Source: a virus
Strand: one strand, 5' to 3'
IMG/VR virus record: IMGVR_UViG_3300025430_001199
Coordinates: 35,020-99,019 of that record
Length of the DNA: 64,000 bases
In this document: positions 1 through 64,000 of the stretch, in pieces
Position numbering within the stretch: the first letter of the stretch is position 1
How the letters are laid out: every line of letters begins with the position of its first letter
Notes under the pieces: generated by a model
What the model was told of the DNA's origin: nothing
Seen by the model: only the letters and a program-made list of their open reading frames with translations
Database searches by the model: none
Translations under genes and position numbers: made by a program

Positions 1-300
1 AAATCAAAAATATCGGATATTCTTTTAGAAGAAGATAATCCCAATGTTGCCTTACGCACTTTTGTACAAGGCGGAGGGTGCAGTGGTTTCCAATATGGAT
101 TTACCATTGATGAAGAACAAAACGAAGACGATTTCGTACTAGAAGCTGGTAAGTTTCGAGTATTAGTTGATAGTATGAGCATGATGTATCTTAATGGTGC
201 TGTCATTGATTACAAAGAAGATCTAATGGGTAGCAGTTTTAACATAAAAAACCCCAATGCTGTTAGCCAATGTGGATGCGGTAGCTCATTTAGTGTTTGA
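1..300 (+). CDS. A-type iron-sulfur carrier protein (ErpA/IscA/HesB family), 5' partial
   Basis: The open frame runs in from the left edge and ends at TGA 298-300, leaving 99 residues. The family accepts Fe-S clusters and passes them to apo-proteins. All three cluster-binding cysteines are visible: C27 in a GGGCSG loop and C91/C93 in a C-G-C near the C terminus. Family members are about 105-115 aa, so only a few N-terminal residues are missing. A-type carriers are known auxiliary genes in aquatic T4-like phages. Possible clients encoded here are hard to name, because the class Ia reductase uses a di-metal-oxo centre. The next promoter's -35 box overlaps this stop codon. Confidence 0.9.
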
Positions 301-325
301 CAAATGACTAAAATTCCTGTATAAT
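297..325 (+). promoter_or_regulatory. Consensus sigma70-type promoter for the ligase gene
   Basis: TTGACA at 297-302 and TATAAT at 320-325 with an exact 17 nt spacer. It sits over the stop codon of the Fe-S carrier gene and 25 nt before the ligase ATG. Confidence 0.85.
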
Positions 326-350
326 ATAGTTTTTAACACACAGGAATGCC

Positions 351-1673
351 ATGAGTCATTGTGATAGCGTTATTCGTAGCCTTGAAGAACACGCAAGTCG
401 TTTAAACAAAGAAGCAATTATTGAAGCTGAGGCCGAAGCAGACAATCAAGAGCTGTTTGAAGGTTTCCGTTTGGCCCTTGACCCTATGATTACTTTTGGT
501 GTCAAGAAAGTGCCCACACACGGTGGCGGAGAAGGACAGGGTTTACCTTGGGTAGTCTTTAAAGAACTAGCCCGTAGTTTGGCTGCTCGTGAACTTACCG
601 GACATGCCGCTCGTGATGCCATTGAACTGGCGCTGTCAGCAAGCACCAAGGCACAATGGAATGATTGGTATCGCCGTATCCTTATCAAAGACCTTCGTTG
701 CGGTGTCAGTGAAAAGACTGTAAACAAGGTCTTGTCAGGTCGATTTAGTAAGATTCAAGGTATTCCTTTGTTCGAGTGTATGTTGGCACATGACGGTGCT
801 AATCACGAAAAGAAGATTGTGGGTAAGAAGTTGCTAGAACCCAAGTTGGATGGTGTTCGTGTTATTACTGTGATCAATATCAATAACAAGACAGCCACAA
901 TGTACAGCCGTAATGGTAAGTTGTTGGAAAACTTTGCCCACATTACAGAAGCTATTGAAAAAAATATCGATTTGTTTAATCGTTCTCTAGTGTTAGACGG
1001 CGAAATGGTTAGCTCTAGTTTCCAAGCACTAATGAAACAGGTACATCGTAAAAGTGATGTTCAAAGCGAAGATGCTCGACTGATGTTGTTTGACATCCTG
1101 TCCTTGACAGAGTTCCAAGCAGGTAAATCTAGTTTGGGTCAACAGCATCGTAGTAAAATGCTACGCAATATGAAAGATGTGTTTGACAGGATTGGTAGCA
1201 TTGACATTATTCCGCAAACAGCAGTTGATTTGGATACCTATGTGGGCGAACTAGAGTTCAAACAGTATAACAAAGATGCCATTGAATCAGGTTTTGAAGG
1301 CATTATGATCAAAGATATTGATGCCGTATATGAAGCCAAGCGAAGTGTGAGTTGGCTCAAGATGAAACCGTTTATCGAAGTCAGTCTTACAGCAGTAGCA
1401 GTGGAAGAAGGCACTGGTAAGAATGTGGGTAAAATGGGTGCTATCTTGTTTGAAGGCGAAGATGATGGCAAGTTCATTCGTGTCAGTGTTGGCAGTGGAT
1501 GGAGCGACAAGGATCGTGAAGAGATTTGGGCTGTTAAAGATCAAGTAGTTGGGCAAGTTGGCGAAGTTCGTGCGGATGTTGCTACATTGAATCAAGACAG
1601 CGATAATGTGTATAGTTTGCGTTTTCCACGCTTTAAGGTTTGGCGTGGATTTGCGGCAGGTGAGAAAATTTAA
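351..1673 (+). CDS. ATP-dependent DNA ligase
   Basis: 440 aa enzyme that seals nicks in duplex DNA through a ligase-AMP intermediate, as T4 gp30 does in Okazaki fragment joining and repair. The nucleotidyltransferase motifs are in order: motif I E-P-K-L-D-G-V-R with the adenylated lysine at K165, motif III L-V-L-D-G-E-M, motif IV E-G-I-M-I-K-D and motif V W-L-K-M-K-P. An OB-fold domain follows. About 160 residues precede motif I, matching the N-terminal domain of T4-type ligases. It is transcribed from the consensus promoter just upstream and is followed after 15 nt by the IF-1 gene. Confidence 0.95.
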   Translation: MSHCDSVIRSLEEHASRLNKEAIIEAEAEADNQELFEGFRLALDPMITFGVKKVPTHGGGEGQGLPWVVFKELARSLAARELTGHAARDAIELALSASTKAQWNDWYRRILIKDLRCGVSEKTVNKVLSGRFSKIQGIPLFECMLAHDGANHEKKIVGKKLLEPKLDGVRVITVININNKTATMYSRNGKLLENFAHITEAIEKNIDLFNRSLVLDGEMVSSSFQALMKQVHRKSDVQSEDARLMLFDILSLTEFQAGKSSLGQQHRSKMLRNMKDVFDRIGSIDIIPQTAVDLDTYVGELEFKQYNKDAIESGFEGIMIKDIDAVYEAKRSVSWLKMKPFIEVSLTAVAVEEGTGKNVGKMGAILFEGEDDGKFIRVSVGSGWSDKDREEIWAVKDQVVGQVGEVRADVATLNQDSDNVYSLRFPRFKVWRGFAAGEKI

Positions 1674-1688
1674 GGAGATGTAAGCCAA

Positions 1689-1907
1689 GTGGCAAAAGAC
1701 AATTTGATAGAGATGATGGGAGTGGTAGAAGAAGCCCTCCCTAACTCGATGTTCCGTGTTCGACTAGAGAATAATGCTCTAGTACTAGGACACATCAGTG
1801 GCAGAATACGCCAAAATAAAATCCAAATTCTTCTTGGTGACCGTGTTCGCACAGAAATGTCGGTCTATGATTTAACCAAATGTCGCATTATTTTCCGTGA
1901 GAAATAA
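1689..1907 (+). CDS. infA: Translation initiation factor IF-1
   Basis: 72 aa, the same length as bacterial IF-1, and alignable end to end with the E. coli protein: an N-terminal MAKDN-IEM start, the LPN-MFRV-LEN block, HISG-IR-N-I-IL-GD-V and the closing YDL-K-RI-FR. IF-1 is an OB-fold protein that binds the 30S A site with IF-2 and IF-3 and promotes initiation. The start is GTG, with AAGGAG at 1673-1678 overlapping the ligase stop, so the two genes are probably co-transcribed. A strong hairpin terminator follows at once. A phage copy could favour phage mRNAs or supply extra factor during infection; that is inference. Confidence 0.95.
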
Positions 1908-1910
1908 AAA

Positions 1911-1929
1911 AGCCCCTTACGGGGCTTTT
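1911..1929. terminator. Bidirectional intrinsic terminator
   Basis: Stem AGCCCC (1911-1916) with GGGGCT (1921-1926), loop TTAC, T-run on the + strand and A-run before it, so it can serve both the IF-1 gene and the convergent HNH gene. Confidence 0.9.
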
Positions 1930-1932
1930 GTG

Positions 1933-2442
1933 CTATCCTAGATATGCTGTCCAGCTAGGATGCGGAACATTCCAATCCAACTTCTTACGCTTTTCAGCTA
2001 ACTGAAAGTATGTAGGTTTGGTTGGTTTAACCTTTGGAACAATCTTCTTGTTGTTGCCCTTGCTGGCATTACAACTAGCGCAGGCACAAACGCAGTTTTC
2101 AAAAGTAGTCTTACCGCCGTGTGATACTGGCAACACATGGTCCAATGTAGCAGTTTTACGGGCAACATCTTCACCACAGTATTGGCAAGTATAGCCGTCA
2201 CGAAGAAACACATTATGCTTACTAAAGCGAACTGTGGTTTTCTTCTTTTGGTATTCTTTCAAAATCATAACAGCAGGGACGGGAGTACTCCACTTTTCAC
2301 TGCGAACTATCCAATCTTCGTACCAATCTAATACAATGGCCTTGTCAGATACCAAATAACGGATTGCTTCCTCCCAAGAGATAGTGCTCAAAGGAAGTAG
2401 GCTTACTGGACTTGCGTCGGCGTTCAAAATCAATGTCGACAT
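1933..2442 (-). CDS. HNH endonuclease
   Basis: 169 aa. The C-terminal half holds a zinc-ribbon HNH nuclease: C-x2-C (CQYC), a catalytic stretch LDHVLPVSHGG, an asparagine in FENC, and a second C-x2-C in CASCN-SKGN. The N-terminal part (ILNADASPVSLLPLSTISWEEA) is typical of stand-alone HNH proteins common in phages and bacteria. It is encoded opposite to its neighbours, with its own promoter. It could be a homing endonuclease or a DNA-processing nuclease; the sequence does not decide. Confidence 0.85.
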   Translation of the reverse strand: MSTLILNADASPVSLLPLSTISWEEAIRYLVSDKAIVLDWYEDWIVRSEKWSTPVPAVMILKEYQKKKTTVRFSKHNVFLRDGYTCQYCGEDVARKTATLDHVLPVSHGGKTTFENCVCACASCNASKGNNKKIVPKVKPTKPTYFQLAEKRKKLDWNVPHPSWTAYLG

Positions 2443-2494
2443 TTTCTACTTTCTTTCATATACCAATATTTATCTGTGTAAATGTTACCATTTT

Positions 2495-2523
2495 ATTATA
2501 GCATAGGTTTGTTCAAAGAGCAA
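2495..2523 (-). promoter_or_regulatory. Sigma70-like promoter for the HNH gene
   Basis: On the minus strand TTGCTC (2523-2518), then 17 nt, then TATAAT (2500-2495), pointing at the HNH gene. The same 17 nt spacer is used elsewhere in the window. Confidence 0.6.
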
Positions 2524-2530
2524 CTAAATA
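2523..2530 (+). promoter_or_regulatory. Late-type promoter box (weak match)
   Basis: ACTAAATA, 36 nt before the first tail-fibre gene. It resembles the T4 late box TATAAATA and the stronger copies upstream of other structural genes in this window. Confidence 0.4.
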
Positions 2531-2566
2531 CTGGATGAACCGTAGCCAAACCCAAGGATTCCCAAG

Positions 2567-5218
2567 ATGACAATTTCGTATATTAACACCGGATCTGCCC
2601 CAAATGCGGGCGACGGTGACACATTAAGAACAGCATTTAATAAAATTAATGCCAATTTTGGCCTATTATACGATGGTGCTATTAATCAACTTGTTCAAAG
2701 TGATCAACCTCCGGTTCCTGCCAGTACAACAACACTATGGTATGATACTGTAAGTGGTAGAACCTATGTATATTACGATGGAACTTGGATCGATGCTAGT
2801 CCTAGCGAACAAAGTCAACAAAGTTCATTTATTACCACTGCTACCATTGGGCAATATGCCGGATATATTCAAGAAGTTGGCTTGTTTAATAGTATAACTG
2901 GCACAGGTTCTAACACAGTTACCAATGTTACACACTTAAATTTTGATACTGAATCTGCTTTTAGTGTAACTGATCAGGGCAATGGCGCGGTATTGATTGG
3001 CATGAACTCTACTTTTAAATACATCGAGATTGCCAATGCCAATACACTAACTGCGGTTGGGCTGGATACATTGACATTTGTTGCTGGTAACGGTATAGAA
3101 CTTGCTACCAACGATACTCCTGGACACCAAAGTATCACTATTACTTCTACCATTGCCCCTACAACTAGCACTGCTGGTTTCTTATATGACGACGGTGCTG
3201 GCGGATATCATTGGGTTGAACCAACACATAGTAGTTTAGAAAACGGTACTAGTACATTTACATTAAACGCCAACGGTAGTGTTACATTTAACAATGGAAC
3301 TGTACAAGATACAGCCTACACAATACCACAAGAGGGTAATGCTTATAATACCTTTTTGAGAATATTATTGGCAGATGGTATTGGCAATACCGCTACATTA
3401 TATTCAACTAACAATGTTTCCATTAATCCAGAAATGGGGGAAATAAATCTAACCTATTTAAGAGTGGGTTACAATAATGTTTCCGGACCTCCTACATCGA
3501 TAACATTAGCCACAAGTGGTACTAACTATCCTTCAACTGGAACCAATGTACAAACTACAGGCGGTAGCGGAACAGGCTTGACAGTTGATTTCCATGCTCC
3601 GGGAGGAAGTATTAACTCCTTGAGTATTAATAATCGAGGCGGTGGTTACTCTATTGGAGATGTTGTTTATATTAATAACTCTAACAGCGGAACCAGTGCT
3701 ACATTTGTGGTATCAACTGTGCTAAATGGTGGACCACACGGTAACATCGAGTTTGCTGATAGCACTTTCCAAACCACTGCTTATACTGGCACTGTGGCAT
3801 GGAACAACATCACTGGTACAGCCAACATCGTTACCACGGCATCACTAACAACTACTAACATATCTACATTTATTAATGACAAAGGTTATCTCACATATGC
3901 CAATGTTTATAGTTTGGGATATGTAACAACCAGTACTATTAATCAATATGTAAGTGCTAACTCATTAACTAACAATAATCATACTGCAACATTGACCACA
4001 GCGGGTAACTTTATATTACCAGGCGGCCTAGTTATAGATTACGGAACAACACCCACTATCACAGTTACAGCAACAAGCGGCGGCGGATTGATTGCCAGCG
4101 ATGTTTCGGCAGCGCCTGTAAAACTGTCAACATTTAATGGCGGCACTACCTATACATGGCAGTTCAATCCTGACGGTAGTATTACATGGCCCGATGGTAG
4201 CGTTCAGGCCAGCGCAACCACAGCCACAATAGCAGCAGGCACACTAACTAATCACATCAACTACGGAACTTACACACTAGCAGTGCTATCTACCGGTAGT
4301 GTTCAGTTTCCAGATGGCACTGTTCAAACCACAGCCTACACAGGTACAGGCATTACATCTGCCTTTGCTTCTAGTAGTTCTTACTCTGTAACAGCTTCTT
4401 ATGCTATATCAGCTACAACAGCAGTTAGCCTATTAAACAATGGTGTTAAGTTAAGACCGGTTAGTCCTCCACCATCATTGGTAGGTAATCCTGGAGATAC
4501 AATAGGTGATTTTGCCTATGATGGTTCAGATCTATACATTTGTTATGAAAACTATGTTCAAACTAACTATAATGTAACCACTGTTGATACAGGTACAAAT
4601 GTTTTCTACATTGATATTATTCAAGGCTCATATCCACAGCCACAAATAGGTTGGGAAATACACGATCCAATCGGTGGTCCGTTGATGACTATTACCAATG
4701 TGACCAGCGGTTTGTTTGGACCTTATAATACTCCATATTGGAGAGTTGGTGAATCAACTTATCTCAATAACTACATTCCTGGATTGACATACACACTGGT
4801 TAATCCAAGTGGGACCACTAATGTATGGGGCAAGGTCCCATTTACCACAGCGGCTAATACATCTACAGCAGTGACCAAGTTGTCGTCATTTGTCATTTCA
4901 GGAAATCCTGTAACATTTGACAATGTCTACGCAGAATGGTCAGGAGTTGGTAACAACTTGAAAGTAGGAGCAGTAACTGGAGTATTCACTGCTACATACA
5001 ACTTGTCAACATTCTATGCTGGTTCGATCAATGTTGTAAACGGAAACTCAGTTGCCTTTACAACAGCCGGAACAGTACTAGGCGGTACATCGCTAAATCC
5101 TGGAGATCGAGCAGAAATGGTATTAACAATACCTAATAGTCAAAAAGCCTATAGAATAACTGCTATAACAGGATCTTCTTACAATACAAACTTCATTAGC
5201 ATAGAACAACTAATGTAA
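2567..5218 (+). CDS. Long tail-fibre or tail-associated structural protein
   Basis: 883 aa, low-complexity and rich in Thr, Ser, Gly and Asn. Residues 7-31 hold the NTGSAPNAGDGDTLR-AFNKINANF type block found at the N terminus of fibre proteins in aquatic T4-like phages. Residues 57-74 carry a TLWYD...GRTYVYYDGTW module shared with the next gene and with the gene at 24354. Four degenerate copies of a W-F-G-FPDGTxQxTAYTG motif lie near residues 241, 396, 538 and 580. The C-terminal 230 residues are less repetitive. It leads a set of co-directional fibre genes. The receptor is unknown. Confidence 0.75.
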   Translation: MTISYINTGSAPNAGDGDTLRTAFNKINANFGLLYDGAINQLVQSDQPPVPASTTTLWYDTVSGRTYVYYDGTWIDASPSEQSQQSSFITTATIGQYAGYIQEVGLFNSITGTGSNTVTNVTHLNFDTESAFSVTDQGNGAVLIGMNSTFKYIEIANANTLTAVGLDTLTFVAGNGIELATNDTPGHQSITITSTIAPTTSTAGFLYDDGAGGYHWVEPTHSSLENGTSTFTLNANGSVTFNNGTVQDTAYTIPQEGNAYNTFLRILLADGIGNTATLYSTNNVSINPEMGEINLTYLRVGYNNVSGPPTSITLATSGTNYPSTGTNVQTTGGSGTGLTVDFHAPGGSINSLSINNRGGGYSIGDVVYINNSNSGTSATFVVSTVLNGGPHGNIEFADSTFQTTAYTGTVAWNNITGTANIVTTASLTTTNISTFINDKGYLTYANVYSLGYVTTSTINQYVSANSLTNNNHTATLTTAGNFILPGGLVIDYGTTPTITVTATSGGGLIASDVSAAPVKLSTFNGGTTYTWQFNPDGSITWPDGSVQASATTATIAAGTLTNHINYGTYTLAVLSTGSVQFPDGTVQTTAYTGTGITSAFASSSSYSVTASYAISATTAVSLLNNGVKLRPVSPPPSLVGNPGDTIGDFAYDGSDLYICYENYVQTNYNVTTVDTGTNVFYIDIIQGSYPQPQIGWEIHDPIGGPLMTITNVTSGLFGPYNTPYWRVGESTYLNNYIPGLTYTLVNPSGTTNVWGKVPFTTAANTSTAVTKLSSFVISGNPVTFDNVYAEWSGVGNNLKVGAVTGVFTATYNLSTFYAGSINVVNGNSVAFTTAGTVLGGTSLNPGDRAEMVLTIPNSQKAYRITAITGSSYNTNFISIEQLM

Positions 5219-5235
5219 TAACAGGAAACACAATA

Positions 5236-8200
5236 ATGTCATTACTACATTTTCCAAGCAACCCCACAGTTGGACAACAATACGCAAACGCAAATGGTAT
5301 AGTATATACCTGGGACGGGGTTAAATGGTTAGGTGCTGTTACAGGCAGCACTATCAGTACAATCGGTTACGGTACATACACCGTGTCTGTAAATACAGCA
5401 GGTAACTTTGTTATTCCCGCAGGTGCTATTATTGAACACGCAGACGGAAGTCCAGCAGAGTTTCCAGGTGGCACACTGATCAACGGTCCTTATAGATTTA
5501 CACTAACCACATCTGGTTCTATTACACTAAACGGTGAACTATTCCACAGTGGTGGTGTTATACAAAGCAGTACTCCTCCTGTTCCTGCAAGTACCAGTAC
5601 ACTATGGTATGATATCGGCAGTGGTAGAAGTTATGTTTACTACGACGGCACTTGGGTTGATGCGGCTCCTGAACCTTCTGTGCCCACTCACATTTCGGCG
5701 TTCACTAACGATCTAGGTTACATCACATCAACAAATACATTAGTCAACGGTAACCAATCAATAGCCCTAGACGGTAGTCAAGGTCTTCAATTGAATAATG
5801 TACAGTACATTTACGCAAATTCTACAGGAACAGCCATAGATATCTATACTGGTGGAACCAACTATAGTGAAGTATGGTTGTTTGATAACGGACCTGTACA
5901 GATAAACACTAACGGAGAAACACATTCTTGGTCATTTAATACAGATGGCAGTACATCATTACCCGGATCATTAAACTATCAAGTTCCGGGGTTAGGCGGT
6001 AGCGGACATTTTGATATCAACAGTTACTATCCTGTTAAAATCACCACAGGCGATAGCGTTGATGTTGCTTATAGTACTTGGACTTTTGGCTGGAATGGTA
6101 TTTTAGAGTTGCCAGGAAGTTTAACCGGTGATCCTGTAGTTATACAAGGTGCTCCTATTACAATAACTATTTCAGATAATAGCGGACTGGTTTGGGGTGG
6201 CGCATTAGGCACATATACAAGATTAAATGGCCAAACACCACCTAAGTGGGCACCTGCTAACTATAATCCCAGTAGTGATTCTTCTATCACATATGATGGC
6301 GGGTGGCAACTTAATAACCCAAACTTTTCACATCCTTTATATGTAAACACAGGCACACTAACTAATCCGTTAACTACATGGAATCCTGACACACAATTTG
6401 GTCTAGGTTCTGGTAACCCAGTAGGTACTTATACTTACAATACTTGGACATTTGGATTAACAACGAATAGTGGTAATGCCGGAATAACATTCCCCGATTC
6501 TTCTATACAATATACAGCCTGGACAGGAACCGTAGACTACAGCAATGTTACCAATGCTCCTGTGGTTGATAGTACAGGCACAACTGTATTCAATGTGGTC
6601 AGTGCTACTACTATCTATATCAACGGACAGCCAGTAAGCGGTGGTACTACATCTACACTGGTCAGCGGAACATATACATTTGCTGTTAGTTCAACTGGTT
6701 CTGTAACATTAAATGGTGTTTCTTTTAGTAGTCATGGAGCTCAGGGTACTACTGGTGCTCAAGGTACTGCTGGATCAAATGGCACCAATGGCGCACAAGG
6801 AACAACTGGTTCTACTGGTTCCCAAGGTACTGCTGGTAGTATTGGAACTAATGGCACACAAGGAACAACTGGAGCCCAAGGTACTGCTGGTAGTATTGGA
6901 ACTAATGGCACACAAGGAACAACTGGAGCCCAAGGTACTGCTGGAACTAACGGTGTACAAGGTGTACAAGGTATAAGTGGTTCTGCTAGCCTAAATAACT
7001 TGTCTACCAGTATAAGTTTTACTAATACAGGAGTTAATCCTCCTAGTTTCGTTACCACTAGCACTGGTGTTAAGATATCCTATTATCAACAAGAGTCCCC
7101 TACTACTGTTGACTACGCAACTGGCATTGAACCGGGTGGATTATGGACCAGTATTCCTAGTGCAACTAGCAACTATGCTTTCAAATGGTATGGCGGTACA
7201 AGTACTTTGGCTACTCTAACTGGTACTGGAACATTTATTACCAATACCTTAAATGTATCTAATCAGATAACAACTCCAGCAGGATCTAATGCTAACTTGG
7301 TATTGAATCCTGACGGACTAGCAGATGTGATTGTTACCACTAGTACACAGATACTAATGTATGCAACTAATACCAGTATATCAACCACAACTGGAGCATT
7401 GGTAGTTACTGGCGGCGTTGGCGTTGGTGGCAATGTTACAGCCAATAAGTTTGTAGGTGATGGATCAAGCCTAACCAATGTCACAGTGACACAACAGGCC
7501 AATATCGTTGGTGTACAGCCTAATGTGACCTTAGTCGCTGGCAACTACAGTTACCTGTTTGACAACACTGGCACCTTTACCATGCCCGTCGATGGTGACA
7601 TCGTAATGCCCGGTACTAATAGTATCCTATCAGTTAACGGCACAACACTTTTAGGCGGAGCCGCACAAGTTGTTGGATATTACTCAACATTGGGCATCAA
7701 GTATCCGGGCGGTAGTACACAGTATGGCATGACTTTACGACCAGCGGCTGATAACACCAATGCTATCACATTCTTAAATGCGGCTGGCACTAACATTGGT
7801 TCTATTACACAAACAACATCAACTGTCTTGTTCAACATGCCAAACCGTCCTGCGTTCCGTGTATACGGTGCTGGTACTACCAATAACCTAAGTACAACTG
7901 TTAACACTAATGGTATTCTAAACGGTAATAACTACGCAGTTGATTATCAACAGGGAACAGCATTAAATACATCAACTGGTGTGTTCACCGCTCCGCTCGC
8001 AGGACTATACAGCATACATCTTGTAGCCCGTGTGACCAGTAATTCAGCAGGACAGTCGCAAGTCACTGTTATCAAGAATAATGGTCTAGGCAGTCAGGCT
8101 AATCAAGCGATGTGGGAAACTGGCCCAAACCCTTCAGTCAATCACTTTGGCGTCAGCACCATAGCCAAACTGGCAGTAGGCGACACACTAGTAGCCAAGG

Positions 8201-8262
8201 TAACATTGGGATCAATCAACTTTGACGCTAATGATAACTGGTCAGTGGCCTACATAGGATAA
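5236..8262 (+). CDS. Tail-fibre protein with collagen-like repeats and a C1q-like C-terminal head
   Basis: 1008 aa. The N terminus (FPSNPTVGQQY...VYTWDGVKW) matches that of the fibre protein at 9690 and is probably the virion attachment part. Residues 122-140 repeat the TLWYD...YVYYDGTW module. Residues about 501-580 are a Gly-X-Y collagen-like run, rich in AQG/TTG triplets. The last 130 residues (FTAPLAGLYSIHLVA..., AVGDTLVAKV, closing DNWSVAYIG) have the pattern of C1q/TNF-like beta-jellyrolls, which trimerise and bind ligands. The collagen-plus-C1q order matches spore-surface BclA-type and animal C1q proteins. AGGAA precedes the ATG. Confidence 0.75.
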   Translation: MSLLHFPSNPTVGQQYANANGIVYTWDGVKWLGAVTGSTISTIGYGTYTVSVNTAGNFVIPAGAIIEHADGSPAEFPGGTLINGPYRFTLTTSGSITLNGELFHSGGVIQSSTPPVPASTSTLWYDIGSGRSYVYYDGTWVDAAPEPSVPTHISAFTNDLGYITSTNTLVNGNQSIALDGSQGLQLNNVQYIYANSTGTAIDIYTGGTNYSEVWLFDNGPVQINTNGETHSWSFNTDGSTSLPGSLNYQVPGLGGSGHFDINSYYPVKITTGDSVDVAYSTWTFGWNGILELPGSLTGDPVVIQGAPITITISDNSGLVWGGALGTYTRLNGQTPPKWAPANYNPSSDSSITYDGGWQLNNPNFSHPLYVNTGTLTNPLTTWNPDTQFGLGSGNPVGTYTYNTWTFGLTTNSGNAGITFPDSSIQYTAWTGTVDYSNVTNAPVVDSTGTTVFNVVSATTIYINGQPVSGGTTSTLVSGTYTFAVSSTGSVTLNGVSFSSHGAQGTTGAQGTAGSNGTNGAQGTTGSTGSQGTAGSIGTNGTQGTTGAQGTAGSIGTNGTQGTTGAQGTAGTNGVQGVQGISGSASLNNLSTSISFTNTGVNPPSFVTTSTGVKISYYQQESPTTVDYATGIEPGGLWTSIPSATSNYAFKWYGGTSTLATLTGTGTFITNTLNVSNQITTPAGSNANLVLNPDGLADVIVTTSTQILMYATNTSISTTTGALVVTGGVGVGGNVTANKFVGDGSSLTNVTVTQQANIVGVQPNVTLVAGNYSYLFDNTGTFTMPVDGDIVMPGTNSILSVNGTTLLGGAAQVVGYYSTLGIKYPGGSTQYGMTLRPAADNTNAITFLNAAGTNIGSITQTTSTVLFNMPNRPAFRVYGAGTTNNLSTTVNTNGILNGNNYAVDYQQGTALNTSTGVFTAPLAGLYSIHLVARVTSNSAGQSQVTVIKNNGLGSQANQAMWETGPNPSVNHFGVSTIAKLAVGDTLVAKVTLGSINFDANDNWSVAYIG
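6738..6975 (+). repeat. Collagen-like Gly-X-Y coding repeat
   Basis: Tandem short repeats encoding G-A-Q / G-T-T / G-T-A / G-S-x triplets inside the fibre gene. Two near-identical 66 nt units are visible around 6817-6948. Long antisense and shifted open frames here are by-products of the repeat. Confidence 0.85.
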
Positions 8263-8265
8263 GCA

Positions 8266-9660
8266 ATGATTATTCAAGGTGTAACCCTAACCAACATTAG
8301 CGTAAATGATGGCTCGTTTAATTCAAACGGTGCCTTACTCTACATAGACATAGGCAATGCCGCTAGTTACTCAGGTAGCGGAACAACCTATACAGATTTG
8401 TCTGGCAATGCTAACAACGGCACTAGTGCAGGCAGTCCAACATATAGTAGTACTTACAACGGTTTGATTAATCTAAATGGCGGCGGGTCGCAGTATGTTG
8501 CTACTGCTACCGCCAAGTATAATCAAACTTACACAGGTAAGACTGTGTTTGTTGCGGCAAGACTGAGCGGCCCCATAACTGCCGGAACTTATCGTTGCCT
8601 TTTTGGCACAGCCAGCGGCACAAGAAACTTTAACACTTATCTATATTGCCCAAGTACTGGTGTTTATCAAATACACTACAGCGCAAACGGTGGTGGCGGC
8701 TTATCTAGCAATATACCTGTAACTGTTGGGCAATGGTTTATCATCGCTGTTACCCATTCGCTAGACGGAACTGTTTCATATTATTTTAATGGAAAACTTG
8801 TGAGCACTAATACAGGCGTTACATTCAATCAATGGAGCAGTAACGGAAACGAAAACATAGGTGCCGGCGATAACTATTGGCTCGGTGATATTGCCCTGTG
8901 TGCCGTCTACGGTCGTTGCCTAAGTGCTAACGAAATACAGCAAAACTACAATGCTATATCTCATAGATACGATCTTGACATTGTTACAACTAACCTATTG
9001 GCCAACTACGATCCTATTGCTTATGTTGGTGCAGGTAACTTAGGAGATCTAAGTACCAATAATCGTACACTAACACTTTACAATACTCCAACTACAGCCA
9101 AGGTTAATAATGCCACAGTCCTAGCGTTCAACGGAACCAATCAGTGGGCTATAGATACAGCAGGGTATGGCACACTATTAAACACCTCAGCAGGATGGAC
9201 CTATGATGTATGGGCTCGTCCTAACTCTGTAGCAACAGGATCGTTGCTTGTAGAATACAGTAACAGCACAGCTAACAGCGGATGGCAAGATAGTCAACTG
9301 GCATTTGTCAGTAATAAGATTAACGGTGGAGTATTTGATGGTGCTACCAATGCTTATATTACAGGCCCAACTTACTCAGCCGCTATTTGGTATCATATTG
9401 TATTAACATACGACGGTGTTAATAAAACTACACTTTACATAAATGGTGTGAGCCAAGGTACTACTACAAGCACTAAAGGAAATCCATCACCAGCTACATA
9501 TCTATCTTTAGCTAAGAGCGATACTACCTCATTATATCTAGGTGGTAGTACCAACTACTTTGCTGGACAAATTGGAGCATATAAGATGTACACTAGAGCA
9601 TTAACAGCACAAGAAGTCTCACAGAATTTTCAAGCACTAAGAAATAGATTTAATGTATAA
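8266..9660 (+). CDS. Tail adhesin with two LamG/concanavalin-like domains
   Basis: 464 aa. Two tandem domains of about 220 residues (roughly 15-235 and 240-464) each show the LamG-like pattern: a DLSGNxNNGT or DLSTNNRTLTLY start, a WYHIVLTYDG...YINGV core (FIIAVTHSLDG...YFNGK in copy one), and a closing Y-R-L-xx-E-xxQN motif (YGRCLSANEIQQNY, YTRALTAQEVSQNF). Such domains bind glycans. Genes at 19936 and 20680 encode single copies of the same fold, so the cluster holds at least four. The ATG follows the preceding stop by 3 nt. Confidence 0.8.
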   Translation: MIIQGVTLTNISVNDGSFNSNGALLYIDIGNAASYSGSGTTYTDLSGNANNGTSAGSPTYSSTYNGLINLNGGGSQYVATATAKYNQTYTGKTVFVAARLSGPITAGTYRCLFGTASGTRNFNTYLYCPSTGVYQIHYSANGGGGLSSNIPVTVGQWFIIAVTHSLDGTVSYYFNGKLVSTNTGVTFNQWSSNGNENIGAGDNYWLGDIALCAVYGRCLSANEIQQNYNAISHRYDLDIVTTNLLANYDPIAYVGAGNLGDLSTNNRTLTLYNTPTTAKVNNATVLAFNGTNQWAIDTAGYGTLLNTSAGWTYDVWARPNSVATGSLLVEYSNSTANSGWQDSQLAFVSNKINGGVFDGATNAYITGPTYSAAIWYHIVLTYDGVNKTTLYINGVSQGTTTSTKGNPSPATYLSLAKSDTTSLYLGGSTNYFAGQIGAYKMYTRALTAQEVSQNFQALRNRFNV

Positions 9661-9661
9661 C

Positions 9662-9669
9662 GGTAAATA
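9662..9669 (+). promoter_or_regulatory. Late-type promoter box (weak match)
   Basis: GGTAAATA in the short gap before the 1742-residue fibre gene, 20 nt from its ATG. Matches the last six bases of the late-type boxes. Confidence 0.35.
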
Positions 9670-9689
9670 TAGAAAATAGGAATAAAATA

Positions 9690-12600
9690 ATGTCAGTATT
9701 AAACTTTCCAAGTAGCCCTTCAGTTGGACAACAATATACAGGTGATAATGAAGTAACTTACATCTTCGATGGTGTGAAATGGGAAGGTTATAGCCCCGTA
9801 CTATCCTCTGCTACAAATAGCATTAGCAACAATGGATACATTGTACAGGTCAATGGCAGCGGAAATCTTGTTATTCCTGTTGGTGCTACTATCATTGACG
9901 AAGCTGGCAATCCTGTTTTAACCAGTGGAGGCAGCGGTGCCCAAGGTACTACAGGTGCTCAAGGTATACACGGCGCTCAAGGCACCACCGGCTCAACAGG
10001 TGCTCAAGGAACTGCTGGATTCAACGGCAATACAGGTGTACAAGGTACTACAGGTGTTCAAGGAACTATTGGATCTACAGGAGCCCAAGGTACAACTGGA
10101 AATACTGGCGTACAAGGTGCTACTGGTATAGCAACTACCATTGTTGGCTCAGTGGCTAACAGCGCAAGTTTGCCCCCTAGCAGTACCCTTGGTTCTAGTT
10201 ATATTGATGAAGGTAATGGCGACTTATATGTATGGACTGGCACTGGATTTACCAATGTTGGTCAAATCGTAGGACCTAGCGGTGCTCAGGGTACTACAGG
10301 TGTTCAAGGTACAGCTGGTAGTAATGGCGCACAAGGAACTGCTGGCACTAATGGTCAGGGTGTGCCCACAGGCGGAACTGCTGGACAAGTTCTTATCAAG
10401 ATTGATAGTACAGATTATAATACACAATGGATTACACGCTCGTTTTCTGGATACGCTACAACTAGCACATTGGTCAACGGCGCTTTCACCGCCACATTAG
10501 ACACATACGGTAATTTTGTAGTTCCTGGTGTAATAACAAACAACAATCCAACTGGCACTGGGGTTGCTGTAGCCCCTAACTATCCCGGCCAAGGTGCGAT
10601 CCTTTCCAATTTTAGTGGTAATCAAGAATTCTTTGTTCAAGACGACGGCGCTTATGTACAGACTAGTGTCAACAATAGTGGAACCGTTTATAATCAATGG
10701 ATATTTGGCCTAGACGGTGTATTAAATCTGCCTAGCACCGTAGGTGATATTAAACGAGATGGTGTAAGCGTATTAGGTGGTGGCGGAGGTTCTGGTGGAC
10801 CAGTCAACCAGCTGACTAGTGGTACCGCAGTTGTAAGTTTAGATACCAACGGTACACTTAAGACTAGATCTCCAAACTTAGAAATCAAAGTAGGTGCTAG
10901 TACGGCTCCATACTGGGTAGCAGAGTACGGCGGACTCAGCGCCGCAGCCAGCGCATTGAGCGATTATGTCTATGGAACTGGCGCAGTCTACGACAGCAAA
11001 GGCAATCTATATATTATAGGTACAGCAACCGGTGGTGGTAGTACTGCCGATAGTTTAATGTTAAAGTATGATCCTGAAGGTAACTTGTTATGGCACAAGA
11101 CTTGGAAAGATCCTGTTAACGGCGGAAACTGCGGTGCTACCAATGTGGCTATTGCCATAGACAGTAACGATCGCATCTACTGGGTGGCCAATGATTGGAC
11201 TGCTGGTGGTATGTGGTGTGGTTATATGGACACAGACGGTAATCTTGGTCTTAATGGAACAGCACAGCAAGTACTAGGTGTTAACTATCTTAATCCCACA
11301 GATATCGCTGTTGATAACTTGGGTAACTTCTATCTTTCTGGATACAATAACGGCGGCAGCGGTTTTGGTGGTTATGGAATCCCGACTGTTGTCAAAGTCT
11401 CCAGCACTGGGACCGTGGCATGGAGTAGTACGGTAACTCCTATTGCTTCTGATTCTAGTACCAGTACAGGTATATATCGTGCGGTTACTGTTGATCCAGA
11501 CACAGGATCAGTATGGGCCATTGGTGATTATAATGACGGCGGTAGTCATTGGGCTATGTTGAGCAAATGGGATAGTTCAGGTGTAAATCAGTGGACCAAT
11601 AAACTAGTCACATCCTCGGGCGACATTGGCGATGCGGTAGTGTTTAATAGCGGCTATGTTTATACCGTGGTCAATGACGGCACTGAAAATCTTGTACGAG
11701 TTTCTAAATTAAATCCAGACGGAACACTGGTATGGGCTTCGGCATTAGCGCAAGGCACTGGTTCAAAAGGCTACGATCTAAGTTTTGATTTAAACGGTGA
11801 TGTTTATCTAACTGGTATATATTCTGGTCTTGGTTTATGGGTAACTAAGTTAAATCATACAACTGGCACTTTAGTATATTCTCGAACCTTAACTACTGTA
11901 GACGGAGCAGAGATACTCGATGGTCAAGGTGATCCTATAGTTGGACACAGAGCGGGTGACATCTATAGAGATAGAATAGCTGTAGTAGCTTCTACTCTGG
12001 ACAGTCTCACACAGCCAGGAACAAGCAATAACAGAACCATCTTGGCACAACTACCACTTGATGGCAGTATTGCTGGAACATTTAGCAATGTTACGCTGGC
12101 CGATATAACCAGTAGCATATCTGGTATTAGTTCAACTGGTACTTATACTATAACAACTTTGTCTTGGACTACAGGGACTTACGGAACAAGTATTGGCACA
12201 TTGAGTCAGTTGGGTTCTAGTGTTGTTACACTGCTTGGTCAGATGAGCAGTCAAGTACTTAATATCAGTACAGGCACAAGATCTTCAAATTGGAACTTTG
12301 GTTCTGATGGTGGATTGGTATTCCCAGATGGCACTATACAAAACTCTGCTTGGAACATTGGTATACAATCATCATTGGTAAATGGCGCTTACACATTATT
12401 CTTGGGTACTGATGGTACTATAAACTTACCTAACTCTACTACTGGCGAACCTTTAATCCAATCAACTGCTACGATACAAATACTTGCCAATACATCTTAC
12501 TTTACATTTGGAACAGATGGCACATTAACATTCCCAGATAATACTGTACAGCATACTGCCTATACTGGATCGACTCATTGGAGTGTTACTCCGTCAGTAG

Positions 12601-14918
12601 CAGGTTGCCCAATATACACAGAACTAACTCCAGATCACTTCCAGGCGTACACACAGCAAAGTCACTTGGCGTTCAATAATGATGGCTCTTGGCATCTAGG
12701 CAGTAACTACAACGGCAACGGACTCTATAGTAATGATAATACCGCAACATTGTATTCTAATCTTGGTGATGTTGTTATTAGAACAGGCGATAGTTCAAAA
12801 TATTTTACATTTGGTCCTGATGGTAGTTTAACACTTCCGCAAACACCGGGCGGTGCCGCAGTTATCTCTGGCGGTGCTAATGGAGTACAGGTTACAGCAA
12901 ACAGTCATACTTGGGAATTCGGTCCTAATGGTGCTTTGGTATTCCCAGATACTACACAACAAACTACAGCCTATATTCCAGGCAGTGGCGGCGTAAGTAT
13001 CAACTCAGGTACTAACTTTGCCTCCATCTCAACAACTACCTTTACCATTGAAACAGGTAAGAACAGTTATTGGATCGCACAGTTTGGTGACTTGATGAAT
13101 AATAACGAAACAGACTATGGTAACTCGGTGATCTATGATAGCCAAGGTAATGTCATTGTTGCTGTTACTGATTTTACAGAATCAGCTAGTTATCCTCAAC
13201 CTTTGGTTGTAAAATATGATCCACAAGGTAATATTTTATGGAAACAACTGGTTGGAATTATAGGTAGTGCTGAAAGTCTCGATGTTGACAGTTCGGACAA
13301 TATCTATTTGTTGATCAATGATTACGATGCTGTCACCAGTCGAGTATTTCAGCTAGATCCTACAGGTGCTTTAACAAATCAAATAGATGTTACAGGCACC
13401 GACGAGGACATGTATGACATCGTAGTTGATGGTAGCGGTAACTTTTATGTAACTGGTTATGGAACAAATACATCAACTAATCAACTTACTGTGTTCAAAG
13501 GTAACTTCAGTGGTATTAGTTGGCAACAAGGTATTAACTTTACCGCAGGACAAAACGATTATGGCTATAGTATCGCTCTTGATGGCGCTAGTCCTCCTAA
13601 TGTCTATGCGTTTGGGAATTCCGATGCCAATGGTAGTGAGTTAGTTAAATTAGATAACAATGGTAATGTATTGTGGTCTGTAGGTATAACTGGAGCAGGC
13701 GTATACGGCAACGCAGTTTCAGTTGATTCTGCCGGCAATAGTTACACGGTATCTGCATATGGAGATGATTACACTGCTGTTGTTGCCAAATACGATACTA
13801 ATGGTAATCTAGTCTGGCAAGTAGAAATGGCCTATGGAACACATGATCCTACAGAAATACAATTGGGCGATGACGGCTACTTGTATATCACAGGATTGAC
13901 CAATACTGGTCCGTATAATAAAGCTATTTGGGTTGCCAAAATGGACACCAATGGCAATCTACAATGGACCAACGCCCTTAGTAATTTCTTCAACTACGAG
14001 GCTTTCACGCAATGGTATTGGAATGGACACAAAGATATTGCTGTGCGTAATGGGATGTTTGCGATTACTGCGGCCACAGAAAATCCAGCAAACATAAACA
14101 CTTCAACTAGTACTGTACCTTATCAAATGATAATAGTACAGTTTCCAACAGATGGAACTTATGCCTCCCCTAGTTTTTCTACTGCCAAAGAGTATCAAGG
14201 CTATGCTTATTTTAATACTCCTTGGTTAGAATCAACTTCAACTGCGGCATTAACTCTTAACACAGCTACCTTTGTTACTGGTAATCCAGGATTTGCCACT
14301 GATGCTAGTACAGCCACCCTAGTGGCCAGTACTCTAACTGGTAATGTAACTGGTATAATATCCAGCCCTATTTGGCAGTTTAACAACAGCGGTAATATTG
14401 TGTTCCCAGATGGCACACAACAATCAACTGCTTATCCAGGAGAAGGTAGTTCAAACATTGGTGAATATCAAGGACTTACTTCATCCACTGGATCTTACTA
14501 TACACGGGTTGGAATAGCAATTAAAAATGCCAGCGGATATAACCGTGTTGTTGGATTGACAAATTCAGCACAGACTTGGTTGAGTCTTGCTGATGTAGCA
14601 AAACAATTAGGCATATATTCTGGATGGATCAGTGGTATGATTATTGACTATAACGCATTTAATGTTGGTCTTGGTAATAATGGAAATATGGTGGGACAAA
14701 TCATCATGGCTGTGAATTATAATAATATGTCAGTGACTCATTTAGAAACAGCCATATCGACCAACAGCAGTGACAATTATGTATTTTCTAATCTAAGTTT
14801 GTGGGAACTCGGTGAAGGTTCATTACAGGCTATTAGAACTGATAATCTCTCTGGGCAACAACTAGATATCATATGGACAGCAAAAGTCTTTATCAACCCA
14901 AGCGAAAGTTTTTGCTAA
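9690..14918 (+). CDS. Giant tail-fibre protein: collagen-like repeats and two beta-propeller-like segments
   Basis: 1742 aa. The N terminus (FPSSPSVGQQY...FDGVKWEGY) matches the gene at 5236. Collagen-like triplets occupy about residues 83-147 and 198-224, followed by a GGTAGQVL-type linker common in phage fibres. Two long segments, about 393-807 and 1117-1503, consist of repeating D-x-x-GN-x-Y-V/I-x-G and KxDxxGNxxW units, the signature of SBBP/NHL-like beta-propellers. FPDGTxQxTAY motifs punctuate the regions between and after them. The extreme length, repeats and position argue for a side or long tail fibre. Which part touches the host cannot be told from sequence. Confidence 0.75.
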   Translation: MSVLNFPSSPSVGQQYTGDNEVTYIFDGVKWEGYSPVLSSATNSISNNGYIVQVNGSGNLVIPVGATIIDEAGNPVLTSGGSGAQGTTGAQGIHGAQGTTGSTGAQGTAGFNGNTGVQGTTGVQGTIGSTGAQGTTGNTGVQGATGIATTIVGSVANSASLPPSSTLGSSYIDEGNGDLYVWTGTGFTNVGQIVGPSGAQGTTGVQGTAGSNGAQGTAGTNGQGVPTGGTAGQVLIKIDSTDYNTQWITRSFSGYATTSTLVNGAFTATLDTYGNFVVPGVITNNNPTGTGVAVAPNYPGQGAILSNFSGNQEFFVQDDGAYVQTSVNNSGTVYNQWIFGLDGVLNLPSTVGDIKRDGVSVLGGGGGSGGPVNQLTSGTAVVSLDTNGTLKTRSPNLEIKVGASTAPYWVAEYGGLSAAASALSDYVYGTGAVYDSKGNLYIIGTATGGGSTADSLMLKYDPEGNLLWHKTWKDPVNGGNCGATNVAIAIDSNDRIYWVANDWTAGGMWCGYMDTDGNLGLNGTAQQVLGVNYLNPTDIAVDNLGNFYLSGYNNGGSGFGGYGIPTVVKVSSTGTVAWSSTVTPIASDSSTSTGIYRAVTVDPDTGSVWAIGDYNDGGSHWAMLSKWDSSGVNQWTNKLVTSSGDIGDAVVFNSGYVYTVVNDGTENLVRVSKLNPDGTLVWASALAQGTGSKGYDLSFDLNGDVYLTGIYSGLGLWVTKLNHTTGTLVYSRTLTTVDGAEILDGQGDPIVGHRAGDIYRDRIAVVASTLDSLTQPGTSNNRTILAQLPLDGSIAGTFSNVTLADITSSISGISSTGTYTITTLSWTTGTYGTSIGTLSQLGSSVVTLLGQMSSQVLNISTGTRSSNWNFGSDGGLVFPDGTIQNSAWNIGIQSSLVNGAYTLFLGTDGTINLPNSTTGEPLIQSTATIQILANTSYFTFGTDGTLTFPDNTVQHTAYTGSTHWSVTPSVAGCPIYTELTPDHFQAYTQQSHLAFNNDGSWHLGSNYNGNGLYSNDNTATLYSNLGDVVIRTGDSSKYFTFGPDGSLTLPQTPGGAAVISGGANGVQVTANSHTWEFGPNGALVFPDTTQQTTAYIPGSGGVSINSGTNFASISTTTFTIETGKNSYWIAQFGDLMNNNETDYGNSVIYDSQGNVIVAVTDFTESASYPQPLVVKYDPQGNILWKQLVGIIGSAESLDVDSSDNIYLLINDYDAVTSRVFQLDPTGALTNQIDVTGTDEDMYDIVVDGSGNFYVTGYGTNTSTNQLTVFKGNFSGISWQQGINFTAGQNDYGYSIALDGASPPNVYAFGNSDANGSELVKLDNNGNVLWSVGITGAGVYGNAVSVDSAGNSYTVSAYGDDYTAVVAKYDTNGNLVWQVEMAYGTHDPTEIQLGDDGYLYITGLTNTGPYNKAIWVAKMDTNGNLQWTNALSNFFNYEAFTQWYWNGHKDIAVRNGMFAITAATENPANINTSTSTVPYQMIIVQFPTDGTYASPSFSTAKEYQGYAYFNTPWLESTSTAALTLNTATFVTGNPGFATDASTATLVASTLTGNVTGIISSPIWQFNNSGNIVFPDGTQQSTAYPGEGSSNIGEYQGLTSSTGSYYTRVGIAIKNASGYNRVVGLTNSAQTWLSLADVAKQLGIYSGWISGMIIDYNAFNVGLGNNGNMVGQIIMAVNYNNMSVTHLETAISTNSSDNYVFSNLSLWELGEGSLQAIRTDNLSGQQLDIIWTAKVFINPSESFC

Positions 14919-14937
14919 TTAAAACTGGAAATAAACA

Positions 14938-17900
14938 ATGACAACATTTTACAAAAGAATAACTGGATCAAAAATACAAGGTAATGCTTCTTCGCTGACA
15001 GAACAAGCAGGTACACTAGTTATTAATGCGGATAATACAGTACACATACACGATGGTACTACTGTGGGTGGTAATCCTATAGGTGGAGGTGGTGCCGCAA
15101 ATAAATTAACATCATCAACTTATGCTGTAGTATTAGATAGTAGCGGTGTGTTAAACTTATCTACAGCCAGTACAATTCTAGGACAAGGCACAGATCCCAA
15201 TGTGTATATTGAGACAGTTAGTGGCGGCACAACAAGCGTTTGGACATTTAGCACCAGTGGTCAACTAACACTACCAGGTGCTACTCCTATCATTAATGGT
15301 AGCGGCACAGGCACCAATGTTACTATTATAGCGCAAAGCACAGCAACAACTAGCACCTGGGTATTTGGCGCAGATGGATCACTAGTTTTACCTGGACCAG
15401 CAGTAGGTACAACAAGTTATAGCAGAATTAAAACTGATGGGGCTTTCTTAAATCTTGATGTACAATACGGAAGCCTTGACAATGTTTATGGCGGTGCTCG
15501 TGTAGGAACTAATAGTACTGATCCGTTTGATATCATAACAGATTTCAACGGTGCTCATAACACTTGGAGATTTGGCGCAGATGGTAGTGTATCCTTGCCT
15601 AATCAATCTACACTATCTGATGGTAATGGCAATCTATCGATCACGTCTCCGAACACTGCGTCCATTACTGTATCAACTACGGTAGCATCTTGGGCTAACT
15701 TCTTATCCGATCAATCAAATAATCAACCATTCGTAGTTCAGGATTGCCAGTTTGACAGTCTGGGCAATGTTTATGCCACATTGATTGATGCTAATACCGG
15801 TACCAATACCAGTACTTTTACTACAGGTGTGGTCAAATATAACAATGTCGGTGAATCTATTTGGTTTCAACAAATATCAGGACCTTTGTCGCTTATTACC
15901 TACGGCTTGGCTGTGGATCAAAACAACGATGTTTATATTAATCTACTCGACGGCTCCACTGCCAATACTGTTACCAACATTGTAAAACTCAGCGGTTCTA
16001 CTGGAGGATTGATTTGGGCCAAACAACTCAGCGATGTAAATGATTGTGGTTATAATGCCTTGATTGGCCCAGATAATAATCTAGTTGTTAGCGGTACTTG
16101 GAATAACTCAGGTAGTGTTAATAATTTTGCGGCAAAAATTAATTCAACCAATGGTGATGTGATTTGGCAAAAGGTCTTCCTTGATCCTTCTAACAACGAT
16201 TATGATACCGGTATGGCCATTGATAACCTTGGCAACATTACCATAAGCGGTACAAGTTTTCCAAGCGGTTTTGGCAGTGCTATAACTCTTGATACAAATG
16301 GTAATCCTGTGTCCGGTGTTGTGTTTGCCAGTACAGGAACCCAATCAATAGAAATCACTGATGCTATTCACGACAGTCAAGGTAACTTGTATGTTACTGG
16401 CGCGGCCTATAATAATAGCAATGTTATGGCAGGTATGCTGGCTAAAATAGATCCTGCCGGCAATCAACTATGGGCATATCAAATAGGTCAAGGCGCCGGA
16501 TGTATAGATTTAGGATTGAGTTTAACCGTAGATCCCAGTGACAATGTTTATGTAGTTGGCATTACTGGTACCAGTAGTTTTATTACCAGCCTTGGCAGTT
16601 TTAGTTCATCCGGAACAGAATTATGGCAGTATTGGTTTAATACTCCAGGAAACGGTGGTACCGTGCCTGGTACTTTCCTAACCGGAGAGTTTTTCAGTGG
16701 CGGTGGTGGCGAATTTGGTAGTAATATAAGTTACCATAATGGTATGTTGGCGCTGGGAGTTATTGCCAGTGGCGGATCATCAGATTATGCTTATGTATTA
16801 AAAGTGCCATCGGATGGTAGTCCGGTGAATTTTGGTGGAGATATGTTGCCAATCTACTCAACAGCCAGCAATTGGACAGCAACATCAATCACTTTACAAA
16901 CTTCCCCTGTTCCTGGATATGTGCTTACTGCTACCATTACCACAGGCACATTGACCATAGTGTCAACCAGTACATTGTCTGATACTGTATGGCAAAGTCC
17001 ACCCTATACTTATGATTACACATCTACTAACATTATATCACAACAAAGTTCTTGGTCCTTTGACACTACGGGAGCATTGAATTTACCAATATCAAATACT
17101 GGTGTTGGCGACGGATGGGGTGTAATACAAACGCTGAACGCTTATCCTGAATTGCTGGCCTACGGTGTTGATCATGGTGGCCCAGAATTAGACTGGATGA
17201 ATACCAGTACTTTAGCAGATTTTGGCAGTAGTACCGTGATGCGTAATGTTATGTACATTAACGGTGGCGGCCTGTATGTTGAGATGAACGCTAACAATGT
17301 ATCAGGGCATCCTCAACCTCATTGGAGTTTCAATCCAGATGGTACTACACAGTTCCCTCACTTTACTATCTCAACAGCCACAGGCACAACTGGCACAGTT
17401 CTAACATTAGATGGTAGTGGAGTAGCAAGTTGGCAAACTCCTATCGGTGGTACTAATAGCAACTTGTTGTCATCGTTTGGCACTGATCAGGGAGTTGGAT
17501 CAACCTATTCAACTGGCAATCCTGTATTGTTTACTAACGATGATATGCTTATTCGTACAGGTGGCACAGCGGCCGCCGGCAGTGGTGGATCTGGACAAAT
17601 GTATATTATGTCCGCCGAAGATATAACAATTGGCACAGCAACCGATCCAGCATCCTTAACTGATGCAACCAGTGGTGTTACTTGTGACGCAAAGGTATAT
17701 ATTCTTCCTGCTCATTCTAATGGTGGAGTGAGCTCCACCGTTTCAATTACAGCAGGTAGCAATACATTGTCAGTTGATTCCGTAGGCGGATTAACCTACA
17801 ATAGCAGTCCTATTGCCGGCGGATCTGCTACCACAAGTACATTGTATGATGCAACCAACACTTATAATGTCTACTTAGATACCAGTGGTAATTTGAATTT

Positions 17901-19932
17901 AAGTTTAACTGGTATTATACAAGGTAGTAATGCCGACACCGATGTATACATACAAGGTGGCAGTAACACTTGGCAGTTTAATGCCGGTGGGAATATAGTT
18001 TTCCCAGATATGTCAGCACAAGGTACTGCTTGGTTGGGTGCTGGTAGTTATGATATCAGCAACTTTAATAATAATGGAACTTTTACATTACCGTATAGTC
18101 AACTAAGTGGTGCTCCGACTAATGTAAGTGCATTTAGCAATGATGCTGGATACTTAACCAGTGCATTCAGTGGCAACTATAGTGACCTAAGTGGTGCTCC
18201 GACTAATGTAAGTGCATTTAGCAATGATGCTGGATATCTAACCAGTGCATTCAGTGGCAACTATAGTGACCTAAGTGGTGCACCAACTAATGTAAGTGCA
18301 TTTACCAATGATGCTGGATACTTAACCAGTGCATTCAGTGGAAACTATAGTGATCTAAGTGGACTACCAACATTGTTTAGTGGAAACTATAGTGACCTAA
18401 GTGGTGCTCCTACAAGTCTAAATGCTTTTAGTAATGATCCTGGATTTATTACAACTTGGTCTTTAGTTCAAGATAGTAATCCTACAATGTCCGGCACACT
18501 TAACCTAAACGGAAATAAGTTACAATCTGCTGTTACTGGACAATATGCGGCGTCAACCAATCATCCAGTAACTCTTGAAGCACAATACTCATACAATGCT
18601 ACTTCTTGGGAAATGACAGGTACCGGTCACGGTTATAGTAATGGTACTAATATTGCTACTACTGGTGGATCTGGTACAGGAATGACCGTTAATATCTATG
18701 TTTCGGGACCTGGCCAAGTTAACTCTATTCAAGTCAATCAACCAGGAACTGGTTATCAGAACGGTGATGTGATTGGTATAACCGGCGGTGACGGTACAGC
18801 AGTATTTGTCATACACAACTATAATTCGTTGAACAATGGTGCCACAGCCGATTGGACATTTGGTATTGATAATTTGTTGAATGGTGTTTTGACACTACCA
18901 GGTGGTTCAACCATTACTGCGCAGGATAATGGATTACAAACAGTTATTGCCAATGGTGTATCAAATATTAATGTAGATGGCGATGGTGGTAGAATAGTTT
19001 TAACTCCTAATACTAGTAGTAATCTTTCCTATATTTTTGCAAGTGAATTAACAATACCTGGTAGTATCATACCAAATGTTGATGCACAGTACGATCTAGG
19101 ATCTACTAGCACACGATTCCGTAGTGCTTATGTAGGCACCGGAAGTTTGTTCATCCAAGATATCACACTAAGGACCAATGCTGAACTTACTGTCGACAAT
19201 GGACTATTGAGCATCAACGGTATTTCAAGTTTCAAAGCAGGTAGCCTGTTGATTGCCAACAACACCTTGACTACTTTTGATACCACACTTGATATCAATC
19301 TAGGAGACCCAGGCGGTGGCGACACTGGTGGTATTAATGTTTATCGTAATATACATTCAGTATTCAACAACCTGTATGAAACTGGCGGACAAATCACCGC
19401 AGACACCAGTGTACAAGTAGGTCGTTTATTAATCAGCAATCAACCAGGTGATGCTAATGCTCCAGGTATTACAACTACAGATACTTCAGTAGACTTCAGT
19501 CTTGGTGTGTTGAATGATACCGGCAACCTGGTAATCAATCGCAATGTGATACGCAATGGCAACCACGGTGCTACCGATACAGTAACCAACTATTCTCCCG
19601 ATGTTCCTGTGGGCGTCAACACGCCGTATCAGATTTATGGCGGAACGGATAACAGCATCTTGGCTGTAGAACTGACAGTGATCCTACAATACGGCACTAC
19701 CAGTGATACTGATACCGAACTGACCAAACTGTTGGCAACCATGAATGCCGGTGGCACAGCCAATCTGGTAGTGTTGGGACAAAGCCTTACAACCACAGCA
19801 TTTGCTCCGGCTACCTACACAGCCGGGGTAGCAGGAGGTGTTTTAACTGTATCAGTCCAGACTGCGGCTGGCAGTTCTACTGCCTTCTATCGTTATCATG
19901 CCACAGAGTTTGGCGGTTACTTTGGAGCATAA
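14938..19932 (+). CDS. Giant tail-fibre protein with a propeller-like segment and 28-residue repeats
   Basis: 1664 aa. The N terminus includes LVINADNTVHIHDGTTVGG, a phage fibre motif. Residues about 243-634 form a third copy of the SBBP-like propeller segment seen twice in the preceding gene. Residues about 1056-1172 are a near-perfect 28-residue tandem repeat (YSDLSGAPTNVSAFSNDAGY type) known from many phage fibres. Near residue 1380 an AQYDLGSTSTRFRSAY motif appears, which in other fibres precedes the C-terminal tip domain. The AGGTG-like upstream sequence is poor but the ATG directly follows the previous gene. Confidence 0.75.
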   Translation: MTTFYKRITGSKIQGNASSLTEQAGTLVINADNTVHIHDGTTVGGNPIGGGGAANKLTSSTYAVVLDSSGVLNLSTASTILGQGTDPNVYIETVSGGTTSVWTFSTSGQLTLPGATPIINGSGTGTNVTIIAQSTATTSTWVFGADGSLVLPGPAVGTTSYSRIKTDGAFLNLDVQYGSLDNVYGGARVGTNSTDPFDIITDFNGAHNTWRFGADGSVSLPNQSTLSDGNGNLSITSPNTASITVSTTVASWANFLSDQSNNQPFVVQDCQFDSLGNVYATLIDANTGTNTSTFTTGVVKYNNVGESIWFQQISGPLSLITYGLAVDQNNDVYINLLDGSTANTVTNIVKLSGSTGGLIWAKQLSDVNDCGYNALIGPDNNLVVSGTWNNSGSVNNFAAKINSTNGDVIWQKVFLDPSNNDYDTGMAIDNLGNITISGTSFPSGFGSAITLDTNGNPVSGVVFASTGTQSIEITDAIHDSQGNLYVTGAAYNNSNVMAGMLAKIDPAGNQLWAYQIGQGAGCIDLGLSLTVDPSDNVYVVGITGTSSFITSLGSFSSSGTELWQYWFNTPGNGGTVPGTFLTGEFFSGGGGEFGSNISYHNGMLALGVIASGGSSDYAYVLKVPSDGSPVNFGGDMLPIYSTASNWTATSITLQTSPVPGYVLTATITTGTLTIVSTSTLSDTVWQSPPYTYDYTSTNIISQQSSWSFDTTGALNLPISNTGVGDGWGVIQTLNAYPELLAYGVDHGGPELDWMNTSTLADFGSSTVMRNVMYINGGGLYVEMNANNVSGHPQPHWSFNPDGTTQFPHFTISTATGTTGTVLTLDGSGVASWQTPIGGTNSNLLSSFGTDQGVGSTYSTGNPVLFTNDDMLIRTGGTAAAGSGGSGQMYIMSAEDITIGTATDPASLTDATSGVTCDAKVYILPAHSNGGVSSTVSITAGSNTLSVDSVGGLTYNSSPIAGGSATTSTLYDATNTYNVYLDTSGNLNLSLTGIIQGSNADTDVYIQGGSNTWQFNAGGNIVFPDMSAQGTAWLGAGSYDISNFNNNGTFTLPYSQLSGAPTNVSAFSNDAGYLTSAFSGNYSDLSGAPTNVSAFSNDAGYLTSAFSGNYSDLSGAPTNVSAFTNDAGYLTSAFSGNYSDLSGLPTLFSGNYSDLSGAPTSLNAFSNDPGFITTWSLVQDSNPTMSGTLNLNGNKLQSAVTGQYAASTNHPVTLEAQYSYNATSWEMTGTGHGYSNGTNIATTGGSGTGMTVNIYVSGPGQVNSIQVNQPGTGYQNGDVIGITGGDGTAVFVIHNYNSLNNGATADWTFGIDNLLNGVLTLPGGSTITAQDNGLQTVIANGVSNINVDGDGGRIVLTPNTSSNLSYIFASELTIPGSIIPNVDAQYDLGSTSTRFRSAYVGTGSLFIQDITLRTNAELTVDNGLLSINGISSFKAGSLLIANNTLTTFDTTLDINLGDPGGGDTGGINVYRNIHSVFNNLYETGGQITADTSVQVGRLLISNQPGDANAPGITTTDTSVDFSLGVLNDTGNLVINRNVIRNGNHGATDTVTNYSPDVPVGVNTPYQIYGGTDNSILAVELTVILQYGTTSDTDTELTKLLATMNAGGTANLVVLGQSLTTTAFAPATYTAGVAGGVLTVSVQTAAGSSTAFYRYHATEFGGYFGA
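18103..18453 (+). repeat. 84 bp tandem repeat in a tail-fibre gene
   Basis: Units begin with CTAAGTGG at 18103, 18187, 18271 and 18355 (exact 84 bp period), followed by a 42 bp half unit at 18397. Copies one to three are almost identical, so copy number can change by recombination. Confidence 0.9.
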
Positions 19933-19935
19933 TAT

Positions 19936-20679
19936 ATGTCACTATCAGCAGGCGTTATAATAAAACACGGAGTTCGTGTTAAGTCAGCCACTCTCAATGG
20001 TGGCGGCAGACTGGCTCAGGGCAATCTAGCATTATACCTAGATGCCAATAATCCTGCAAGTTATCCAGGCACAGGAAATACTTGGTATGATTTAAGCGGT
20101 CAAGGTAATGATGTCACTATGCAGGTAGCCAATGCCGGTGATATTACATATACACAATCCAACGGTGGATATTTTACTTTGGCCAATGACGGGTATTTTA
20201 ACAATCTATCTACTTCAAATCTCCCAACAGGACCAAATCCTTATACTCTAAGTGCTTGGGTACGCTGGCCATCGGGCAGTTGGCCCGGCACTGGTGGGAT
20301 TATGAGTATTGGTAGTGCATTTGGATCCCAAAATGATGTAAACGCATTTAGAACAAATGGTACTAATGGTTTTCTTAACTATTGGTGGGCCAATGATCTT
20401 CCTGCCACTTCAAATGTTAATGCCGCGGCTTGGCTTAATGCAGTGGCAACTTGGGATGGATACAATCGTTATATATATGTTAATGGTATATTGTATGCTG
20501 GTGGAGAAGCGGCAGGACTAAACACCAGCGACGGTACACTACAAGTTGGTATTACATATACTGGTGGTGGTGAAGGACTAAATGGCAATATAGGGCAAGC
20601 ATTGATTTATACTCGTGCGCTAACTGCCAGAGAAATTTATACTAACTATGTATATACAAAAGGAAGGTACGGAGTATAA
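19936..20679 (+). CDS. LamG-like tail adhesin
   Basis: 247 aa single-domain protein. It shows the same LamG-like pattern as the double-domain gene at 8266: LYLDANNPASYPGTG-TWYDLSGQGND near the start, AVATWDGYNRYIYVNGI in the core and IYTRALTAREIYTNY near the end. It begins 3 nt after the preceding fibre gene and is directly abutted by the paralogue at 20680. Likely a glycan-binding accessory tip or adhesin. No signal peptide. Confidence 0.8.
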   Translation: MSLSAGVIIKHGVRVKSATLNGGGRLAQGNLALYLDANNPASYPGTGNTWYDLSGQGNDVTMQVANAGDITYTQSNGGYFTLANDGYFNNLSTSNLPTGPNPYTLSAWVRWPSGSWPGTGGIMSIGSAFGSQNDVNAFRTNGTNGFLNYWWANDLPATSNVNAAAWLNAVATWDGYNRYIYVNGILYAGGEAAGLNTSDGTLQVGITYTGGGEGLNGNIGQALIYTRALTAREIYTNYVYTKGRYGV

Positions 20680-21504
20680 ATGTCAATAACAATACGATCA
20701 GCACAGACTATAGGCAACGGAGTTACTCTACAGGGTAATACTCCCATACCTCCATACATTGCCGACGGACTATTACTATATCTTGACAGTCGTATAGCCG
20801 CCAGTTGGCCAGGGTCAGGATCAACTTGGTATGACCTAAGCGGTCACGGAAATAACGCTACTTTCTATGCTAACCCTAGTGCTTTAGACAATAATGGAAC
20901 TATTATTAATGGCAATGTCTTAGATAGTTCAACAATGTCCACTGACGGCCAAGGTGATATCAGATTCAATGCGGCCACTTGGCAATATGCCGCATTACCT
21001 AATATAGGCACCAACATAATACAATGGACCGTTAACACTTGGTTCAATGCTGTAACTTGGCCCCCCAGTGGTCTATTGCCTCAAATATTTGGTGGAGAGT
21101 ATTTGGGTGGAGCACCAGGTATCAATACTGTTAACATGACCCTAACACCCTACAATGGTAGCGGAAGTGACAACTATATTCGAGCTGGATATTATGATGG
21201 CAATGGACCCGCTTGGCAGTTGACCAACGGATATGCTATCACTGCTGGTACTTGGTATAACATAGTAGGTACTTATGATGGCACCTATTTAAGATTATAT
21301 ATCAATGGTACCCTACAGGAAACTTCTGGCAATGTTGCTTCAACAACACTGGGCAGTTCATTAGGCTATCGTGTAGCTCGTCGTTGGGACGGACATGATA
21401 CTGTTGATGCTTATATTCCCGTGGTCATGTGCTACAATCGTGCGTTAACTGATCAGGAAGTTGCTCATAACTTTAACAGTTACAGATCAAGGTATGGAGT
21501 ATAA
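20680..21504 (+). CDS. LamG-like tail adhesin (paralogue)
   Basis: 274 aa. Clear paralogue of the preceding gene with no gap: LLLYLDSRIAASWPGSGSTW and YDLSGHGNNATF near the start, NIVGTYDGTYLRLYINGTLQ in the core and CYNRALTDQEVAHNF...SRYGV at the end. Both share a short N-terminal stretch containing GVTLQGN/GVRVKSA that recurs in the gene at 21508 (GVTLNSG). That shared leader may attach the different binding domains to one fibre position. Confidence 0.8.
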   Translation: MSITIRSAQTIGNGVTLQGNTPIPPYIADGLLLYLDSRIAASWPGSGSTWYDLSGHGNNATFYANPSALDNNGTIINGNVLDSSTMSTDGQGDIRFNAATWQYAALPNIGTNIIQWTVNTWFNAVTWPPSGLLPQIFGGEYLGGAPGINTVNMTLTPYNGSGSDNYIRAGYYDGNGPAWQLTNGYAITAGTWYNIVGTYDGTYLRLYINGTLQETSGNVASTTLGSSLGYRVARRWDGHDTVDAYIPVVMCYNRALTDQEVAHNFNSYRSRYGV

Positions 21505-21507
21505 CAT

Positions 21508-22329
21508 ATGGGACTAACGCTTAATTCAGGATTCTCAATAGGACCAGGTGTTACGCTTAATAGTGGTATCTCAGTACCGCTACCAACCGGACTTACCAGC
21601 AGTGATCCTAGTACAAGTGCTTATGCTATCAAACAAGCATATCCCTCTAGCCCAGATGGTTTATATTGGATACAAAACGATAATTTCAACGGTAAAGACC
21701 CAGTTCAAATCTATGCTGATATGACCACAGACGGTGGTGGTTGGACCCTGATTATGCAGAATATGAATCCAGACTGGAGTTACGACACTGCTTTACTACG
21801 AAACTCTACATCGCCGCCCAGTACACTAGGCAGTATCAACTATAGTATTATTGGTTGGGCAGATTATATCAAGCGTAGTGCCAGCGGCTTTGACTATATG
21901 TTAGAAGCAGTTTCTCGTAACAGTAATGGTGGTATCTTTACAGCCAACGAAGCCTATAGTTTCACAGGAGAAGTTGATCTAACTGCTTATGCCGCACAGG
22001 GATCCGGCCCGTACTTTGGTGGCACACAATATAACACTGACGAGTTCAATGCTGTGATTTCTACTGGTAACGGCTTCCGTCAAAACATCACACTAAAAAC
22101 CAAGTTTGGCACTTGGAACTACAACAACAACGGATTAGAAAAGCGGATGCCTTGGTACACTGGTAACAGTCCGGGTTTAGCAGGTGAAGCTATTTTTACT
22201 ACAACACACGATGATCCTGGATCGTGGTGGGGATCTTTAATGGACTATGACGCTAGTTTTAGTCCAGCACCGTGGCAAAATGACGCCGGAGTAGGTAGCC
22301 CAGGCATTATTTGGTACTGGGTGCGCTAA
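21508..22329 (+). CDS. Fibrinogen-like (FReD) domain tail protein
   Basis: 273 aa. After a short leader with GVTLNSG, as in the two LamG genes upstream, residues about 40-90 show the fibrinogen C-terminal domain signature: Y-P-S-S-P-D-G-L-Y-W-I, then PVQIYADMTTDGGGWTLI. A C-terminal NDAGVGSPGIIWYWV follows. In animals and bacteria this fold (ficolin and intelectin relatives) recognises glycans or acetylated sugars. The placement at the end of the fibre cluster supports an adhesin role. The stop overlaps the next start (TAATG). Confidence 0.7.
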   Translation: MGLTLNSGFSIGPGVTLNSGISVPLPTGLTSSDPSTSAYAIKQAYPSSPDGLYWIQNDNFNGKDPVQIYADMTTDGGGWTLIMQNMNPDWSYDTALLRNSTSPPSTLGSINYSIIGWADYIKRSASGFDYMLEAVSRNSNGGIFTANEAYSFTGEVDLTAYAAQGSGPYFGGTQYNTDEFNAVISTGNGFRQNITLKTKFGTWNYNNNGLEKRMPWYTGNSPGLAGEAIFTTTHDDPGSWWGSLMDYDASFSPAPWQNDAGVGSPGIIWYWVR

Positions 22330-22961
22330 TGCGGATACGCCCTGCTAACACTAGGGGTTTTCTAGATGTGGGTTGGATACAGAGCCGTAGAACATTTAGC
22401 AACAACAGTTATTGGGACCCAAAATACATGAACTGGGGTGACCTAAAAGTTATCAACGATGATCTACAACAACCCGGCAACATGGTTCCAAACCATGAAC
22501 ACCGCAACTTTGACATTCTAGGTTATCTTGTAGAAGGCGAGCTAGAGCATAAGGACAGCCTAGGCAATGTACAAAGAGCCCGTCCTGGACAAATCCAACA
22601 TATGTGGTGTGGAAAGTCAATATGGCATACAGAAGCATCAGTGGGCTCAGTGCCAGCAAGGTATCTACAACTATGGATTACACCTAAAGATAGCTTAAAA
22701 GACAGCAATCCTTACTATGAAATCATTGAAAAAGACCCCGATACCTATGGAATTATACCAGTAACACTACAGCAGGATATGACTATTCACGCAGGATGGA
22801 TAACAGGACTTCAAACACTAAATACAAACAATGCGTATTTGTATGTTGTGGAAGGCACAATAACAGGTAATGGCTTTATGTTAAACGAGGGAGATGGAGC
22901 AGAGTTAGATGCTGACTTAACAGCAGATTTTAATGCTCATATTTTATTGTTTCAGGAATAA
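22329..22961 (+). CDS. Pirin-family bicupin protein
   Basis: 210 aa when started at the ATG in the TAATG overlap at 22329; a longer TTG start would overlap the previous gene more and has no ribosome site. The N-terminal cupin has the full pirin metal site: H56 and H58 in N-H-E-H-R-N-F-D, then a GYLVEGELEHKDSLGN strand, then H100 and E102 in W-H-T-E. These are at nearly the same numbers as in human pirin. Pirins bind Fe(II); some act as quercetinases or redox regulators. Finding one inside a tail-fibre operon is odd. It may be a virion component or a moron enzyme; function is unknown. Confidence 0.85.
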   Translation: MRIRPANTRGFLDVGWIQSRRTFSNNSYWDPKYMNWGDLKVINDDLQQPGNMVPNHEHRNFDILGYLVEGELEHKDSLGNVQRARPGQIQHMWCGKSIWHTEASVGSVPARYLQLWITPKDSLKDSNPYYEIIEKDPDTYGIIPVTLQQDMTIHAGWITGLQTLNTNNAYLYVVEGTITGNGFMLNEGDGAELDADLTADFNAHILLFQE

Positions 22962-22966
22962 CTACA

Positions 22967-23299
22967 ATGTCAGTAAATGTCAAAAAAGGTGCTTTTTATC
23001 CAGGCACAACACAAAATCAAACTACAAACACTAGTAGTCAATATACTAGCGCTTTTGGTTCAACTACCAGCATTGTTCGTGTAGCGGTGCAAAATGATAC
23101 TTATGTTCAACCTATCGCAAGTACCGCTACCACTGCTACCGTTAATAGTATGATTATTCCCGGCGGAGGTGTTGAATTTTTAACCGTGCCCTACGGTAGT
23201 CGGATTGCACACCTACAGGTAAGTTCTAGTGGTTGGATCAGTATTACCGAACTTGGTAGTTTGATTAATCCTACCGTATCTACTCCTGCTCCATTATAA
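22967..23299 (+). CDS. Small structural protein, unknown
   Basis: 110 aa, Ser/Thr/Val-rich and predicted beta. It has no recognised domain and no signal peptide. It lies 5 nt after the pirin gene and 6 nt before the ILEI-like gene, in the same direction, so it belongs to the tail operon. It may be a small jellyroll-like virion protein; this rests on composition and position only. Confidence 0.6.
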   Translation: MSVNVKKGAFYPGTTQNQTTNTSSQYTSAFGSTTSIVRVAVQNDTYVQPIASTATTATVNSMIIPGGGVEFLTVPYGSRIAHLQVSSSGWISITELGSLINPTVSTPAPL

Positions 23300-23305
23300 T
23301 ATACT

Positions 23306-23893
23306 ATGTGGTCAAGACCAGGTATAGTTCGTCCCACTGGCAGTCATCATACTGTTGCCAAAGCTATCAATATCCTAAATACTGTTGATCGCTATGGATT
23401 CTTTGAGAACCAGCTTGACGGCGGCACCTATATGACGTTTGATCAAAGTATATCTGGACAACATGTACAGAGTATCTGTACCAATTTTAACGGAACTTGG
23501 ACTCATGGCAGCTATATCAAACTTAACGGTACTATTATAGCCAGCGATTGGCAAACTGCACCTGACGGTACTGATAATAGTGTAGGTGGCGGTGTTGGAT
23601 TCCATATGACTCGAGGTCATACCATGGTAATAGCTAACGGTTCGGGTGTAATACAAAGTATCAACTGTTATGATACATACGGTAATTCTTCTCTATGCAC
23701 AACAATGGCCACTGCTCTGCACGCTATGCCAGCAGGATGGATTGTAGCAATTGGAACATATGATGCTACAAGTTGTAATCAAGATTTACGCAATGCTTTT
23801 ACTAACTATTTCGGAGACAATGCCTATACAAATACCTGGTACGGTGTACGCATTAGCCAAATGTTCCTTGGTAAAAGAAACAGCGTCACCTAA
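23306..23893 (+). CDS. ILEI/FAM3-like domain tail protein
   Basis: 195 aa. Residues about 95-195 resemble the ILEI (FAM3/PANDER) domain: RGHTMVIANGSGVIQSINCYDTYG, then MATALHAMPAGWIVAIGTYD, then LRNAFTNYFG. In the family this region reads R-G-hh-hhh-x-xxG-xhh-xxxxFDT with L-xxhP-G-xhVhhAhxD. The fold is a lectin-like sandwich found in animal cytokine-like proteins and some bacterial surface proteins. As the last member of the fibre block it is probably another glycan-binding module. The assignment is by motif pattern. Confidence 0.6.
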   Translation: MWSRPGIVRPTGSHHTVAKAINILNTVDRYGFFENQLDGGTYMTFDQSISGQHVQSICTNFNGTWTHGSYIKLNGTIIASDWQTAPDGTDNSVGGGVGFHMTRGHTMVIANGSGVIQSINCYDTYGNSSLCTTMATALHAMPAGWIVAIGTYDATSCNQDLRNAFTNYFGDNAYTNTWYGVRISQMFLGKRNSVT

Positions 23894-23899
23894 TAAATA
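23892..23899 (+). promoter_or_regulatory. Late-type promoter box
   Basis: AATAAATA overlapping the stop codon of the ILEI-like gene, 18 nt before the ATG of the next gene. Confidence 0.55.
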
Positions 23900-23917
23900 T
23901 ACAAACAGGAAACAAAT

Positions 23918-24343
23918 ATGAGAGCAAGCGAAATATTAGCAGGTCTAGCAGAGTTATTGGGTGGGATTGATTCTAGTTCAACAACACAACCATCTGTAGT
24001 TGTTATTAATAATACCCCACCAACAACACCTGCTCCACAACAACAGCCTGTAGCACAAACTTCTGCTCCTGTGCCTGCTGGTACACTAACACCAGTTACA
24101 CCTAGTAACACAGATGATAGTGAAAAAACCACAATGGTTCCTCCACTTCAACAAAAGATTGAATTGTTGAAACGATCTGTCAATGTTGATAACGAGTTTA
24201 ATCAAGGATTTGATCAAATCGATCAAGAACAAGATGCTAAAGAACAGCAACAACCCGACGAACTTGCTCGTATGAAAAAAATGGCAGGCATAAACCCACT
24301 TATTAAACAAGAATTAGTTGGTGACGAACCAGTAGATGATTAA
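23918..24343 (+). CDS. Pro/Gln/Thr-rich protein with capsid-targeting-like N terminus
   Basis: 141 aa. The start MRASEILAGLAELLGG resembles other N termini in this window (25067, 29272, 29712) and includes L10-A-E12, which fits the T4 gp21 prohead-protease site L/I-x-E. A disordered Pro/Gln/Thr-rich middle and a charged C-terminal half (KMAGINPLIKQEL) follow. No domain is recognised. It may be an internal or head-associated structural protein; this is inference from the leader and from the late-type box upstream. Confidence 0.6.
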   Translation: MRASEILAGLAELLGGIDSSSTTQPSVVVINNTPPTTPAPQQQPVAQTSAPVPAGTLTPVTPSNTDDSEKTTMVPPLQQKIELLKRSVNVDNEFNQGFDQIDQEQDAKEQQQPDELARMKKMAGINPLIKQELVGDEPVDD

Positions 24344-24353
24344 GGAGTAAACT

Positions 24354-24761
24354 GTGCCTATATCACATAAGGTTTACTCAAGCAGAGCACTAAACATTGA
24401 CAGCGACACCTATGTAGGTGAAGAAGGTCGATTATTCTACGCACAGACCACTGCCACAGGTATCGCGCCTATATTAAAATACAGCGACGGTGTTACTCCA
24501 GGTGGATTACCATTAAGCGGTAGCTCATTAACATTTTCAGGATCATCTGCACCTAGTAATCCTCATGATGGTTTATTATGGTGGGATAGTAACAGTGGTC
24601 GTTTGTACATCTACTATCAAGGCGCATGGGTTGACGGAACCCCTCAACCATCTACAATGAGTTATACTCCAGCAGTCCCTGCTAACTGGCATTCAACAGT
24701 TACTACTATTAGTCAAGCCTTAAATGAAATAGCCGCAAGGTTAACCAACGCCGGATTTTAA
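24354..24761 (+). CDS. Small tail-fibre-related structural protein
   Basis: 135 aa, GTG start with AAGGAG at 24342-24347. The middle contains DGLLWWDSNSGRLYIYYQGAW, the same module found in the fibre genes at 2567 and 5236. Residues near the start (SRALNIDSDTYVGEEGRLFY) resemble fibre attachment regions. Probably a short fibre or connector. It is followed by a late-type box. Confidence 0.65.
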   Translation: MPISHKVYSSRALNIDSDTYVGEEGRLFYAQTTATGIAPILKYSDGVTPGGLPLSGSSLTFSGSSAPSNPHDGLLWWDSNSGRLYIYYQGAWVDGTPQPSTMSYTPAVPANWHSTVTTISQALNEIAARLTNAGF

Positions 24762-24769
24762 TATAAATA
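24762..24769 (+). promoter_or_regulatory. Late-type promoter box (exact TATAAATA)
   Basis: Exact match to the T4 late promoter box, immediately after the stop of the 24354 gene and ahead of a 300 nt stretch without long genes. Confidence 0.6.
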
Positions 24770-24841
24770 AAGTATCAAACCACAATGACTGAAGTGGAAA
24801 AAGCCACTGGTATGAAGTTTAATCTTGGACAGTAATGTTGA

Positions 24842-24973
24842 ATGAATATCCAGTCTATCCCGAAGACGATGGCTACGATAGGCCTCGCAATCCTTACAGC
24901 CCTGTATGATGGGCTTGTAAGATTTGGATTAGGTATGGCAGGATTGCCATATCCTGAAGAACACCTACCTTAG
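24842..24973 (+). CDS. Possible 43-residue hydrophobic peptide
   Basis: Within the 24770-25054 stretch the best candidate is this ATG frame, encoding 43 aa with a single hydrophobic segment (IGLAILTALYDGLVRFGLGM) and a PEEHLP tail. Two shorter overlapping frames start at 24785 (16 aa) and 24835 (24 aa). None has a good ribosome site, so translation is uncertain. The rest of the stretch (24974-25054) is more GC-rich than its surroundings and holds no gene I recognise. Confidence 0.3.
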   Translation: MNIQSIPKTMATIGLAILTALYDGLVRFGLGMAGLPYPEEHLP

Positions 24974-25054
24974 GTTCCGTTGGAAGCCACGGCAAAGGCG
25001 TCCGCGAAATTTCACTGCACCGCGTAGTGTGCCCCGTATAAAGTCAGCGGGACT

Positions 25055-25062
25055 AATAAATA
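25055..25062 (+). promoter_or_regulatory. Late-type promoter box close to a start codon
   Basis: AATAAATA ends only 4 nt before the ATG of the metallopeptidase gene, so a transcript from it would have almost no leader. Confidence 0.55.
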
Positions 25063-25066
25063 CACA

Positions 25067-25486
25067 ATGCGTATTCCAGAACTATTAGAAGACATTGAAG
25101 GCTTAGAACATCATAAAACAAACTTTATGGAAATGTTCCGTAAGTTCTTGCCTGTTGCCATGCACTATATCGGCCTAAAGTCTTTGCCTACTATGAAGTT
25201 TGAAGCGCATATACACGATGATGTTCAACCTACTTTTGGTAAGTACGAAAATAGTGAAAAAACTCTGTATGTTGCCTTACTAAATCGTCATCCTAATGAT
25301 ATACTGCGTACTGTTGCTCACGAACTTGTACACTATAAACAAGACACAGAACACGAACTAGAAGCAGATAGCGGGCGTACTGGTAGCCCGCATGAGAATG
25401 AGGCACATGCTATCGCTGGTGTGGTCCTTCGCCACTTTAATAAACTCTATCCCGAGTACCTATCGGCTAAACCGATAATTATATAA
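25067..25486 (+). CDS. HExxH zinc metallopeptidase-like protein with capsid-targeting-like leader
   Basis: 139 aa. The zinc site H85-E86-L-V-H89 sits in T-V-A-H-E-L-V-H-Y-K-Q-D, and N-E-A-H-A-I-A-G (111-118) downstream offers E112 as a third ligand. Spacing resembles SprT-like and other small phage metallopeptidases. The N terminus MRIPELLEDIEG carries L6-L-E8, a fit to the T4-type prohead protease site, and matches other leaders in the window. It may be packaged in the head and released into the host, or process virion proteins. Activity and packaging are inference; the metal motif is seen. Confidence 0.8.
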   Translation: MRIPELLEDIEGLEHHKTNFMEMFRKFLPVAMHYIGLKSLPTMKFEAHIHDDVQPTFGKYENSEKTLYVALLNRHPNDILRTVAHELVHYKQDTEHELEADSGRTGSPHENEAHAIAGVVLRHFNKLYPEYLSAKPIII

Positions 25487-25489
25487 ATA
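25482..25489 (+). promoter_or_regulatory. Late-type promoter box (exact TATAAATA)
   Basis: Overlaps the stop codon of the metallopeptidase gene and lies 68 nt before the endonuclease gene. Confidence 0.5.
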
Positions 25490-25557
25490 AAAATGCCGTC
25501 CGCGATGCGCTAACATCCGACAGCTCTAATTGTAATAACTTAAAGGAAACAATCAGC

Positions 25558-26196
25558 ATGACTATTTACAAACTCTATGTCAAAACCCATAATAAAACTG
25601 GGTTAAAATATCTCGGCAAAACTACAGCAAAAGATCCTCATAAGTATACAGGATCTGGTTTGTACTGGAAACGCCATCTCGAAACACATGGTAAAGATTA
25701 TACTACAGAAATACTTCGAGAATGTCAAAATTCATTCGATGCTAAATCCTGGGGAATGTATTATAGCAACCTCTGGAACATAGTTGAAAGTAGTGAGTGG
25801 GCTAATCTTAAACCTGAGGCAGGAGACGGAAATGATCCCGAAACTGCTCGTAAAATAAATCAGAAGCGAATAAGCGAAGGCACCCATAACTGGCAAAATA
25901 GTGAAACAGCAAGTCAACGAGCAAATATTAGATTAGCAAATAATAACCATCATTTCTTAAACAAAGAATGGGCTCGCGAAAAAGAACTTAACAAGGTAAA
26001 GAATGGAACTCATCCGTTCCTCGGGGGAGAAGTTCAACATAAATCTAATATAGAAAGATTGTCTAAAGGAACACATAACTTTCAAGGATCAAACAACCCA
26101 AACAATATAAAAATAACTTGTCCTCATTGCGGTAAGATAGGAGGTAAACCTAATATGATTAACCATCACTTTGATAAGTGTAAACTTAAACCATAA
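25558..26196 (+). CDS. Homing-type endonuclease, GIY-YIG-like with NUMOD repeats
   Basis: 212 aa. The first 60 residues (IYKLYVKTHNKTGLKYLGKT, then TGSGLYWKRHL) follow the GIY-YIG nuclease layout, with KLYV...KYLG in place of the name motif. Three SEGTHNW/NGTHPFLGG/SKGTHNFQG copies near residues 110-180 are NUMOD3-type DNA-binding motifs. A C-terminal C-P-H-C...H-x3-C zinc finger closes the protein. This is the organisation of free-standing phage homing endonucleases such as T4 Seg proteins. It has AAAGGAAA upstream and a strong terminator downstream. Confidence 0.8.
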   Translation: MTIYKLYVKTHNKTGLKYLGKTTAKDPHKYTGSGLYWKRHLETHGKDYTTEILRECQNSFDAKSWGMYYSNLWNIVESSEWANLKPEAGDGNDPETARKINQKRISEGTHNWQNSETASQRANIRLANNNHHFLNKEWAREKELNKVKNGTHPFLGGEVQHKSNIERLSKGTHNFQGSNNPNNIKITCPHCGKIGGKPNMINHHFDKCKLKP

Positions 26197-26200
26197 AAAA

Positions 26201-26226
26201 AGCCCCAGTTAAGGGGCTTTCTTTTT
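26201..26226. terminator. Bidirectional intrinsic terminator
   Basis: AGCCCC (26201-26206) pairs with GGGGCT (26213-26218), flanked by an A-run before and T-rich tract after; serves the endonuclease gene and the convergent minus-strand gene. A second small hairpin (AGGGC/GCCCT) lies near 26244-26256. Confidence 0.85.
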
Positions 26227-26284
26227 CTACGAACATATTATAAGGGCTATGCCCTGACATCTTTATATCGCTTATTATTTAATA

Positions 26285-26557
26285 TTATTTTTTTGTATTT
26301 CCGGCATTTACAAATTCATACATTTTTTCAGCAGTTTCGAGAACTTTGTCTAGTCCTGGGAACTCAGGCATGCCTACTGTGGTAACGATCTGACCAGTCT
26401 TCTCATCACGCTTGGCGCTCATTTCCCATCCAGCAAACTTGGTACTGTATTCGCTTTGAACCATATCTTTGGCCATTGCTAGGATGTCTGTACGAATTTC
26501 ATAACCGTTTTTGTTGAATTTAACTTCTGGTAGTTTAGGTGTTTCAAATTGTGACAT
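26285..26557 (-). CDS. Conserved phage protein, unknown function
   Basis: 90 aa, no signal peptide or membrane segment. It is built around KLPEVKFNKNGYEIRTDILAMAK and an amphipathic C-terminal helix. The pattern recalls short proteins in aquatic T4-like phages, but I cannot name a family. AAGGAAAAAT lies before its ATG on the minus strand. It is the downstream member of a minus-strand group that includes the GNAT gene. Confidence 0.65.
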   Translation of the reverse strand: MSQFETPKLPEVKFNKNGYEIRTDILAMAKDMVQSEYSTKFAGWEMSAKRDEKTGQIVTTVGMPEFPGLDKVLETAEKMYEFVNAGNTKK

Positions 26558-26656
26558 GATATTTTTCCTTTATGTGTGTTATGTCTGTGTAAGCAGTAAC
26601 TTTACTGCCTATGTATTTATTATACAGTCTTATACTGTGTAATAAAGCTGTAATGG

Positions 26657-27217
26657 TTAAAATAGTAGACTAGTTTTTACCAGACTACGTTTACTCCAGT
26701 AATCTAATACACCTAGTTGCGTATCTAATGATTCGTCTATGTATGTTGTGACATTAGCTGTCGGCAGTTTAATGTCGGCCAGTGCTTCACCGGCTTCTGT
26801 AGTTACAGCAATACCATGTTTACGGCATAGGTGGCGTATGGCAGAATTATATGTTAGACAAACCATGGTACCTGATAATCTATTATGAATTCGGCACCAT
26901 TGAATACAACGTCCCATTAGCTTGCTGCCCATGCCCTGCTTTTGATATTCTTTGTGAACGCTAAAGGCCAGTTCCATGTTATTGTCTTCTAAGGCAATAT
27001 GACCAACCGCAATAAAATTTAGATCACTATCTTCTATAGCAAATAGAATATGTTGATGTGGTTCCGCTTCTACACGGTCGCAGAATTGATCGATTACAAG
27101 ATCAGAGACTGGATTAGCAAACCGAAGTGTCCTAGATTCTGCATCCAAGGCTTTAAGGTGGTTGCGATATTTAGAGTACTCATTCGGTAGTACCCTTCTA
27201 ATAGTTTGGCCCGGCAT
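26657..27217 (-). CDS. GNAT-family N-acetyltransferase
   Basis: 186 aa. Acetyl-CoA-dependent acyltransferase fold. Motif A is seen as ELAFSVHKEYQKQGMGSKLM, with the Q-x-x-G-M-G pyrophosphate loop, preceded by the ILFAIEDS...FIAVGHIAL strands. The substrate cannot be predicted; it may be a small molecule, a protein N terminus or a host toxin or antibiotic target. It lies on the minus strand with two tiny genes immediately upstream in the same direction. Confidence 0.85.
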   Translation of the reverse strand: MPGQTIRRVLPNEYSKYRNHLKALDAESRTLRFANPVSDLVIDQFCDRVEAEPHQHILFAIEDSDLNFIAVGHIALEDNNMELAFSVHKEYQKQGMGSKLMGRCIQWCRIHNRLSGTMVCLTYNSAIRHLCRKHGIAVTTEAGEALADIKLPTANVTTYIDESLDTQLGVLDYWSKRSLVKTSLLF

Positions 27218-27226
27218 AGTTCAGCC

Positions 27227-27334
27227 TTACTTAACATTGGCAAACAGTTCTATGGCCAGAGCCATTTGTGTAGCGTAAATTGCTAGGGCAGTTACCAGGA
27301 ACCAGCTAGATTTCTTAAAAATTTTGCTGATCAT
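27227..27334 (-). CDS. 35-residue single-pass membrane peptide
   Basis: Too short for routine gene finding but well supported. The ATG (27334-27332) has AGGAG 7 nt upstream, and the start overlaps the stop of the preceding gene as ATGA. Residues 9-28 (SWFLVTALAIYATQMALAIE) form one hydrophobic helix after a KIFKK basic start. It may be a small membrane effector or holin-like peptide; function unknown. Confidence 0.65.
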   Translation of the reverse strand: MISKIFKKSSWFLVTALAIYATQMALAIELFANVK

Positions 27335-27498
27335 AGATAACTCCTACTACGAGTCATACGATCGTACTGGCGAATGTAGTGATCTACTTCAGCAGCATTG
27401 GTTGGGTTTTGAGCTTCAATAAAACGCTCTAAACTGGTTTGTTTCGAGCTAAACATTTCTCCTAGTTTTGCTAGAACTAATGTAATATATGTTAACAT
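27331..27498 (-). CDS. 55-residue DUF3563-like protein
   Basis: Starts at 27498 with AAGGA upstream and ends in an ATGA overlap with the membrane peptide gene. The second half (SSKQTSLERFIEAQNPTNAA, then EVDHYIRQYDRM) resembles the DUF3563 pattern of proteobacteria: L-E-R-x-h-A-x-x-x-D-x-A-D-hE-x-x-hR-x-hD-R. Its role is unknown. The overlap implies translational coupling with the 35-residue peptide. Confidence 0.65.
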   Translation of the reverse strand: MLTYITLVLAKLGEMFSSKQTSLERFIEAQNPTNAAEVDHYIRQYDRMTRSRSYL

Positions 27499-27652
27499 TT
27501 TGTGTTTTCCTTTCTGTGTGAGTTTTGTCTATCAGTGTTTCTACTGATATATTTATTTATACAAGTATGTGGCACCGCAACATGAATGTCAAGTCTTTAT
27601 TTTGCTCAAACAGTATGTTATACTAAATATTACAGTAACAAAGGAAACTGCC

Positions 27653-27952
27653 TTGAAACGTGCTACCCGTAGTTTATTAGAAGAACTTAATAGTATATCC
27701 GAACGTAAGAATGGCGAAGCTATCGTAGAAGCCCGCGCCACGCACGTTATTAATAGTGCTATCAATCTATTGAACTTAATCAAAGAAAATTTCAATCCCG
27801 AAGAAGCCTATGAATTAGAGCGTAGACTTATTAATAGCATCAAAGGCGGCGATGCCAGCAAGTTTACTCGCAGTATTCGTCGACTACGAGACAGTAAAGA
27901 AACCGCTCGAGGTCTTAAGATCATCGAAGGTGATCTAAAAGACGACGAATAA
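27653..27952 (+). CDS. Conserved phage protein, unknown
   Basis: 99 aa from a TTG start with AAAGGA 8 nt upstream; a longer frame begins at 27569 but its extra N terminus is unlike a phage protein and lacks a ribosome site. The product is helical and charged (RSLLEELNSISERKNG, SRLRD-like C terminus with KIIEGDLKDDE). No family is recognised. It stands alone between the minus-strand group and a late promoter. Confidence 0.6.
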   Translation: MKRATRSLLEELNSISERKNGEAIVEARATHVINSAINLLNLIKENFNPEEAYELERRLINSIKGGDASKFTRSIRRLRDSKETARGLKIIEGDLKDDE

Positions 27953-27982
27953 TACCCATTATAAGCATTTTTTTCCAAAAGG

Positions 27983-27990
27983 CATAAATA
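27983..27990 (+). promoter_or_regulatory. Late-type promoter box
   Basis: CATAAATA, 59 nt before the 28050 gene, whose leader carries AAAGGAGAT. Box, leader with strong ribosome site and a terminator after a single gene mark a stand-alone late unit. Confidence 0.65.
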
Positions 27991-28049
27991 TCTTTACATA
28001 AAAAACATTCCGGAGCGGAATGGACATAAATGATTAAAGGAGATATATT

Positions 28050-28490
28050 ATGTCAGCAGGTATTTCAAGAGTTCACGGTTATGTCGTTGCACCAAGTCAA
28101 CGTCCATCAACACTAAGTTTCTTCAACCTACAAGTTAGCGGAAACTTAACAACAAGCGACGCTACAACAGCCAACGGTGCGTTAGATCAAATCTTCCGTA
28201 CAGCTTTGGACAGCTTTGCTACTGTTGGTTTAATCGGTACACCAACATATAACGGTACTACAGCAACCTATGTTAACTTTGCCATTGAAGACACAGGCGT
28301 TCTAAGTAGCGTAGCTGGTCAAACAGCTCCAAGCGGTCTAGGCCTAGGTTCTGTTGAAGGCACTACTGCTAGTACTGTAACAGCAGCTTTAACCGCTGCT
28401 GTTCAAGCACTAGGTACAGTTAACGGCTTCAACTTGTCTACAGCAACAGTATTCGCTGGTGTTGTTGCTACAACTAGCCCAACACTATAA
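28050..28490 (+). CDS. Probable abundant virion structural protein
   Basis: 146 aa, rich in Thr, Ala, Ser and Gly with almost no Cys, Trp or Lys. There is no signal peptide. It sits alone between a late-type promoter with an excellent ribosome site (AAAGGAGATATATT then ATG) and a strong terminator, the arrangement of a highly expressed late protein such as a decoration or tube-like protein. No family is recognised, so the structural role is inferred from composition and transcription unit. Confidence 0.6.
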   Translation: MSAGISRVHGYVVAPSQRPSTLSFFNLQVSGNLTTSDATTANGALDQIFRTALDSFATVGLIGTPTYNGTTATYVNFAIEDTGVLSSVAGQTAPSGLGLGSVEGTTASTVTAALTAAVQALGTVNGFNLSTATVFAGVVATTSPTL

Positions 28491-28511
28491 TCTAAACATT
28501 AGATTAAAAAT

Positions 28512-28537
28512 AAAGGGAGTTTTTAACTCCCTTTTTT
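28512..28537 (+). terminator. Intrinsic terminator
   Basis: AAAGGGAGTT (28512-28521) pairs perfectly with AACTCCCTTT (28525-28534), loop TTT, ending in a T-run. Confidence 0.9.
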
Positions 28538-28542
28538 ACGAC

Positions 28543-28550
28543 TATAAATA
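28543..28550 (+). promoter_or_regulatory. Late-type promoter box (exact TATAAATA)
   Basis: Directly after the terminator and 17 nt before the ATG of the 28568 gene. The cleanest late-promoter placement in the window. Confidence 0.7.
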
Positions 28551-28567
28551 TATTATATAGGTAGTTT

Positions 28568-28993
28568 ATGGACAGAATAGAAATACATACATTAGTTGAT
28601 ATTACCAACACGCAGGTCAATCGACCTAATCAAGGAAGTCAGCTGGAGTATGACCAAAATAGAAATTTTATTACACTAAGACAATGTGTGGAGTTGCGTA
28701 GTATTGTGTCCTACGATAATAAACCACAGTATGAAGAATGTGAAATAGATGGACTGGGATTTGGTAGCAGCTATAAAGGAAAACACCGTGTATGGTCTTT
28801 TGTGTTTAGTCCTGATCGTTCTTTTGTATATTTAGACAACGGTGATCCTATAGGTGGGCTAATAGAAGACATAGACGGTGTTCCGATCATTGTAAATTTA
28901 ACAGAAACTATAAATATAGCGAAGGCAATTTTCGATTGTAAGAACGTTGCTACTAAAAACACAATCATCAAGGCTCATTTAGGCACAACTTAA
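28568..28993 (+). CDS. Conserved T4-like phage protein, unknown
   Basis: 141 aa with no membrane segment, predicted alpha/beta. It has motifs such as DITNTQVNRPNQGSQLEYDQ, FITLRQCVELRS and SYKGKHRVWSFVF. Proteins of this type accompany structural genes in marine and freshwater T4-like phages, but I know no assigned function. It begins a co-directional run (28568-30360) behind an exact late-type box. Confidence 0.65.
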   Translation: MDRIEIHTLVDITNTQVNRPNQGSQLEYDQNRNFITLRQCVELRSIVSYDNKPQYEECEIDGLGFGSSYKGKHRVWSFVFSPDRSFVYLDNGDPIGGLIEDIDGVPIIVNLTETINIAKAIFDCKNVATKNTIIKAHLGTT

Positions 28994-29030
28994 GGCAATC
29001 CGTACTACACCAACTGAAGGAGTGAATAAA

Positions 29031-29270
29031 ATGGCCAATGGTCAAATAATTGATATAGAAAAAACAAATTTAGAAGCGCATGTAGACTTATGTGCTCAAC
29101 GTTATGACAATCTTGACAAGCGATTAACTTCTATTGAAGGAAAGTTTGGCGATCTTAAAAAACTAATCGAAGACGGCCACAACAGCATGGCCAAAGTTAT
29201 CATTGGTACCGCCGGCACTATCATTACTGGTATTATCGGTGTTCTTGTCATGATATTACAAAAGCATTAA
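29031..29270 (+). CDS. Coiled-coil protein with C-terminal membrane anchor (XhlA-like)
   Basis: 79 aa from ATG 29031, which has AAGGAG 9 nt upstream; a GTG at 29022 lies too close to that site. Residues 10-50 form an amphipathic coiled coil (QRYDNLDKRLTSIEGKFGDL), and residues about 55-76 form one membrane helix (VIIGTAGTIITGIIGVLVMI). The layout matches haemolysin XhlA-type phage proteins that act with holins in lysis. It could equally be a membrane-bound structural accessory. Confidence 0.6.
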   Translation: MANGQIIDIEKTNLEAHVDLCAQRYDNLDKRLTSIEGKFGDLKKLIEDGHNSMAKVIIGTAGTIITGIIGVLVMILQKH

Positions 29271-29271
29271 T

Positions 29272-29715
29272 ATGAAAATCAGAGAATTAGTTGAACAAAC
29301 ATTACCTCAGGCTACCAATACCACTCCTGGTAATGTTGTAGGACCTGTACCAGCCGGCGGCAAACCCAGTGGTGATAGCCCTATTCCTAATACAGAACCA
29401 AAACCCAATACTTCTAATACTCCAAAGACAACTCAACCTACTGGTTTTGCCCCAAGTACTAAAGCACCCAGTGCTCCTACCACAGTTCCTCCACAACCTC
29501 AGCAACAAGTGGGACAGGCTACAAGTCAACCTATTCAACCACAGTCTACTCAACCAGAAGCCGAAGATGCTGAAACCCAACAACCTGGTCAACAGCCAGC
29601 AACAGTTCAAGATTTACAAACACAAATGGGTAACTTAATGGCCAAGTTACGCCAAATACAAGGCCAGGAACCTCCTCCAGAAACATTAAATCCACAACCG
29701 GGAGTATCGGGATGA
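29272..29715 (+). CDS. Pro/Gln/Thr-rich disordered protein with capsid-targeting-like leader
   Basis: 147 aa. The start MKIRELVEQTLPQ includes L6-V-E8, which fits the L/I-x-E prohead protease rule. Residues 14-110 are Pro/Gln/Thr/Ser-rich and disordered; a short amphipathic helix (VQDLQTQMGNLMAKLRQIQG) lies near the C terminus. Composition and leader resemble the protein at 23918. Possibly an internal head protein; no domain is recognised. Its stop overlaps the next ATG. Confidence 0.6.
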   Translation: MKIRELVEQTLPQATNTTPGNVVGPVPAGGKPSGDSPIPNTEPKPNTSNTPKTTQPTGFAPSTKAPSAPTTVPPQPQQQVGQATSQPIQPQSTQPEAEDAETQQPGQQPATVQDLQTQMGNLMAKLRQIQGQEPPPETLNPQPGVSG

Positions 29716-29921
29716 AAATCCATCAACTCCTATCAGGCATAAGTTTACCTGTAACCAATGAAGAACAACACTTCATTGAACATCATGACAACGGCATTAA
29801 AATCAGTAGTCTTGATGAGCACGATCACTGGCTTGCTCAAAGTCTTGTTCGTAAGGGTGTATATACTATAAGTAAAGATAACAATACTTTAGTTAAAAAC
29901 ATCAATGAAAACAATACCTGA
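29712..29921 (+). CDS. Small protein, unknown
   Basis: 69 aa, start overlapping the previous stop (GGATGA). The leader MKIHQLLSGIS is like the neighbouring capsid-targeting-like starts but lacks an L/I-x-E site nearby. The remainder (EHHDNGIKISSLDEHDHWLAQSLVRKG) resembles small single-domain phage proteins. The 3' end overlaps the next gene by 17 nt. Function unknown. Confidence 0.55.
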   Translation: MKIHQLLSGISLPVTNEEQHFIEHHDNGIKISSLDEHDHWLAQSLVRKGVYTISKDNNTLVKNINENNT

Positions 29922-30360
29922 AGAACTTTACAAACGAATACAAAAAATCAGCGAAGAAGTCAAACAAGATCTTCGTCGCAAAGGTCTTGTAGTTCCTGTC
30001 AAACAGGATGACGGTTCTATAACAGTGGGAACATATACTATTGTAAAAGATCCTAATGGGTATACAATATTAGACTTCTGTGACGAAGAAGTAGTAACAG
30101 GCATTAACTTGCCACAAACTGCCATTATTGTTGCTAATAAACTAGCCCTTGGATATTACAAAGATACTAAGTTATTAGAAGAAGATAAACGTTACGGATT
30201 TGCTGAGTTTGAAGAGAAACTATACAAACGTGCCATGTTGAATAAAAGTATCGAGAAATTTGATATTTTTTTATCCAAGCACAGCATAGCACACTACAAA
30301 AAACAAGAGCATAAAAAGACCATCATTAATAGTTTCGAGAAACTTATCAAACTGGTATAA
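29905..30360 (+). CDS. Conserved T4-like phage protein, unknown
   Basis: 151 aa, soluble and mixed alpha/beta. The features ITVGTYTIVKDPNGYTILDF, then LPQTAIIVANKLALG, and a basic C-terminal helix are seen. I recall similar proteins in aquatic T4-like genomes, without a function. It starts inside the preceding gene (17 nt overlap), and its stop is part of a TATAAATA box serving the next gene. Confidence 0.6.
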   Translation: MKTIPEELYKRIQKISEEVKQDLRRKGLVVPVKQDDGSITVGTYTIVKDPNGYTILDFCDEEVVTGINLPQTAIIVANKLALGYYKDTKLLEEDKRYGFAEFEEKLYKRAMLNKSIEKFDIFLSKHSIAHYKKQEHKKTIINSFEKLIKLV

Positions 30361-30363
30361 ATA
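30356..30363 (+). promoter_or_regulatory. Late-type promoter box (exact TATAAATA)
   Basis: Contains the stop codon of the 29905 gene and lies 27 nt before the ATG at 30391. Confidence 0.6.
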
Positions 30364-30390
30364 ACATTAACCAATTTTCTGGAACTCAAT

Positions 30391-31902
30391 ATGAAAACTA
30401 CCGATTTTAACAAACCTGTCACAAGCACTTTATTAGAAACTAATCTAGAAAAGCAGTTTGGTTCCAAGGTTAATTTAAACAAGTACAATCGCGAACAGTT
30501 GGAAGACTTTCGTAATAAGTTGCGTACCCGTATTTTTCAACAAGAAGGATCAGCAAAGATCAATGATTTGTTGACCAATGAGACTTACCAAAAAGACAAA
30601 GCAATGTTAGAATTGCTAAACACAAGGATTAAAGAAATGCTAGGCGAACAAATGAAACAACTACGCGACAAGATCGACCAACTTAACGAAAACAAAAAAG
30701 ATGTTAAGACCACAAAGAAGCCAAAGGGTGCTAAACCAGACTTCCTAGATCTAGACAAAGATGGCAACAAAACAGAGCCAATGAAAAGTGCTGCTAAGAG
30801 TGCTAAAGTAAAAGAAACTATCAAGAAAGATAAAAAAGAATTAGAAGGTAATGCCTTTGGCAAAGCAGTTCGTGATGCTAAAAAAGATGGTGTTCAACCT
30901 GGCGAAAAAATCAAAGTCGGTGGTAAAGAATATGATGTCAAAGAAAACTTTGACGGTGATCGTAATGCTGATCAAGATACTCCTAGCCGCTTCAACAAGA
31001 AGAAAACATCTACTGGTACAGTACACACTAAAAAGTCAAAAGAGTTTGATAAAGACTCCAGCGATAGCGGTAAAAAAGATACTAGCCACCTACAAGGTAT
31101 GTTAGGCGGTGCTCCTAAAGCTGCGGTCAAAGGCCGTGTACACAAGATGAAGGAAGGCATGAAGCATCCTAAGGACTGTGATTGCAAAGAGTGCATGGGT
31201 ACATTTGAAGGTAAAGACGAAGGCAAACCAGGTAAGAACTTTGCCAAGATTGCTAAGTCAGCAGGCAAGCGTTATGGCAGCAAGGCAGCAGGTGAACGTG
31301 TAGCCGGTGCTGTTCGTGCTAAACTAGCCAAGCAAGGTAAGTTAGAAGAAAGCCAATATAAACACAATGTTCGTTTTGTAAATGAAAGTCTTGCTTTCTT
31401 GTTAATGGAAGACGAAGAAGCCAAAGCCAAGACAATCACAGCCGCTGGCGACATTGTTAACGATTATACAAGTTGGATGCAACGTGTTGGTCAATACCAA
31501 ACCAAGGCTATCATTGAACTAGCTGATAGTATTCGTGCCGACTTTGGTCAAGCAGAAGCCGAAGCATTTAAACAAACAGTTGCTCCAGCTCTAAGTGCTA
31601 CACTAGAAACATTGACACAACAACGTGAAGCTATCAGCAATGCTGTTGCTGCTCTAGCTGGCGGCGCTGCTCCTGCAGAACCAATGGGTACTGATCCAAT
31701 GGATACAGGAATGGAACCAGGTGTTGATATGAGCGCCCCAGATGATATGAATCCAGAACCAGCAGGTGACGAGTTTGGTGCAAGTGATGCAGCCGTTGGC
31801 GGTGATGTAACTGCCGGACGTGAAATGCGCGAAAGCCGTGAAGTTCGTCGTGCTCGAAAACTACAAGAAGCACATAGCATTATTGCTCGACTAGCAAAAT
31901 GA
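30391..31902 (+). CDS. Large charged structural protein, possible prohead core/scaffold
   Basis: 503 aa, very Lys/Asp/Glu-rich. An N-terminal coiled-coil region (to about residue 105) is followed by KKPKGAKPDFLDLDKDGNKT, a Ca-binding-like or spacer motif repeated in T4-like phage structural proteins. A basic middle (KVGGKEYDVKEN, HPKDCDCKECMG) contains C-x-C-x2-C cysteines. An acidic and Ala/Met/Pro-rich C-terminal third contains long helices. It could be a prohead core component or an internal DNA-binding head protein. An exact late-type box precedes it. Confidence 0.55.
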   Translation: MKTTDFNKPVTSTLLETNLEKQFGSKVNLNKYNREQLEDFRNKLRTRIFQQEGSAKINDLLTNETYQKDKAMLELLNTRIKEMLGEQMKQLRDKIDQLNENKKDVKTTKKPKGAKPDFLDLDKDGNKTEPMKSAAKSAKVKETIKKDKKELEGNAFGKAVRDAKKDGVQPGEKIKVGGKEYDVKENFDGDRNADQDTPSRFNKKKTSTGTVHTKKSKEFDKDSSDSGKKDTSHLQGMLGGAPKAAVKGRVHKMKEGMKHPKDCDCKECMGTFEGKDEGKPGKNFAKIAKSAGKRYGSKAAGERVAGAVRAKLAKQGKLEESQYKHNVRFVNESLAFLLMEDEEAKAKTITAAGDIVNDYTSWMQRVGQYQTKAIIELADSIRADFGQAEAEAFKQTVAPALSATLETLTQQREAISNAVAALAGGAAPAEPMGTDPMDTGMEPGVDMSAPDDMNPEPAGDEFGASDAAVGGDVTAGREMRESREVRRARKLQEAHSIIARLAK

Positions 31903-32252
31903 GATTGTTTGAAGTAGATCAAGGATCTGCTAGAGAAGTTCTAGCAGTTCTTCAAGGCCTTGCTAATATGGATGGACAAACTAGTGAAATCCCATTCAAG
32001 GCTGTTCTAAATATCATTCGTCCATTTGCTTTGGGTATTGCTACTCCCGATGGTCTAATTGCTTTAAAAAATAATATTGATCCGCAAGGTGATGTTATTC
32101 AGGATATCAAAGATGACGGTACTGTTATCTTAAAAACAACTACTCAGGATCCCAATGCTGAGCCCCAAGATACTGCTGCCCCAAAAGCAGGTAACGGTGG
32201 CCCTAGTATAGACAGTATGGCTGCTCATAACGCCAAAACGGCATTTAAATAA
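31899..32252 (+). CDS. Small protein with capsid-targeting-like leader, unknown
   Basis: 117 aa, ATGA overlap with the scaffold-like gene, so translation is coupled. The start MRLFEVDQGSARE contains L3-F-E5, a possible prohead protease site. A folded-looking region (FKAVLNIIRPFALGIATPDG) is followed by an acidic, disordered tail. No family is recognised. Confidence 0.55.
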   Translation: MRLFEVDQGSAREVLAVLQGLANMDGQTSEIPFKAVLNIIRPFALGIATPDGLIALKNNIDPQGDVIQDIKDDGTVILKTTTQDPNAEPQDTAAPKAGNGGPSIDSMAAHNAKTAFK

Positions 32253-32281
32253 TTGTATTAATAGGTCATATGTGTTATAAT
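32253..32281 (+). promoter_or_regulatory. Sigma70-like promoter giving a leaderless transcript
   Basis: TTGTAT (32253-32258), 17 nt, TATAAT (32276-32281), then 7 nt to the ATG at 32289. The expected transcription start coincides with the start codon. Confidence 0.65.
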
Positions 32282-32288
32282 TAACAAT

Positions 32289-33017
32289 ATGACTTTAACT
32301 TTTACTCCCCCTCCATTCGTAGAACGATTCCAATATAAAAACTGTAAGCAGGTTAATGATCCTGTTACAAAAAAACGTGTCTACCAAACTCCAGACGGAG
32401 AATCTTTACCCAGTGTAACAACCATTCTTAGTGCCATGAAAGACATGACACATTTGAATGAATGGAAAAAACGGGTGGGCGAAGCCAACGCCGCACAGAT
32501 TACCAAAGAAGCCAGTGGTGTTGGTACTGCTATGCATGCCAACTTGGAACGTTTTATTGTAGGTGAACAACGCCAACCCGGAAATAACCCTGTACATGTA
32601 CAAGCCAATAAAATGGCTGATGTTATTATTGAAAATGGTCTAAGCAAAATGGACGAAATTTGGGCCATGGAACAAAGCCTATACTTCCCGGGACTATATA
32701 GCGGAACTACTGACCTAGTGGGCGTATATCAAGGCAAGCCCGCAGTTTGCGATTATAAACAAACCAATAAGCCTAAGAAAGAAGAATGGGTTGAAGATTA
32801 TTACCTACAACTCATGGCCTATATTCTAGCACACAACGAAGTATATGGAACAGATATCCGTGAAGGACATATCTTTATGTGCTCTAGGGATTTTCAATAT
32901 CAACAGTTTACATTGAAACCTGAAGATTTTAATAAATGGCAAGATGCTTGGTTAAAGAAAGTCGAAGAGTACTACACCATAGGTCTACAGGGCTACCGAC
33001 AGTTGCTCACACAGTAA
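32289..33017 (+). CDS. PD-(D/E)XK exonuclease (RecB/MGME1-like)
   Basis: 242 aa. Nuclease core: GTTD142 (motif II, metal ligand), CD155-Y-K157 (motif III, D-x-K) and Q174-x3-Y178 (motif IV, in YYLQLMAYILAH), in the order and spacing of RecB-family and mitochondrial MGME1-type exonucleases common in T4-like aquatic phages. Upstream a PSVTTILSAM motif and H/E residues form the entry region. It probably degrades single-stranded DNA ends in recombination or host DNA breakdown. It has no ribosome-binding site; the promoter places the mRNA start at the ATG. Confidence 0.85.
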   Translation: MTLTFTPPPFVERFQYKNCKQVNDPVTKKRVYQTPDGESLPSVTTILSAMKDMTHLNEWKKRVGEANAAQITKEASGVGTAMHANLERFIVGEQRQPGNNPVHVQANKMADVIIENGLSKMDEIWAMEQSLYFPGLYSGTTDLVGVYQGKPAVCDYKQTNKPKKEEWVEDYYLQLMAYILAHNEVYGTDIREGHIFMCSRDFQYQQFTLKPEDFNKWQDAWLKKVEEYYTIGLQGYRQLLTQ

Positions 33018-33018
33018 G

Positions 33019-33026
33019 CATAAATA
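33019..33026 (+). promoter_or_regulatory. Late-type promoter box
   Basis: CATAAATA just after the exonuclease stop codon and 22 nt before the ATG of the beta-helix tail gene. Confidence 0.6.
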
Positions 33027-33048
33027 TCCTTATACAGAGGATATTTAG

Positions 33049-35409
33049 ATGCCGATTATTGAAATTGCCAAAATACAAGTTAGACGCGGCACCGAATTAG
33101 GTGCCAACAATGGTGTGCCGCAACTAGCACCAGGTGAGTTTGCTTGGGCTGTAGATACACAAAACTTATACATTGGTAAGAGACAATATGAAGATGGTGT
33201 CTTTACTGGGGCTAGTGATGATAGTAACACACGTATTCTGACAGAAAAGGATTTAAATTCTATTCTGACAATGGCATCTCAGAATTTAACAATCACTAAT
33301 CTAAATACAAGTTCTTATAGATTTAAAGGTAATTTAGGCGCTGATAACTTAACCTACGGGATTGCGACCAATAACGGCAAGGCCCAAACACTGGCAACTA
33401 CATCTAGTTATGGTGTTTATACTAAACTGGATAACTTTGTTAGTATAACAGATTTTGCTCCGGGCGGCATATGGCCTCCATTAAACAACGATATTACCAT
33501 AGCACTACAAAATGCTATAGGTATAACCGGCGGTCCTTTACAAACTGGTGGTGGTGTTGTTTTTCAAACTACTGGAACCGATGGTCCTACCGCATTGGGA
33601 CCTTATAGCATTAAAATACCACCAGGTCAATGGGCATTAAGTAGCCCTGTATTTCTTCCACCGTATACATCACTAGTAGGCGAAGGTTCTGCTATGACAG
33701 TGCTGACCGCTACTAATATGATTGGTTATAATGGCGCATTGTTCCAAACAGTAGACTCCACAGGAACTACATTCAGTCAAGGTATGAATTTAAGTCCAGC
33801 ATCTGTGCCTAGATCTATTAAACTAAAAGGCATGACTATTCAACCGCCTAATCAAAATCCCTATGGCGGCACATTGTTAAGTTTAGATAATGCTCAAGAT
33901 GTAACCATTGACGATGTTTATTTTGGTAATCCTTTAAGTACTACTTCTACATCTAGTATTACAGCTATTCAAATACGCAGTAGCCAACCAGTTATAACAG
34001 ATGTCACAATCTCTGTGCTTAAAAATATCAAGATCAATAACTGTACATTCCAAGGGTTAACAACTGGTATCATAAGTACAGGTACCATTGATAAGTTTTC
34101 TATTACAGGAAATAAATTCAGTTGGTTGAATAACGGTGTTGTTACATCTGCACCGTCAGGCAATGCTTGGGGTATCAACGGAAATGTAGAAAACAATATG
34201 TTTGAGTATATTAGTGCCGAGGCCATGATTATTGGTACTTCCACTAATGCTGTACAGTCTTATGTTTCTAGTGCGTTTAACTCGTTTGTTAATGTAGGTA
34301 ATAACTTCCAAAGTGACACAACTCAAACTAATAATATTATCACTGTTAATGACAAAGGATTCCAGTCACATCATGATTATTTTGATAGACTAGTTAATAG
34401 TTCGGGAATAAATCCATTGACTGCAACACCTTCTGGAAAATATCAATATCCTTTAATATCCGCTAACTCGATAATGCGTAGTGGAACTACATTTAAGAAA
34501 ACGATTCCAGGAAATACTGGTATAGTCAGTGTTCTCAGAATACCAATGACTGCTAACTCACAAGTTGCAACAATGAACTATAATGCATATAACGCCAATA
34601 TGTCTAGGCAAGGACAGTTGGTTATGAGTATATCCACAGCAGGTTCTACAACAATACCTGATGGATTTGCTTCGGTAACAGACAAATATCAGTTTGAAGA
34701 AAATACTGCTGGAACTTCTCCTTACTTAAAATTTACCACTAATCTATTCTATTCGCAACAAGGTATTATAGCTCAAGGAGGATTCTTCTATCCATGGGGA
34801 ACCCTTAACTCTAGTGGATTGGTTGCCGGCAACACTTCTACCCAGTTTAATTGGCAAAATGGTACAAGTACATACATTATTCCGGGAACTACTAAAATAA
34901 CCTTTGAATCACCAACTGCACCGTTTAACGGATCTTATACAGCTACCGTTAACACATTTACTGTAACTAATGGTATTGCTACTATTCAACTTGATACAAC
35001 TGCAACAACATCTGTTGGAGGATTAACCACAGTTATATTTTCAAATGGTACCGCATCGTGGTCTTCAACAACTGTTAATTCTTATGTATTTTCTACTGCT
35101 CAAGACCCTAGTATTGAAATACTATCAACACAAACAGTTACCTATACCACATCAAGTTTGTTACAACCTTATATCTATAAAAATGGTGATTTAACTAAGA
35201 AATATTTGGTAACAACATCGTCTTATATTTCTACATTATCTTCATATGTGTTATACTTTACTACAACTGGTACAGTTTCTTTTGATATTCAAGATATAGT
35301 AGATGTACAAATAGCTAATAGTAACTTTTCAAACTATGTTGAATTAACAGCCATAAATGTAGACACAGTTCCTACATCAGTGGAAGTAGATCTAACCTTA
35401 ATGAATTAA
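33049..35409 (+). CDS. Tail spike or fibre with beta-helix domain
   Basis: 786 aa. The N terminus (IAKIQVRRGTELG...VPQLAPGEFAWAVDTQNLYIG) is a widespread phage tail attachment motif. Residues about 130-430 repeat the N-x-T/F-x-G and IKINNCTFQG, ITGNKFSWLNNG ladder typical of a right-handed parallel beta-helix as in pectate-lyase-like tail spikes. The C-terminal 350 residues are Thr/Ser-rich beta sheet. The fold could be a depolymerase or a passive receptor binder; no catalytic residues can be assigned by eye. Confidence 0.7.
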   Translation: MPIIEIAKIQVRRGTELGANNGVPQLAPGEFAWAVDTQNLYIGKRQYEDGVFTGASDDSNTRILTEKDLNSILTMASQNLTITNLNTSSYRFKGNLGADNLTYGIATNNGKAQTLATTSSYGVYTKLDNFVSITDFAPGGIWPPLNNDITIALQNAIGITGGPLQTGGGVVFQTTGTDGPTALGPYSIKIPPGQWALSSPVFLPPYTSLVGEGSAMTVLTATNMIGYNGALFQTVDSTGTTFSQGMNLSPASVPRSIKLKGMTIQPPNQNPYGGTLLSLDNAQDVTIDDVYFGNPLSTTSTSSITAIQIRSSQPVITDVTISVLKNIKINNCTFQGLTTGIISTGTIDKFSITGNKFSWLNNGVVTSAPSGNAWGINGNVENNMFEYISAEAMIIGTSTNAVQSYVSSAFNSFVNVGNNFQSDTTQTNNIITVNDKGFQSHHDYFDRLVNSSGINPLTATPSGKYQYPLISANSIMRSGTTFKKTIPGNTGIVSVLRIPMTANSQVATMNYNAYNANMSRQGQLVMSISTAGSTTIPDGFASVTDKYQFEENTAGTSPYLKFTTNLFYSQQGIIAQGGFFYPWGTLNSSGLVAGNTSTQFNWQNGTSTYIIPGTTKITFESPTAPFNGSYTATVNTFTVTNGIATIQLDTTATTSVGGLTTVIFSNGTASWSSTTVNSYVFSTAQDPSIEILSTQTVTYTTSSLLQPYIYKNGDLTKKYLVTTSSYISTLSSYVLYFTTTGTVSFDIQDIVDVQIANSNFSNYVELTAINVDTVPTSVEVDLTLMN

Positions 35410-35412
35410 TAA

Positions 35413-35835
35413 ATGTTTAATCGGTCAACAGACGATAGAATATCGTCTTGGGCTCAGTTTCGCGCCCAGTTAGAAACTTGCGAACAACCATTACAATGTG
35501 TGATTGACTTTTGGCGTGATGCACCATACATACCATACAATCACAACATTGATCAATTCAATCGTAAATCATGGCCAACACCGTGGGACATTATTGTGGA
35601 GAATCATTACGATGACTTCACAAAGGCCCTAATGATGGCATATTCGCTCAAATATACAGAGAAGTTTAAAAATTCTGTAATAGAACTGCGTAGTCTCGTA
35701 GACAATGCTAGAAAAACATACTATAATATAGTTTGTGTAGACGGAGAATGGGCTATAAACTACAAAGATAATGAGCCCTTTGCCCTTAAAGATATACCCG
35801 AGTCGTTTTTGGTAGAAAATATTATCGAACTTTGA
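35413..35835 (+). CDS. Conserved T4-like phage protein, unknown
   Basis: 140 aa, soluble and Trp/Tyr-rich. It contains DFWRDAPYIPYNHNIDQFNR and WPTPWDIIVENHYDDFTKAL, typical of a protein seen near tail and nrd genes in aquatic T4-like phages. I know no assigned function. It starts 3 nt after the beta-helix gene and shares its transcription unit. Confidence 0.65.
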   Translation: MFNRSTDDRISSWAQFRAQLETCEQPLQCVIDFWRDAPYIPYNHNIDQFNRKSWPTPWDIIVENHYDDFTKALMMAYSLKYTEKFKNSVIELRSLVDNARKTYYNIVCVDGEWAINYKDNEPFALKDIPESFLVENIIEL

Positions 35836-35842
35836 GTTGGTT

Positions 35843-35850
35843 GGTAAATA
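35843..35850 (+). promoter_or_regulatory. Late-type promoter box (weak match)
   Basis: GGTAAATA, 40 nt before the nrdA ATG. Confidence 0.35.
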
Positions 35851-35890
35851 TCTTCCTCGACACATTTAAGAAGGTTAGTTAAAACAATAT

Positions 35891-38221
35891 ATGATCACAG
35901 TGGTCAAACGTAATGGGGAGAAGGTTCCTTTGGACATCTCCAAAATACAGAGACAAGTAGCCCATGCATGTAACGGGATTGACGGAGTTAGTCCTAGCAT
36001 GGTAGAAATTAAAGCACAAATAGAACTACACGATGGCATGACCACAAAGACAATAGATGAACTATTGTTAAAAGCCATGGTAGATTTGATTGATGAAACA
36101 GAAAATCCAGAAATCAATAATGTAAACTATCAATACGTAGCTGGACGTCAGCGTGTTAGTATGTTGCGTAAAGAAGTTTATGGTAGTTATACTCCTCCTA
36201 AACTCTACGACATTGTTAAACGTAATGTAGAACTGGGTATGTATACCTCTGAACTTTTAGATTGGTATACAGAAGATGAATGGAACATTATTGATTTGTT
36301 TATCGATCATGCCAAGGACGAAAGCTATACCTATGCTGCCATTGCCCAACTATGTGAAAAGTATCTAGTGCAAAATCGTGCCACTAATACTATCTATGAA
36401 ACCCCGCAAGTTCGTTATGCTGTGGCATCTGCTACTGCTTTCCATGGTGAACCCCAAGACAAGAGATTAAAATATGTTAAAGAATACTATGAATGTGCCA
36501 GCGATGGCCACTTTACCCTTGCTACACCAGTATTGGCTGGGCTGGGCACTACCACTAAGCAGTTTTCAAGTTGCGTGCTTATCAGTAGCGATGACACCCT
36601 GGACAGTATATTTGCCGCAGGCGAAATGATGGCCAAATATGCTTCAAAACGAGCTGGAATCGGCCTGGAAATCGGCCGAATTCGCCCGTTAGGAGCACCA
36701 ATTCGCAATGGAGAAATCAAGCATACGGGTTTGATACCATTCTTGAAGAAATGGTTCGCAGATCTACGTAGTTGCTCACAAGGCGGTATTCGAAACGCCA
36801 GTTGTACAGTTACATTTCCGTTGTGGCATTATCAGTTTGAAGATCTTATTGTATTGAAAAACAATCAAGGTACAGACGAAACTCGTGTTCGTCAAATGGA
36901 CTATAGCGTAGTTGTTAATAAGATGTTTTGGAATCGTTACAAGAACAAACAAACCATTACCTTGTTTGATCCTGCCGAAGTTCCAGACTTGTACATGGCT
37001 TACTATCGTAGCACCGAAGAGTTTGAACAACTATACTTAAACTATGAAAAGCATCCGACAATTAAAAAGAAAGTCGTATCGGCAGATGAGATTTTCAAAA
37101 ATCAGATCCTTAAAGAAAGGACTGATACGGGGCGCATATATCTTGTCAATGTCGACAACGTCATTGCCCAAGGCCCGTTTGATACGACAACAGATCCTAT
37201 ATATCAATCAAATCTATGCCAAGAAATACTTTTACCCACCCGTCCTTTCCAGAGAATTGAAGATCCAGAGGGACGAATTGCTCTTTGCACTCTTGGCAGC
37301 ATCAACTGGGGTGCCTTCCGTAACCCTCAGGAAATGAGAAAAGCCTGTCGTGTACTAGTACGCAGTCTGAGCAACCTGCTGAACTATCAAGATTTCTTGA
37401 GCGTACAAAGTAAACTAGCAAATGAAGATTTTGAACCCCTGGGTGTTGGTATTACTAATTTGGCTTTTTGGCATGCCCGTCGTAGTTACAAATATGGCAC
37501 AGCAGAAGCTCTAGCAGAAGTCAAACGCTGGATGGAACATCAAGCATACTACCTTACCGAGACTAGTGTAGAACTTGCCCAAGAAAGAGGGGCCTGTAAG
37601 CGTAGCGAATACACTTACTACGGTAAGGGAGTATTCCCTTGGGAACGTCGTAGCGCAGGTGTTGATGAACTAACAGACTTCACACCTAGTATGGATTGGG
37701 AACCGTTGCGTGAACGTATGAAAACATATGGTATTCGTAATGCTACCTTAATGGCAGTGGCTCCGGTGGAGTCCAGTAGCGTTGTATTAAACTCTACTAA
37801 TGGTATTGAGATGCCCATGGAGTTGATCAGTGTTAAGGAATCCAAAGCAGGTTCATTCGTGCAAGTAGTTCCTGACTATCGTAGATTAAAGAACCGCTAT
37901 CAACTGATGTGGGACCAAACCGATTGTGTTGACTATTTGAAAACCAGTGCTGTGTTAGCCGCTTATATTGACCAAAGTCTAAGCACAAATACATTCTATA
38001 ATCCAGCACACTTTAAGGACGGTAAAGTTCCTGGCACACTGATTGCTAAGAATCTAATGCTGGCCAGTAAGTGGGGATTGAAGACCATGTACTATTCATT
38101 GATCAATAAAGTAGGTGCAAAGACTTCTTTAAATACTCAAAGTGATAGATTAGTGCCAGCTGAACCTGTTACAGTATATGCTGAACTGGAAGATGATTCT
38201 TGCGAAGCCTGCAAGTTGTAA
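35891..38221 (+). CDS. nrdA: Ribonucleoside-diphosphate reductase class Ia, alpha subunit
   Basis: 776 aa. Reduces NDPs to dNDPs, supplying dNTPs for phage replication. An ATP-cone (residues about 1-85, VVKRNGEKVPLDISKIQ) offers dATP/ATP control. Catalytic cysteines C228 (FSSCVL), C443 (NLCQEI) and C466 (LCTLGSIN) match E. coli C225, C439 and C462. The C terminus carries a redox pair, C771-E-A-C774, as C-x2-C; E. coli has C-x4-C. The nrdB, glutaredoxin and two extra genes follow. No intron or intein is visible. Confidence 0.97.
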   Translation: MITVVKRNGEKVPLDISKIQRQVAHACNGIDGVSPSMVEIKAQIELHDGMTTKTIDELLLKAMVDLIDETENPEINNVNYQYVAGRQRVSMLRKEVYGSYTPPKLYDIVKRNVELGMYTSELLDWYTEDEWNIIDLFIDHAKDESYTYAAIAQLCEKYLVQNRATNTIYETPQVRYAVASATAFHGEPQDKRLKYVKEYYECASDGHFTLATPVLAGLGTTTKQFSSCVLISSDDTLDSIFAAGEMMAKYASKRAGIGLEIGRIRPLGAPIRNGEIKHTGLIPFLKKWFADLRSCSQGGIRNASCTVTFPLWHYQFEDLIVLKNNQGTDETRVRQMDYSVVVNKMFWNRYKNKQTITLFDPAEVPDLYMAYYRSTEEFEQLYLNYEKHPTIKKKVVSADEIFKNQILKERTDTGRIYLVNVDNVIAQGPFDTTTDPIYQSNLCQEILLPTRPFQRIEDPEGRIALCTLGSINWGAFRNPQEMRKACRVLVRSLSNLLNYQDFLSVQSKLANEDFEPLGVGITNLAFWHARRSYKYGTAEALAEVKRWMEHQAYYLTETSVELAQERGACKRSEYTYYGKGVFPWERRSAGVDELTDFTPSMDWEPLRERMKTYGIRNATLMAVAPVESSSVVLNSTNGIEMPMELISVKESKAGSFVQVVPDYRRLKNRYQLMWDQTDCVDYLKTSAVLAAYIDQSLSTNTFYNPAHFKDGKVPGTLIAKNLMLASKWGLKTMYYSLINKVGAKTSLNTQSDRLVPAEPVTVYAELEDDSCEACKL

Positions 38222-38244
38222 ACTATAAGTTTTCTGCAAACTAT

Positions 38245-38252
38245 GATAAATA
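38245..38252 (+). promoter_or_regulatory. Late-type promoter box
   Basis: GATAAATA between nrdA and the HNH gene, within an imperfect palindrome (TTTTCTGCAAA...TTTGCAGAAAA at 38230-38265) that could also form a hairpin after nrdA. Confidence 0.4.
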
Positions 38253-38270
38253 GTTTTGCAGAAAACTTAT

Positions 38271-38945
38271 ATGAATTACCAAAAGATATATGATAATATA
38301 GTAAGGAGAGGACAGCATAGAATATTAGAAGGATATAGTGAAAAGCATCATATTGTTCCGAGATGCCTTGGAGGAACAGATGACGTAACTAACTTAGTAT
38401 CGCTAACACCAGAAGAACATTATTTGTGTCATCTTCTATTAGTTAAAATACATCCTAACAATATACGTCTAGTCAAAGCCGCTATGTTTATGGTATCAGC
38501 AAACAAAGATCAGCAACGCAACAACAAAGTATATGGGTGGTTGAAACGGCAGTATTCTGAATATATGCAGGGACCAAATAATCCTTCAAAATTAAACGGT
38601 CCATGGAATAAAGGCGTTACAGGATATAAAACTAATGTAATTTTTTCAGAAGATACTATAAAACAAATTTCTGAAAGAATGAAAAGTAACAACCCGTGTG
38701 CAGGTGTTAAGCCATGGAATCATCCCAGAGCAACAGATTACTCTAAATCTGTTTGGAAACAAGCAGGTACGATTTATCAAGTATGGACAGAAAATAGCAA
38801 GCCATCTTATTGTAAGTTATATACATTAGTGAACAATAAATGTTATACTAATGATTCAAAAGTTATCGGTCCTTATATGAATATGGTGAAGTATTTTAGG
38901 AACGGATGGATTCCTGTAGAAGATAACGAATGGATTAAATTATGA
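38271..38945 (+). CDS. HNH homing-type endonuclease in the nrd locus
   Basis: 224 aa from ATG 38271; a TTG at 38256 would add five residues. HNH core: S-E-K-H-H-I-V-P-R-C-L-G-G, then N-L-V-x-L-T-P-E-E-H-Y-x-x-H, the layout of phage homing HNH enzymes. NUMOD-like PWNKG and KPWNHP motifs follow. It sits between nrdA and a small gene before nrdB, as free-standing mobile endonucleases do in T-even nrd loci (for example mobE). Likely a mobile gene without effect on reductase. Confidence 0.85.
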   Translation: MNYQKIYDNIVRRGQHRILEGYSEKHHIVPRCLGGTDDVTNLVSLTPEEHYLCHLLLVKIHPNNIRLVKAAMFMVSANKDQQRNNKVYGWLKRQYSEYMQGPNNPSKLNGPWNKGVTGYKTNVIFSEDTIKQISERMKSNNPCAGVKPWNHPRATDYSKSVWKQAGTIYQVWTENSKPSYCKLYTLVNNKCYTNDSKVIGPYMNMVKYFRNGWIPVEDNEWIKL

Positions 38946-39718
38946 GAATAGCATATTACGGAAATAGTTTTGCCGAAAGCGGCCACGATATTTCTTGGAC
39001 AAAAGTTTTGGCAAGAAAAATGAACGCTGACTATTCGCAATCTTTTGCCAAGGGTGGTAGTTCTTTATTATATTCTTATCAACAGTTTTTAAAGAATTAC
39101 AAAAACTTTGACCTTAATGTTTTTGTAGTCACACATTGGGAAAACTATTCAAGAGAACTACCATTGATGCATAAGGATGGGACTACAAAAATGTTTCGTC
39201 CAAACAGCATACACAATGTAGAAGAAATGATTAGAATGAATAAAGACATACTAACCAATACTGCTATTGAAACTTTAGAATATCTAAGAGGTTGGTTTAT
39301 TGTAGCAGACGATGAATATATGATTCTAACATGGGAGTTGATTTTAAAACATGTTGAATCACTAGATCCTAAAGTTGTTTTTATTTCATCGGGTGATTTA
39401 AAAGAAAAAGATTTTATGTATAGCGATGAAAAAAGACGTAAACAGTTTAAGCGACATTTATCTCAATATCATCATATACAAACAAAGAGTCTGGGAATGG
39501 TCGAGCCTTGGAGTTATGACGGTAAGACCAAACTAAGAGAAAGTCCAGATACTATGGCTAATCACTTAACTGAAGAAACGGCTAAAATAGTTGCTGATTC
39601 AATTTATTCTTTGATTACCACAGGGGAAATGTTACCGGCACCTTCTCGAATCGAACACCAATATACATATGAACACTACTATCTCTCTGAAGATAGAGGA
39701 TACGTTTGGAGCAGTTAA
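38942..39718 (+). CDS. SGNH/GDSL-like protein
   Basis: 258 aa. Opens with IAYYGNSFAESG, a block I-like G-N-S/D-S motif with the nucleophile Ser. G-G-S-S-L then occupies the block II place, and a VFVVTHWENYSRE strand may replace block III. A catalytic D-x-x-H is not clear. The protein is probably an SGNH-fold hydrolase or a degenerate relative. It overlaps the HNH stop by 4 nt and precedes nrdB by 2 nt. Paralogous-looking genes lie at 59864 and 60697. Confidence 0.45.
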   Translation: MRIAYYGNSFAESGHDISWTKVLARKMNADYSQSFAKGGSSLLYSYQQFLKNYKNFDLNVFVVTHWENYSRELPLMHKDGTTKMFRPNSIHNVEEMIRMNKDILTNTAIETLEYLRGWFIVADDEYMILTWELILKHVESLDPKVVFISSGDLKEKDFMYSDEKRRKQFKRHLSQYHHIQTKSLGMVEPWSYDGKTKLRESPDTMANHLTEETAKIVADSIYSLITTGEMLPAPSRIEHQYTYEHYYLSEDRGYVWSS

Positions 39719-39720
39719 AA

Positions 39721-40815
39721 ATGAGTAAAGAACAATATAATTTATCAGTAGCACCTAACTACTTAAAACGACGAATGTTTTTAGATGGTGCTGTTACAGT
39801 ACAGAGATTTGAGGAATTCCGTCATCCTAAGATTGCTAAGTTTGAAGAACTAGCACGGGGATTCTTTTGGGTTCCTGAAGAAATCAGTCTTACCAAAGAC
39901 AAAATGGATCATAAGGATGCTAGTGATGCTGTTAAACATATCTTTACTAGCAATCTTCTAAGACAAACAGCCTTGGACAGTATTCAAGGTCGTGCACCGA
40001 ATCAAGTTTTTGGCCCAGTGGTATCTATCCCTGAGCTAGAAGCATTGATCAGCAACTGGAGCTTTTTTGAAACAAATATTCATTCAAAGAGCTACAGTCA
40101 CATTATTAGGAATGTTTATGGTGTACCCAAAGAAGAATTCAATAAAATCCATGATACACAAGAAATTGTGGGCATGGCTGCTAATATCGGTAGATACTAC
40201 GAAGCGTTACACGAACTCAACTGCCGCAAAGAATTGGGTGAAGAAATTTCAACAATGGAACATAAACGTGCTATCTGGTTGGCTTTGCAGGCCAGTTACG
40301 CACTCGAAGCACTGAGATTCATGGTCTCTTTTGCTACTAGTTTAGCCATGGTGGAAAATAAAATCTACATTGGCAATGGTAACATTATTAGTTTGATTTT
40401 ACAAGACGAATTATTACACGCAGAGTGGACTGCTTGGATTATTAATCAAACAGTCAAAGAAGATGCAGACTTTGCAGAACTGGAAAAAGAATGTGCCGAA
40501 GAAGTCTACGCCATGTACTTAGAAGTTATTGCAGAAGAAAAAGCATGGGCTGACTACTTGTTCAAAAAAGGTCCTGTGATCGGTCTTAATGCTACTATTC
40601 TAAAAGACTTTGTGGATTATACAGCATTTACACGACTGAAGGAAATAGGAATTAAATATTTAGAAGATCATCCTAAGAGTAATCCTGTTCCTTGGTTTAA
40701 TAAACACGTTAACATCAATAAAAAGCAAACAGCATTGCAAGAAAATGAATCTACTAACTATGTTATCGGAGTAATGAGCGATAATGTTAGTTACGACGAG
40801 TTGCCCGATCTATAA
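39721..40815 (+). CDS. nrdB: Ribonucleoside-diphosphate reductase class Ia, beta subunit
   Basis: 364 aa from ATG 39721. Ferritin-like di-metal radical subunit, partner of the alpha subunit. Ligands are seen at D86 (LDSIQGR), E117, H121, the E of LEALRF and E/H of DELLHAEW; the radical tyrosine is Y125 in SKSYSHIIRN. Between E117 and H121 there is one more residue (E-T-N-I-H) than in the E. coli E-x2-H motif. The C terminus (SYDELPDL) is the acidic alpha-binding tail. Separated from nrdA by the HNH and SGNH-like genes. Confidence 0.96.
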   Translation: MSKEQYNLSVAPNYLKRRMFLDGAVTVQRFEEFRHPKIAKFEELARGFFWVPEEISLTKDKMDHKDASDAVKHIFTSNLLRQTALDSIQGRAPNQVFGPVVSIPELEALISNWSFFETNIHSKSYSHIIRNVYGVPKEEFNKIHDTQEIVGMAANIGRYYEALHELNCRKELGEEISTMEHKRAIWLALQASYALEALRFMVSFATSLAMVENKIYIGNGNIISLILQDELLHAEWTAWIINQTVKEDADFAELEKECAEEVYAMYLEVIAEEKAWADYLFKKGPVIGLNATILKDFVDYTAFTRLKEIGIKYLEDHPKSNPVPWFNKHVNINKKQTALQENESTNYVIGVMSDNVSYDELPDL

Positions 40816-40826
40816 TAGGGATTGTA

Positions 40827-41987
40827 ATGAATATCGGTGTTGTTACCAGCCCGTCTGTTAGAGATGATATATTAACGCCTTTCTTGTATCCCCTAACCAA
40901 TGGGGAGATTGAGATGCTGGATGCGTTTGTCACGTCCAGTAAAATATACCATCCTAACAAGTTTAAAATTAAGGAAGGTGGACATTGTTATCACTTTAGT
41001 AAAAATTTAGACGACATAAACTATTGTGATATAAAACTCATGGTAATGCCTGTGTCATCTGATGCCTTTCATATTATTCAAAAATATGAAAATGATATAG
41101 ATTATTTTATATTTTCCAGGCAAGATGACGAAGCAGAGCATCCTACTAATATGCAGTATATAAAAAGCCTGTTAGAAAGATCCAATACAATTTTCATTTA
41201 TCCACATGGAATAAATCAATCTGAAAATCCTAGATGTATTGTAGATTATTCAATTAATCTTTATTTGCATTATCATGCGTTTGGGTTTTATTATTTGAAC
41301 TATTATCCTAATAAAGAAAAACAACACCTTGTGGGAGTGTACAATAGATTTGATAACTATAAACCTTTTAGAAAAAAAACAATAGAGTATTTTCGTTCAA
41401 AAGTTGACCCCGAAGATATTCATATTTTTAAAACAGAAACTCCATATACTTCTAGCATAAGTGGCCAACTACTAGATAGATGGTCGTGGCAACAGATGCA
41501 TATATCTTCCTACACTGATTATAACTCATCTGTTGCAAATATAGTGTTTGAAACTGGTGCTGTAGTTACTGAACGATTTTTATTCTCAGAAAAAACTGTT
41601 AAAAGTATAGCGTTTCAAAGTGCTGATATATTTTTCATATACATGGGAATAAGTAAAGGTATTGAATGGTTACACGAAAAAGGATTTTGGTTTTTAAATA
41701 GCGAGTTTTATGATACAGAAGATGACGATTTTGATTATGATAATTTAGGACGTCTTACTATGTTTAAATCAGAGTTTCCTTTAATGCGTAGTGTACAACG
41801 ATCAATAAACTATTTAAAAACATTAAAAGAAGAACTAAAAACAAATAATGCAGTACATGCGTTTTTAGTAAAAAAATATAGAGATAAGTTAGATGCCAAT
41901 GAACAAGCATTTAAAAAACTATTAACAAATTGCGAATACAAAGAAAAACTGTTAAACTTAATAACTAAAAAGGAGATAACATTATGA
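40827..41987 (+). CDS. Putative glycosyltransferase (GT10/fucosyltransferase-like)
   Basis: 386 aa. The C-terminal half has a GT-B-like acceptor motif, F-E-T-G-A-V-V-T-E-R-F-L-F-S-E-K-T, then SIAFQSADIFF and E-W-L-H-E-K-G-F. This follows the E-x-T-E-K-hh-x-hh-x-xxP-hh-xxxxxxh-xxLxxhGF pattern of GT10 fucosyltransferases. The proline is absent here, so activity is not assured. It may decorate phage or host surface. It lies between nrdB and glutaredoxin and overlaps the latter by 4 nt. Confidence 0.4.
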   Translation: MNIGVVTSPSVRDDILTPFLYPLTNGEIEMLDAFVTSSKIYHPNKFKIKEGGHCYHFSKNLDDINYCDIKLMVMPVSSDAFHIIQKYENDIDYFIFSRQDDEAEHPTNMQYIKSLLERSNTIFIYPHGINQSENPRCIVDYSINLYLHYHAFGFYYLNYYPNKEKQHLVGVYNRFDNYKPFRKKTIEYFRSKVDPEDIHIFKTETPYTSSISGQLLDRWSWQQMHISSYTDYNSSVANIVFETGAVVTERFLFSEKTVKSIAFQSADIFFIYMGISKGIEWLHEKGFWFLNSEFYDTEDDDFDYDNLGRLTMFKSEFPLMRSVQRSINYLKTLKEELKTNNAVHAFLVKKYRDKLDANEQAFKKLLTNCEYKEKLLNLITKKEITL

Positions 41988-42232
41988 CAAAGGCTATTGT
42001 TTGGAGTAAGTATAACTGTACCTTTTGCGATCAGGCAAAGGCATTATTAAAGCAACGTGGTATTCCCTACGAGGAAAAGAAAATCGGTGACGGCTATACT
42101 AAAGAAGAACTATTAGAAGCAGTACCAACAGCACGTACTGTTCCACAGATTTTTATTAATGACCAACTAGTTGGCGGCTTTACCGAACTCAAAAAATACA
42201 TTGAGGAAACGGCTGGCGGATATGGCGACTAA
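41984..42232 (+). CDS. grx: Glutaredoxin
   Basis: 82 aa. Thioredoxin-fold dithiol reductant with the active site C14-T-F-C17 and the cis-proline motif TVPQIFIN, then GGFTEL. It can reduce the C-terminal cysteine pair of the NrdA encoded 4 kb upstream, as phage glutaredoxins do. ATGA overlap with the preceding gene; ten nt overlap with the following gene. Confidence 0.93.
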   Translation: MTKAIVWSKYNCTFCDQAKALLKQRGIPYEEKKIGDGYTKEELLEAVPTARTVPQIFINDQLVGGFTELKKYIEETAGGYGD

Positions 42233-42782
42233 AGAAGAACTTGATAAACTCAAAGAAGCCTTAGAAAAGGTAAATTCTTTTGAAGTTGAGTTTGATGATA
42301 AACCATCAATTGGCATTATTGCCCAAGAGATTGAAGAGTTTCCGGGACTTGAAAGTCAAGAACTCCCGGCATTGACTACTTTGGATTTGTCTAGTTTATC
42401 TAGTCTATGGAATATGCCTAGCGGCAACATTACTATAAGTACAGGTGCAACAGGAAGTTCTGGATCAATATTAACCAGTGCTGGTGCTAACGGAGCTTCT
42501 TGGTCAAATTATGGAAATTCTGGTCCATATACAATATCTTCAGCTGGCTTTAATCCCAAGAGTTCCCTGGAAGTCAGCGGTGATGCAAACTTCGAAGGCG
42601 ATATCAAGTGGAGGGGTCGCAGTCTAGGAGATATGCTAGAGACCATTGAAAGTCGGTTGGCCATATTGGTTCCTGATCCAGAAAAACTTGAACACTTTGA
42701 GGCATTACAAAAGGCCTACGAACATTATAAAACTTTAGAAGCATTGTGCACAATGCCAACAAAGGATGACACAGAACACTAA
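42222..42782 (+). CDS. Conserved T4-like phage structural protein
   Basis: 186 aa from ATG 42222; a longer frame from 42171 would overlap glutaredoxin by 60 nt. An N-terminal coil (ATKEELDKLKEALEKVN) is followed by a Ser/Gly-rich beta region, then SLEVSGDANFEGDIKWRGRS and a C-terminal helix, LAILVPDPEKLEHFEALQKAYEHY. The last two blocks are hallmarks of a conserved aquatic T4-like phage protein of unknown role, probably tail or baseplate-associated. Confidence 0.7.
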   Translation: MATKEELDKLKEALEKVNSFEVEFDDKPSIGIIAQEIEEFPGLESQELPALTTLDLSSLSSLWNMPSGNITISTGATGSSGSILTSAGANGASWSNYGNSGPYTISSAGFNPKSSLEVSGDANFEGDIKWRGRSLGDMLETIESRLAILVPDPEKLEHFEALQKAYEHYKTLEALCTMPTKDDTEH

Positions 42783-43257
42783 TTCTGCCAAAGGCAGATC
42801 TAGCTATGATGTAGAAGTAGGAGGATTAATTGTTCCGTTTTTTAATAGGAATGTTACTCCTTACGCTACAGAAGCGGGCGGTCCTAAATTTGATCTAGTT
42901 CCTGTTGAAAAGCAAAAAGATGTAATGCTGAATGTAGCACGTCTACATGCTCAACAGGAATATGATAGAATAATGGAAATGGTTGAAGTATTGCAGCGTC
43001 AAGCCAATCAAATCAAACGTAGACTGGAAATAACTGATGCTGTACACGCAGCAAAATATGACTTTCAAGTTTCGCATGGTCAAAACTATTGGCTGGTCTA
43101 TGATACTAGGCATAAATTTACAAGACTATGTCTACAAGGGCCCGATGAATGGTCATCAGGTCCACCAGTAGATTATGAATATTTTGCAAGGGTTAAATAC
43201 CTAGGCGATTATAGTTGGCAAGAAATAGATAAAGAAGGAAACTATGTTACTAATTAA
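42766..43257 (+). CDS. DUF2452-like protein
   Basis: 163 aa. Pattern NVARLHAQQEYDRIMEMVEV, then RLEITDAVHAAKYDF, then GQNYWLVYDTR, then LGPDEW-type (here QGPDEW) and RVKYLGDYSWQEI. I match this to DUF2452 proteins found in bacteria, eukaryotes and phages, function unknown. It overlaps the previous gene by 17 nt and the next by 14 nt. Confidence 0.7.
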   Translation: MTQNTNSAKGRSSYDVEVGGLIVPFFNRNVTPYATEAGGPKFDLVPVEKQKDVMLNVARLHAQQEYDRIMEMVEVLQRQANQIKRRLEITDAVHAAKYDFQVSHGQNYWLVYDTRHKFTRLCLQGPDEWSSGPPVDYEYFARVKYLGDYSWQEIDKEGNYVTN

Positions 43258-43534
43258 TAAAGGTTATAAATCGGGCGATGTTGTTAGTTTGAAACTGATC
43301 AACAGTGATGAAATCATTGCACGGTTTGAAGAAGAAACTGACACCACTATCAAAATCAATCGCCCATTGGCATTGACCATGAACGCACAAGGACTGGGAA
43401 TGATGCCTTGGATGATTCTGGGTAGTGATGAGTTTATTACACTAAGCAAGACACATGTCATGGCAATCAGCGCTAGTAAACAAGATGCCGCAGATCAATA
43501 TATTCAAGGTACAACAGGTATCGCATTAAAATAA
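43244..43534 (+). CDS. Conserved phage protein with Sm-like beta pattern
   Basis: 96 aa. Begins GDVVSLKLINSDEIIARFEE, then IKINRPLALTMNAQG and FITLSKTHVMAI, a short five-strand barrel pattern like Hfq/Sm-type small proteins, seen in T4-like aquatic phages near the neck and baseplate genes. Whether it binds RNA is unknown. Confidence 0.65.
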   Translation: MLLINKGYKSGDVVSLKLINSDEIIARFEEETDTTIKINRPLALTMNAQGLGMMPWMILGSDEFITLSKTHVMAISASKQDAADQYIQGTTGIALK

Positions 43535-43535
43535 T

Positions 43536-44603
43536 ATGTCCATTGAATCCAGTTTAACTCCGTCGACTTTGATATTAGATCCTATTCATGGGTTTAACAT
43601 GCAGGCTATTGCTGATGGTCTATCCAAGGCTTACCCTGCGTCAACTACTTCGACCACAGTTACTGGTGTATATGTTCCTATTGTTTGTATGGGCGGCTGT
43701 GTAAAAACAGGCATTATTAATCCAGAAAACGATGCTAAAGAAACTGCTAGTCGGGTTTACAACTATGCCATGCAGGCAGCATATCAACCTGTATGGAATG
43801 TGTTATATGCTTTATATGAAGCACTTAAAAGATTTGGTCTAGGTGTGATAGATTTAAAATTGCCTGTGTTTGATTTACACATTAGTGATTTATTCAATCC
43901 AGATATTACCTGCGTTATAGAAAAAATCATTAATAAATTATTGGCAAAATTCAAAAACGCATATGATAAGTTTCTAGCAGAGATTAAAAGGATTTTTGGA
44001 TTACTGGGTATTCCTTTTCCGTTGTTTAAAAATCTAAACAGTCCATCGGAACTAATCAAATACATTGTCAAACACATTGTGGCAAGTTTATGGGATCAGT
44101 TGTCTAGAAAGATTAGACTGATTATAGATTTAATCCAAACAGGTTTAAAAATCTATGATTCGATAGTAAAAAATGGATTTGTTTTATATAATCTTTGGAA
44201 AACAGCAATAGCCCAGCTTCTAAAAACAGTATTACATTATTTGTCAAATCCACCTAGTTTAAATGATATTAAAAATCTTCTTGAAAAATTTGCCAAAAAA
44301 GTTTTAAAGAAAGCACAAGTTACTATTGCTGAAATATTATCAGTAATAGATAAGTTTAAACTACCAATATTTGGAAATCCGTTTGATTGGAAACTCCCAT
44401 TGAATATACATATGAAGATTCCTGAACTGGATTTTAATAAAATAATAAACGATATTAAACTTTGGCTAAACAACTTTGTGATGAACTTGATGATTAAGTT
44501 TATACAACTTGTTGAGAGAATATTGAAAATATTTGGGATTACTTTTCATTTGCCCAAGATACATATTCCGTTTTTTGTTTGTACATTAAAAAATACCCCT
44601 TGA
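43536..44603 (+). CDS. Conserved phage structural protein, unknown
   Basis: 355 aa. The N-terminal 100 residues look globular (LDPIHGFNMQAIADGLSKAY, PIVCMGGCVKTG). The rest is long amphipathic helices with hydrophobic runs, rich in Ile, Leu, Phe and Lys, and ends in CTLKNTP. It has no clear transmembrane segment or signal. It may be a virion-injected or baseplate protein. It ends inside the next promoter. Confidence 0.55.
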   Translation: MSIESSLTPSTLILDPIHGFNMQAIADGLSKAYPASTTSTTVTGVYVPIVCMGGCVKTGIINPENDAKETASRVYNYAMQAAYQPVWNVLYALYEALKRFGLGVIDLKLPVFDLHISDLFNPDITCVIEKIINKLLAKFKNAYDKFLAEIKRIFGLLGIPFPLFKNLNSPSELIKYIVKHIVASLWDQLSRKIRLIIDLIQTGLKIYDSIVKNGFVLYNLWKTAIAQLLKTVLHYLSNPPSLNDIKNLLEKFAKKVLKKAQVTIAEILSVIDKFKLPIFGNPFDWKLPLNIHMKIPELDFNKIINDIKLWLNNFVMNLMIKFIQLVERILKIFGITFHLPKIHIPFFVCTLKNTP

Positions 44604-44633
44604 CAACTAGTTAGAAATACCGTACAATAAATA
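44600..44633 (+). promoter_or_regulatory. Composite promoter: sigma70 type plus late-type box
   Basis: TTGACA (44600-44605) overlaps the previous stop; 17 nt later TACAAT (44623-44628), merged with AATAAATA (44626-44633). It could give both early and late transcription of the envelope cassette. The 115 nt between it and the 44749 ATG holds no gene I trust. Confidence 0.7.
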
Positions 44634-44748
44634 TATATGCTTTCGCAGGGGCAAGTTCGCGTAGCGGATAGCAGTAGTTTAGATACTTCAGGCTCGGCAG
44701 AGGCTCTACACGCCCTGGGAAGTCTGTCAATTATTTTTGGAGTTCAAT

Positions 44749-45153
44749 ATGAAAAAAGTCACCGCATCGATGTTTTTGATTTTTGCCAGCAGTCTATGCC
44801 TAGCACAGGAAGTTGCCACAGTGGTCAACGTTCAACCCCGTTATGTCACCGTTCAACAACGACAATGTGAACAGCGTGAAGTAGTTCGTGATAACAGCCG
44901 AGGTGACACCGCAATTGGTGCTATTGCCGGTGGTGCGATTGGCAGCACATTGGGTCACAATAGCAATGATCGACTAGTTGGCGGTATTGCTGGTGCTCTT
45001 ATTGGTGGTGCGATTGGTAACGAAGCAGGTCGCGACGGTGCTAGAGCAGAAGTGCGTGAAGTCTGCAGATATGTTCCGGTTACTATTCAGCAAGGTTCAA
45101 CTGTGACCTTTAACTATCGTGGACAGGTGTTTACACAATCATTTGGTCAATAA
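44749..45153 (+). CDS. Exported glycine-zipper outer-envelope protein
   Basis: 134 aa from the ATG with GGAG 7 nt upstream. Sec signal peptide (MKKVTASMFLIFASSLCLAQ), cut probably after the LA at residue 20; the cysteine lacks a proper lipobox. The mature protein has the glycine-zipper 2TM pattern AIGAIAGGAIGSTLG and GGIAGALIGGAIGNEAG, flanked by QRQCEQREVV and REVCRYVPV. This matches 17-kDa-antigen/SlyB-like envelope proteins of proteobacteria. In a phage it may alter envelope integrity or block superinfection; that is inference. Confidence 0.85.
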   Translation: MKKVTASMFLIFASSLCLAQEVATVVNVQPRYVTVQQRQCEQREVVRDNSRGDTAIGAIAGGAIGSTLGHNSNDRLVGGIAGALIGGAIGNEAGRDGARAEVREVCRYVPVTIQQGSTVTFNYRGQVFTQSFGQ

Positions 45154-45154
45154 T

Positions 45155-45349
45155 ATGAAAAAGTTTGAATATATTAACTGTCGATTTTTTAGATCATTAA
45201 AACTAAGATTAAAAAATAAAACATATACAGTATATCGAAATAAACCTAATCGTACTTGGCATTTTTATGTGTTTGATAATATAGGGAGTTATTATGAAGA
45301 AGATTATAACATCGATTTTAGTAGCGTTCACAGTTCTAGCAACATTTAA
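45155..45349 (+). CDS. Small basic protein, uncertain
   Basis: 64 aa, very basic and aromatic (KKFEYINCRFFRSLKLRLKN, RNKPNRTWHFYVF). Its ATG follows the previous stop by 1 nt. It overlaps the next, better supported gene by 56 nt and lacks a ribosome site, so it may be translated only by coupling or not at all. Confidence 0.4.
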   Translation: MKKFEYINCRFFRSLKLRLKNKTYTVYRNKPNRTWHFYVFDNIGSYYEEDYNIDFSSVHSSSNI

Positions 45350-45614
45350 TGCTAATGCTCACGAGTGGCATCACGGTGGTTACTATCGTGGCGGATGCCG
45401 AGGCTGTGGTTGGGTGCCATTGGCAGCAGGGGTTGTTATCGGTGCTGAATTAGCTCGTCCCTATCCCTACATTGTAAACGAACCAGTTTATGTTCAACCA
45501 CAACCGGTATTTGTTCTGCAGCCAACATTGCCTCCTCCACCATACGGATATCACTACGAGCAAATTTTTGATTCGCAGATCAATGCTCAAAGAATTGTAT
45601 TGGTGCCAAATTGA
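45294..45614 (+). CDS. Exported His/Tyr/Pro-rich protein
   Basis: 106 aa. Sec signal peptide (MKKIITSILVAFTVLATFNANA, cut after ANA), then H-E-W-H-H-G-G and G-C-R-G-C-G-W, a short hydrophobic AAGVVIGAELA and a Pro/Tyr/Gln-rich tail. GGGAG lies upstream of the ATG. Host proteobacteria have similar short periplasmic proteins. The histidines and cysteines could bind metal. Function unknown. Confidence 0.75.
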   Translation: MKKIITSILVAFTVLATFNANAHEWHHGGYYRGGCRGCGWVPLAAGVVIGAELARPYPYIVNEPVYVQPQPVFVLQPTLPPPPYGYHYEQIFDSQINAQRIVLVPN

Positions 45615-45796
45615 AACCGCTTCCAGAATATGGATGGGGTACTTTTGCAGAAGAATGGGAAAGAATGAATACACCTGAATTTGAAGAAGAACAAAAACAA
45701 TGGAGTAGATATGCTGTCACTTTTACAGCAATACTCGCTGTGGTTGTTTGCATATTAAAATATTATAATTTAATTCCCCCAAATGCGCCAGTATAA
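45611..45796 (+). CDS. Small single-pass membrane protein
   Basis: 61 aa, TTG start overlapping the previous stop as TTGA. A charged N-terminal half (FAEEWERMNTPEFEEEQKQW) is followed by one membrane helix (YAVTFTAILAVVVCILKYY) and a short tail. No family is recognised. It overlaps the next start by one base (TAATGG). Confidence 0.65.
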   Translation: MKPLPEYGWGTFAEEWERMNTPEFEEEQKQWSRYAVTFTAILAVVVCILKYYNLIPPNAPV

Positions 45797-45996
45797 TGGA
45801 ATCGCATAAAAGAACATTAGCAAGAAGTATCACATATAGACTTAGTGCTTGGATGTTGACAATTTTGTTATCTTATATGTATACAGGCAATCTTTCAGAA
45901 TCAACTGGATTTAGTACTTTCCTACATTTGATTCTTTCATTAGATTATTATATTCATGAAAGAATTTGGATGAAGATTAGTTGGGGTAAGATTTGA
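45796..45996 (+). CDS. DUF2061 membrane protein
   Basis: 66 aa. Pattern RTLARSITYRLSAWMLTILL, Y-T-G-N, and a C-terminal YYIHERIWMKISWG, the hallmark ends of DUF2061 proteins, which are predicted membrane proteins of proteobacteria and some phages. Function unknown. Its stop codon forms the first hairpin (TGAGA/TCTCA, 45994-46007) of the tmRNA region. Confidence 0.8.
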   Translation: MESHKRTLARSITYRLSAWMLTILLSYMYTGNLSESTGFSTFLHLILSLDYYIHERIWMKISWGKI

Positions 45997-46076
45997 GAGT
46001 AATCTCAATAGTAAGACTGTATGAAGTTGACAGAAAAGGATTCTGGACGCGGGTTCGACTCCCGCCAGGTCCACCA

Positions 46077-46166
46077 TAAACACATGTGGGTTTAAGTCCC
46101 AAGTGGTAGTGTTATAGACACATAGCGGCACAGCCGATACCTTTCAGATTTGAGTGTGTTTATGAT
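46077..46166 (+). other. Intervening segment of permuted tmRNA
   Basis: Joins the encoded CCA to the 5' end of the coding part and should be removed during maturation. Its ends pair as TAAACACA (46077-46084) with TGTGTTTA (46155-46162), extending the acceptor stem into a long hairpin that host processing nucleases could cut. It contains a small T-loop-like hairpin, TGGG-TTTAAGT-CCCA. Confidence 0.8.
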
Positions 46167-46275
46167 GGGCCTGACCTGGTTTTCGACAGGGTCAAGAGTA
46201 ATGAAATGGACAGTCCGGCAATGTAGAAGCCGTTAGGATTGGGGTGACCCGATCGAAGACACGCAAAAAGTAATC

Positions 46276-46308
46276 GCAAACGATTCACAATATTCCATGG
46301 CCGCTTGA
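46276..46308 (+). other. tmRNA tag reading frame
   Basis: Resume codon GCA at 46276 preceded by AAAAAGTAATC, like the E. coli resume site. Encodes ANDSQYSMAA then TGA (46306-46308). The E. coli tag is ANDENYALAA; the A-N-D start and final A-A are kept, while the penultimate Leu is Met. Confidence 0.93.
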
Positions 46309-46348
46309 GCCAAGGTGAGGTAACTATACCTTATTACCCAAAATAGTA

Positions 46349-46376
46349 GAAAGGGCCTTGACGGGCCCTTTCTTTT
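46349..46376 (+). terminator. Intrinsic terminator of the tmRNA
   Basis: GAAAGGGCC (46349-46357) pairs perfectly with GGCCCTTTC (46364-46372), loop TTGACG, then TTTTT. Confidence 0.92.
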
Positions 46377-46413
46377 TGTGTATACTAACTTTACTTTAAC
46401 AAACAAGGTTCTT

Positions 46414-47115
46414 ATGAAAAAGACTCTTTTAGCAGTGATGTTTGGTATCGCACTATGCGGCGCAGTTAATGCCAAACCCGGCCAAGGTGGGGCTAGTCGT
46501 GGCAGTTTTAGTACTCCATCGAGTGTGCCACATAGTTCCCCTGGCCCTGTTCATCCTATCGCATCTCCTAGCCCACAGAAAGGTAGTTTTAGCGCCGCGC
46601 CCGCTCCTGGTCAAAAAGGTAGTTTTAGTGCCCCTGCACAGACTACTACTCGCACAACCACTACCGCAGTAAATCGAACTTATACAAGTCGCTATGTTAG
46701 CCCCGGTGGCTACTATGGTGGTTGGGGTTATGGTTATCACTATAACAACGGATTGATGACTGGACTAATTATTGGCAGTATGATGCATCCATATGGTACC
46801 GTAATGTACACAGGTCCCGGTGCGTACTACAATAATGCTGTTCTGTATCCCGATGGTCGAGTGGTTAATCAAAATGGTTATTTGGTAGGAACCTATGCCG
46901 GCGGACAGTTCAATCCCGTCCAAAACGGTCCCATGGTAGCGCAACCTGCTCCTGCTGATGCCGGTGCTCAACAACCAGTACAGCCACAACCACAACAACC
47001 ACAGGTTATCTATGTCGAGAAACCTGGACCTACAGCAGTGGAAGTCTTTGGCTATGCCATGGGTGGATTTTTGGTGGTAGTATTGTTAATTGCTTTATTT
47101 GGAATGGTGATTTAA
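46414..47115 (+). CDS. Exported repeat protein with C-terminal membrane helix
   Basis: 233 aa from ATG 46414; an upstream GTG at 46378 lies inside the terminator T-run. Sec signal peptide MKKTLLAVMFGIALCGAVNA. The mature part has three QKGSFS/RGSFS-type repeats near residues 30-65, a Gly/Tyr-rich stretch (GGYYGGWGYGYHY, GLIIGSMMHPYG) and a Pro/Gln linker. It ends in one membrane helix (GYAMGGFLVVVLLIALFGMV). Probably anchored in the inner membrane with a periplasmic domain. No family is named. Confidence 0.75.
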   Translation: MKKTLLAVMFGIALCGAVNAKPGQGGASRGSFSTPSSVPHSSPGPVHPIASPSPQKGSFSAAPAPGQKGSFSAPAQTTTRTTTTAVNRTYTSRYVSPGGYYGGWGYGYHYNNGLMTGLIIGSMMHPYGTVMYTGPGAYYNNAVLYPDGRVVNQNGYLVGTYAGGQFNPVQNGPMVAQPAPADAGAQQPVQPQPQQPQVIYVEKPGPTAVEVFGYAMGGFLVVVLLIALFGMVI

Positions 47116-47116
47116 T

Positions 47117-47413
47117 ATGTTGTTCATTTGGTCTTTGGTATTTTTCCTTTTTATACTTGTGCTGATGGTAGCAGTTTTTCGGAGGGATCAAGAAGTGATT
47201 TATGATATCGATGATGGTAGTGAAATTGAAACTACAGTGACAACTACCGTTACTACCAATCAAATAGCTACAGTGGGCACTATCTATGCCTTCCAGAAAC
47301 TTCCAGATGCTACTTGGTATGTTATTGATCCGGTAGATAGTCAAGAAACATCAGTCAATGCCAACGACGACTACTACCGCGATGCTGGTGGTAAAGTTTG
47401 GAGTTTGATGTAA
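47117..47413 (+). CDS. Small membrane-anchored protein
   Basis: 98 aa. One N-terminal membrane helix (LFIWSLVFFLFILVLMVAVF) followed by a soluble domain with IYDIDDGSEIETTVTTTVTT and TWYVIDPVDSQ. It starts 1 nt after the exported repeat protein, so the two are probably made together. Function unknown. Confidence 0.7.
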   Translation: MLFIWSLVFFLFILVLMVAVFRRDQEVIYDIDDGSEIETTVTTTVTTNQIATVGTIYAFQKLPDATWYVIDPVDSQETSVNANDDYYRDAGGKVWSLM

Positions 47414-47414
47414 T

Positions 47415-47702
47415 ATGAGCACCGAAGATGATAAATTCAAACACAGCAAACGTCTCCAAAAAGACGAAAACGCTGTTAAAAAACAAACTAAAATTGCCAA
47501 AGAACACGGTATGGCAGTAAAAGAACCACATAAGTTTGCCAAACATCATGCTATGAACTGCGGTAATCCAAAATGTATGTTATGCGGTAATCCTAGAAAA
47601 ACTTTCAAAGAACTAACCGCACAGGAAAAGCGATTGTTCCAGGATGCTGATACTCCTAACGATAAACACAGTAACGGATTACCGCCTGAAGAAGAACAAT
47701 AA
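47415..47702 (+). CDS. Conserved zinc-ribbon-like protein
   Basis: 95 aa, very Lys-rich. The core HHAMNCGNPKCMLCGNPRKT contains C-x4-C-x2-C. This KHSKRLQKDENA...HHAMNCGNPKC pattern occurs in small hypothetical proteins of bacteria and aquatic T4-like phages, function unknown. It probably binds zinc and perhaps nucleic acid. It ends the envelope cassette. Confidence 0.75.
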   Translation: MSTEDDKFKHSKRLQKDENAVKKQTKIAKEHGMAVKEPHKFAKHHAMNCGNPKCMLCGNPRKTFKELTAQEKRLFQDADTPNDKHSNGLPPEEEQ

Positions 47703-47755
47703 ATTTTTCCTATTTCAGTCATAGATACACTCATAGGAAAACCCTATGAAAATGC

Positions 47756-47806
47756 TTGATCTAGGTAGTAAATACTATTACAATAATATATCAGTGTTTA
47801 CACTGA
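47756..47806 (+). promoter_or_regulatory. ahpC promoter with inverted repeat at the transcription start
   Basis: TTGATC (47756-47761), 17 nt, TACAAT (47779-47784). Six nt later comes the perfect palindrome TCAGTGTTTACACTGA (47791-47806), at the expected +1. It is either an operator or a 5'-end mRNA hairpin. A weak AGTAAATA box (47767-47774) overlaps the spacer. AGGAGGA precedes the ahpC ATG. Confidence 0.7.
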
Positions 47807-47840
47807 GTTAAAGTTTTTCATTATACACACAGGAGGAAAT

Positions 47841-48386
47841 ATGAAAACAATCGGCGATAAACTAGAACATTTCGTAGTTACAGGCGTTAAGCCAGGACAA
47901 CCAGAAGATGCTTTCTTCAACATTGATGAAACAAGTTTCCCAGGTAAGTGGAAGATCATTGCTTTCTATCCCAAGGATTTTACATTTGTATGCCCAACTG
48001 AAATTGTGGCCTATGACAAGTTGAATCAAGACTTCGAAGACCGCGATGCTGTATTGTTGACAGGTTCAACAGATAATGAGTTCTGTAAGATTGCTTGGCA
48101 AAAGAGCCACCCAGACTTGATCAATATCAAACACAATCAATTCGCTGATACACAGCGTGGTGAGTTGAGTTTGGCTGAACAACTTGGTGTATTCTTTGGT
48201 CCAGCAGGTGCGGCACTTCGCGCAACATTCATTGTTGATCCAGACAACACAATCCAACACGTTACCGTCAACAACTTGGATGTAGGTCGTAGCCCAGAAG
48301 AAACTTTGCGTATTCTTGACGCACTTCAAACTGGTGAACTTTGTGCTTGTAACCGTACCGTTGGTGGCGCAACTCTAGGAGCATAA
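47841..48386 (+). CDS. ahpC: Alkyl hydroperoxide reductase AhpC (2-Cys peroxiredoxin)
   Basis: 181 aa. Reduces H2O2, organic peroxides and peroxynitrite. Peroxidatic C51 lies in F-T-F-V-C-P-T-E; C168 and C170 in ELCACNR serve as resolving or shuttle cysteines. Length and C-terminal C-x-C match the AhpC that pairs with AhpD in mycobacteria and many beta- and gammaproteobacteria, not the AhpF-linked type. A strong ribosome site (AGGAGGA) suggests high expression. The ahpD gene follows after 1 nt. This is a rare gene in phages as far as I know. Confidence 0.95.
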   Translation: MKTIGDKLEHFVVTGVKPGQPEDAFFNIDETSFPGKWKIIAFYPKDFTFVCPTEIVAYDKLNQDFEDRDAVLLTGSTDNEFCKIAWQKSHPDLINIKHNQFADTQRGELSLAEQLGVFFGPAGAALRATFIVDPDNTIQHVTVNNLDVGRSPEETLRILDALQTGELCACNRTVGGATLGA

Positions 48387-48387
48387 T

Positions 48388-48894
48388 ATGGCATTCATTG
48401 ATTCAGTAAAAGGCGCATTGCCTGACTATGCTAAAGATGCTCGTTTGAACATTGATGCTGTATTGCTTCGTAGCACATTGGACAAGGATGTGGCTATGGG
48501 CTGTGCTGTAGCCGCTTTGGCTGCTACCGGCAACGGTAAGTTATTAGCTGTATTGTTAGCAGATGCTCCTGTATTTGCTGAGTCAGCAATGACTGCCGCA
48601 AGCATTATGGCAATGACAAACAGTTGGTACCCATATGTTGAAATGGCCGATGACGCAAACTTAACGGGTTTGCCTGCCCAACTGCGTATGAACGCCATCG
48701 CTACACACGGCGGCACAACTAAGAGCAATTTTGAAGCATTTAGTTTGGCCGCTAGTATTGTTGGAAAATGTGAGTTCTGCGTTAAAGCACACTACGAAAC
48801 ATTGAAGAAGGAAGGCTACTCTGTAGAAAACCTTCGTGACATTGGTCGTATTGCCGCAGTGATTAACAGCGTGGCTAAAGTATTGAATAGTTAA
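48388..48894 (+). CDS. ahpD: Alkylhydroperoxidase AhpD
   Basis: 168 aa. Reduces oxidised AhpC and has weak peroxidase activity. The catalytic C128-E-F-C131 with H135 (KCEFCVKAHYE) and upstream E116 match M. tuberculosis C130, C133, H137 and E118. It forms a tight two-gene operon with ahpC, so the phage brings both the peroxidase and its reductant. Electrons from dihydrolipoamide enzymes of the host would be needed. Confidence 0.95.
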   Translation: MAFIDSVKGALPDYAKDARLNIDAVLLRSTLDKDVAMGCAVAALAATGNGKLLAVLLADAPVFAESAMTAASIMAMTNSWYPYVEMADDANLTGLPAQLRMNAIATHGGTTKSNFEAFSLAASIVGKCEFCVKAHYETLKKEGYSVENLRDIGRIAAVINSVAKVLNS

Positions 48895-49571
48895 CCACTA
48901 TTCATATTACGATCGATTTCTGGATTATCAACTCTTAGATATCTCCAGTTATTAAAAAACTCTAGGGCCTTATCATCTGGTATTGGCCCTAGATTCATGA
49001 TTGCACATACTCTTTTATATTCTGATAAAAACCCATTATCGCCTGTTAACATTAAATCTAAATCTATCGGTTTAATATCTATATTACTCAATACCCAATC
49101 ATAGTCTTCTTTCTCTTGCGGACTAATTTCCAAATGCATATATCTATTCATAAAATGCCAGTTTTCTTCTGACACCTTAATATAATAGTGATGTTCATTT
49201 ATATTAGTATCAGTAAACCTAAATGAAGAATTACACGTTAGTTTCCAACCAGCAAAATGTTTACATATTACAAGGTTTTTATTTTCTTTTCCCCCGGGGA
49301 TATCGTAATCATTTAATATATTACCCCCGAATGGCAATAGATGTGCTTCTTGCCCCCAATTCTTAACTTGGGATTCTTTGAATATTAACCATTTCCATTT
49401 TTCTTCAAAAGTAGAATTAACAGGTAAACAACCGCAACTACCTTGTTTCCATGGCATCTTGACATTATCTGACAATGAAAATAATCTTGTCATAAAATTT
49501 CCGCCAGTTGCTGGTAAATATGTTATAATGTGTAAATCGGTAGTAGTTTGTCTTATTCGAGTTAAATTCAT
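48891..49571 (-). CDS. Putative P-loop sulfotransferase-like protein
   Basis: 226 aa on the minus strand, convergent with ahpD (4 nt overlap). The N terminus (LHIITYLPATGGNFMTRLFSLS) has a strand, a Gly-rich loop and a helix, as in the PAPS-binding loop of sulfotransferases, and resembles the starts of genes at 51256 and 52049. The rest shows no firm motif. It may modify a surface sugar or be another nucleotide-binding protein. No signal peptide. Confidence 0.4.
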   Translation of the reverse strand: MNLTRIRQTTTDLHIITYLPATGGNFMTRLFSLSDNVKMPWKQGSCGCLPVNSTFEEKWKWLIFKESQVKNWGQEAHLLPFGGNILNDYDIPGGKENKNLVICKHFAGWKLTCNSSFRFTDTNINEHHYYIKVSEENWHFMNRYMHLEISPQEKEDYDWVLSNIDIKPIDLDLMLTGDNGFLSEYKRVCAIMNLGPIPDDKALEFFNNWRYLRVDNPEIDRNMNSG

Positions 49572-49632
49572 ATATAGTATTTAATCTACTGTTACATTTG
49601 GGTTAAAATGAACAAATTTTGCCCAATTTCTA

Positions 49633-49685
49633 TAGACTATATTAGTAGAAATGCTATATAATATACACATAGTCATTTAATGACT
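49633..49685 (+). promoter_or_regulatory. Porin promoter with inverted repeat at the transcription start
   Basis: TAGACT (49633-49638), 18 nt, TATAAT (49657-49662). Eight nt later comes the perfect palindrome AGTCATT-T-AATGACT (49671-49685). AAGGAA precedes the porin ATG. Confidence 0.65.
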
Positions 49686-49719
49686 TGTTTATTTTTAACT
49701 TAATTAAGGAATTTAAAAA

Positions 49720-50673
49720 ATGAAGAAATCTCTATTAGTGGCTGCTTTGTTCAGTCTAGCAGGTTTGGCAACTGCCGGCGACAATGTTGAAGTCTATGGC
49801 AAGTTGAATGAATATGTAAATAGTTACAAACTTGGTACTGCAACTGCGGTTACACAAGGTTACAACGATAGCAGCCGTTTCGGTGTCCGAGGATCTGAAG
49901 ATTTGGGCGCTGGTTTGAAAGCAACTTTTATCGTTGAAACCAATCTTAACGCAGAAAATCCAGGCACTGCAAGTCACTCAACAACTACTGCTACTCCAAC
50001 AGCATTAGGTGATCGTGAAAGTCGTGTTGGTCTACGCAATGACTATTTTTCTGTTGATTTAGGTCACGGTAAACAAGTTATCGGTCGCACACTAGATAAC
50101 TACGATACATTCGGTAACTTTGACTTGTCAGCAACCAATGTTGTTCACAGTACACAAGGCCAACGATTGAGCAATGCAGTTTTCTTGACTGCTACTCCAA
50201 TTGCTGGTGTTACTGCACGTTTTGAACAAGCAGAAAGCAATACTACTGCAAAAGCAACTCAAGCATATGGCGTTGAAGTTGCTAAGTTCGGTGCTAATTT
50301 GTCTGTAAACCGTTTGGACAACTATGCTGGTAATGCAACTACACAAGTTGCAGGCAAGTACACATTTGCTCCTACTGGTACTACTGTTCTTGCTTTGTAT
50401 AGTAAAGATACAGTTGCTAATGTCAAATCAGTCGGCGAAACTGTTGGTGTAACACAAGTTGTTCCAGGTGTTAAAGCATTGAGCGTTTTGGCTACTTATG
50501 GTAAGAAAGACGACAAGAGCGTTGCTAACAACGACTTGAAGGCTTTTGCACTAGGTGCTAACTACAGCTTGAGCAAACGTACTACATTGCAAGCACGTTA
50601 CATCAAGGAAGACTTCAAGGTCGCTACTGGTGATGTTCGTGAAGTTGCAGTTGGTATTCAACACAACTTCTAA
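49720..50673 (+). CDS. Gram-negative outer-membrane porin
   Basis: 317 aa. Sec signal peptide MKKSLLVAALFSLAGLATA, then NVEVYGKLNEYV, SSRFGVRGSEDLGAGLKATF and GDRESRVGLRNDYFSVDLG, the strand pattern of trimeric general porins of Burkholderiales. Alternating strands continue to the end, and the last residue is Phe (VGIQHNF), the signal recognised by the outer-membrane assembly machinery. Its own promoter, leader hairpin, ribosome site and terminator suggest strong expression. It might replace the host's porins, alter permeability or mask a phage receptor. Temperate phage PA-2 encodes a porin (Lc), so there is precedent. Confidence 0.93.
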   Translation: MKKSLLVAALFSLAGLATAGDNVEVYGKLNEYVNSYKLGTATAVTQGYNDSSRFGVRGSEDLGAGLKATFIVETNLNAENPGTASHSTTTATPTALGDRESRVGLRNDYFSVDLGHGKQVIGRTLDNYDTFGNFDLSATNVVHSTQGQRLSNAVFLTATPIAGVTARFEQAESNTTAKATQAYGVEVAKFGANLSVNRLDNYAGNATTQVAGKYTFAPTGTTVLALYSKDTVANVKSVGETVGVTQVVPGVKALSVLATYGKKDDKSVANNDLKAFALGANYSLSKRTTLQARYIKEDFKVATGDVREVAVGIQHNF

Positions 50674-50688
50674 TCAGTAATACTGATT
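50672..50688 (+). repeat. Inverted repeat after the porin gene
   Basis: AATCAGTA-A-TACTGATT, perfect arms, overlapping the stop codon; may stabilise the mRNA 3' end ahead of the terminator. Confidence 0.6.
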
Positions 50689-50694
50689 CAAAAC

Positions 50695-50718
50695 AAGGCT
50701 ACTTAGGTAGCCTTTTTT
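50695..50718 (+). terminator. Intrinsic terminator of the porin gene
   Basis: AAGGCTAC (50695-50702) pairs with GTAGCCTT (50707-50714), loop TTAG, then a T-run. Confidence 0.92.
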
Positions 50719-50719
50719 A

Positions 50720-50766
50720 TTGACTAAAATTCTAAACGATAGTATAATAGTAACTGTTTGTAAACA
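50720..50766 (+). promoter_or_regulatory. Sigma70-type promoter with inverted repeat at +1
   Basis: TTGACT (50720-50725), 17 nt, TATAAT (50743-50748), then six nt later TGTTTGTAAACA (50755-50766), a perfect palindrome at the expected start. Confidence 0.75.
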
Positions 50767-50778
50767 CTAGGACATACA

Positions 50779-51168
50779 ATGACAATGCATCTACATCATC
50801 CTTCTCTTAGTCTTAATGGTAAGAAAAAGGGTAAAGTCAAATTCCGTAATGCTGAAGAAGCACGTAAGGCTCGTGAACTTGAAGCAAGTTGGAAAGAACT
50901 AGAGAAAAAGTGGAATGTAGAAGCCGAGGACAAGAAACGTCGCCGTGCTATGGACGCCGAACCTTTGGCATATAACTTGTCTACTCCTGTTGGTCGTACC
51001 ACTAGTAACGATCTACCTAGCAGAGTAACCCCGGGCGGCTCAACTGCCCCCGTTCACAAAGTATACACCGGTACTAAAGTATTGGGTGTGACTATTGTTC
51101 ATAAGAGTTGCCTTCAGCCAGTGTTCAATCAACAGGAAGCAATTGATGCGGCAAACATGCGTAGGTAA
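50779..51168 (+). CDS. Conserved T4-like phage protein, unknown
   Basis: 129 aa. The start MHLHHPSLSLNGKKKGKVKF, the helical ARKARELEASWKELEKKW and the C-terminal VYTGTKVLGVTIVHKSCLQPVFN then A-x2-MRR are a conserved set I associate with small proteins of aquatic T4-like phages, function unknown. An internal ATG at 50785 is an alternative start. It has its own promoter. Confidence 0.7.
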   Translation: MTMHLHHPSLSLNGKKKGKVKFRNAEEARKARELEASWKELEKKWNVEAEDKKRRRAMDAEPLAYNLSTPVGRTTSNDLPSRVTPGGSTAPVHKVYTGTKVLGVTIVHKSCLQPVFNQQEAIDAANMRR

Positions 51169-51174
51169 TAAATA
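51167..51174 (+). promoter_or_regulatory. Late-type promoter box
   Basis: AATAAATA over the stop of the 50779 gene. Confidence 0.45.
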
Positions 51175-51219
51175 GATGCGTGGCGAACGAGATTGATCCC
51201 TCTTCTTGGCCGATACCAG

Positions 51220-51227
51220 GATAAATA
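51220..51227 (+). promoter_or_regulatory. Late-type promoter box
   Basis: GATAAATA, 28 nt before the ATG at 51256. Followed by a TATAAT-like stretch at 51232-51237. Confidence 0.5.
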
Positions 51228-51255
51228 CTCATATAATATATGAGTCACCATCTGC

Positions 51256-52056
51256 ATGTCTGAGTACAGAAAACCTGATAATTTTATTCCCGTTATATCT
51301 AACAGCGGTGCCAGTGGAAAGTTTATATCGACCATATTAACCTATTCTGCAAATAATATAGATTTTCCTTTCGATCCTAGAAAAACAACTGCCGACTATC
51401 ATACCGAAGCTTGTAGTTTTATGGAGGAGCATACCAATTTAGGTTGGTTTGGGGTTCCCGGTGATGTAGAGTATTGGAACAAAATAACATTTAAAAACAA
51501 TAGTCCATGTCGAATAATGGCATTTGCCGGCGGCGCCATCAACATGCCTTTGACAAAGTTTTTAAATGAATTTCCCAACGGAAAGGTGTTATACATTACA
51601 GTAAAACCCGAAGATATATTATTTGTTGATTTGAATCATGCATGGAAATTAGACATAAGACTGTACCTAAATCAAGAAGAAGTTGATGATCTTAATAGCC
51701 GAAATGGTTTCTTTGACTGGAGGAAAGAATATAGTATTGATAAAGTAACACAGATTGTTAAAGACAGTATTGGTCTAGATAAGGGACATTATCCAGGTCA
51801 TTACTTTAATACCTTAGACTCTAGAGTAAGATCGTGGTATAGTACATTGCGACCTAACGCTAAAGAAAAAGTATTTTTAATAAATTTTTCTGACATTGTG
51901 GGTAACCCGGAACTAGTCATTGAAACTTTAGAAGAAATTAGTGGAAATGTTTTTACCCAAAATCTTTTAGATACGTATGCCCAATATGTAAATATTCAGC
52001 TGGATCATTATAAAGAACATATACCCTGGCATCCTATATTAAAACAATATGCTTGA
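51256..52056 (+). CDS. Putative P-loop sulfotransferase-like protein
   Basis: 266 aa. N-terminal FIPVISNSGASGKFISTILT resembles the 5'-phosphosulfate-binding strand-loop-helix of sulfotransferases. Near residue 215 a VFLINFSDIVGNPELVIETL block matches the F-x-D-h-x-x-x-P-x-x-h-h helix of that family. The gene at 52049 is a clear paralogue: same two blocks and the same WHPIL end. Substrate unknown; it could act on host or virion glycans. It overlaps the paralogue by 8 nt. Confidence 0.45.
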   Translation: MSEYRKPDNFIPVISNSGASGKFISTILTYSANNIDFPFDPRKTTADYHTEACSFMEEHTNLGWFGVPGDVEYWNKITFKNNSPCRIMAFAGGAINMPLTKFLNEFPNGKVLYITVKPEDILFVDLNHAWKLDIRLYLNQEEVDDLNSRNGFFDWRKEYSIDKVTQIVKDSIGLDKGHYPGHYFNTLDSRVRSWYSTLRPNAKEKVFLINFSDIVGNPELVIETLEEISGNVFTQNLLDTYAQYVNIQLDHYKEHIPWHPILKQYA

Positions 52057-52807
52057 TAATTTTATCTATGTTTCTTCTGTAAATGGAGCAAGCAAACATT
52101 TTATTGCCACGCTGATTACATACCTAATAAATGATTTATCTCCTGATATAGACTACGAATCTCATAATACTTCTTTCAGTAATTTTGCCACTTACCACAA
52201 TGAGTTTGATAATATTTTAGATAATGTACATACAAGCAGAACAGTAAAATGGCCGCCTTGGAAAGAAATTAATTTTTCAAATACTGACACTTATAAATCT
52301 TTGGGATTTCCCGGTGAAGGTATACCGATGTATCAGGATATTATTTCAGATTTTCCTAATTTTAAAGTAGTGGTCATTACAGTAGATCCCGCAGACTATA
52401 AGACTGTTGAACTAAATCATTTTTGGAAGCAGGATCCTGCATTTTATCTTGATCAGCTTGGTATAGAAGTTATAGATCACGGTGTTTTAATCTCCCCTGA
52501 CCAAGCTTCAGAATATATTGATCAATATTTAGAAAAAGGTATTCCTGAATATTTTAAACTAACAGATCCGGATGCTTGTCAAAACTGGTATAAAAGACTA
52601 CCTACCAATATAAGGGAAAGATATTTTTTTATAAACTTTGCAGATATTATAAGTGACCCGGAAACGGTTATTTCTTCTCTTGAAAATATTACACAAAAAA
52701 CATTTGATGATAATATGAAAAAACGTTATTATCATTATGTTGATTTGCAAATAGAATATTATAAAAAATACTTGCCCTGGCACCCTATATTACAAAAAGG
52801 ACAGTAA
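52049..52807 (+). CDS. Putative P-loop sulfotransferase-like protein (paralogue)
   Basis: 252 aa. Blocks FIYVSSVNGASKHFIATLIT at the N terminus and YFFINFADIISDPETVISSL near residue 205 align with the preceding gene; both also share VxxITVxPxDxxxVxLNHxWKxDxxxYLxQ in the middle and YKxxxPWHPIL at the C terminus. A recent duplication in phage time that has diverged. The loop has lost the second Gly-Lys pattern (S-K-H for S-G-K), so activity may differ. Confidence 0.45.
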   Translation: MLDNFIYVSSVNGASKHFIATLITYLINDLSPDIDYESHNTSFSNFATYHNEFDNILDNVHTSRTVKWPPWKEINFSNTDTYKSLGFPGEGIPMYQDIISDFPNFKVVVITVDPADYKTVELNHFWKQDPAFYLDQLGIEVIDHGVLISPDQASEYIDQYLEKGIPEYFKLTDPDACQNWYKRLPTNIRERYFFINFADIISDPETVISSLENITQKTFDDNMKKRYYHYVDLQIEYYKKYLPWHPILQKGQ

Positions 52808-53214
52808 TGTCAACAAAAATAACATTAATCACCCCTCCAGATTTTTATGAAACTGGAAATCTTAGTATCCTACTAGCACATTTAACTGATGAAGAACAAA
52901 CAGCAGTAAGTGATTGGTTGGGTAAACACGACCTAAATGAAAATATTAACCTATATTTTTATGATAATGAAAATAACTCAACTTGGTTTTTGTATGCGGC
53001 CAACCGATGCGAATATAAGTATATTAACATTGATTATGTAAATTATATTACACAATCGTTAAGCGGACATGTACTAGGCAAACCTGGATTTTATTATCGA
53101 ACAGATAATAGCGCATTGGCCGAAGTATATGCTCACATCAATACAAGACGTGTTGATACTGTAGAACAATTTTTAGAAAGTATTTTCAGTGACAAACAAA
53201 CTACAAACAACTAA
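52807..53214 (+). CDS. Small protein, unknown
   Basis: 135 aa, acidic and aromatic (ENINLYFYDNENNSTWFLY). It starts in a TAATG overlap and overlaps the clpX start by 26 nt. The LITPPDFYETGNLSILL start suggests an alpha/beta fold, but no family is recognised. Its co-transcription with clpX could hint at an adaptor; there is no direct evidence. Confidence 0.55.
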   Translation: MSTKITLITPPDFYETGNLSILLAHLTDEEQTAVSDWLGKHDLNENINLYFYDNENNSTWFLYAANRCEYKYINIDYVNYITQSLSGHVLGKPGFYYRTDNSALAEVYAHINTRRVDTVEQFLESIFSDKQTTNN

Positions 53215-54427
53215 TCATTGCTGTGACTTTTGTGGAAAAAGCAAAGAAGATGTTGAAAAACTCATTGTGGGCGAACATGCCGCTATATGTAATGACTGTA
53301 TTACATTATGCGTTGATATTCTAGAAGATGAAAAATTTAAGAAGGTAGCAGACAGTACCAAACGTTTAAACCCTGCCGCTATTAAAGATTTCCTTGACGA
53401 ATATGTTATTGGGCAAGATGATGCTAAGATTAGTCTAAGTGTAGCAGTTAGCCAGCACTTTAAACGTATCAATAATCCTAGCAAAGACGTACAGTTAGAA
53501 AAGACCAATATGTTATTACTAGGTCCCACAGGCTGTGGTAAAACCATGTTGGTGCGTAAGATTGCCGAGTATTTGGATTTACCATTTGCTATCTGCGATG
53601 CTACTAGCATTACTGAAGCAGGATATGTGGGTGATGATGTAGAAAGTATCCTACTGCGGTTGCTTAATGCCAGCGATGGAGATGTTGAAAAAGCCCAACG
53701 TGGCATTGTTTATATTGACGAAATTGACAAGATTGCCCGTAAAGGCGAAAGTACAAGCATTACTCGAGATGTCAGCGGGGAAGGCGTACAACAAGCATTA
53801 CTTAAAATGATCGAAGGTAGTGTTATGCGAGTTCCATATAATGGAAAACGTAAACATCCTGGCAGTGACATGCAAGAACTCGATACTCGAGGTATTCTGT
53901 TTATCTGTGGCGGAGCCTTTGTAGGTTTGGATAAACTTATTGAAAAACGTCTTCATAGTCGTAGTGTAGGATTTCACAGTGATATTAAATCTAAAGACGA
54001 TGCCACAGATTATTACAGTTTAACCACAACCAAAGACATTATTCAATACGGATTTATTCCTGAGTTTATCGGTCGTTTTGGCCTAATGTCCAATGTAAGC
54101 GAGTTAAGCGTTGAAGATTTGGTCCGTGTACTAAAAGAACCCAAGAACAGTTTGATTAAACAATATCAATACATGTTTGAACTGGATGGTATTGAACTAC
54201 AGTTTGAGGAATCTGCCCTAACACAGATTGCTGAACGAGCCAAAGAACTTAAAACCAATGCTCGTGGATTGAAAAACATTATTGAAAAGACCCTGTTGCC
54301 TTACCAGTTTGATGCTATTAATCTGGCCAATAGGGGATTATCTAAAATCGTTATTAACAAAGACACTATTGCTGGAACTAGTCCAGCCATAATGATATTT
54401 GACAACGAGCAGGTTAAAAGCCAGTAG
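53189..54427 (+). CDS. clpX: ClpX, ATP-dependent unfoldase of the ClpXP protease
   Basis: 412 aa, close to full bacterial length (424 in E. coli), GTG start. Zinc-binding domain with C12/C15 and C34/C37; Walker A GPTGCGKT (112-119); GYVG pore loop (145-148); Walker B IVYIDE (173-178); R-K-H pore loop (221-223); ClpP-docking tripeptide V-G-F (260-262) where E. coli has I-G-F; sensor-2 NARG (357-360). All functional parts are kept, so it should unfold substrates and dock to the host ClpP; no clpP lies in this window. With the tmRNA 7 kb upstream it may redirect or support degradation of tagged proteins. Confidence 0.97.
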
Positions 54428-55016
54428 ACTGTAGGAATCCCACAAGCATAATGCGGGGTTCTTGAGCAAACTGTGTGACGGGAGTGACACAATGTGGAAC
54501 TTGTCCTCCCAAGTGATCCATGATAACCAACTGATTGAATACGGGCATGGTCACACTAGCAGTGGCGTCATCGTTGATAGACAGCAGTAATCCACCCCAA
54601 TCCCACTTCCATTCTCGACTCAAATACCAAATAAATCCAATATCGGCTCTATAAGCATCTTTGTGTACTCGAAACTGTCCACCTTCTTTCATAATGTAGC
54701 ACTTTAGTTCTACATTGATGATTTGTTTGTTTGTGGCCGTTTCTATGATAGGTTTGATGTAGGAATAAAAACTATCTCTAATGACCGAGTTGCCTTCAAG
54801 ATAGTTTGATCTATAGAACTCAGAAAAATATAACTCATCTGGTCCGGGAATACACGCTCTTGTATCATCTTTGAAATCTCTGGCGTAATATCCACGGCGT
54901 TCTTGTTGAATTTTATCGTAGTCTGCGTTTAAAAACTCTTGTCTTGCTAAAAGGGCTTGGGTTTCTGGCAAGGCATTTAAAATGACTTCCATGGGTTTTC
55001 CACTGCCTGTACTCAT
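54414..55016 (-). CDS. 2-oxoglutarate/Fe(II)-dependent oxygenase
   Basis: 200 aa. Jellyroll dioxygenase with iron ligands H118-x-D120 (FRVHKDAY) and H175 (VPHCVTPV), and R188 (EPRIMLVGFL) for 2-oxoglutarate, the order and spacing of prolyl-4-hydroxylase-like phage enzymes. DIGFIWYLSREWKWDWGGLL is the typical strand after the iron site. Substrate unknown; aquatic T4-like phages carry several such enzymes. Convergent with clpX, overlapping by 14 nt. AAGGA precedes the ATG. Confidence 0.85.
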   Translation of the reverse strand: MSTGSGKPMEVILNALPETQALLARQEFLNADYDKIQQERRGYYARDFKDDTRACIPGPDELYFSEFYRSNYLEGNSVIRDSFYSYIKPIIETATNKQIINVELKCYIMKEGGQFRVHKDAYRADIGFIWYLSREWKWDWGGLLLSINDDATASVTMPVFNQLVIMDHLGGQVPHCVTPVTQFAQEPRIMLVGFLQSTGF

Positions 55017-55120
55017 TGGGTATCCTTACATGTGTTATACTTACTTATTATATTATCTTGTAATATATTGATAAAAGTGATAAGTAAAATATATTTGCCA
55101 TAATGGTATAAAAGATTTAA

Positions 55121-55360
55121 ATGAGTAGAAACAACAAAGACAAAATTACAGGTTCTAAAATAATCGTAGGAGAACTACCCCTACAAGTTGCCCTGCGTAA
55201 GTTCAAACAGAAAGTAGATGATTCTGGCAAGTTGGAAATCTTGAAAGAAAACATGTTCTACACCAAACCAACCACTGAGCGTAAACGTAAAAAAGGTGCG
55301 GCCCGTGCCCGATGGCTTAAGAAGTTAAAAGAAAACGAGCTACCCAAAAAAATGTATTAA
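55121..55360 (+). CDS. rpsU: Ribosomal protein bS21
   Basis: 79 aa. Aligns over its length with bacterial bS21: I-x-V-xxx-P-x-x-V-A-L-R-x-F-K-x-x-x near the start, then FYTKPTTERKRKKGAA, the family signature, and a basic tail ending MY. bS21 sits by the 16S rRNA 3' end and takes part in selecting mRNAs. Phage bS21 genes are known in several aquatic phages. There is no Shine-Dalgarno; a TATAAA ends 8 nt before the ATG, so this mRNA may be leaderless too. It is likely incorporated into host ribosomes. Confidence 0.95.
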   Translation: MSRNNKDKITGSKIIVGELPLQVALRKFKQKVDDSGKLEILKENMFYTKPTTERKRKKGAARARWLKKLKENELPKKMY

Positions 55361-55376
55361 TTTTAACCAAAATTCA

Positions 55377-55435
55377 TTGACATTTCAATGTTCTAGTGTT
55401 ATAATATATGTGTTGTGTGTGTTATTCATACAACA
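55377..55435 (+). promoter_or_regulatory. Consensus sigma70-type promoter with hairpin at +1
   Basis: TTGACA (55377-55382), 17 nt, TATAAT (55400-55405). TGTTGTGTG (55411-55419) pairs with CATACAACA (55427-55435) with one G-U, starting 5 nt after the -10 box, at the expected transcript 5' end. The ATG used is at 55483. Confidence 0.8.
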
Positions 55436-55482
55436 TTTTTATAAACCTATTGCACCGTGAATCGGGCAGAAAGAAAATTGAA

Positions 55483-56682
55483 ATGGCTTATCATCCAAAA
55501 TTGGTAGCAGCATTTGGTGCCGACTTGTTTAAAGTTCTTGGTCCACCAGCTGATCGTGTTAAGTGGTCCTCTCTATCACTTGCAGAACAAAAATCCCGTC
55601 TTAAACGAATTCCAGAGTATGTGAATACACGTAGTTTGGGCAAACATCCTACTCTGGTCGATGTTCTAGTTCTTGCACTGAACAAACTGGTTTTGATGGG
55701 TACAGATAATCCTTTGTTGGGCATTGACTTGCCTGTGTATGACAGCTTGTTCGATGCCGCTAATAAACTAAACACACAGGCTCTTAATTATAATTCTAGC
55801 AATTTGCAACCACTAGACAAGCTGGTTAAGAATGCCGAAAAACAACGTGATGTTTTCCTGCGTCATATCTTTGAAGACATTATTTTCCGCTTCAATCCAG
55901 GTTTGGTATTGCCGGGTGTTGGGCGACTGAATAGCAAGGGTTTCTTGTTTGTTAATGATGCCCAGCATAGAACTTTAGGTTGTATTATTCTCGGTATTGA
56001 AGATGTGCCAATTAACTACATTACCAGTGATGAAGAATTCTGGGATGTGGCACAGTATGCCGCACTGAACATTCACAGTCTCACAGCCAGCGAGTTTGAT
56101 CGCTATCGTATTCGCGTTCAGCGTGAAACAGCCGCACAAGAAGCAGGCTTCCCTAGCGAGCCAGAAGACGCAATCAGTTTTGAACTTAGTCAGTTGTTTG
56201 GCAATCTCGGTATCGAAGTTATTGAAAAAGTCGAATCAGGTAGCCGAGCAGGTACGCTTACTAGTATCGGTAATATGATCAAGTATCGTATTGTGTATGG
56301 TAAAGATTATTTTACTCGTGCTACTACAATCAACGCACAGTTGTTTTCAACCAGTAAGTTCCATACTGCTAACAGTTGGGGTCTGATGGAGTTTTTGAAA
56401 TATCAAAACTTATCAGAAACTGATCTAGTAGTGGATCATGCTATTATGACAGCATTGGCTGAACGTTGGCCCAAGAAAAACACAGGTGGACAGTTGCACA
56501 AAAATATTAAGGATGCCTACAAAGACCAGACTTCTGCATCGTACTCAAACAGTCGTGTTCCAGAAGAGATGATTATTGCACACGGTATCTACCAAGTGTG
56601 TAAGAAGTATGCTCCTAGTATTAAATGGGCAGAACCTGCTTGGCCTAGTGGCAACAAGAAATTCAAATTGGCATTGGTCTAA
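55483..56682 (+). CDS. DGQHR-like (DndB/ParB-type) protein with DAQHR motif
   Basis: 399 aa from ATG 55483; the frame stays open upstream but those residues would fall in the leader hairpin. Residues 155-180 read FLFVNDAQHRTLGCIILGIE then DVPINYI, a variant of the D-G-Q-H-R-x-x-A-hhh-x-x-x-x-x-h-P-h motif of DndB-like and ParB-related proteins. Flanking regions are helical. DndB regulates DNA phosphorothioation, and other DGQHR proteins occur in defence islands. In a phage with an HNH gene immediately downstream it may form a nuclease system or a regulator. Function unproven. Confidence 0.65.
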   Translation: MAYHPKLVAAFGADLFKVLGPPADRVKWSSLSLAEQKSRLKRIPEYVNTRSLGKHPTLVDVLVLALNKLVLMGTDNPLLGIDLPVYDSLFDAANKLNTQALNYNSSNLQPLDKLVKNAEKQRDVFLRHIFEDIIFRFNPGLVLPGVGRLNSKGFLFVNDAQHRTLGCIILGIEDVPINYITSDEEFWDVAQYAALNIHSLTASEFDRYRIRVQRETAAQEAGFPSEPEDAISFELSQLFGNLGIEVIEKVESGSRAGTLTSIGNMIKYRIVYGKDYFTRATTINAQLFSTSKFHTANSWGLMEFLKYQNLSETDLVVDHAIMTALAERWPKKNTGGQLHKNIKDAYKDQTSASYSNSRVPEEMIIAHGIYQVCKKYAPSIKWAEPAWPSGNKKFKLALV

Positions 56683-57182
56683 TGAAAAACTTTGTTGCTA
56701 TAAACGAAAGCATCTCGACTCTTGAGCCTTACAAAGGATTTGACGAAGGTACTTACTACACAATGAGTATCTTTAACGAATTCTGTAAGACTCGAGATTT
56801 GAAGCGTGTGGCAATTTTTGGATACTACAAAAGCAAATACCACTGGACTAATGCAGAAGCACAAGAGATGTACAATAAAGCACCAGACGGATGGACTGAC
56901 GGTGTTGGCGTATATCGCAAATTTGACTGGGGTAAAGGCGAGAACAAAATTAAGTGTGGAGAAGATTGGGAATGGCACGAACCACAACTAGATCACCTAG
57001 TGCCTCGGTCTCGTGCTAAGACCATGGGTTGGACCAAAGAACAGATCAACCATCCTAGTAATTTCCAAGTACTGCCTGCATTTTTAAATCGTATTCTAAG
57101 TAATTTAACAGATGAGCAAGCACCTGCTATATTGCCACTAATTATTGCTCAATTTCCAAATGTAGTAATTGACAAATCCTAA
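56682..57182 (+). CDS. HNH nuclease paired with the DAQHR protein
   Basis: 166 aa, TAATG overlap with the DAQHR gene, so coupled. The nuclease core is E-P-Q-L-D-H-L-V-P-R-S, then an asparagine and H in NHPSNFQVLP, then N-R-I-L-S-N. No zinc cysteines are seen. The N-terminal 90 residues are Tyr/Trp-rich and may bind DNA or the partner. Unlike the homing enzymes in this window it has no NUMOD motifs and is in a fixed two-gene operon. Its last codons overlap the next promoter. Confidence 0.7.
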   Translation: MKNFVAINESISTLEPYKGFDEGTYYTMSIFNEFCKTRDLKRVAIFGYYKSKYHWTNAEAQEMYNKAPDGWTDGVGVYRKFDWGKGENKIKCGEDWEWHEPQLDHLVPRSRAKTMGWTKEQINHPSNFQVLPAFLNRILSNLTDEQAPAILPLIIAQFPNVVIDKS

Positions 57183-57197
57183 GAACGAAAGTATAAT
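57169..57197 (+). promoter_or_regulatory. Consensus sigma70-type promoter giving a leaderless transcript
   Basis: TTGACA (57169-57174), 17 nt, TATAAT (57192-57197), then only 6 nt to the ATG at 57204. Confidence 0.85.
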
Positions 57198-57203
57198 AAA
57201 CAC

Positions 57204-57734
57204 ATGGCAAAACATTTAATGGTTGATATGGAAACTATGGCAGTTTCCCCAAATGCAACAGTACTCAGTTTGGGTGCTGTACACTTCAATCCCTATGGCA
57301 ACGGCTATGGTGATAAACTCTACTTCCGTATCAATATCGATGATCAAGATGCACTAGGTCGTGAAGTTGATCCCAACACAATCGAGTGGTGGAGCAAGCA
57401 AGACCCTGCGATCATGGAAGAAGCGTTTAGTCCTGACAATCGCATCAGCCTAGTAGATGCCATGGACCAGTTCCACAAGTTTGCTTGGGGCTGTGATGCG
57501 TTCTGGAGTCATGGTGCTACCTTTGACCTTGTGATCATCGAAAACATCTATCGCCAGCTAGGCAAACCCTTGCCGTGGAACTACTGGCAGTTGCGTGATA
57601 CTCGTACCTTGTTTGACCTGGGCTATGATCCAGATATGCCACAGGGTGCCAAACACGATGCTTTACAGGATGCTATCCGCCAGGCTGTGGGTGTACAAAA
57701 CATCTACGCTAAAATGAAAATCAGGGAGCGTTAA
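57204..57734 (+). CDS. DEDDh 3'-5' exonuclease, DexA/Rv2179c-like
   Basis: 176 aa. D8 and E10 in M-V-D-M-E-T, a third acidic residue in ATFDLVII, and the H/D pair in AKHDALQDA mark a DEDDh exonuclease. The EWWSKQDP block after PNTI is shared with T4 DexA and the Rv2179c family, which act on DNA or RNA 3' ends. Could serve in host nucleic acid breakdown or RNA turnover. mRNA expected to begin at the ATG. Confidence 0.88.
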   Translation: MAKHLMVDMETMAVSPNATVLSLGAVHFNPYGNGYGDKLYFRINIDDQDALGREVDPNTIEWWSKQDPAIMEEAFSPDNRISLVDAMDQFHKFAWGCDAFWSHGATFDLVIIENIYRQLGKPLPWNYWQLRDTRTLFDLGYDPDMPQGAKHDALQDAIRQAVGVQNIYAKMKIRER

Positions 57735-57735
57735 T

Positions 57736-57945
57736 ATGTCAGAAGTACCAATCAACTATATTCCTTCACCTAGTGTAGAACTAGAACTAGAACAACGAAC
57801 CTACAATGTTGTCATGAATGGCAATGAAGTAGGATTTAAAGTATATGGCGAAGAGGATGACCTCGATACTTTGGAAATGCTGATTGCCTATTTGGTCAAA
57901 GCTGCTGCCGCTACATTACCCGACGACGAAGACGACGAGGAATGA
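57736..57945 (+). CDS. Small acidic protein, unknown
   Basis: 69 aa, one nt after the exonuclease gene. A beta-type start (YIPSPSVELELEQRTYNVVM) and a strongly acidic tail (PDDEDDEE). It might mimic nucleic acid or inhibit an enzyme, but nothing shows this. Convergent with the DUF454 gene. Confidence 0.6.
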   Translation: MSEVPINYIPSPSVELELEQRTYNVVMNGNEVGFKVYGEEDDLDTLEMLIAYLVKAAAATLPDDEDDEE

Positions 57946-58371
57946 TTATTTGAACCAGCCTAGCTTCTCACCAGCGGCTAGTCTGCGTTCAGCTTCTGCT
58001 CGACTTCCGGGTAATCTATAGGCCCATAGAATAATCAAGGCAAAGAATATACTTAGTCCTAGACATAGTTTCCAGTTACCAGTACGCCAGTAGATTAATA
58101 CTAGGCTAAAGTCCATGCTTAGGAACATAGCCCATTTGGCCAATGTAGGAAAGACACGCCCGTTTTGCCAGTTCTTGATAAATGGTCCAAACAACTTGTG
58201 ATTAAGCATGTAGTTGTGAAACCGTTCACTGCTTTTACTAAAACACCAAGTAGCAAGTAATGCTGGTGTTGACCAAGGTAATCCCGGAACAAAAGTTCCT
58301 AGATAGGCAATGCCTAAAAATACAATACCTAAGCTAAACCAAAGTGCTTTTTTAATCTTATTCATTGTCAT
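57946..58371 (-). CDS. DUF454 (YbaN-like) inner-membrane protein
   Basis: 141 aa. The GIVFLGIAYLGTFVPGLPWS, then TPALLATWCFSKSSERFHNY pattern and the GPFIKNWQNGRV motif are those of DUF454/YbaN. Three to four membrane helices are predicted (about 8-40, 75-95 and 100-120). Function in bacteria is unknown. In the phage it could belong with the other membrane proteins of the window. Overlaps the upstream minus-strand gene by 14 nt. Confidence 0.85.
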   Translation of the reverse strand: MTMNKIKKALWFSLGIVFLGIAYLGTFVPGLPWSTPALLATWCFSKSSERFHNYMLNHKLFGPFIKNWQNGRVFPTLAKWAMFLSMDFSLVLIYWRTGNWKLCLGLSIFFALIILWAYRLPGSRAEAERRLAAGEKLGWFK

Positions 58372-58636
58372 CCTTTACATGGTCTGATTTTGGACCAATA
58401 TCTTTCATCTTTTCAAAATACTCCGCTCGACTGCGTTCAAATTCCTCTTTATTGAATGTAGACGAGTTTTTGATTTCTTGTATAATAGGGTGTAGAAGTT
58501 TATTGGTAATGATTTTGGAAAATGTTTCCAAGACTTGTTCAGGATCTTCACCTCGAGCTATACGTTTTTTAGCCCGTTCGATTCCGTCAGCTTGTGCTTT
58601 CAAAACCCAATCCTGAAATTGATAGTCTTCTTCCAT
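58358..58636 (-). CDS. Conserved small protein, unknown (GluTR-dimerisation-like motif)
   Basis: 92 aa, helical and charged. Residues about 30-56 (EDPEQVLETFSKIITNKLLH then PIIQEIK) resemble the L-T-N-K-L-L-H-x-P helix of the glutamyl-tRNA reductase dimerisation domain. The catalytic parts of that enzyme are absent, so any link is only to the helix bundle. First gene of a two-gene minus-strand unit. Confidence 0.55.
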   Translation of the reverse strand: MEEDYQFQDWVLKAQADGIERAKKRIARGEDPEQVLETFSKIITNKLLHPIIQEIKNSSTFNKEEFERSRAEYFEKMKDIGPKSDHVKDDNE

Positions 58637-58671
58637 CCCTTACTATAGCATAATATTTACTCAAAGTCAAG

Positions 58672-58700
58672 TTGACACAGTGAGTATATGAATGTATAAT
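58672..58700 (+). promoter_or_regulatory. Consensus sigma70-type promoter giving a leaderless transcript
   Basis: TTGACA (58672-58677), 17 nt, TATAAT (58695-58700), then 7 nt to the ATG at 58708. Confidence 0.85.
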
Positions 58701-58707
58701 AACTACT

Positions 58708-59055
58708 ATGACCACTAATGCTTTTATCTTTGCTTGGGACTGCTATGGTATAGAATCCATTGTGCCCATTAGTCAATATGAACACATTGACCGTGATAAC
58801 ACCATGCGTATCCTAGCAGAGAAGCCTAGAGTATCTAATCCCATGGATGGTATTATCCGTAATTTGTTGATGAGAGCAAGATTTAATCCACAACGAAACT
58901 ATGAAATTTATGCTATAGATTGTGATACTAGTTTAGATGAAGTATTTTGGCATGAACAATGGGAAGAATATCCACAGGAAACAGCAGAACTGATTCGCGA
59001 ACGAGGACACAAACTATACAGCGATAGATCTACTATAGAAAGAACTATAAAATGA
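58708..59055 (+). CDS. Conserved phage protein, unknown
   Basis: 115 aa. The motifs AFIFAWDCYGIESIVPISQYE, ILAEKP, RNLLMRARFNPQRNYEIYAI and VFWHEQWEEYPQETAELIRERG form a set I associate with aquatic T4-like phages. No function known. Start codon at the predicted mRNA 5' end; ATGA overlap with the phosphoesterase gene. Confidence 0.7.
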   Translation: MTTNAFIFAWDCYGIESIVPISQYEHIDRDNTMRILAEKPRVSNPMDGIIRNLLMRARFNPQRNYEIYAIDCDTSLDEVFWHEQWEEYPQETAELIRERGHKLYSDRSTIERTIK

Positions 59056-59867
59056 AAATCAATTTAGTATCAGATTTACATTTGGATATTTCTAAATTCT
59101 TAGAAATGCCCGGCGGCGAGGTATTAATCCTTGCTGGCGATATCTGTGAATATAGAGCATTGAAACACGAGTTTCACGAAACCAAAACCATCGATCGAGA
59201 ACCGGGAGATTATTGGTGCCATGATTTCTTTGAGTTTGAATGTGCCAAATATGATCAAGTGTTTATGGTCATGGGTAATCACGAGCATTACCGTCATAGG
59301 TTCGATAAGACCTATAATGACCTAAAAGCTATTCTGCCTGCTAATGTGACATTGTTAGAAAATCAAGCAGTGGAGTACAATGGTGTTATGTTTATGGGTG
59401 CTACATTGTGGACTGATTTGAATCGTGGCGATCCTATTACCGTATACACCGTTAAGGATAGTATGAATGACTACAAGGTTATTCAAAACTTTTACCCAGA
59501 AAAATCTCTATATCATAAACTAACTCCTGATCATACACATCGAGTTCATAAGGACACTTTGGCTTACTTTAAGCAAACACTGGAAGCCAACCTCGATCGA
59601 CCATTTGTTGTTATTACCCACCATGGTCCGAGTTATTTGAGTATCAACGAAAAGTTTAAACACGACTACCATATGAATGGCGGCTATGTTAGTGATTTAA
59701 GTGATTTTATTTTGGATCATCCTAATATCAAAACTTGGGTACATGGGCATGTTCACGATCCCTTGGATTATATGATAGGAGATACTCGTGTGGTGTGTAA
59801 TCCTCGTGGGTATGTTCCGTGGGAAGCTGGTAATGGATTTGATGTTAACTTTACCTTTGAAATATGA
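59052..59867 (+). CDS. Calcineurin-like metallophosphoesterase
   Basis: 271 aa. Full metal site set: D8-x-H10 (VSDLHLD), GD in LILAGDICEY, G-N-H-E, H in VITHHGPS and G-H-x-H (WVHGHVHDP). Family members hydrolyse phosphodiesters or phosphomonoesters; substrate here unknown (cyclic nucleotides, RNA ends and Ap4A are options). Overlaps neighbours by 4 nt on both sides in one transcription unit. Confidence 0.92.
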   Translation: MKINLVSDLHLDISKFLEMPGGEVLILAGDICEYRALKHEFHETKTIDREPGDYWCHDFFEFECAKYDQVFMVMGNHEHYRHRFDKTYNDLKAILPANVTLLENQAVEYNGVMFMGATLWTDLNRGDPITVYTVKDSMNDYKVIQNFYPEKSLYHKLTPDHTHRVHKDTLAYFKQTLEANLDRPFVVITHHGPSYLSINEKFKHDYHMNGGYVSDLSDFILDHPNIKTWVHGHVHDPLDYMIGDTRVVCNPRGYVPWEAGNGFDVNFTFEI

Positions 59868-60697
59868 CTAGATTTTTTGCTTTTGGTTGCAGTTTTTTTA
59901 ACTGCGGCTGGCCTACTACTCCAGATTTCATAGGAGTAAACTTTGATGAGTATTACAATGCTGCCGAACAGGGGTCTTGTAATACCTACATAATGAATAA
60001 GTTTATCCAAGCAGATCATAAGTTTCATTTTAATCCAGAGACTGATTTTGTTTTAATCGGATTAAGTGGTTTTGGTAGATTTAGTTTTTATAACAAATCT
60101 AAAAATGTATGGGATTGTAATGGGGATTTGATTTATTTTTCTTATACACAGCAGGCTAATAAAATAAAAGATAAAGGCTCATTTCCTCCCGATGATACTA
60201 CAGTTGATAGTAAACTAAACTTTATCGAAAATCTATGGTGCAGTACATGGGCTGTAGAATCTTCTTGGGTAGCAGTTAATGCTATGAAATCTATATTAGA
60301 AGCCAAAGGAATCAAACATCGATTTATATCTAGCATAGATAATAGTCATTATATGGAGCATTATAAACTGTTTGATTTGGATAAAAATTCTTTTAGGAAA
60401 GTATTAGAAATCCGAGCAGCATTAAATGTTAAGGAATCTATTCTAGAGTTTCAAAAAAAAGATAGTTTTGGTCCACACCCGTTTTATATCAAAGAAAACT
60501 TTGAAAATAGTCATCCTAACTCGGCATGCCATTATAAGTTTGTAGAAAAATATATGCCGGACCTGTTAAGTGATAAATCAAAAGAAATGCTAGATTATAT
60601 ACAAGCAACATGGAATAGAGATTCTATAGCCAACGAAACACAATGTTTCGATAATCTAAGAAAAACACACCTTACAAGTTTTAAAAGACACATTTAA
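59864..60697 (+). CDS. SGNH-like protein, paralogue 1
   Basis: 277 aa. Starts FFAFGCSFFNCGWPTTPDFI, where G-C-S replaces the G-D-S block I of SGNH hydrolases, then E-Q-G-S-C-N and TDFVLIGLSGFGRF as blocks II and III-like. The next gene shares all three. Proteins with a FGCSFTxxxWPxxL start are common in aquatic T4-like phages, function unknown. A C-terminal H in DSFGPHPF or SHPNSACH could complete a site. Confidence 0.55.
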   Translation: MTRFFAFGCSFFNCGWPTTPDFIGVNFDEYYNAAEQGSCNTYIMNKFIQADHKFHFNPETDFVLIGLSGFGRFSFYNKSKNVWDCNGDLIYFSYTQQANKIKDKGSFPPDDTTVDSKLNFIENLWCSTWAVESSWVAVNAMKSILEAKGIKHRFISSIDNSHYMEHYKLFDLDKNSFRKVLEIRAALNVKESILEFQKKDSFGPHPFYIKENFENSHPNSACHYKFVEKYMPDLLSDKSKEMLDYIQATWNRDSIANETQCFDNLRKTHLTSFKRHI

Positions 60698-61494
60698 TGA
60701 ATACTAGATTTTTTGCTCTTGGTTGTAGTTTCTGTAAAAATATATGGACTACAGTACCTGACTTAGTTGCAGGTAACTTTGATGAATACTACAACTACGG
60801 ATCTGCTGGTGCATCAAATAATATGACCATGCGTAGATTTTTGGACTGTGATATTAAATTTAAGCTCAATCCCGAAACTGACTTTGTTCTAATCATGGTC
60901 ACTGGTATAGGTCGATTTGAATATTTAAAAGCAGATCCGGGTAGAGATCCCTTTTGGTTAACCAAAGGAGACATTGAACAATGGGTATTGATGCGTAATA
61001 CCAATGATTCCGACTATAGTACATTAAAGTCATTTGTTGATACTATGTGGAATAGTGATTGGGCAGTGGATAGAGCATGGTCTTCTATTAAAGTCATTAA
61101 GACAATATTAGATGCAAAAAAAATCCCTTACAAAATAATCCCGTCCATGGACAATAACTATTATAGAAGTGAAACTAGTGAACCTTCTAGTCTTAAGTTA
61201 ATAGATGATTTATTTGATATGATGGATATTAAGTTTTCTATAAGGGAACACCAACTTGCTATTAAGGATCAACCGTTGCATTTTTCCTTGGAAAAATACA
61301 CAGACGGACACCCTAGTCCCGAAGCCTGTTTAAGTTATATTGAAAAATACTTACCGGAGTTTTACACAGATAAGACTTTAAAAATATTCAAAGAATACGA
61401 AACTATATTTGATCCAGAATCGGTTCTAAAAACTGGAAGCGGCCACGGCGATTATCTTAACAAAAGATTCGGTGTTAGGGTAAGGCAAGTATGA
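60697..61494 (+). CDS. SGNH-like protein, paralogue 2
   Basis: 265 aa, TAATG overlap with paralogue 1. FFALGCSFCKNIWTTVPDLV, G-S-A-G-A-S-N-N, TDFVLIMVTGIGRFEY, WAVDRAW and DGHPSPEACLSYIEKYLPEF align with it throughout. Tandem duplication. Either both have separate substrates or form one complex. Activity not shown. Confidence 0.55.
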   Translation: MNTRFFALGCSFCKNIWTTVPDLVAGNFDEYYNYGSAGASNNMTMRRFLDCDIKFKLNPETDFVLIMVTGIGRFEYLKADPGRDPFWLTKGDIEQWVLMRNTNDSDYSTLKSFVDTMWNSDWAVDRAWSSIKVIKTILDAKKIPYKIIPSMDNNYYRSETSEPSSLKLIDDLFDMMDIKFSIREHQLAIKDQPLHFSLEKYTDGHPSPEACLSYIEKYLPEFYTDKTLKIFKEYETIFDPESVLKTGSGHGDYLNKRFGVRVRQV

Positions 61495-61766
61495 GCAAGG
61501 CCATCATACTTACAAAAGCAAAGTGGTATAGGCTAATGGACCGATTGATCAAGGACTATCCTCGAAGTGTCACCATGATTCGATCTAAGATGCGGGAACA
61601 CCTCGGCTTTGTTGACCGCGAGCACGAGGAATGGCATGATAGGGATGTCTCCAGTGGGGAAGATGTAGGGTATGGTACCAAATATCGCACCACCATGGTC
61701 CATTTGGATTTCTACGATGAAAAGAAGCGTACTATGTTCTTACTCAAGTATTCGGACTATGTTTAA
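61491..61766 (+). CDS. Small paralogous protein, array member 1
   Basis: 91 aa, ATGA overlap. C terminus KKRTMFLLKYSDYV belongs to the M-F-x-L-K/R-F/W/Y-S ending shared by a run of small genes here. The start (KAIILTKAKWYRLMDRLI) is basic. Function unknown. Confidence 0.6.
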   Translation: MSKAIILTKAKWYRLMDRLIKDYPRSVTMIRSKMREHLGFVDREHEEWHDRDVSSGEDVGYGTKYRTTMVHLDFYDEKKRTMFLLKYSDYV

Positions 61767-62046
61767 AGGCAGAGGTGTTGTACAAATAACAGGACGCAGG
61801 CCCTACGATGGTGTCATGCCTCCCTACAAGGCCATTATAAGAACTATGTTTGAAATTAGAGACACAGCAGAAGTAGATGGCGAAACTTGGCACACGGTTC
61901 AGGTCAATCCACGAGTCGGTCCTTGGATTAAAACTCAGGACCCTGATCTATGGTATGACCATAAAACCGCCAACAACTACAAGGTTGTGGATACCTATGA
62001 CATGCATGAGCGATTATATACCATGCTGGCTCTAAAGTTCTCATGA
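61759..62046 (+). CDS. Small paralogous protein, array member 2
   Basis: 95 aa from ATG 61759, overlapping member 1 by 8 nt; a longer frame upstream lies wholly inside member 1. Ends LYTMLALKFS. Contains PYDGVMPPYKAIIR and DLWYDHKTANNYKVVD. Function unknown. Confidence 0.55.
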   Translation: MFKGRGVVQITGRRPYDGVMPPYKAIIRTMFEIRDTAEVDGETWHTVQVNPRVGPWIKTQDPDLWYDHKTANNYKVVDTYDMHERLYTMLALKFS

Positions 62047-62267
62047 AAGACCTGTTTGATAGAACTCGTAGGTTCCAATATGTCAATGGTCCTGAACTGG
62101 GTTTTGAAGAAAGTCACATTATAGTTTTGACTAATATAGATTATTGGATTGAACACTACCATGAACTTGAGGAATGGTGTAGCACTCGAAGTGCCGAATG
62201 TAAAGGTATGACCGTGTCAATATACGATGACACGACCTTGACAGAATACCTCCTACGGTGGAGTTAA
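62043..62267 (+). CDS. Small paralogous protein, array member 3
   Basis: 74 aa, ATGA overlap. Contains HIIVLTNIDYWIEHYHELEE and ends LTEYLLRWS. Function unknown. Confidence 0.55.
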   Translation: MKDLFDRTRRFQYVNGPELGFEESHIIVLTNIDYWIEHYHELEEWCSTRSAECKGMTVSIYDDTTLTEYLLRWS

Positions 62268-62275
62268 ATATCTCT

Positions 62276-62494
62276 ATGATCGAGGTCAAGTTATTACACA
62301 AACAGCCCAATGAAGTTGTGGAAATAGTTCGCGAACTGCGGCGTATGGGTTGGCAACAGGGTGCTGATTTTGACTACATTTTCTACCCTGCTCGGTACAA
62401 TAATGACGGCTTCGAAGCCGTGGCCCCTCGGCAAACCAAGTTCTTGTTCTATAACGAAAAATATGCTACAATGTTTACATTAAAGTTTATGTAA
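62276..62494 (+). CDS. Small paralogous protein, array member 4
   Basis: 72 aa from ATG 62276; a GTG at 62258 would extend it into member 3. Contains VVEIVRELRRMGWQQGADFDY and ends YATMFTLKFM. Function unknown. Confidence 0.5.
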   Translation: MIEVKLLHKQPNEVVEIVRELRRMGWQQGADFDYIFYPARYNNDGFEAVAPRQTKFLFYNEKYATMFTLKFM

Positions 62495-62503
62495 AAGGCG
62501 TAT

Positions 62504-62671
62504 ATGAGCGAACCCGTTAAACTATATTGCACCTACGACGAATCTGAATATATTTGGATTGTTTGGTTCCCACATCCTTTGGGTGGAATGAATGTTTTGG
62601 AAACTTTCGAAACTGAAGCCGAAGCCCGGGCCTTTTGGCAAGATCAAATCGACTCAGCGGAATATGACTGA
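62504..62671 (+). CDS. 55-residue conserved-looking protein
   Basis: Short frame with AAAGG 5 nt before the ATG and an 8 nt overlap into the next gene. Reads LYCTYDESEYIWIVWFPHPL then ETFETEAEARAFWQDQI, a compact beta-beta-alpha pattern with a closing amphipathic helix. Function unknown. Confidence 0.6.
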   Translation: MSEPVKLYCTYDESEYIWIVWFPHPLGGMNVLETFETEAEARAFWQDQIDSAEYD

Positions 62672-62873
62672 ATGGATCACCGTAAAGATACCGCGACCTA
62701 AAGGTGATATACAAAAAAATATATGGCACGAACGTAAGGTTCGTGATTGGGTAGATGCTCGGAACATTACTGATTATAGATTTGCCTTTGAACGATCAGA
62801 TTGGGAACAGTATCTATATATAGAATTTCTGAATAGTAAAGATGCTGTGTTATTTGGATTATCTTGGAATTGA
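62664..62873 (+). CDS. Small paralogous protein, array member 5
   Basis: 69 aa from ATG 62664, overlapping the previous gene. Contains WHERKVRDWVDARNITDYRF and ends DAVLFGLSWN, a variant of the array ending. Its stop codon overlaps the next -35 box. Confidence 0.55.
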   Translation: MTEWITVKIPRPKGDIQKNIWHERKVRDWVDARNITDYRFAFERSDWEQYLYIEFLNSKDAVLFGLSWN

Positions 62874-62898
62874 CACACAGCCCGAACTCTGTTATAAT
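62870..62898 (+). promoter_or_regulatory. Consensus sigma70-type promoter giving a leaderless transcript
   Basis: TTGACA (62870-62875), 17 nt, TATAAT (62893-62898), then 7 nt to the ATG at 62906. Confidence 0.85.
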
Positions 62899-62905
62899 AT
62901 ATACT

Positions 62906-63031
62906 ATGATGACACAAGAGTTTATCCGTAGCCAAGTTGAATATTACCGAAAGCATTTGAATTGCGGCCCAAGCCGTGATTGGAATCAGATTTTGGGATT
63001 ATATCAATATTATAAGGGGTTGCTGAAATGA
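62906..63031 (+). CDS. 41-residue small protein
   Basis: Starts M-M-T-Q-E-F-I-R-S-Q-V-E-Y-Y, helical and basic. Its ATG is 7 nt after a perfect -10 box and its stop overlaps the next ATG as ATGA, so it is the leaderless first gene of a small operon. Function unknown. Confidence 0.6.
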   Translation: MMTQEFIRSQVEYYRKHLNCGPSRDWNQILGLYQYYKGLLK

Positions 63032-63282
63032 ACGAACGAGCAATAAAACTGTATGAAGAGGCAACCGAGTTTGCCTACAAAACTGTTGGTAAAGAACACG
63101 CTGGCAAATCTTATTTTCAAGGTGTTATTGCAGGCAAGTTCGCCGAGTTGATTGTTAGGGAATGTATTGACATTGGCGACAACTATCAGGACATATTAGG
63201 GAATGAACCTGAATGTTTTAATTGCCGTAAAGTAGCATATGGTATTGTAGATAAGATTAAACAACATTTCGGAGTTGAATGA
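63028..63282 (+). CDS. Small conserved phage protein (KFAELIV family)
   Basis: 84 aa. The pattern MNERAIKLYEEA, GKFAELIVRECIDIGD and a closing IKQHFGVE is very common in small proteins of aquatic phages; the gene at 63584 is a paralogue. Function unknown. ATGA overlaps at both ends. Confidence 0.75.
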   Translation: MNERAIKLYEEATEFAYKTVGKEHAGKSYFQGVIAGKFAELIVRECIDIGDNYQDILGNEPECFNCRKVAYGIVDKIKQHFGVE

Positions 63283-63521
63283 TGAAGATTGAATTACCTC
63301 AAGATTTACCCGAAGAGTGTATTGAATGGTTATGGACAAATGTAGGTAAAGGTAATCTATCCTTAGACAACATTAGGCGAGTGAATATGTTAGATACTGA
63401 TAGTTGGTTTTACGACCGTGTTAGAAAGCCATCGAATTTCGATGGGCCATCGAAATGGGCACGAATTATCACTATACCCGATGAAAAAATGGCTATGTTA
63501 TTTGTGTTAAGATGGAGTTGA
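63279..63521 (+). CDS. Small paralogous protein, array member 6
   Basis: 80 aa (79 from the second ATG at 63282). Contains PEECIEWLWTNVGKGNLSLD and ends KMAMLFVLRWS, the clearest copy of the array ending. Function unknown. Confidence 0.55.
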   Translation: MMKIELPQDLPEECIEWLWTNVGKGNLSLDNIRRVNMLDTDSWFYDRVRKPSNFDGPSKWARIITIPDEKMAMLFVLRWS

Positions 63522-63527
63522 AATCGG

Positions 63528-63556
63528 TTGACTTTTAACCCAAACGGCAGTATAAT
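63528..63556 (+). promoter_or_regulatory. Sigma70-type promoter
   Basis: TTGACT (63528-63533), 17 nt, TATAAT (63551-63556). Here the ATG (63584) is 27 nt away and has AAGGAA, so this leader is conventional. Confidence 0.8.
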
Positions 63557-63583
63557 ACATACATCGCAACAAGGAACATTGAT

Positions 63584-63817
63584 ATGATGAACGAACGAAT
63601 TAAAGCCCTTATGGGAAAGACACTGGATAGCGAATTCAGTCACACCTGGGACACCATGACATATGAAGGCTTGCTACAATTTTCAGAAAAGTTCGCCGAG
63701 TTGATTGTGAAAGAATGTGCTAATGCCATTGTCAATGACAGTCGTTTGAATGATGTTCGTAGTGCATCCAATGGATGTGTGCGAACGATTAAAGAACATT
63801 TTGGAGTTGAAGAATGA
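63584..63817 (+). CDS. Small conserved phage protein (KFAELIV family), paralogue
   Basis: 77 aa. Shares MNERI, EKFAELIVKECANAI and TIKEHFGVE with the gene at 63028. A second in-frame ATG directly follows the first. ATGA overlap with the last gene of the window. Function unknown. Confidence 0.75.
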   Translation: MMNERIKALMGKTLDSEFSHTWDTMTYEGLLQFSEKFAELIVKECANAIVNDSRLNDVRSASNGCVRTIKEHFGVEE

Positions 63818-64000
63818 TTAAACTAACAGAATCGGAAGAAAAAGATTTGCTGGCGTATTATGCGTCATTTGAGATTGATGAACAGGAGACCGTTCAACCA
63901 GACTGGGTAAGTAGGAAATTTCCTTCTACCGGGCGTGTGTGCCGATGTGTTGAATCAAATGGTTCAGTTATTATCAAACAGGTTGTGGAATACTATCCAA
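63814..64000 (+). CDS. Small protein, 3' truncated by the window edge
   Basis: At least 62 residues from an ATG in an ATGA overlap; frame open to the edge. Reads IKLTESEEKDLLAYYASFEI and CRCVESNGSVIIKQVVEYYP. No family recognised. Confidence 0.5.
   Translation, partial: MIKLTESEEKDLLAYYASFEIDEQETVQPDWVSRKFPSTGRVCRCVESNGSVIIKQVVEYYP

Follow-up and report, generated by a model that had tools for sequence, protein, structure and literature searches.

The linear IMG/VR record IMGVR_UViG_3300025430_001199 is 99,019 bases long, and its bases 35020–99019 were analysed in this study. This stretch of 64,000 nucleotides is called the window, and positions refer to it unless another contig is named. 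ARAGORN found a single tRNA/tmRNA gene in the whole window, a permuted tmRNA (tmRNA*) with the tag ANDSQYSMAA. The preliminary description had proposed a circularly permuted, two-piece tmRNA at this place and a search with permuted covariance models. Using cmscan, the permuted model RF04321 (tmRNA_permuted) matched positions 46015–46308 over its full length with 105 bits (E 2e-19, cut-off 47). The RF01850 model (beta_tmRNA) gave 95.3 bits (E 1e-27, cut-off 84), with a match extending to 46375. A better score of the one-piece model, named there as evidence against permutation, was not obtained, since RF00023 reached 38.6 bits, under its cut-off of 47. The features of the locus, all on the plus strand, are as follows.

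46015–46076, plus strand: first-transcribed segment, giving the 3' piece of the mature RNA (3' strands of P2, T-arm, 3' strand of the acceptor, A73, and encoded CCA; RF04321 positions 1 onward)
46015–46020, plus strand: P2b 3' strand GACTGT, six pairs with 46210–46215 (94% paired in 27 phage sequences)
46039–46045, plus strand: P2a 3' strand, seven pairs with 46187–46193 (93% paired, with compensatory changes)
46049–46065, plus strand: T-arm GCGGG-TTCGACT-CCCGC with beta-type T-loop (T-stem 100% paired in 27 sequences)
46066–46072, plus strand: acceptor 3' strand CAGGTCC, U70 at 46070, 7/7 pairs with 46167–46173
46077–46166, plus strand: intervening segment of 90 nt, presumably cut out on maturation
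46167–46308, plus strand: 5' part of the large piece, from the acceptor 5' strand through the D-loop and P2 5' strands to the tag end (covariance-model match)
46276–46308, plus strand: resume codon GCA, tag frame ANDSQYSMAA, and stop TGA (ARAGORN, sequence)
46309–46347, plus strand: 3' part of the large piece, the post-tag region of the beta_tmRNA model (RF01850 match)
46348–46373, plus strand: intrinsic terminator, 3' of the tmRNA gene
52807–53214, plus strand: small protein overlapping clpX, with a predicted nucleoside-deoxyribosyltransferase-like fold (present in 79/80 loci)
53189–54427, plus strand: phage clpX, 412 aa, about 6.9 kb downstream of the tmRNA (Pfam, motif counts)

The boundaries given in the preliminary description were exact: the CCA ends at 46076 and the 5' acceptor strand starts at 46167. 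Its resume site, tag frame, and terminator were all recovered. The acceptor helix GGGCCTG × CAGGTCC contains G3-U70 and is followed by A73 and the encoded CCA, so that the alanine identity set is complete. No sigma-70-like promoter was recognised upstream of the gene; therefore, the tmRNA may be carried on an upstream transcript. The Rfam search detected no riboswitch in the window.

Conservation of the fold was investigated with 27 distinct permuted tmRNAs, taken from contigs that also encode a relative of the window phage's ClpX. The acceptor helix, formed across the permuted halves, was 100% paired in these sequences, with C-G/G-C, C-G/A-T, and T-A/C-G/A-T changes, and G3-U70 was present in 27/27. 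P2a showed the compensatory changes C-G/T-A and A-T/G-C/T-A. Both P2 blocks, described earlier as forming only across the permuted halves, were thus present and covarying. When helix partners were re-dealt 1000–2000 times, the observed pairing of the acceptor, P2a, and P2b was never reached, which shows that the pairing is not due to chance. In the tags of this clade, the AND...AA frame was kept while the residues between varied, and the resume codon and stop were likewise conserved.

The predicted fold of the precursor (z −2.6) contained the acceptor, the T-arm, P2b, and an extra helix within the intervening segment. The extra helix (46077–46085 × 46154–46162, 9 bp) starts directly 3' of the CCA and stops four bases before the 5' acceptor; its median length in the clade was 11 bp. 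The same geometry with at least 8 bp occurred in 62/86 permuted genes of viruses and in two of Betaproteobacteria, so the helix is a general feature of the precursor; for the same reason, it was rejected as a phage invention. In L137 (102–577) and L197 (5797–6282), the tmRNA halves are separated by intervening segments of 174–183 nt, and the L137 segment seems to contain a short open frame. Taking the model matches, the ARAGORN call, and the covariation between halves together, the locus very probably encodes a working two-piece tmRNA, for which we infer processing, charging, tagging, and degradation of the tagged product.

Two-piece tmRNAs are already known from phages. A two-piece tmRNA was reported in 2022 in methylophage Melnitz, together with 53 two-piece genes among 133 unique phage tmRNAs (PMC9004378). 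A pattern scan of IMG/VR viral contigs for permuted tmRNAs returned at least 120 stretches, of which ARAGORN classed the majority as permuted. Such genes are therefore not unusual in phages, contrary to what had been supposed from the window alone; the gene type is known, and its setting beside a phage clpX may be new. Permuted tmRNAs whose elbow is alpha-type, with T-loop GGCAGTG, occur in at least 120 viral contigs (L378–L497). ARAGORN recovered only 15/120 of these listed alpha-elbow genes, which means that surveys relying on ARAGORN underestimate the number of phage tmRNAs. BLAST of the window tmRNA against isolate phages returned short T-arm matches only, and one alpha-elbow viral tmRNA had no match in 50,697 isolate phage records. 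Melnitz and related pelagimyophages likewise carry a complete permuted ssrA, with no integrase reported for them (PMC9004378). The Melnitz gene is alpha-type with a glutamine riboswitch, whereas the window gene has a beta-type elbow, no Rfam riboswitch, and a downstream clpX.

The window gene shares with the betaproteobacterial two-piece tmRNA (RF01850) the model match, the TTCGACT T-loop, and the D-loop region GGTTTTCGACAGGG. However, its intervening segment is 90 nt, compared with 24 and 42 nt in the betaproteobacterial L318 and L319, and its body is closer to alpha-elbow phage tmRNAs. The window AhpC was at most 74% identical to proteins of the order of a Burkholderiales-titled genome, the sole order searched, which weakly hints at a phage host in that order. 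Permuted tmRNAs over the cut-off were found in 4/150 genomes of the order searched around this genome and in 52/58 Alphaproteobacteria. Given the 4/150, if the host belongs to that order, the two-piece gene probably did not come from the present host.

About 40% of the distinct clade tmRNAs are alpha-type in the elbow (T-loop GGCAGTG or a close variant), and the window gene is beta-type. The D-loop region of these alpha-type elbows is often AGGATCGATT, as in Alphaproteobacteria. An unknown class defined by the GGCAGTG T-loop, which about half of the related phage tmRNAs have, was rejected, because alphaproteobacterial tmRNAs share such a T-loop and D-loop. Elbow type requires eight changes on the ClpX tree, about equal to shuffled labels. 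The T-arm and acceptor strand of the window gene are identical to those of L172 (34/34), and the two bodies are 50% alike. The window flank and body match L160 at 92% and 77%, and L160 has the other, alpha-type elbow. L160 and L193 have tmRNA bodies 96% alike with ClpX 69% identical; the sister phages L163 and L165 have ClpX 93% identical with tmRNA bodies 46% alike. Since tmRNA similarity in these two pairs is at odds with ClpX identity, the cassette has been exchanged among phages at a fixed site. The elbow, alpha or beta, has apparently been exchanged between phages while the locus stayed in place; repeated convergence may be another source of the pattern. The earlier idea that this gene might reveal how permuted tmRNAs pass from one genome to another holds in part, for exchange from phage to phage.

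The neighbourhood of the gene was investigated in 80 related loci. The order kept was NrdB, small genes, tmRNA, variable cargo, two conserved small genes, clpX, and exonuclease. The cargo between tmRNA and clpX turns over. An AhpC-like peroxiredoxin and the AhpD-like CMD protein that comes after it (47841–48894 in the window) occur at shifting positions in 19/80 loci, and a porin of Gram-negative type (Porin_4, 49720–50673) has relatives close to tmRNA and clpX in 11/80. A small basic protein of the function-unknown family phrog_27048 (50779–51168) lies upstream of clpX in 76/80 loci. The 52807–53214 protein was considered as an SspB adaptor and rejected, its best structural matches being nucleoside deoxyribosyltransferase-like. 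Elsewhere in the window, 2567–21504 holds very large collagen-like repetitive genes of 1742 and 1664 aa that probably encode tail fibres. Beyond the window, the record has several adjacent radical-SAM/SPASM proteins at 7971–14153 of L002, with sugar epimerases nearby in L003.

The phage ClpX has the zinc finger, AAA domain, Walker A/B motifs, GYVG and RKH pore loops, and the [ILV]GF ClpP-docking loop (as VGF). These motifs were intact in 79–80 of 80 viral relatives, with RKH in 73/80. The viral contigs contained 185 ClpX relatives. In a tree with 80 bacterial ClpX sequences, viral ClpX formed one group (SH-aLRT 100), and identity to the bacterial ClpX fetched was at most about 54%. An Acinetobacter 'phage' clpX match was left out; it sits in a tig-clpP-clpX block and is therefore probably bacterial DNA. 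Among 50 whole contigs bearing the viral ClpX clade, 39 had a permuted tmRNA over the cut-off, and some of the 11 others break off a short way upstream of clpX. Each of the 39 had its tmRNA upstream of clpX on the same strand, at a distance of 2.7–17.6 kb. ClpP was found in 8/42 ClpX contigs, including 5/5 contigs longer than 150 kb. SmpB was absent from all 42 records searched, the window record included, so host SmpB would be needed.

Other large phages combine parts of this set. Huge phages carry tmRNA and SmpB (PMC7162821); they are also large, and some have Clp proteins, but SmpB is reported there and none was found here. Sinorhizobium jumbo phage AP-J-162 also has ClpX and tmRNA, although that work related its clpX to replication and did not connect it with the tmRNA (PMC11242549). 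SspB of Pseudomonas phage pf16 is likewise phage-encoded and acts on the ssrA/ClpXP pathway (PMC5587285); pf16 has the adaptor without a tmRNA, whereas the window phage has a tmRNA with an unfoldase. Among ClpX-bearing large phages outside the lineage, the tmRNA was permuted in Phosso and one-piece in phage G, LR756511, and, as a borderline case, Lak-B2. Atu_ph07 and phi30-3 have clpX and gave no tmRNA match over the cut-off. No literature tying phage tmRNA to phage ClpX was found in a search mostly outside subscription journals.

A ClpX-type unfolding machine normally destroys tmRNA-tagged proteins. The locus is probably a ribosome-rescue tag gene that uses host SmpB and is coupled to the phage unfoldase. 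According to sequence and covariation, a single precursor transcript would fold with its tRNA-like hairpin lengthened by the intervening-segment helix. As in known permuted tmRNAs, RNase P would cut before 46167, 3' processing would free the CCA at 46076, and the two mature pieces would stay joined by acceptor and P2 pairing. The G3-U70 site is present, and host alanyl-tRNA synthetase would charge the RNA through it. With host SmpB, the RNA would enter stalled ribosomes and add (A)ANDSQYSMAA to the stuck protein. The C-terminal MAA, similar to the ClpX-read LAA degron, would direct the product to ClpX, and phage ClpX with host or phage ClpP would degrade it. Ribosomes would thus be kept free and amino acids recycled during host mRNA breakdown.

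The linkage makes phage ClpX as the partner of the phage tmRNA slightly favoured. Strong as this linkage is, it occurs in contigs of common descent with a shared gene order, and we therefore only infer a joint function. The MAA terminus, which is not LAA, counts against the coupling, and phage clpX may instead serve a different purpose, for example in turning over replication or virion proteins. There is an appreciable, though lesser, chance that the tmRNA rescues and tags while its proximity to clpX is simply inherited gene order, with tagged proteins passing to host ClpXP. The syntenic block from NrdB through tmRNA and clpX to exonuclease is common to the clpX carriers, making them one lineage; full clpX was present in only 1/50 other viral contigs, picked solely by the permuted-tmRNA pattern, and the isolates Atu_ph07 and phi30-3 also fit inherited order. 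Against it, the genes between tmRNA and clpX turn over and the spacing varies, and dissimilar tmRNAs replace one another at one site, as if the slot were reserved for a tmRNA.

A decoy role, in which the RNA would titrate away the SmpB of the host or block its trans-translation, has a precedent, since a form from phage DS6A without a tag frame inhibits endogenous tmRNA in E. coli (PMC11915505). It is improbable here, because the clade conserves the tag frame, resume codon, stop, and AA end and keeps G3-U70, A73, and CCA intact, all of them needless for a decoy. Least probable, to the point of being hardly credible, is that the gene is a piece of captured host DNA or a chimera of the assembly and does nothing for the phage. 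Porin and AhpC/AhpD genes of host-like character do lie nearby; however, the helices are maintained by compensatory change, and the same order recurs in many contigs of other samples (L124 identical, the others at 62–86% ClpX identity), by which this explanation is already contradicted.

Coupling to the phage unfoldase extends to a broader and more tentative reading, which we regard as possible: this phage group may have its own tag-and-destroy pathway, consisting of a swappable two-piece tmRNA, the viral ClpX clade, and viral ClpP in large genomes, with only SmpB and the ribosome taken from the host, and with alpha and beta elbows exchanged, perhaps to match the hosts' SmpB. The tmRNA locus is kept near viral ClpX across 62–100% ClpX identity, which gives phage tmRNAs a concrete, testable role; the candidate is controlled breakdown of tagged proteins in infection. 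The mosaic tmRNAs suggest that the permuted form travels between phages as a cassette whose elbow looks exchangeable, and they make the spread of the two-piece tmRNA directly testable.

Follow-up and report, generated by a model that had tools for sequence, protein, structure and literature searches.

A phage-only clade of PorB/Omp32-type porins in large T4-related phages, with a possible role in remodeling the infected cell surface

The stretch of viral DNA analyzed here (the window; 64,000 nucleotides) comes from a 99-kb IMG/VR record and carries a porin gene between nrdB and a gene for a ClpX homolog (Table 1). The product matches the Pfam family Porin_4 (PF13609) with 91.6 bits (curated cut-off 27), over positions 2 to 302 of the 310-position profile. 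By inspection, the N-terminus MKKSLLVAALFSLAGLATA is a signal peptide and the last residue is Phe, which bears out the original prediction of a full-length porin with both features. A profile of the phage porins could be aligned end to end with PorB of N. gonorrhoeae (4aui; PorB 1-327 against profile 1-302, E 1.8e-16) and partially with Omp32 and BpsOmp38. The AlphaFold2 model of the window porin, based on an alignment of 9 sequences only, had a pLDDT of 45 and was too poor for loop measurement; Omp32 was the top-ranked Foldseek match of this poor model. Because of the quality of the model, the 16-stranded fold is assigned by sequence homology instead. The likeness to the trimeric porins, neisserial PorB and Omp32/BpsOmp38, consists of the full-length profile match, the signal peptide, the terminal Phe, and the strand order by homology, and judged by its sequence, the window porin is an outer-membrane porin of the PorB/Omp32 type.

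Table 1. Features of the porin locus and its neighborhood (window coordinates)
Feature	Position	Strand	Basis or remark
nrdB, left-hand neighborhood marker	39706-40815	+	sequence match
tmRNA, Betaproteobacteria type	45964-46399	+	RF01850, 95.3 bits (gathering 84), match 45964-46375
AhpC-like peroxiredoxin, own leader hairpin	47841-48386	+	sequence match
AhpD-like alkylhydroperoxidase	48388-48894	+	sequence match
226-aa ORF between AhpD and porin	48891-49571	-	no family match
Predicted sigma70-type promoter TAGACT-18-TATAAT	49633-49662	+	sequence
5'-end mRNA hairpin AGTCATTTAATGACT	49671-49685	+	directly 3' of -10
Shine-Dalgarno AAGGAA	49706-49711	+	sequence
Porin gene	49720-50673	+	ATG to TAA, 317 aa, signal peptide about 1-19, C-terminal Phe
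Intrinsic terminator stem-loop, then T run	50695-50714	+	sequence
129-aa conserved phage protein (phrog_27048, p129), right-hand slot marker	50779-51168	+	profile match
ClpX homolog with zinc finger, right-hand neighborhood marker	53189-54427	+	full length, NCBIfam ClpX 538 bits

The porin had been proposed to form its own regulated unit, and at the sequence level this holds, with promoter, leader hairpin, Shine-Dalgarno sequence, and terminator all predicted. The hairpin starts 9 bases past the -10 element and therefore lies at or near the 5' end of the mRNA. In the related viral contig L004, the -10 element is conserved, the -35 element is weaker, and the leader hairpin is AGCCATAAACTGGCT, in which a two-sided exchange of T-A for C-G keeps the stem pair. 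Hairpins scoring at least 8 were found in the leaders of five of eight porin genes (mean 0.4 and maximum 2 in 200 shuffle sets) and in 16 of 37 leaders of the small barrel that relatives encode (1.5 in shuffles). The same score was reached by 18% of the other genes at these loci, the window AhpC being among the hairpin-bearing genes, so that the leader device is not barrel specific. The single-sequence folding energies of the window porin leader were only modestly better than those of shuffles. A 5' hairpin such as that of ompA stabilizes mRNA, and by analogy the porin hairpin probably prolongs the life of its transcript.

The identical porin locus was found in viral contigs L002, L003, and L005 from three other metagenome records, with identity spanning 10 to 21 kb. 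L004 encodes a porin 86% identical to that of the window and shares its gene order, the nrdA, nrdB, glutaredoxin, glycine-zipper, and tmRNA regions following each other in the same way; elsewhere the two differ, the place of AhpC/AhpD being occupied in L004 by a rubrerythrin and a GIY-YIG-like ORF. Comparison of the two porins gave a dN of 0.076 and a dS of 0.58 by NG86 (dN/dS of about 0.13), and 0.074 and 0.70 by YN00 (dN/dS of 0.11), values by which the porin is, on sequence grounds, under purifying selection between these two phages. All scans together detected a porin of this kind in 21 viral contigs, and two of the porin-bearing contigs, of 286 kb and 364 kb, both contain a T4-type Gp23 major capsid gene. 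Neither Gp23 nor Terminase_6N had a match in the window's own contig, which is therefore a fragment; its gene products in the window include a phage-type tail fiber, DNA ligase, ribonucleotide reductase, and exonuclease. The description of the source as a large T4-like phage thus rests on its relatives, where it is supported by Gp23, and not on the contig itself.

Assembly chimerism had been named beforehand as what could overturn the finding, and a gene family of bacterial origin, matched here by Pfam but by no PHROG, might suggest chimerism or bacterial contamination. Chimerism was not seen. The same junctions recur in four contigs from different metagenome records, a diverged syntenic copy is present in L004, the phage clade described below has twelve members, and porins lie within the 286-kb and 364-kb contigs together with Gp23. 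We consider chimerism or host contamination ruled out by these observations, its probability being negligible, and positions 49720 to 50673 almost certainly encode a phage-borne porin.

Among 399 Burkholderiales genomes, and in plasmids, the closest full-length bacterial porins were at most 35 to 37% identical to the window porin. The sister phage porin L105 had no closer relative over its full length, either in the 399 Burkholderiales genomes or among 369 sampled from the class. When 12 phage porins were placed in a tree with 68 bacterial ones, taken from Burkholderiales genomes and plasmids, the phage sequences formed one clade (support of 100/97; 100/98 in an earlier tree with 8 phage porins). 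An alignment that combined phage and bacterial porins proved too divergent for scanning the collection. The phage porins are also shorter (289 to 317 aa, compared with 305 to 448 and a median near 349 for the bacterial ones; p 9e-6). Because the bacterial sequences came from a sample of genomes and were chosen for their resemblance to the phage queries, including closer hosts could reduce both this difference and the clade, and such a host relative may exist outside the sample. The shorter length would fit trimmed outer loops.

The Burkholderiales kinship originally suggested for the porin is thus confirmed for the type of its nearest bacterial relatives, but the phylogeny that had been proposed as a check sets the phage porins apart from the 68 bacterial ones. 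Unlike PorB and Omp32/BpsOmp38, the window porin is phage encoded, belongs to its own clade, is shorter, and is at most about 37% identical. Recent capture from a host was rejected for the sampled genomes, as the best bacterial identity of 35 to 37% lies below the level of well above 50% taken to indicate it. The distinct clade and the low bacterial identity argue for a long-standing phage lineage rather than recent host capture. Among cultured phages (50,697 phage records), no match was found for the window porin, the sister porin, or the small barrel.

The permuted-tmRNA model RF04321 overlaps the phage tmRNA listed in Table 1 with 105 bits, and ARAGORN gave its tag as ANDSQYSMAA. Together, the affinities of the tmRNA and the porin point to Burkholderiales as the likely hosts. 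DNA related to the window's tmRNA is present in L004.

The porin is not the one-off that it first appeared to be: it belongs to a phage-specific clade, and many relatives have an 8-stranded barrel instead. This protein of 149 to 153 aa was first picked up by weak Porin_4 matches. AlphaFold2 modeled it with 8 strands at a pLDDT of 87, and its best solved match was NspA, followed by OmpA, OmpX, and Ail. The scan for it gave 115 matching stretches, from which 80 loci were kept (at least 80 viral loci; L059 17833-18279 is an example). No small barrel was found in 200 Burkholderiales genomes, searched without a positive control. It is usually found in the porin's neighborhood, with nrdB/glutaredoxin on one side and the 129-aa protein or ClpX on the other, and AhpC/AhpD or rubrerythrin are often adjacent. 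It is comparable to lambda Lom and the 8-stranded barrels Ail, OmpX, and NspA, but in contrast to Lom and its kin, it occurs in large T4-related phages in which no integrase was detected and has no counterpart in the cultured phage records.

Porin and small barrel were not found together in any one stretch, most contigs being fragments and the numbers small. G000 and the pieces of the 286-kb contig have the porin only, and in the latter it is located elsewhere, far from p129. Among 19 stretches selected by nrdB and spanning to p129 or ClpX, some of them near-duplicates, 3 had the porin, 5 the small barrel, and 11 neither, which indicates that the barrel is dispensable, variable cargo. The co-absence is suggestive and weakly tested because most contigs are fragments, and we do not claim strict mutual exclusion.

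Several other genes of this neighborhood deserve mention. The ClpX homolog is conserved in many relatives, and such a phage-borne unfoldase may redirect host ClpP. Peroxide-defense cargo is swapped at one spot, with AhpC and AhpD in the window (47841-48894) and rubrerythrin in L004 (8372-8836). Small signal-peptide proteins, one with a glycine zipper, are clustered near the porin (44755-45153, 45294-45614, and 46378-47115) and possibly form an envelope cassette. The 286-kb porin-bearing relative encodes a CsgF-like curli secretion protein (L267 8195-8635, minus strand; PF10614, 55 bits). Near the porin of L260 are genes for a Band_7 protein, a fatty acid desaturase, and a ketoacyl synthase (3997-4791, 5248-6012, and 10562-11533), for which membrane-lipid remodeling is a possible function. 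By eye, we noticed an adenosylhomocysteinase-like ORF in L004 (4488-5822), with similar ORFs at other nrdB-neighborhood loci, and runs of radical-SAM-like and sugar-nucleotide-epimerase-like ORFs in L006 (7971-16394) and L007 (3767-8725), which lie in G000 upstream of the window, suggesting glycan or peptide modification. A Pirin-family protein (22311-22961) adjoins the tail genes of the window.

We propose that, during infection, the porin's own sigma70-type promoter would give rise to a short mRNA carrying the hairpin at its 5' end, that the host Sec pathway would export the product, as the signal peptide suggests, and that the host BAM machinery would fold it into the outer membrane, as suggested by signal peptide and terminal Phe together. 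The porin is very probably located in the outer membrane during infection. There it would alter the surface of the infected cell by replacing, diluting, or masking the receptor porin of the phage itself or of its competitors, and this change of receptor could lead to superinfection exclusion during a long infection. That exclusion or surface remodeling is the porin's main role has, in our estimate, a little less than an even chance.

The choice between surface remodeling and solute uptake depends largely on the small barrel. Homology to PorB/Omp32-group porins, both general and anion-selective, would suit a porin that makes the outer membrane more permeable to nutrients (phosphate or organic acids, for instance) for a large, demanding genome, and its neighbors are genes of nucleotide and redox metabolism. 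The metabolic cargo of the neighborhood (ribonucleotide reductase, AhpC/AhpD, and rubrerythrin) fits nutrition or stress support and counts against remodeling, and oligotrophic freshwater would be expected to reward nutrient uptake. However, host porins are already abundant, and NspA/OmpX-like barrels of 8 strands do not form a wide channel. We prefer surface remodeling because it is this kind of barrel, with a similar leader, that usually occupies the neighborhood in relatives. Should the two barrels have a common purpose, altering the cell surface is more likely to be that purpose than solute influx, though they need not share a function. As the porin's main role, influx is the chief rival and seems rather unlikely to us, if still worth serious consideration.

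An extra barrel might also serve envelope upkeep or timing, by stabilizing the outer membrane or by competing for BAM and so delaying lysis until the giant genome is packaged. Although the neighbors vary between phages, small signal-peptide proteins, with a glycine zipper and others, are clustered nearby, and one relative has fatty acid desaturase, ketosynthase, and Band_7 genes within a few kilobases of the porin; we regard this explanation as improbable. The known phage-encoded outer-membrane proteins of this sort would suggest a lysogenic-conversion moron, like the PA-2 Lc porin or lambda Lom. The relatives, however, have a T4-type Gp23, and a search for tyrosine integrases (PF00589) found none in 12 records of the group, which included G000, five records of at least 190 kb, and several fragments, while all controls were positive. 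A moron is accordingly very improbable. Surface remodeling remains the reading that we favor. In its wider form, in which large T4-related freshwater phages have a slot for an outer-membrane barrel, either a 16-stranded porin or an 8-stranded barrel, expressed from a hairpin-capped mRNA and swapping the surface of the infected cell, it is put forward tentatively, as somewhat more doubtful than plausible.

Outer-membrane proteins encoded by phages are known chiefly from lysogenic conversion by temperate phages, with PA-2 Lc and lambda Lom as examples. PA-2 is temperate, and its Lc porin, of the NmpC type, is an enterobacterial near-copy. A phage-borne porin as such therefore has a precedent, and the likeness to Lc is that of a general porin on a phage; unlike Lc, the porins described here form a phage-only clade, and no integrase was found. 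In open-licence full texts, we found no report of a phage-encoded porin in a virulent phage; a KdgM porin is mentioned as part of an alginate pathway and is not of the kind studied here (PMC12285232). What is new is a phage-only porin clade that resides in large T4-related phages, in which no integrase was detected, and that alternates with a widespread small barrel.

This group of giant viruses seems to rebuild the outer surface of its host regularly in the course of infection. If true, this would amount to a systematic receptor-exchange strategy in virulent phages, and the porin clade and the small-barrel family, in large T4-related phages with no detected integrase, would show that remodeling of the occupied cell's outer membrane is not confined to temperate phages but extends to lytic ones. 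Because the genes can be cloned, they make it possible to test in freshwater phages whether receptor replacement brings about superinfection exclusion. They are also a warning that a porin in a virus contig is not automatically host contamination.
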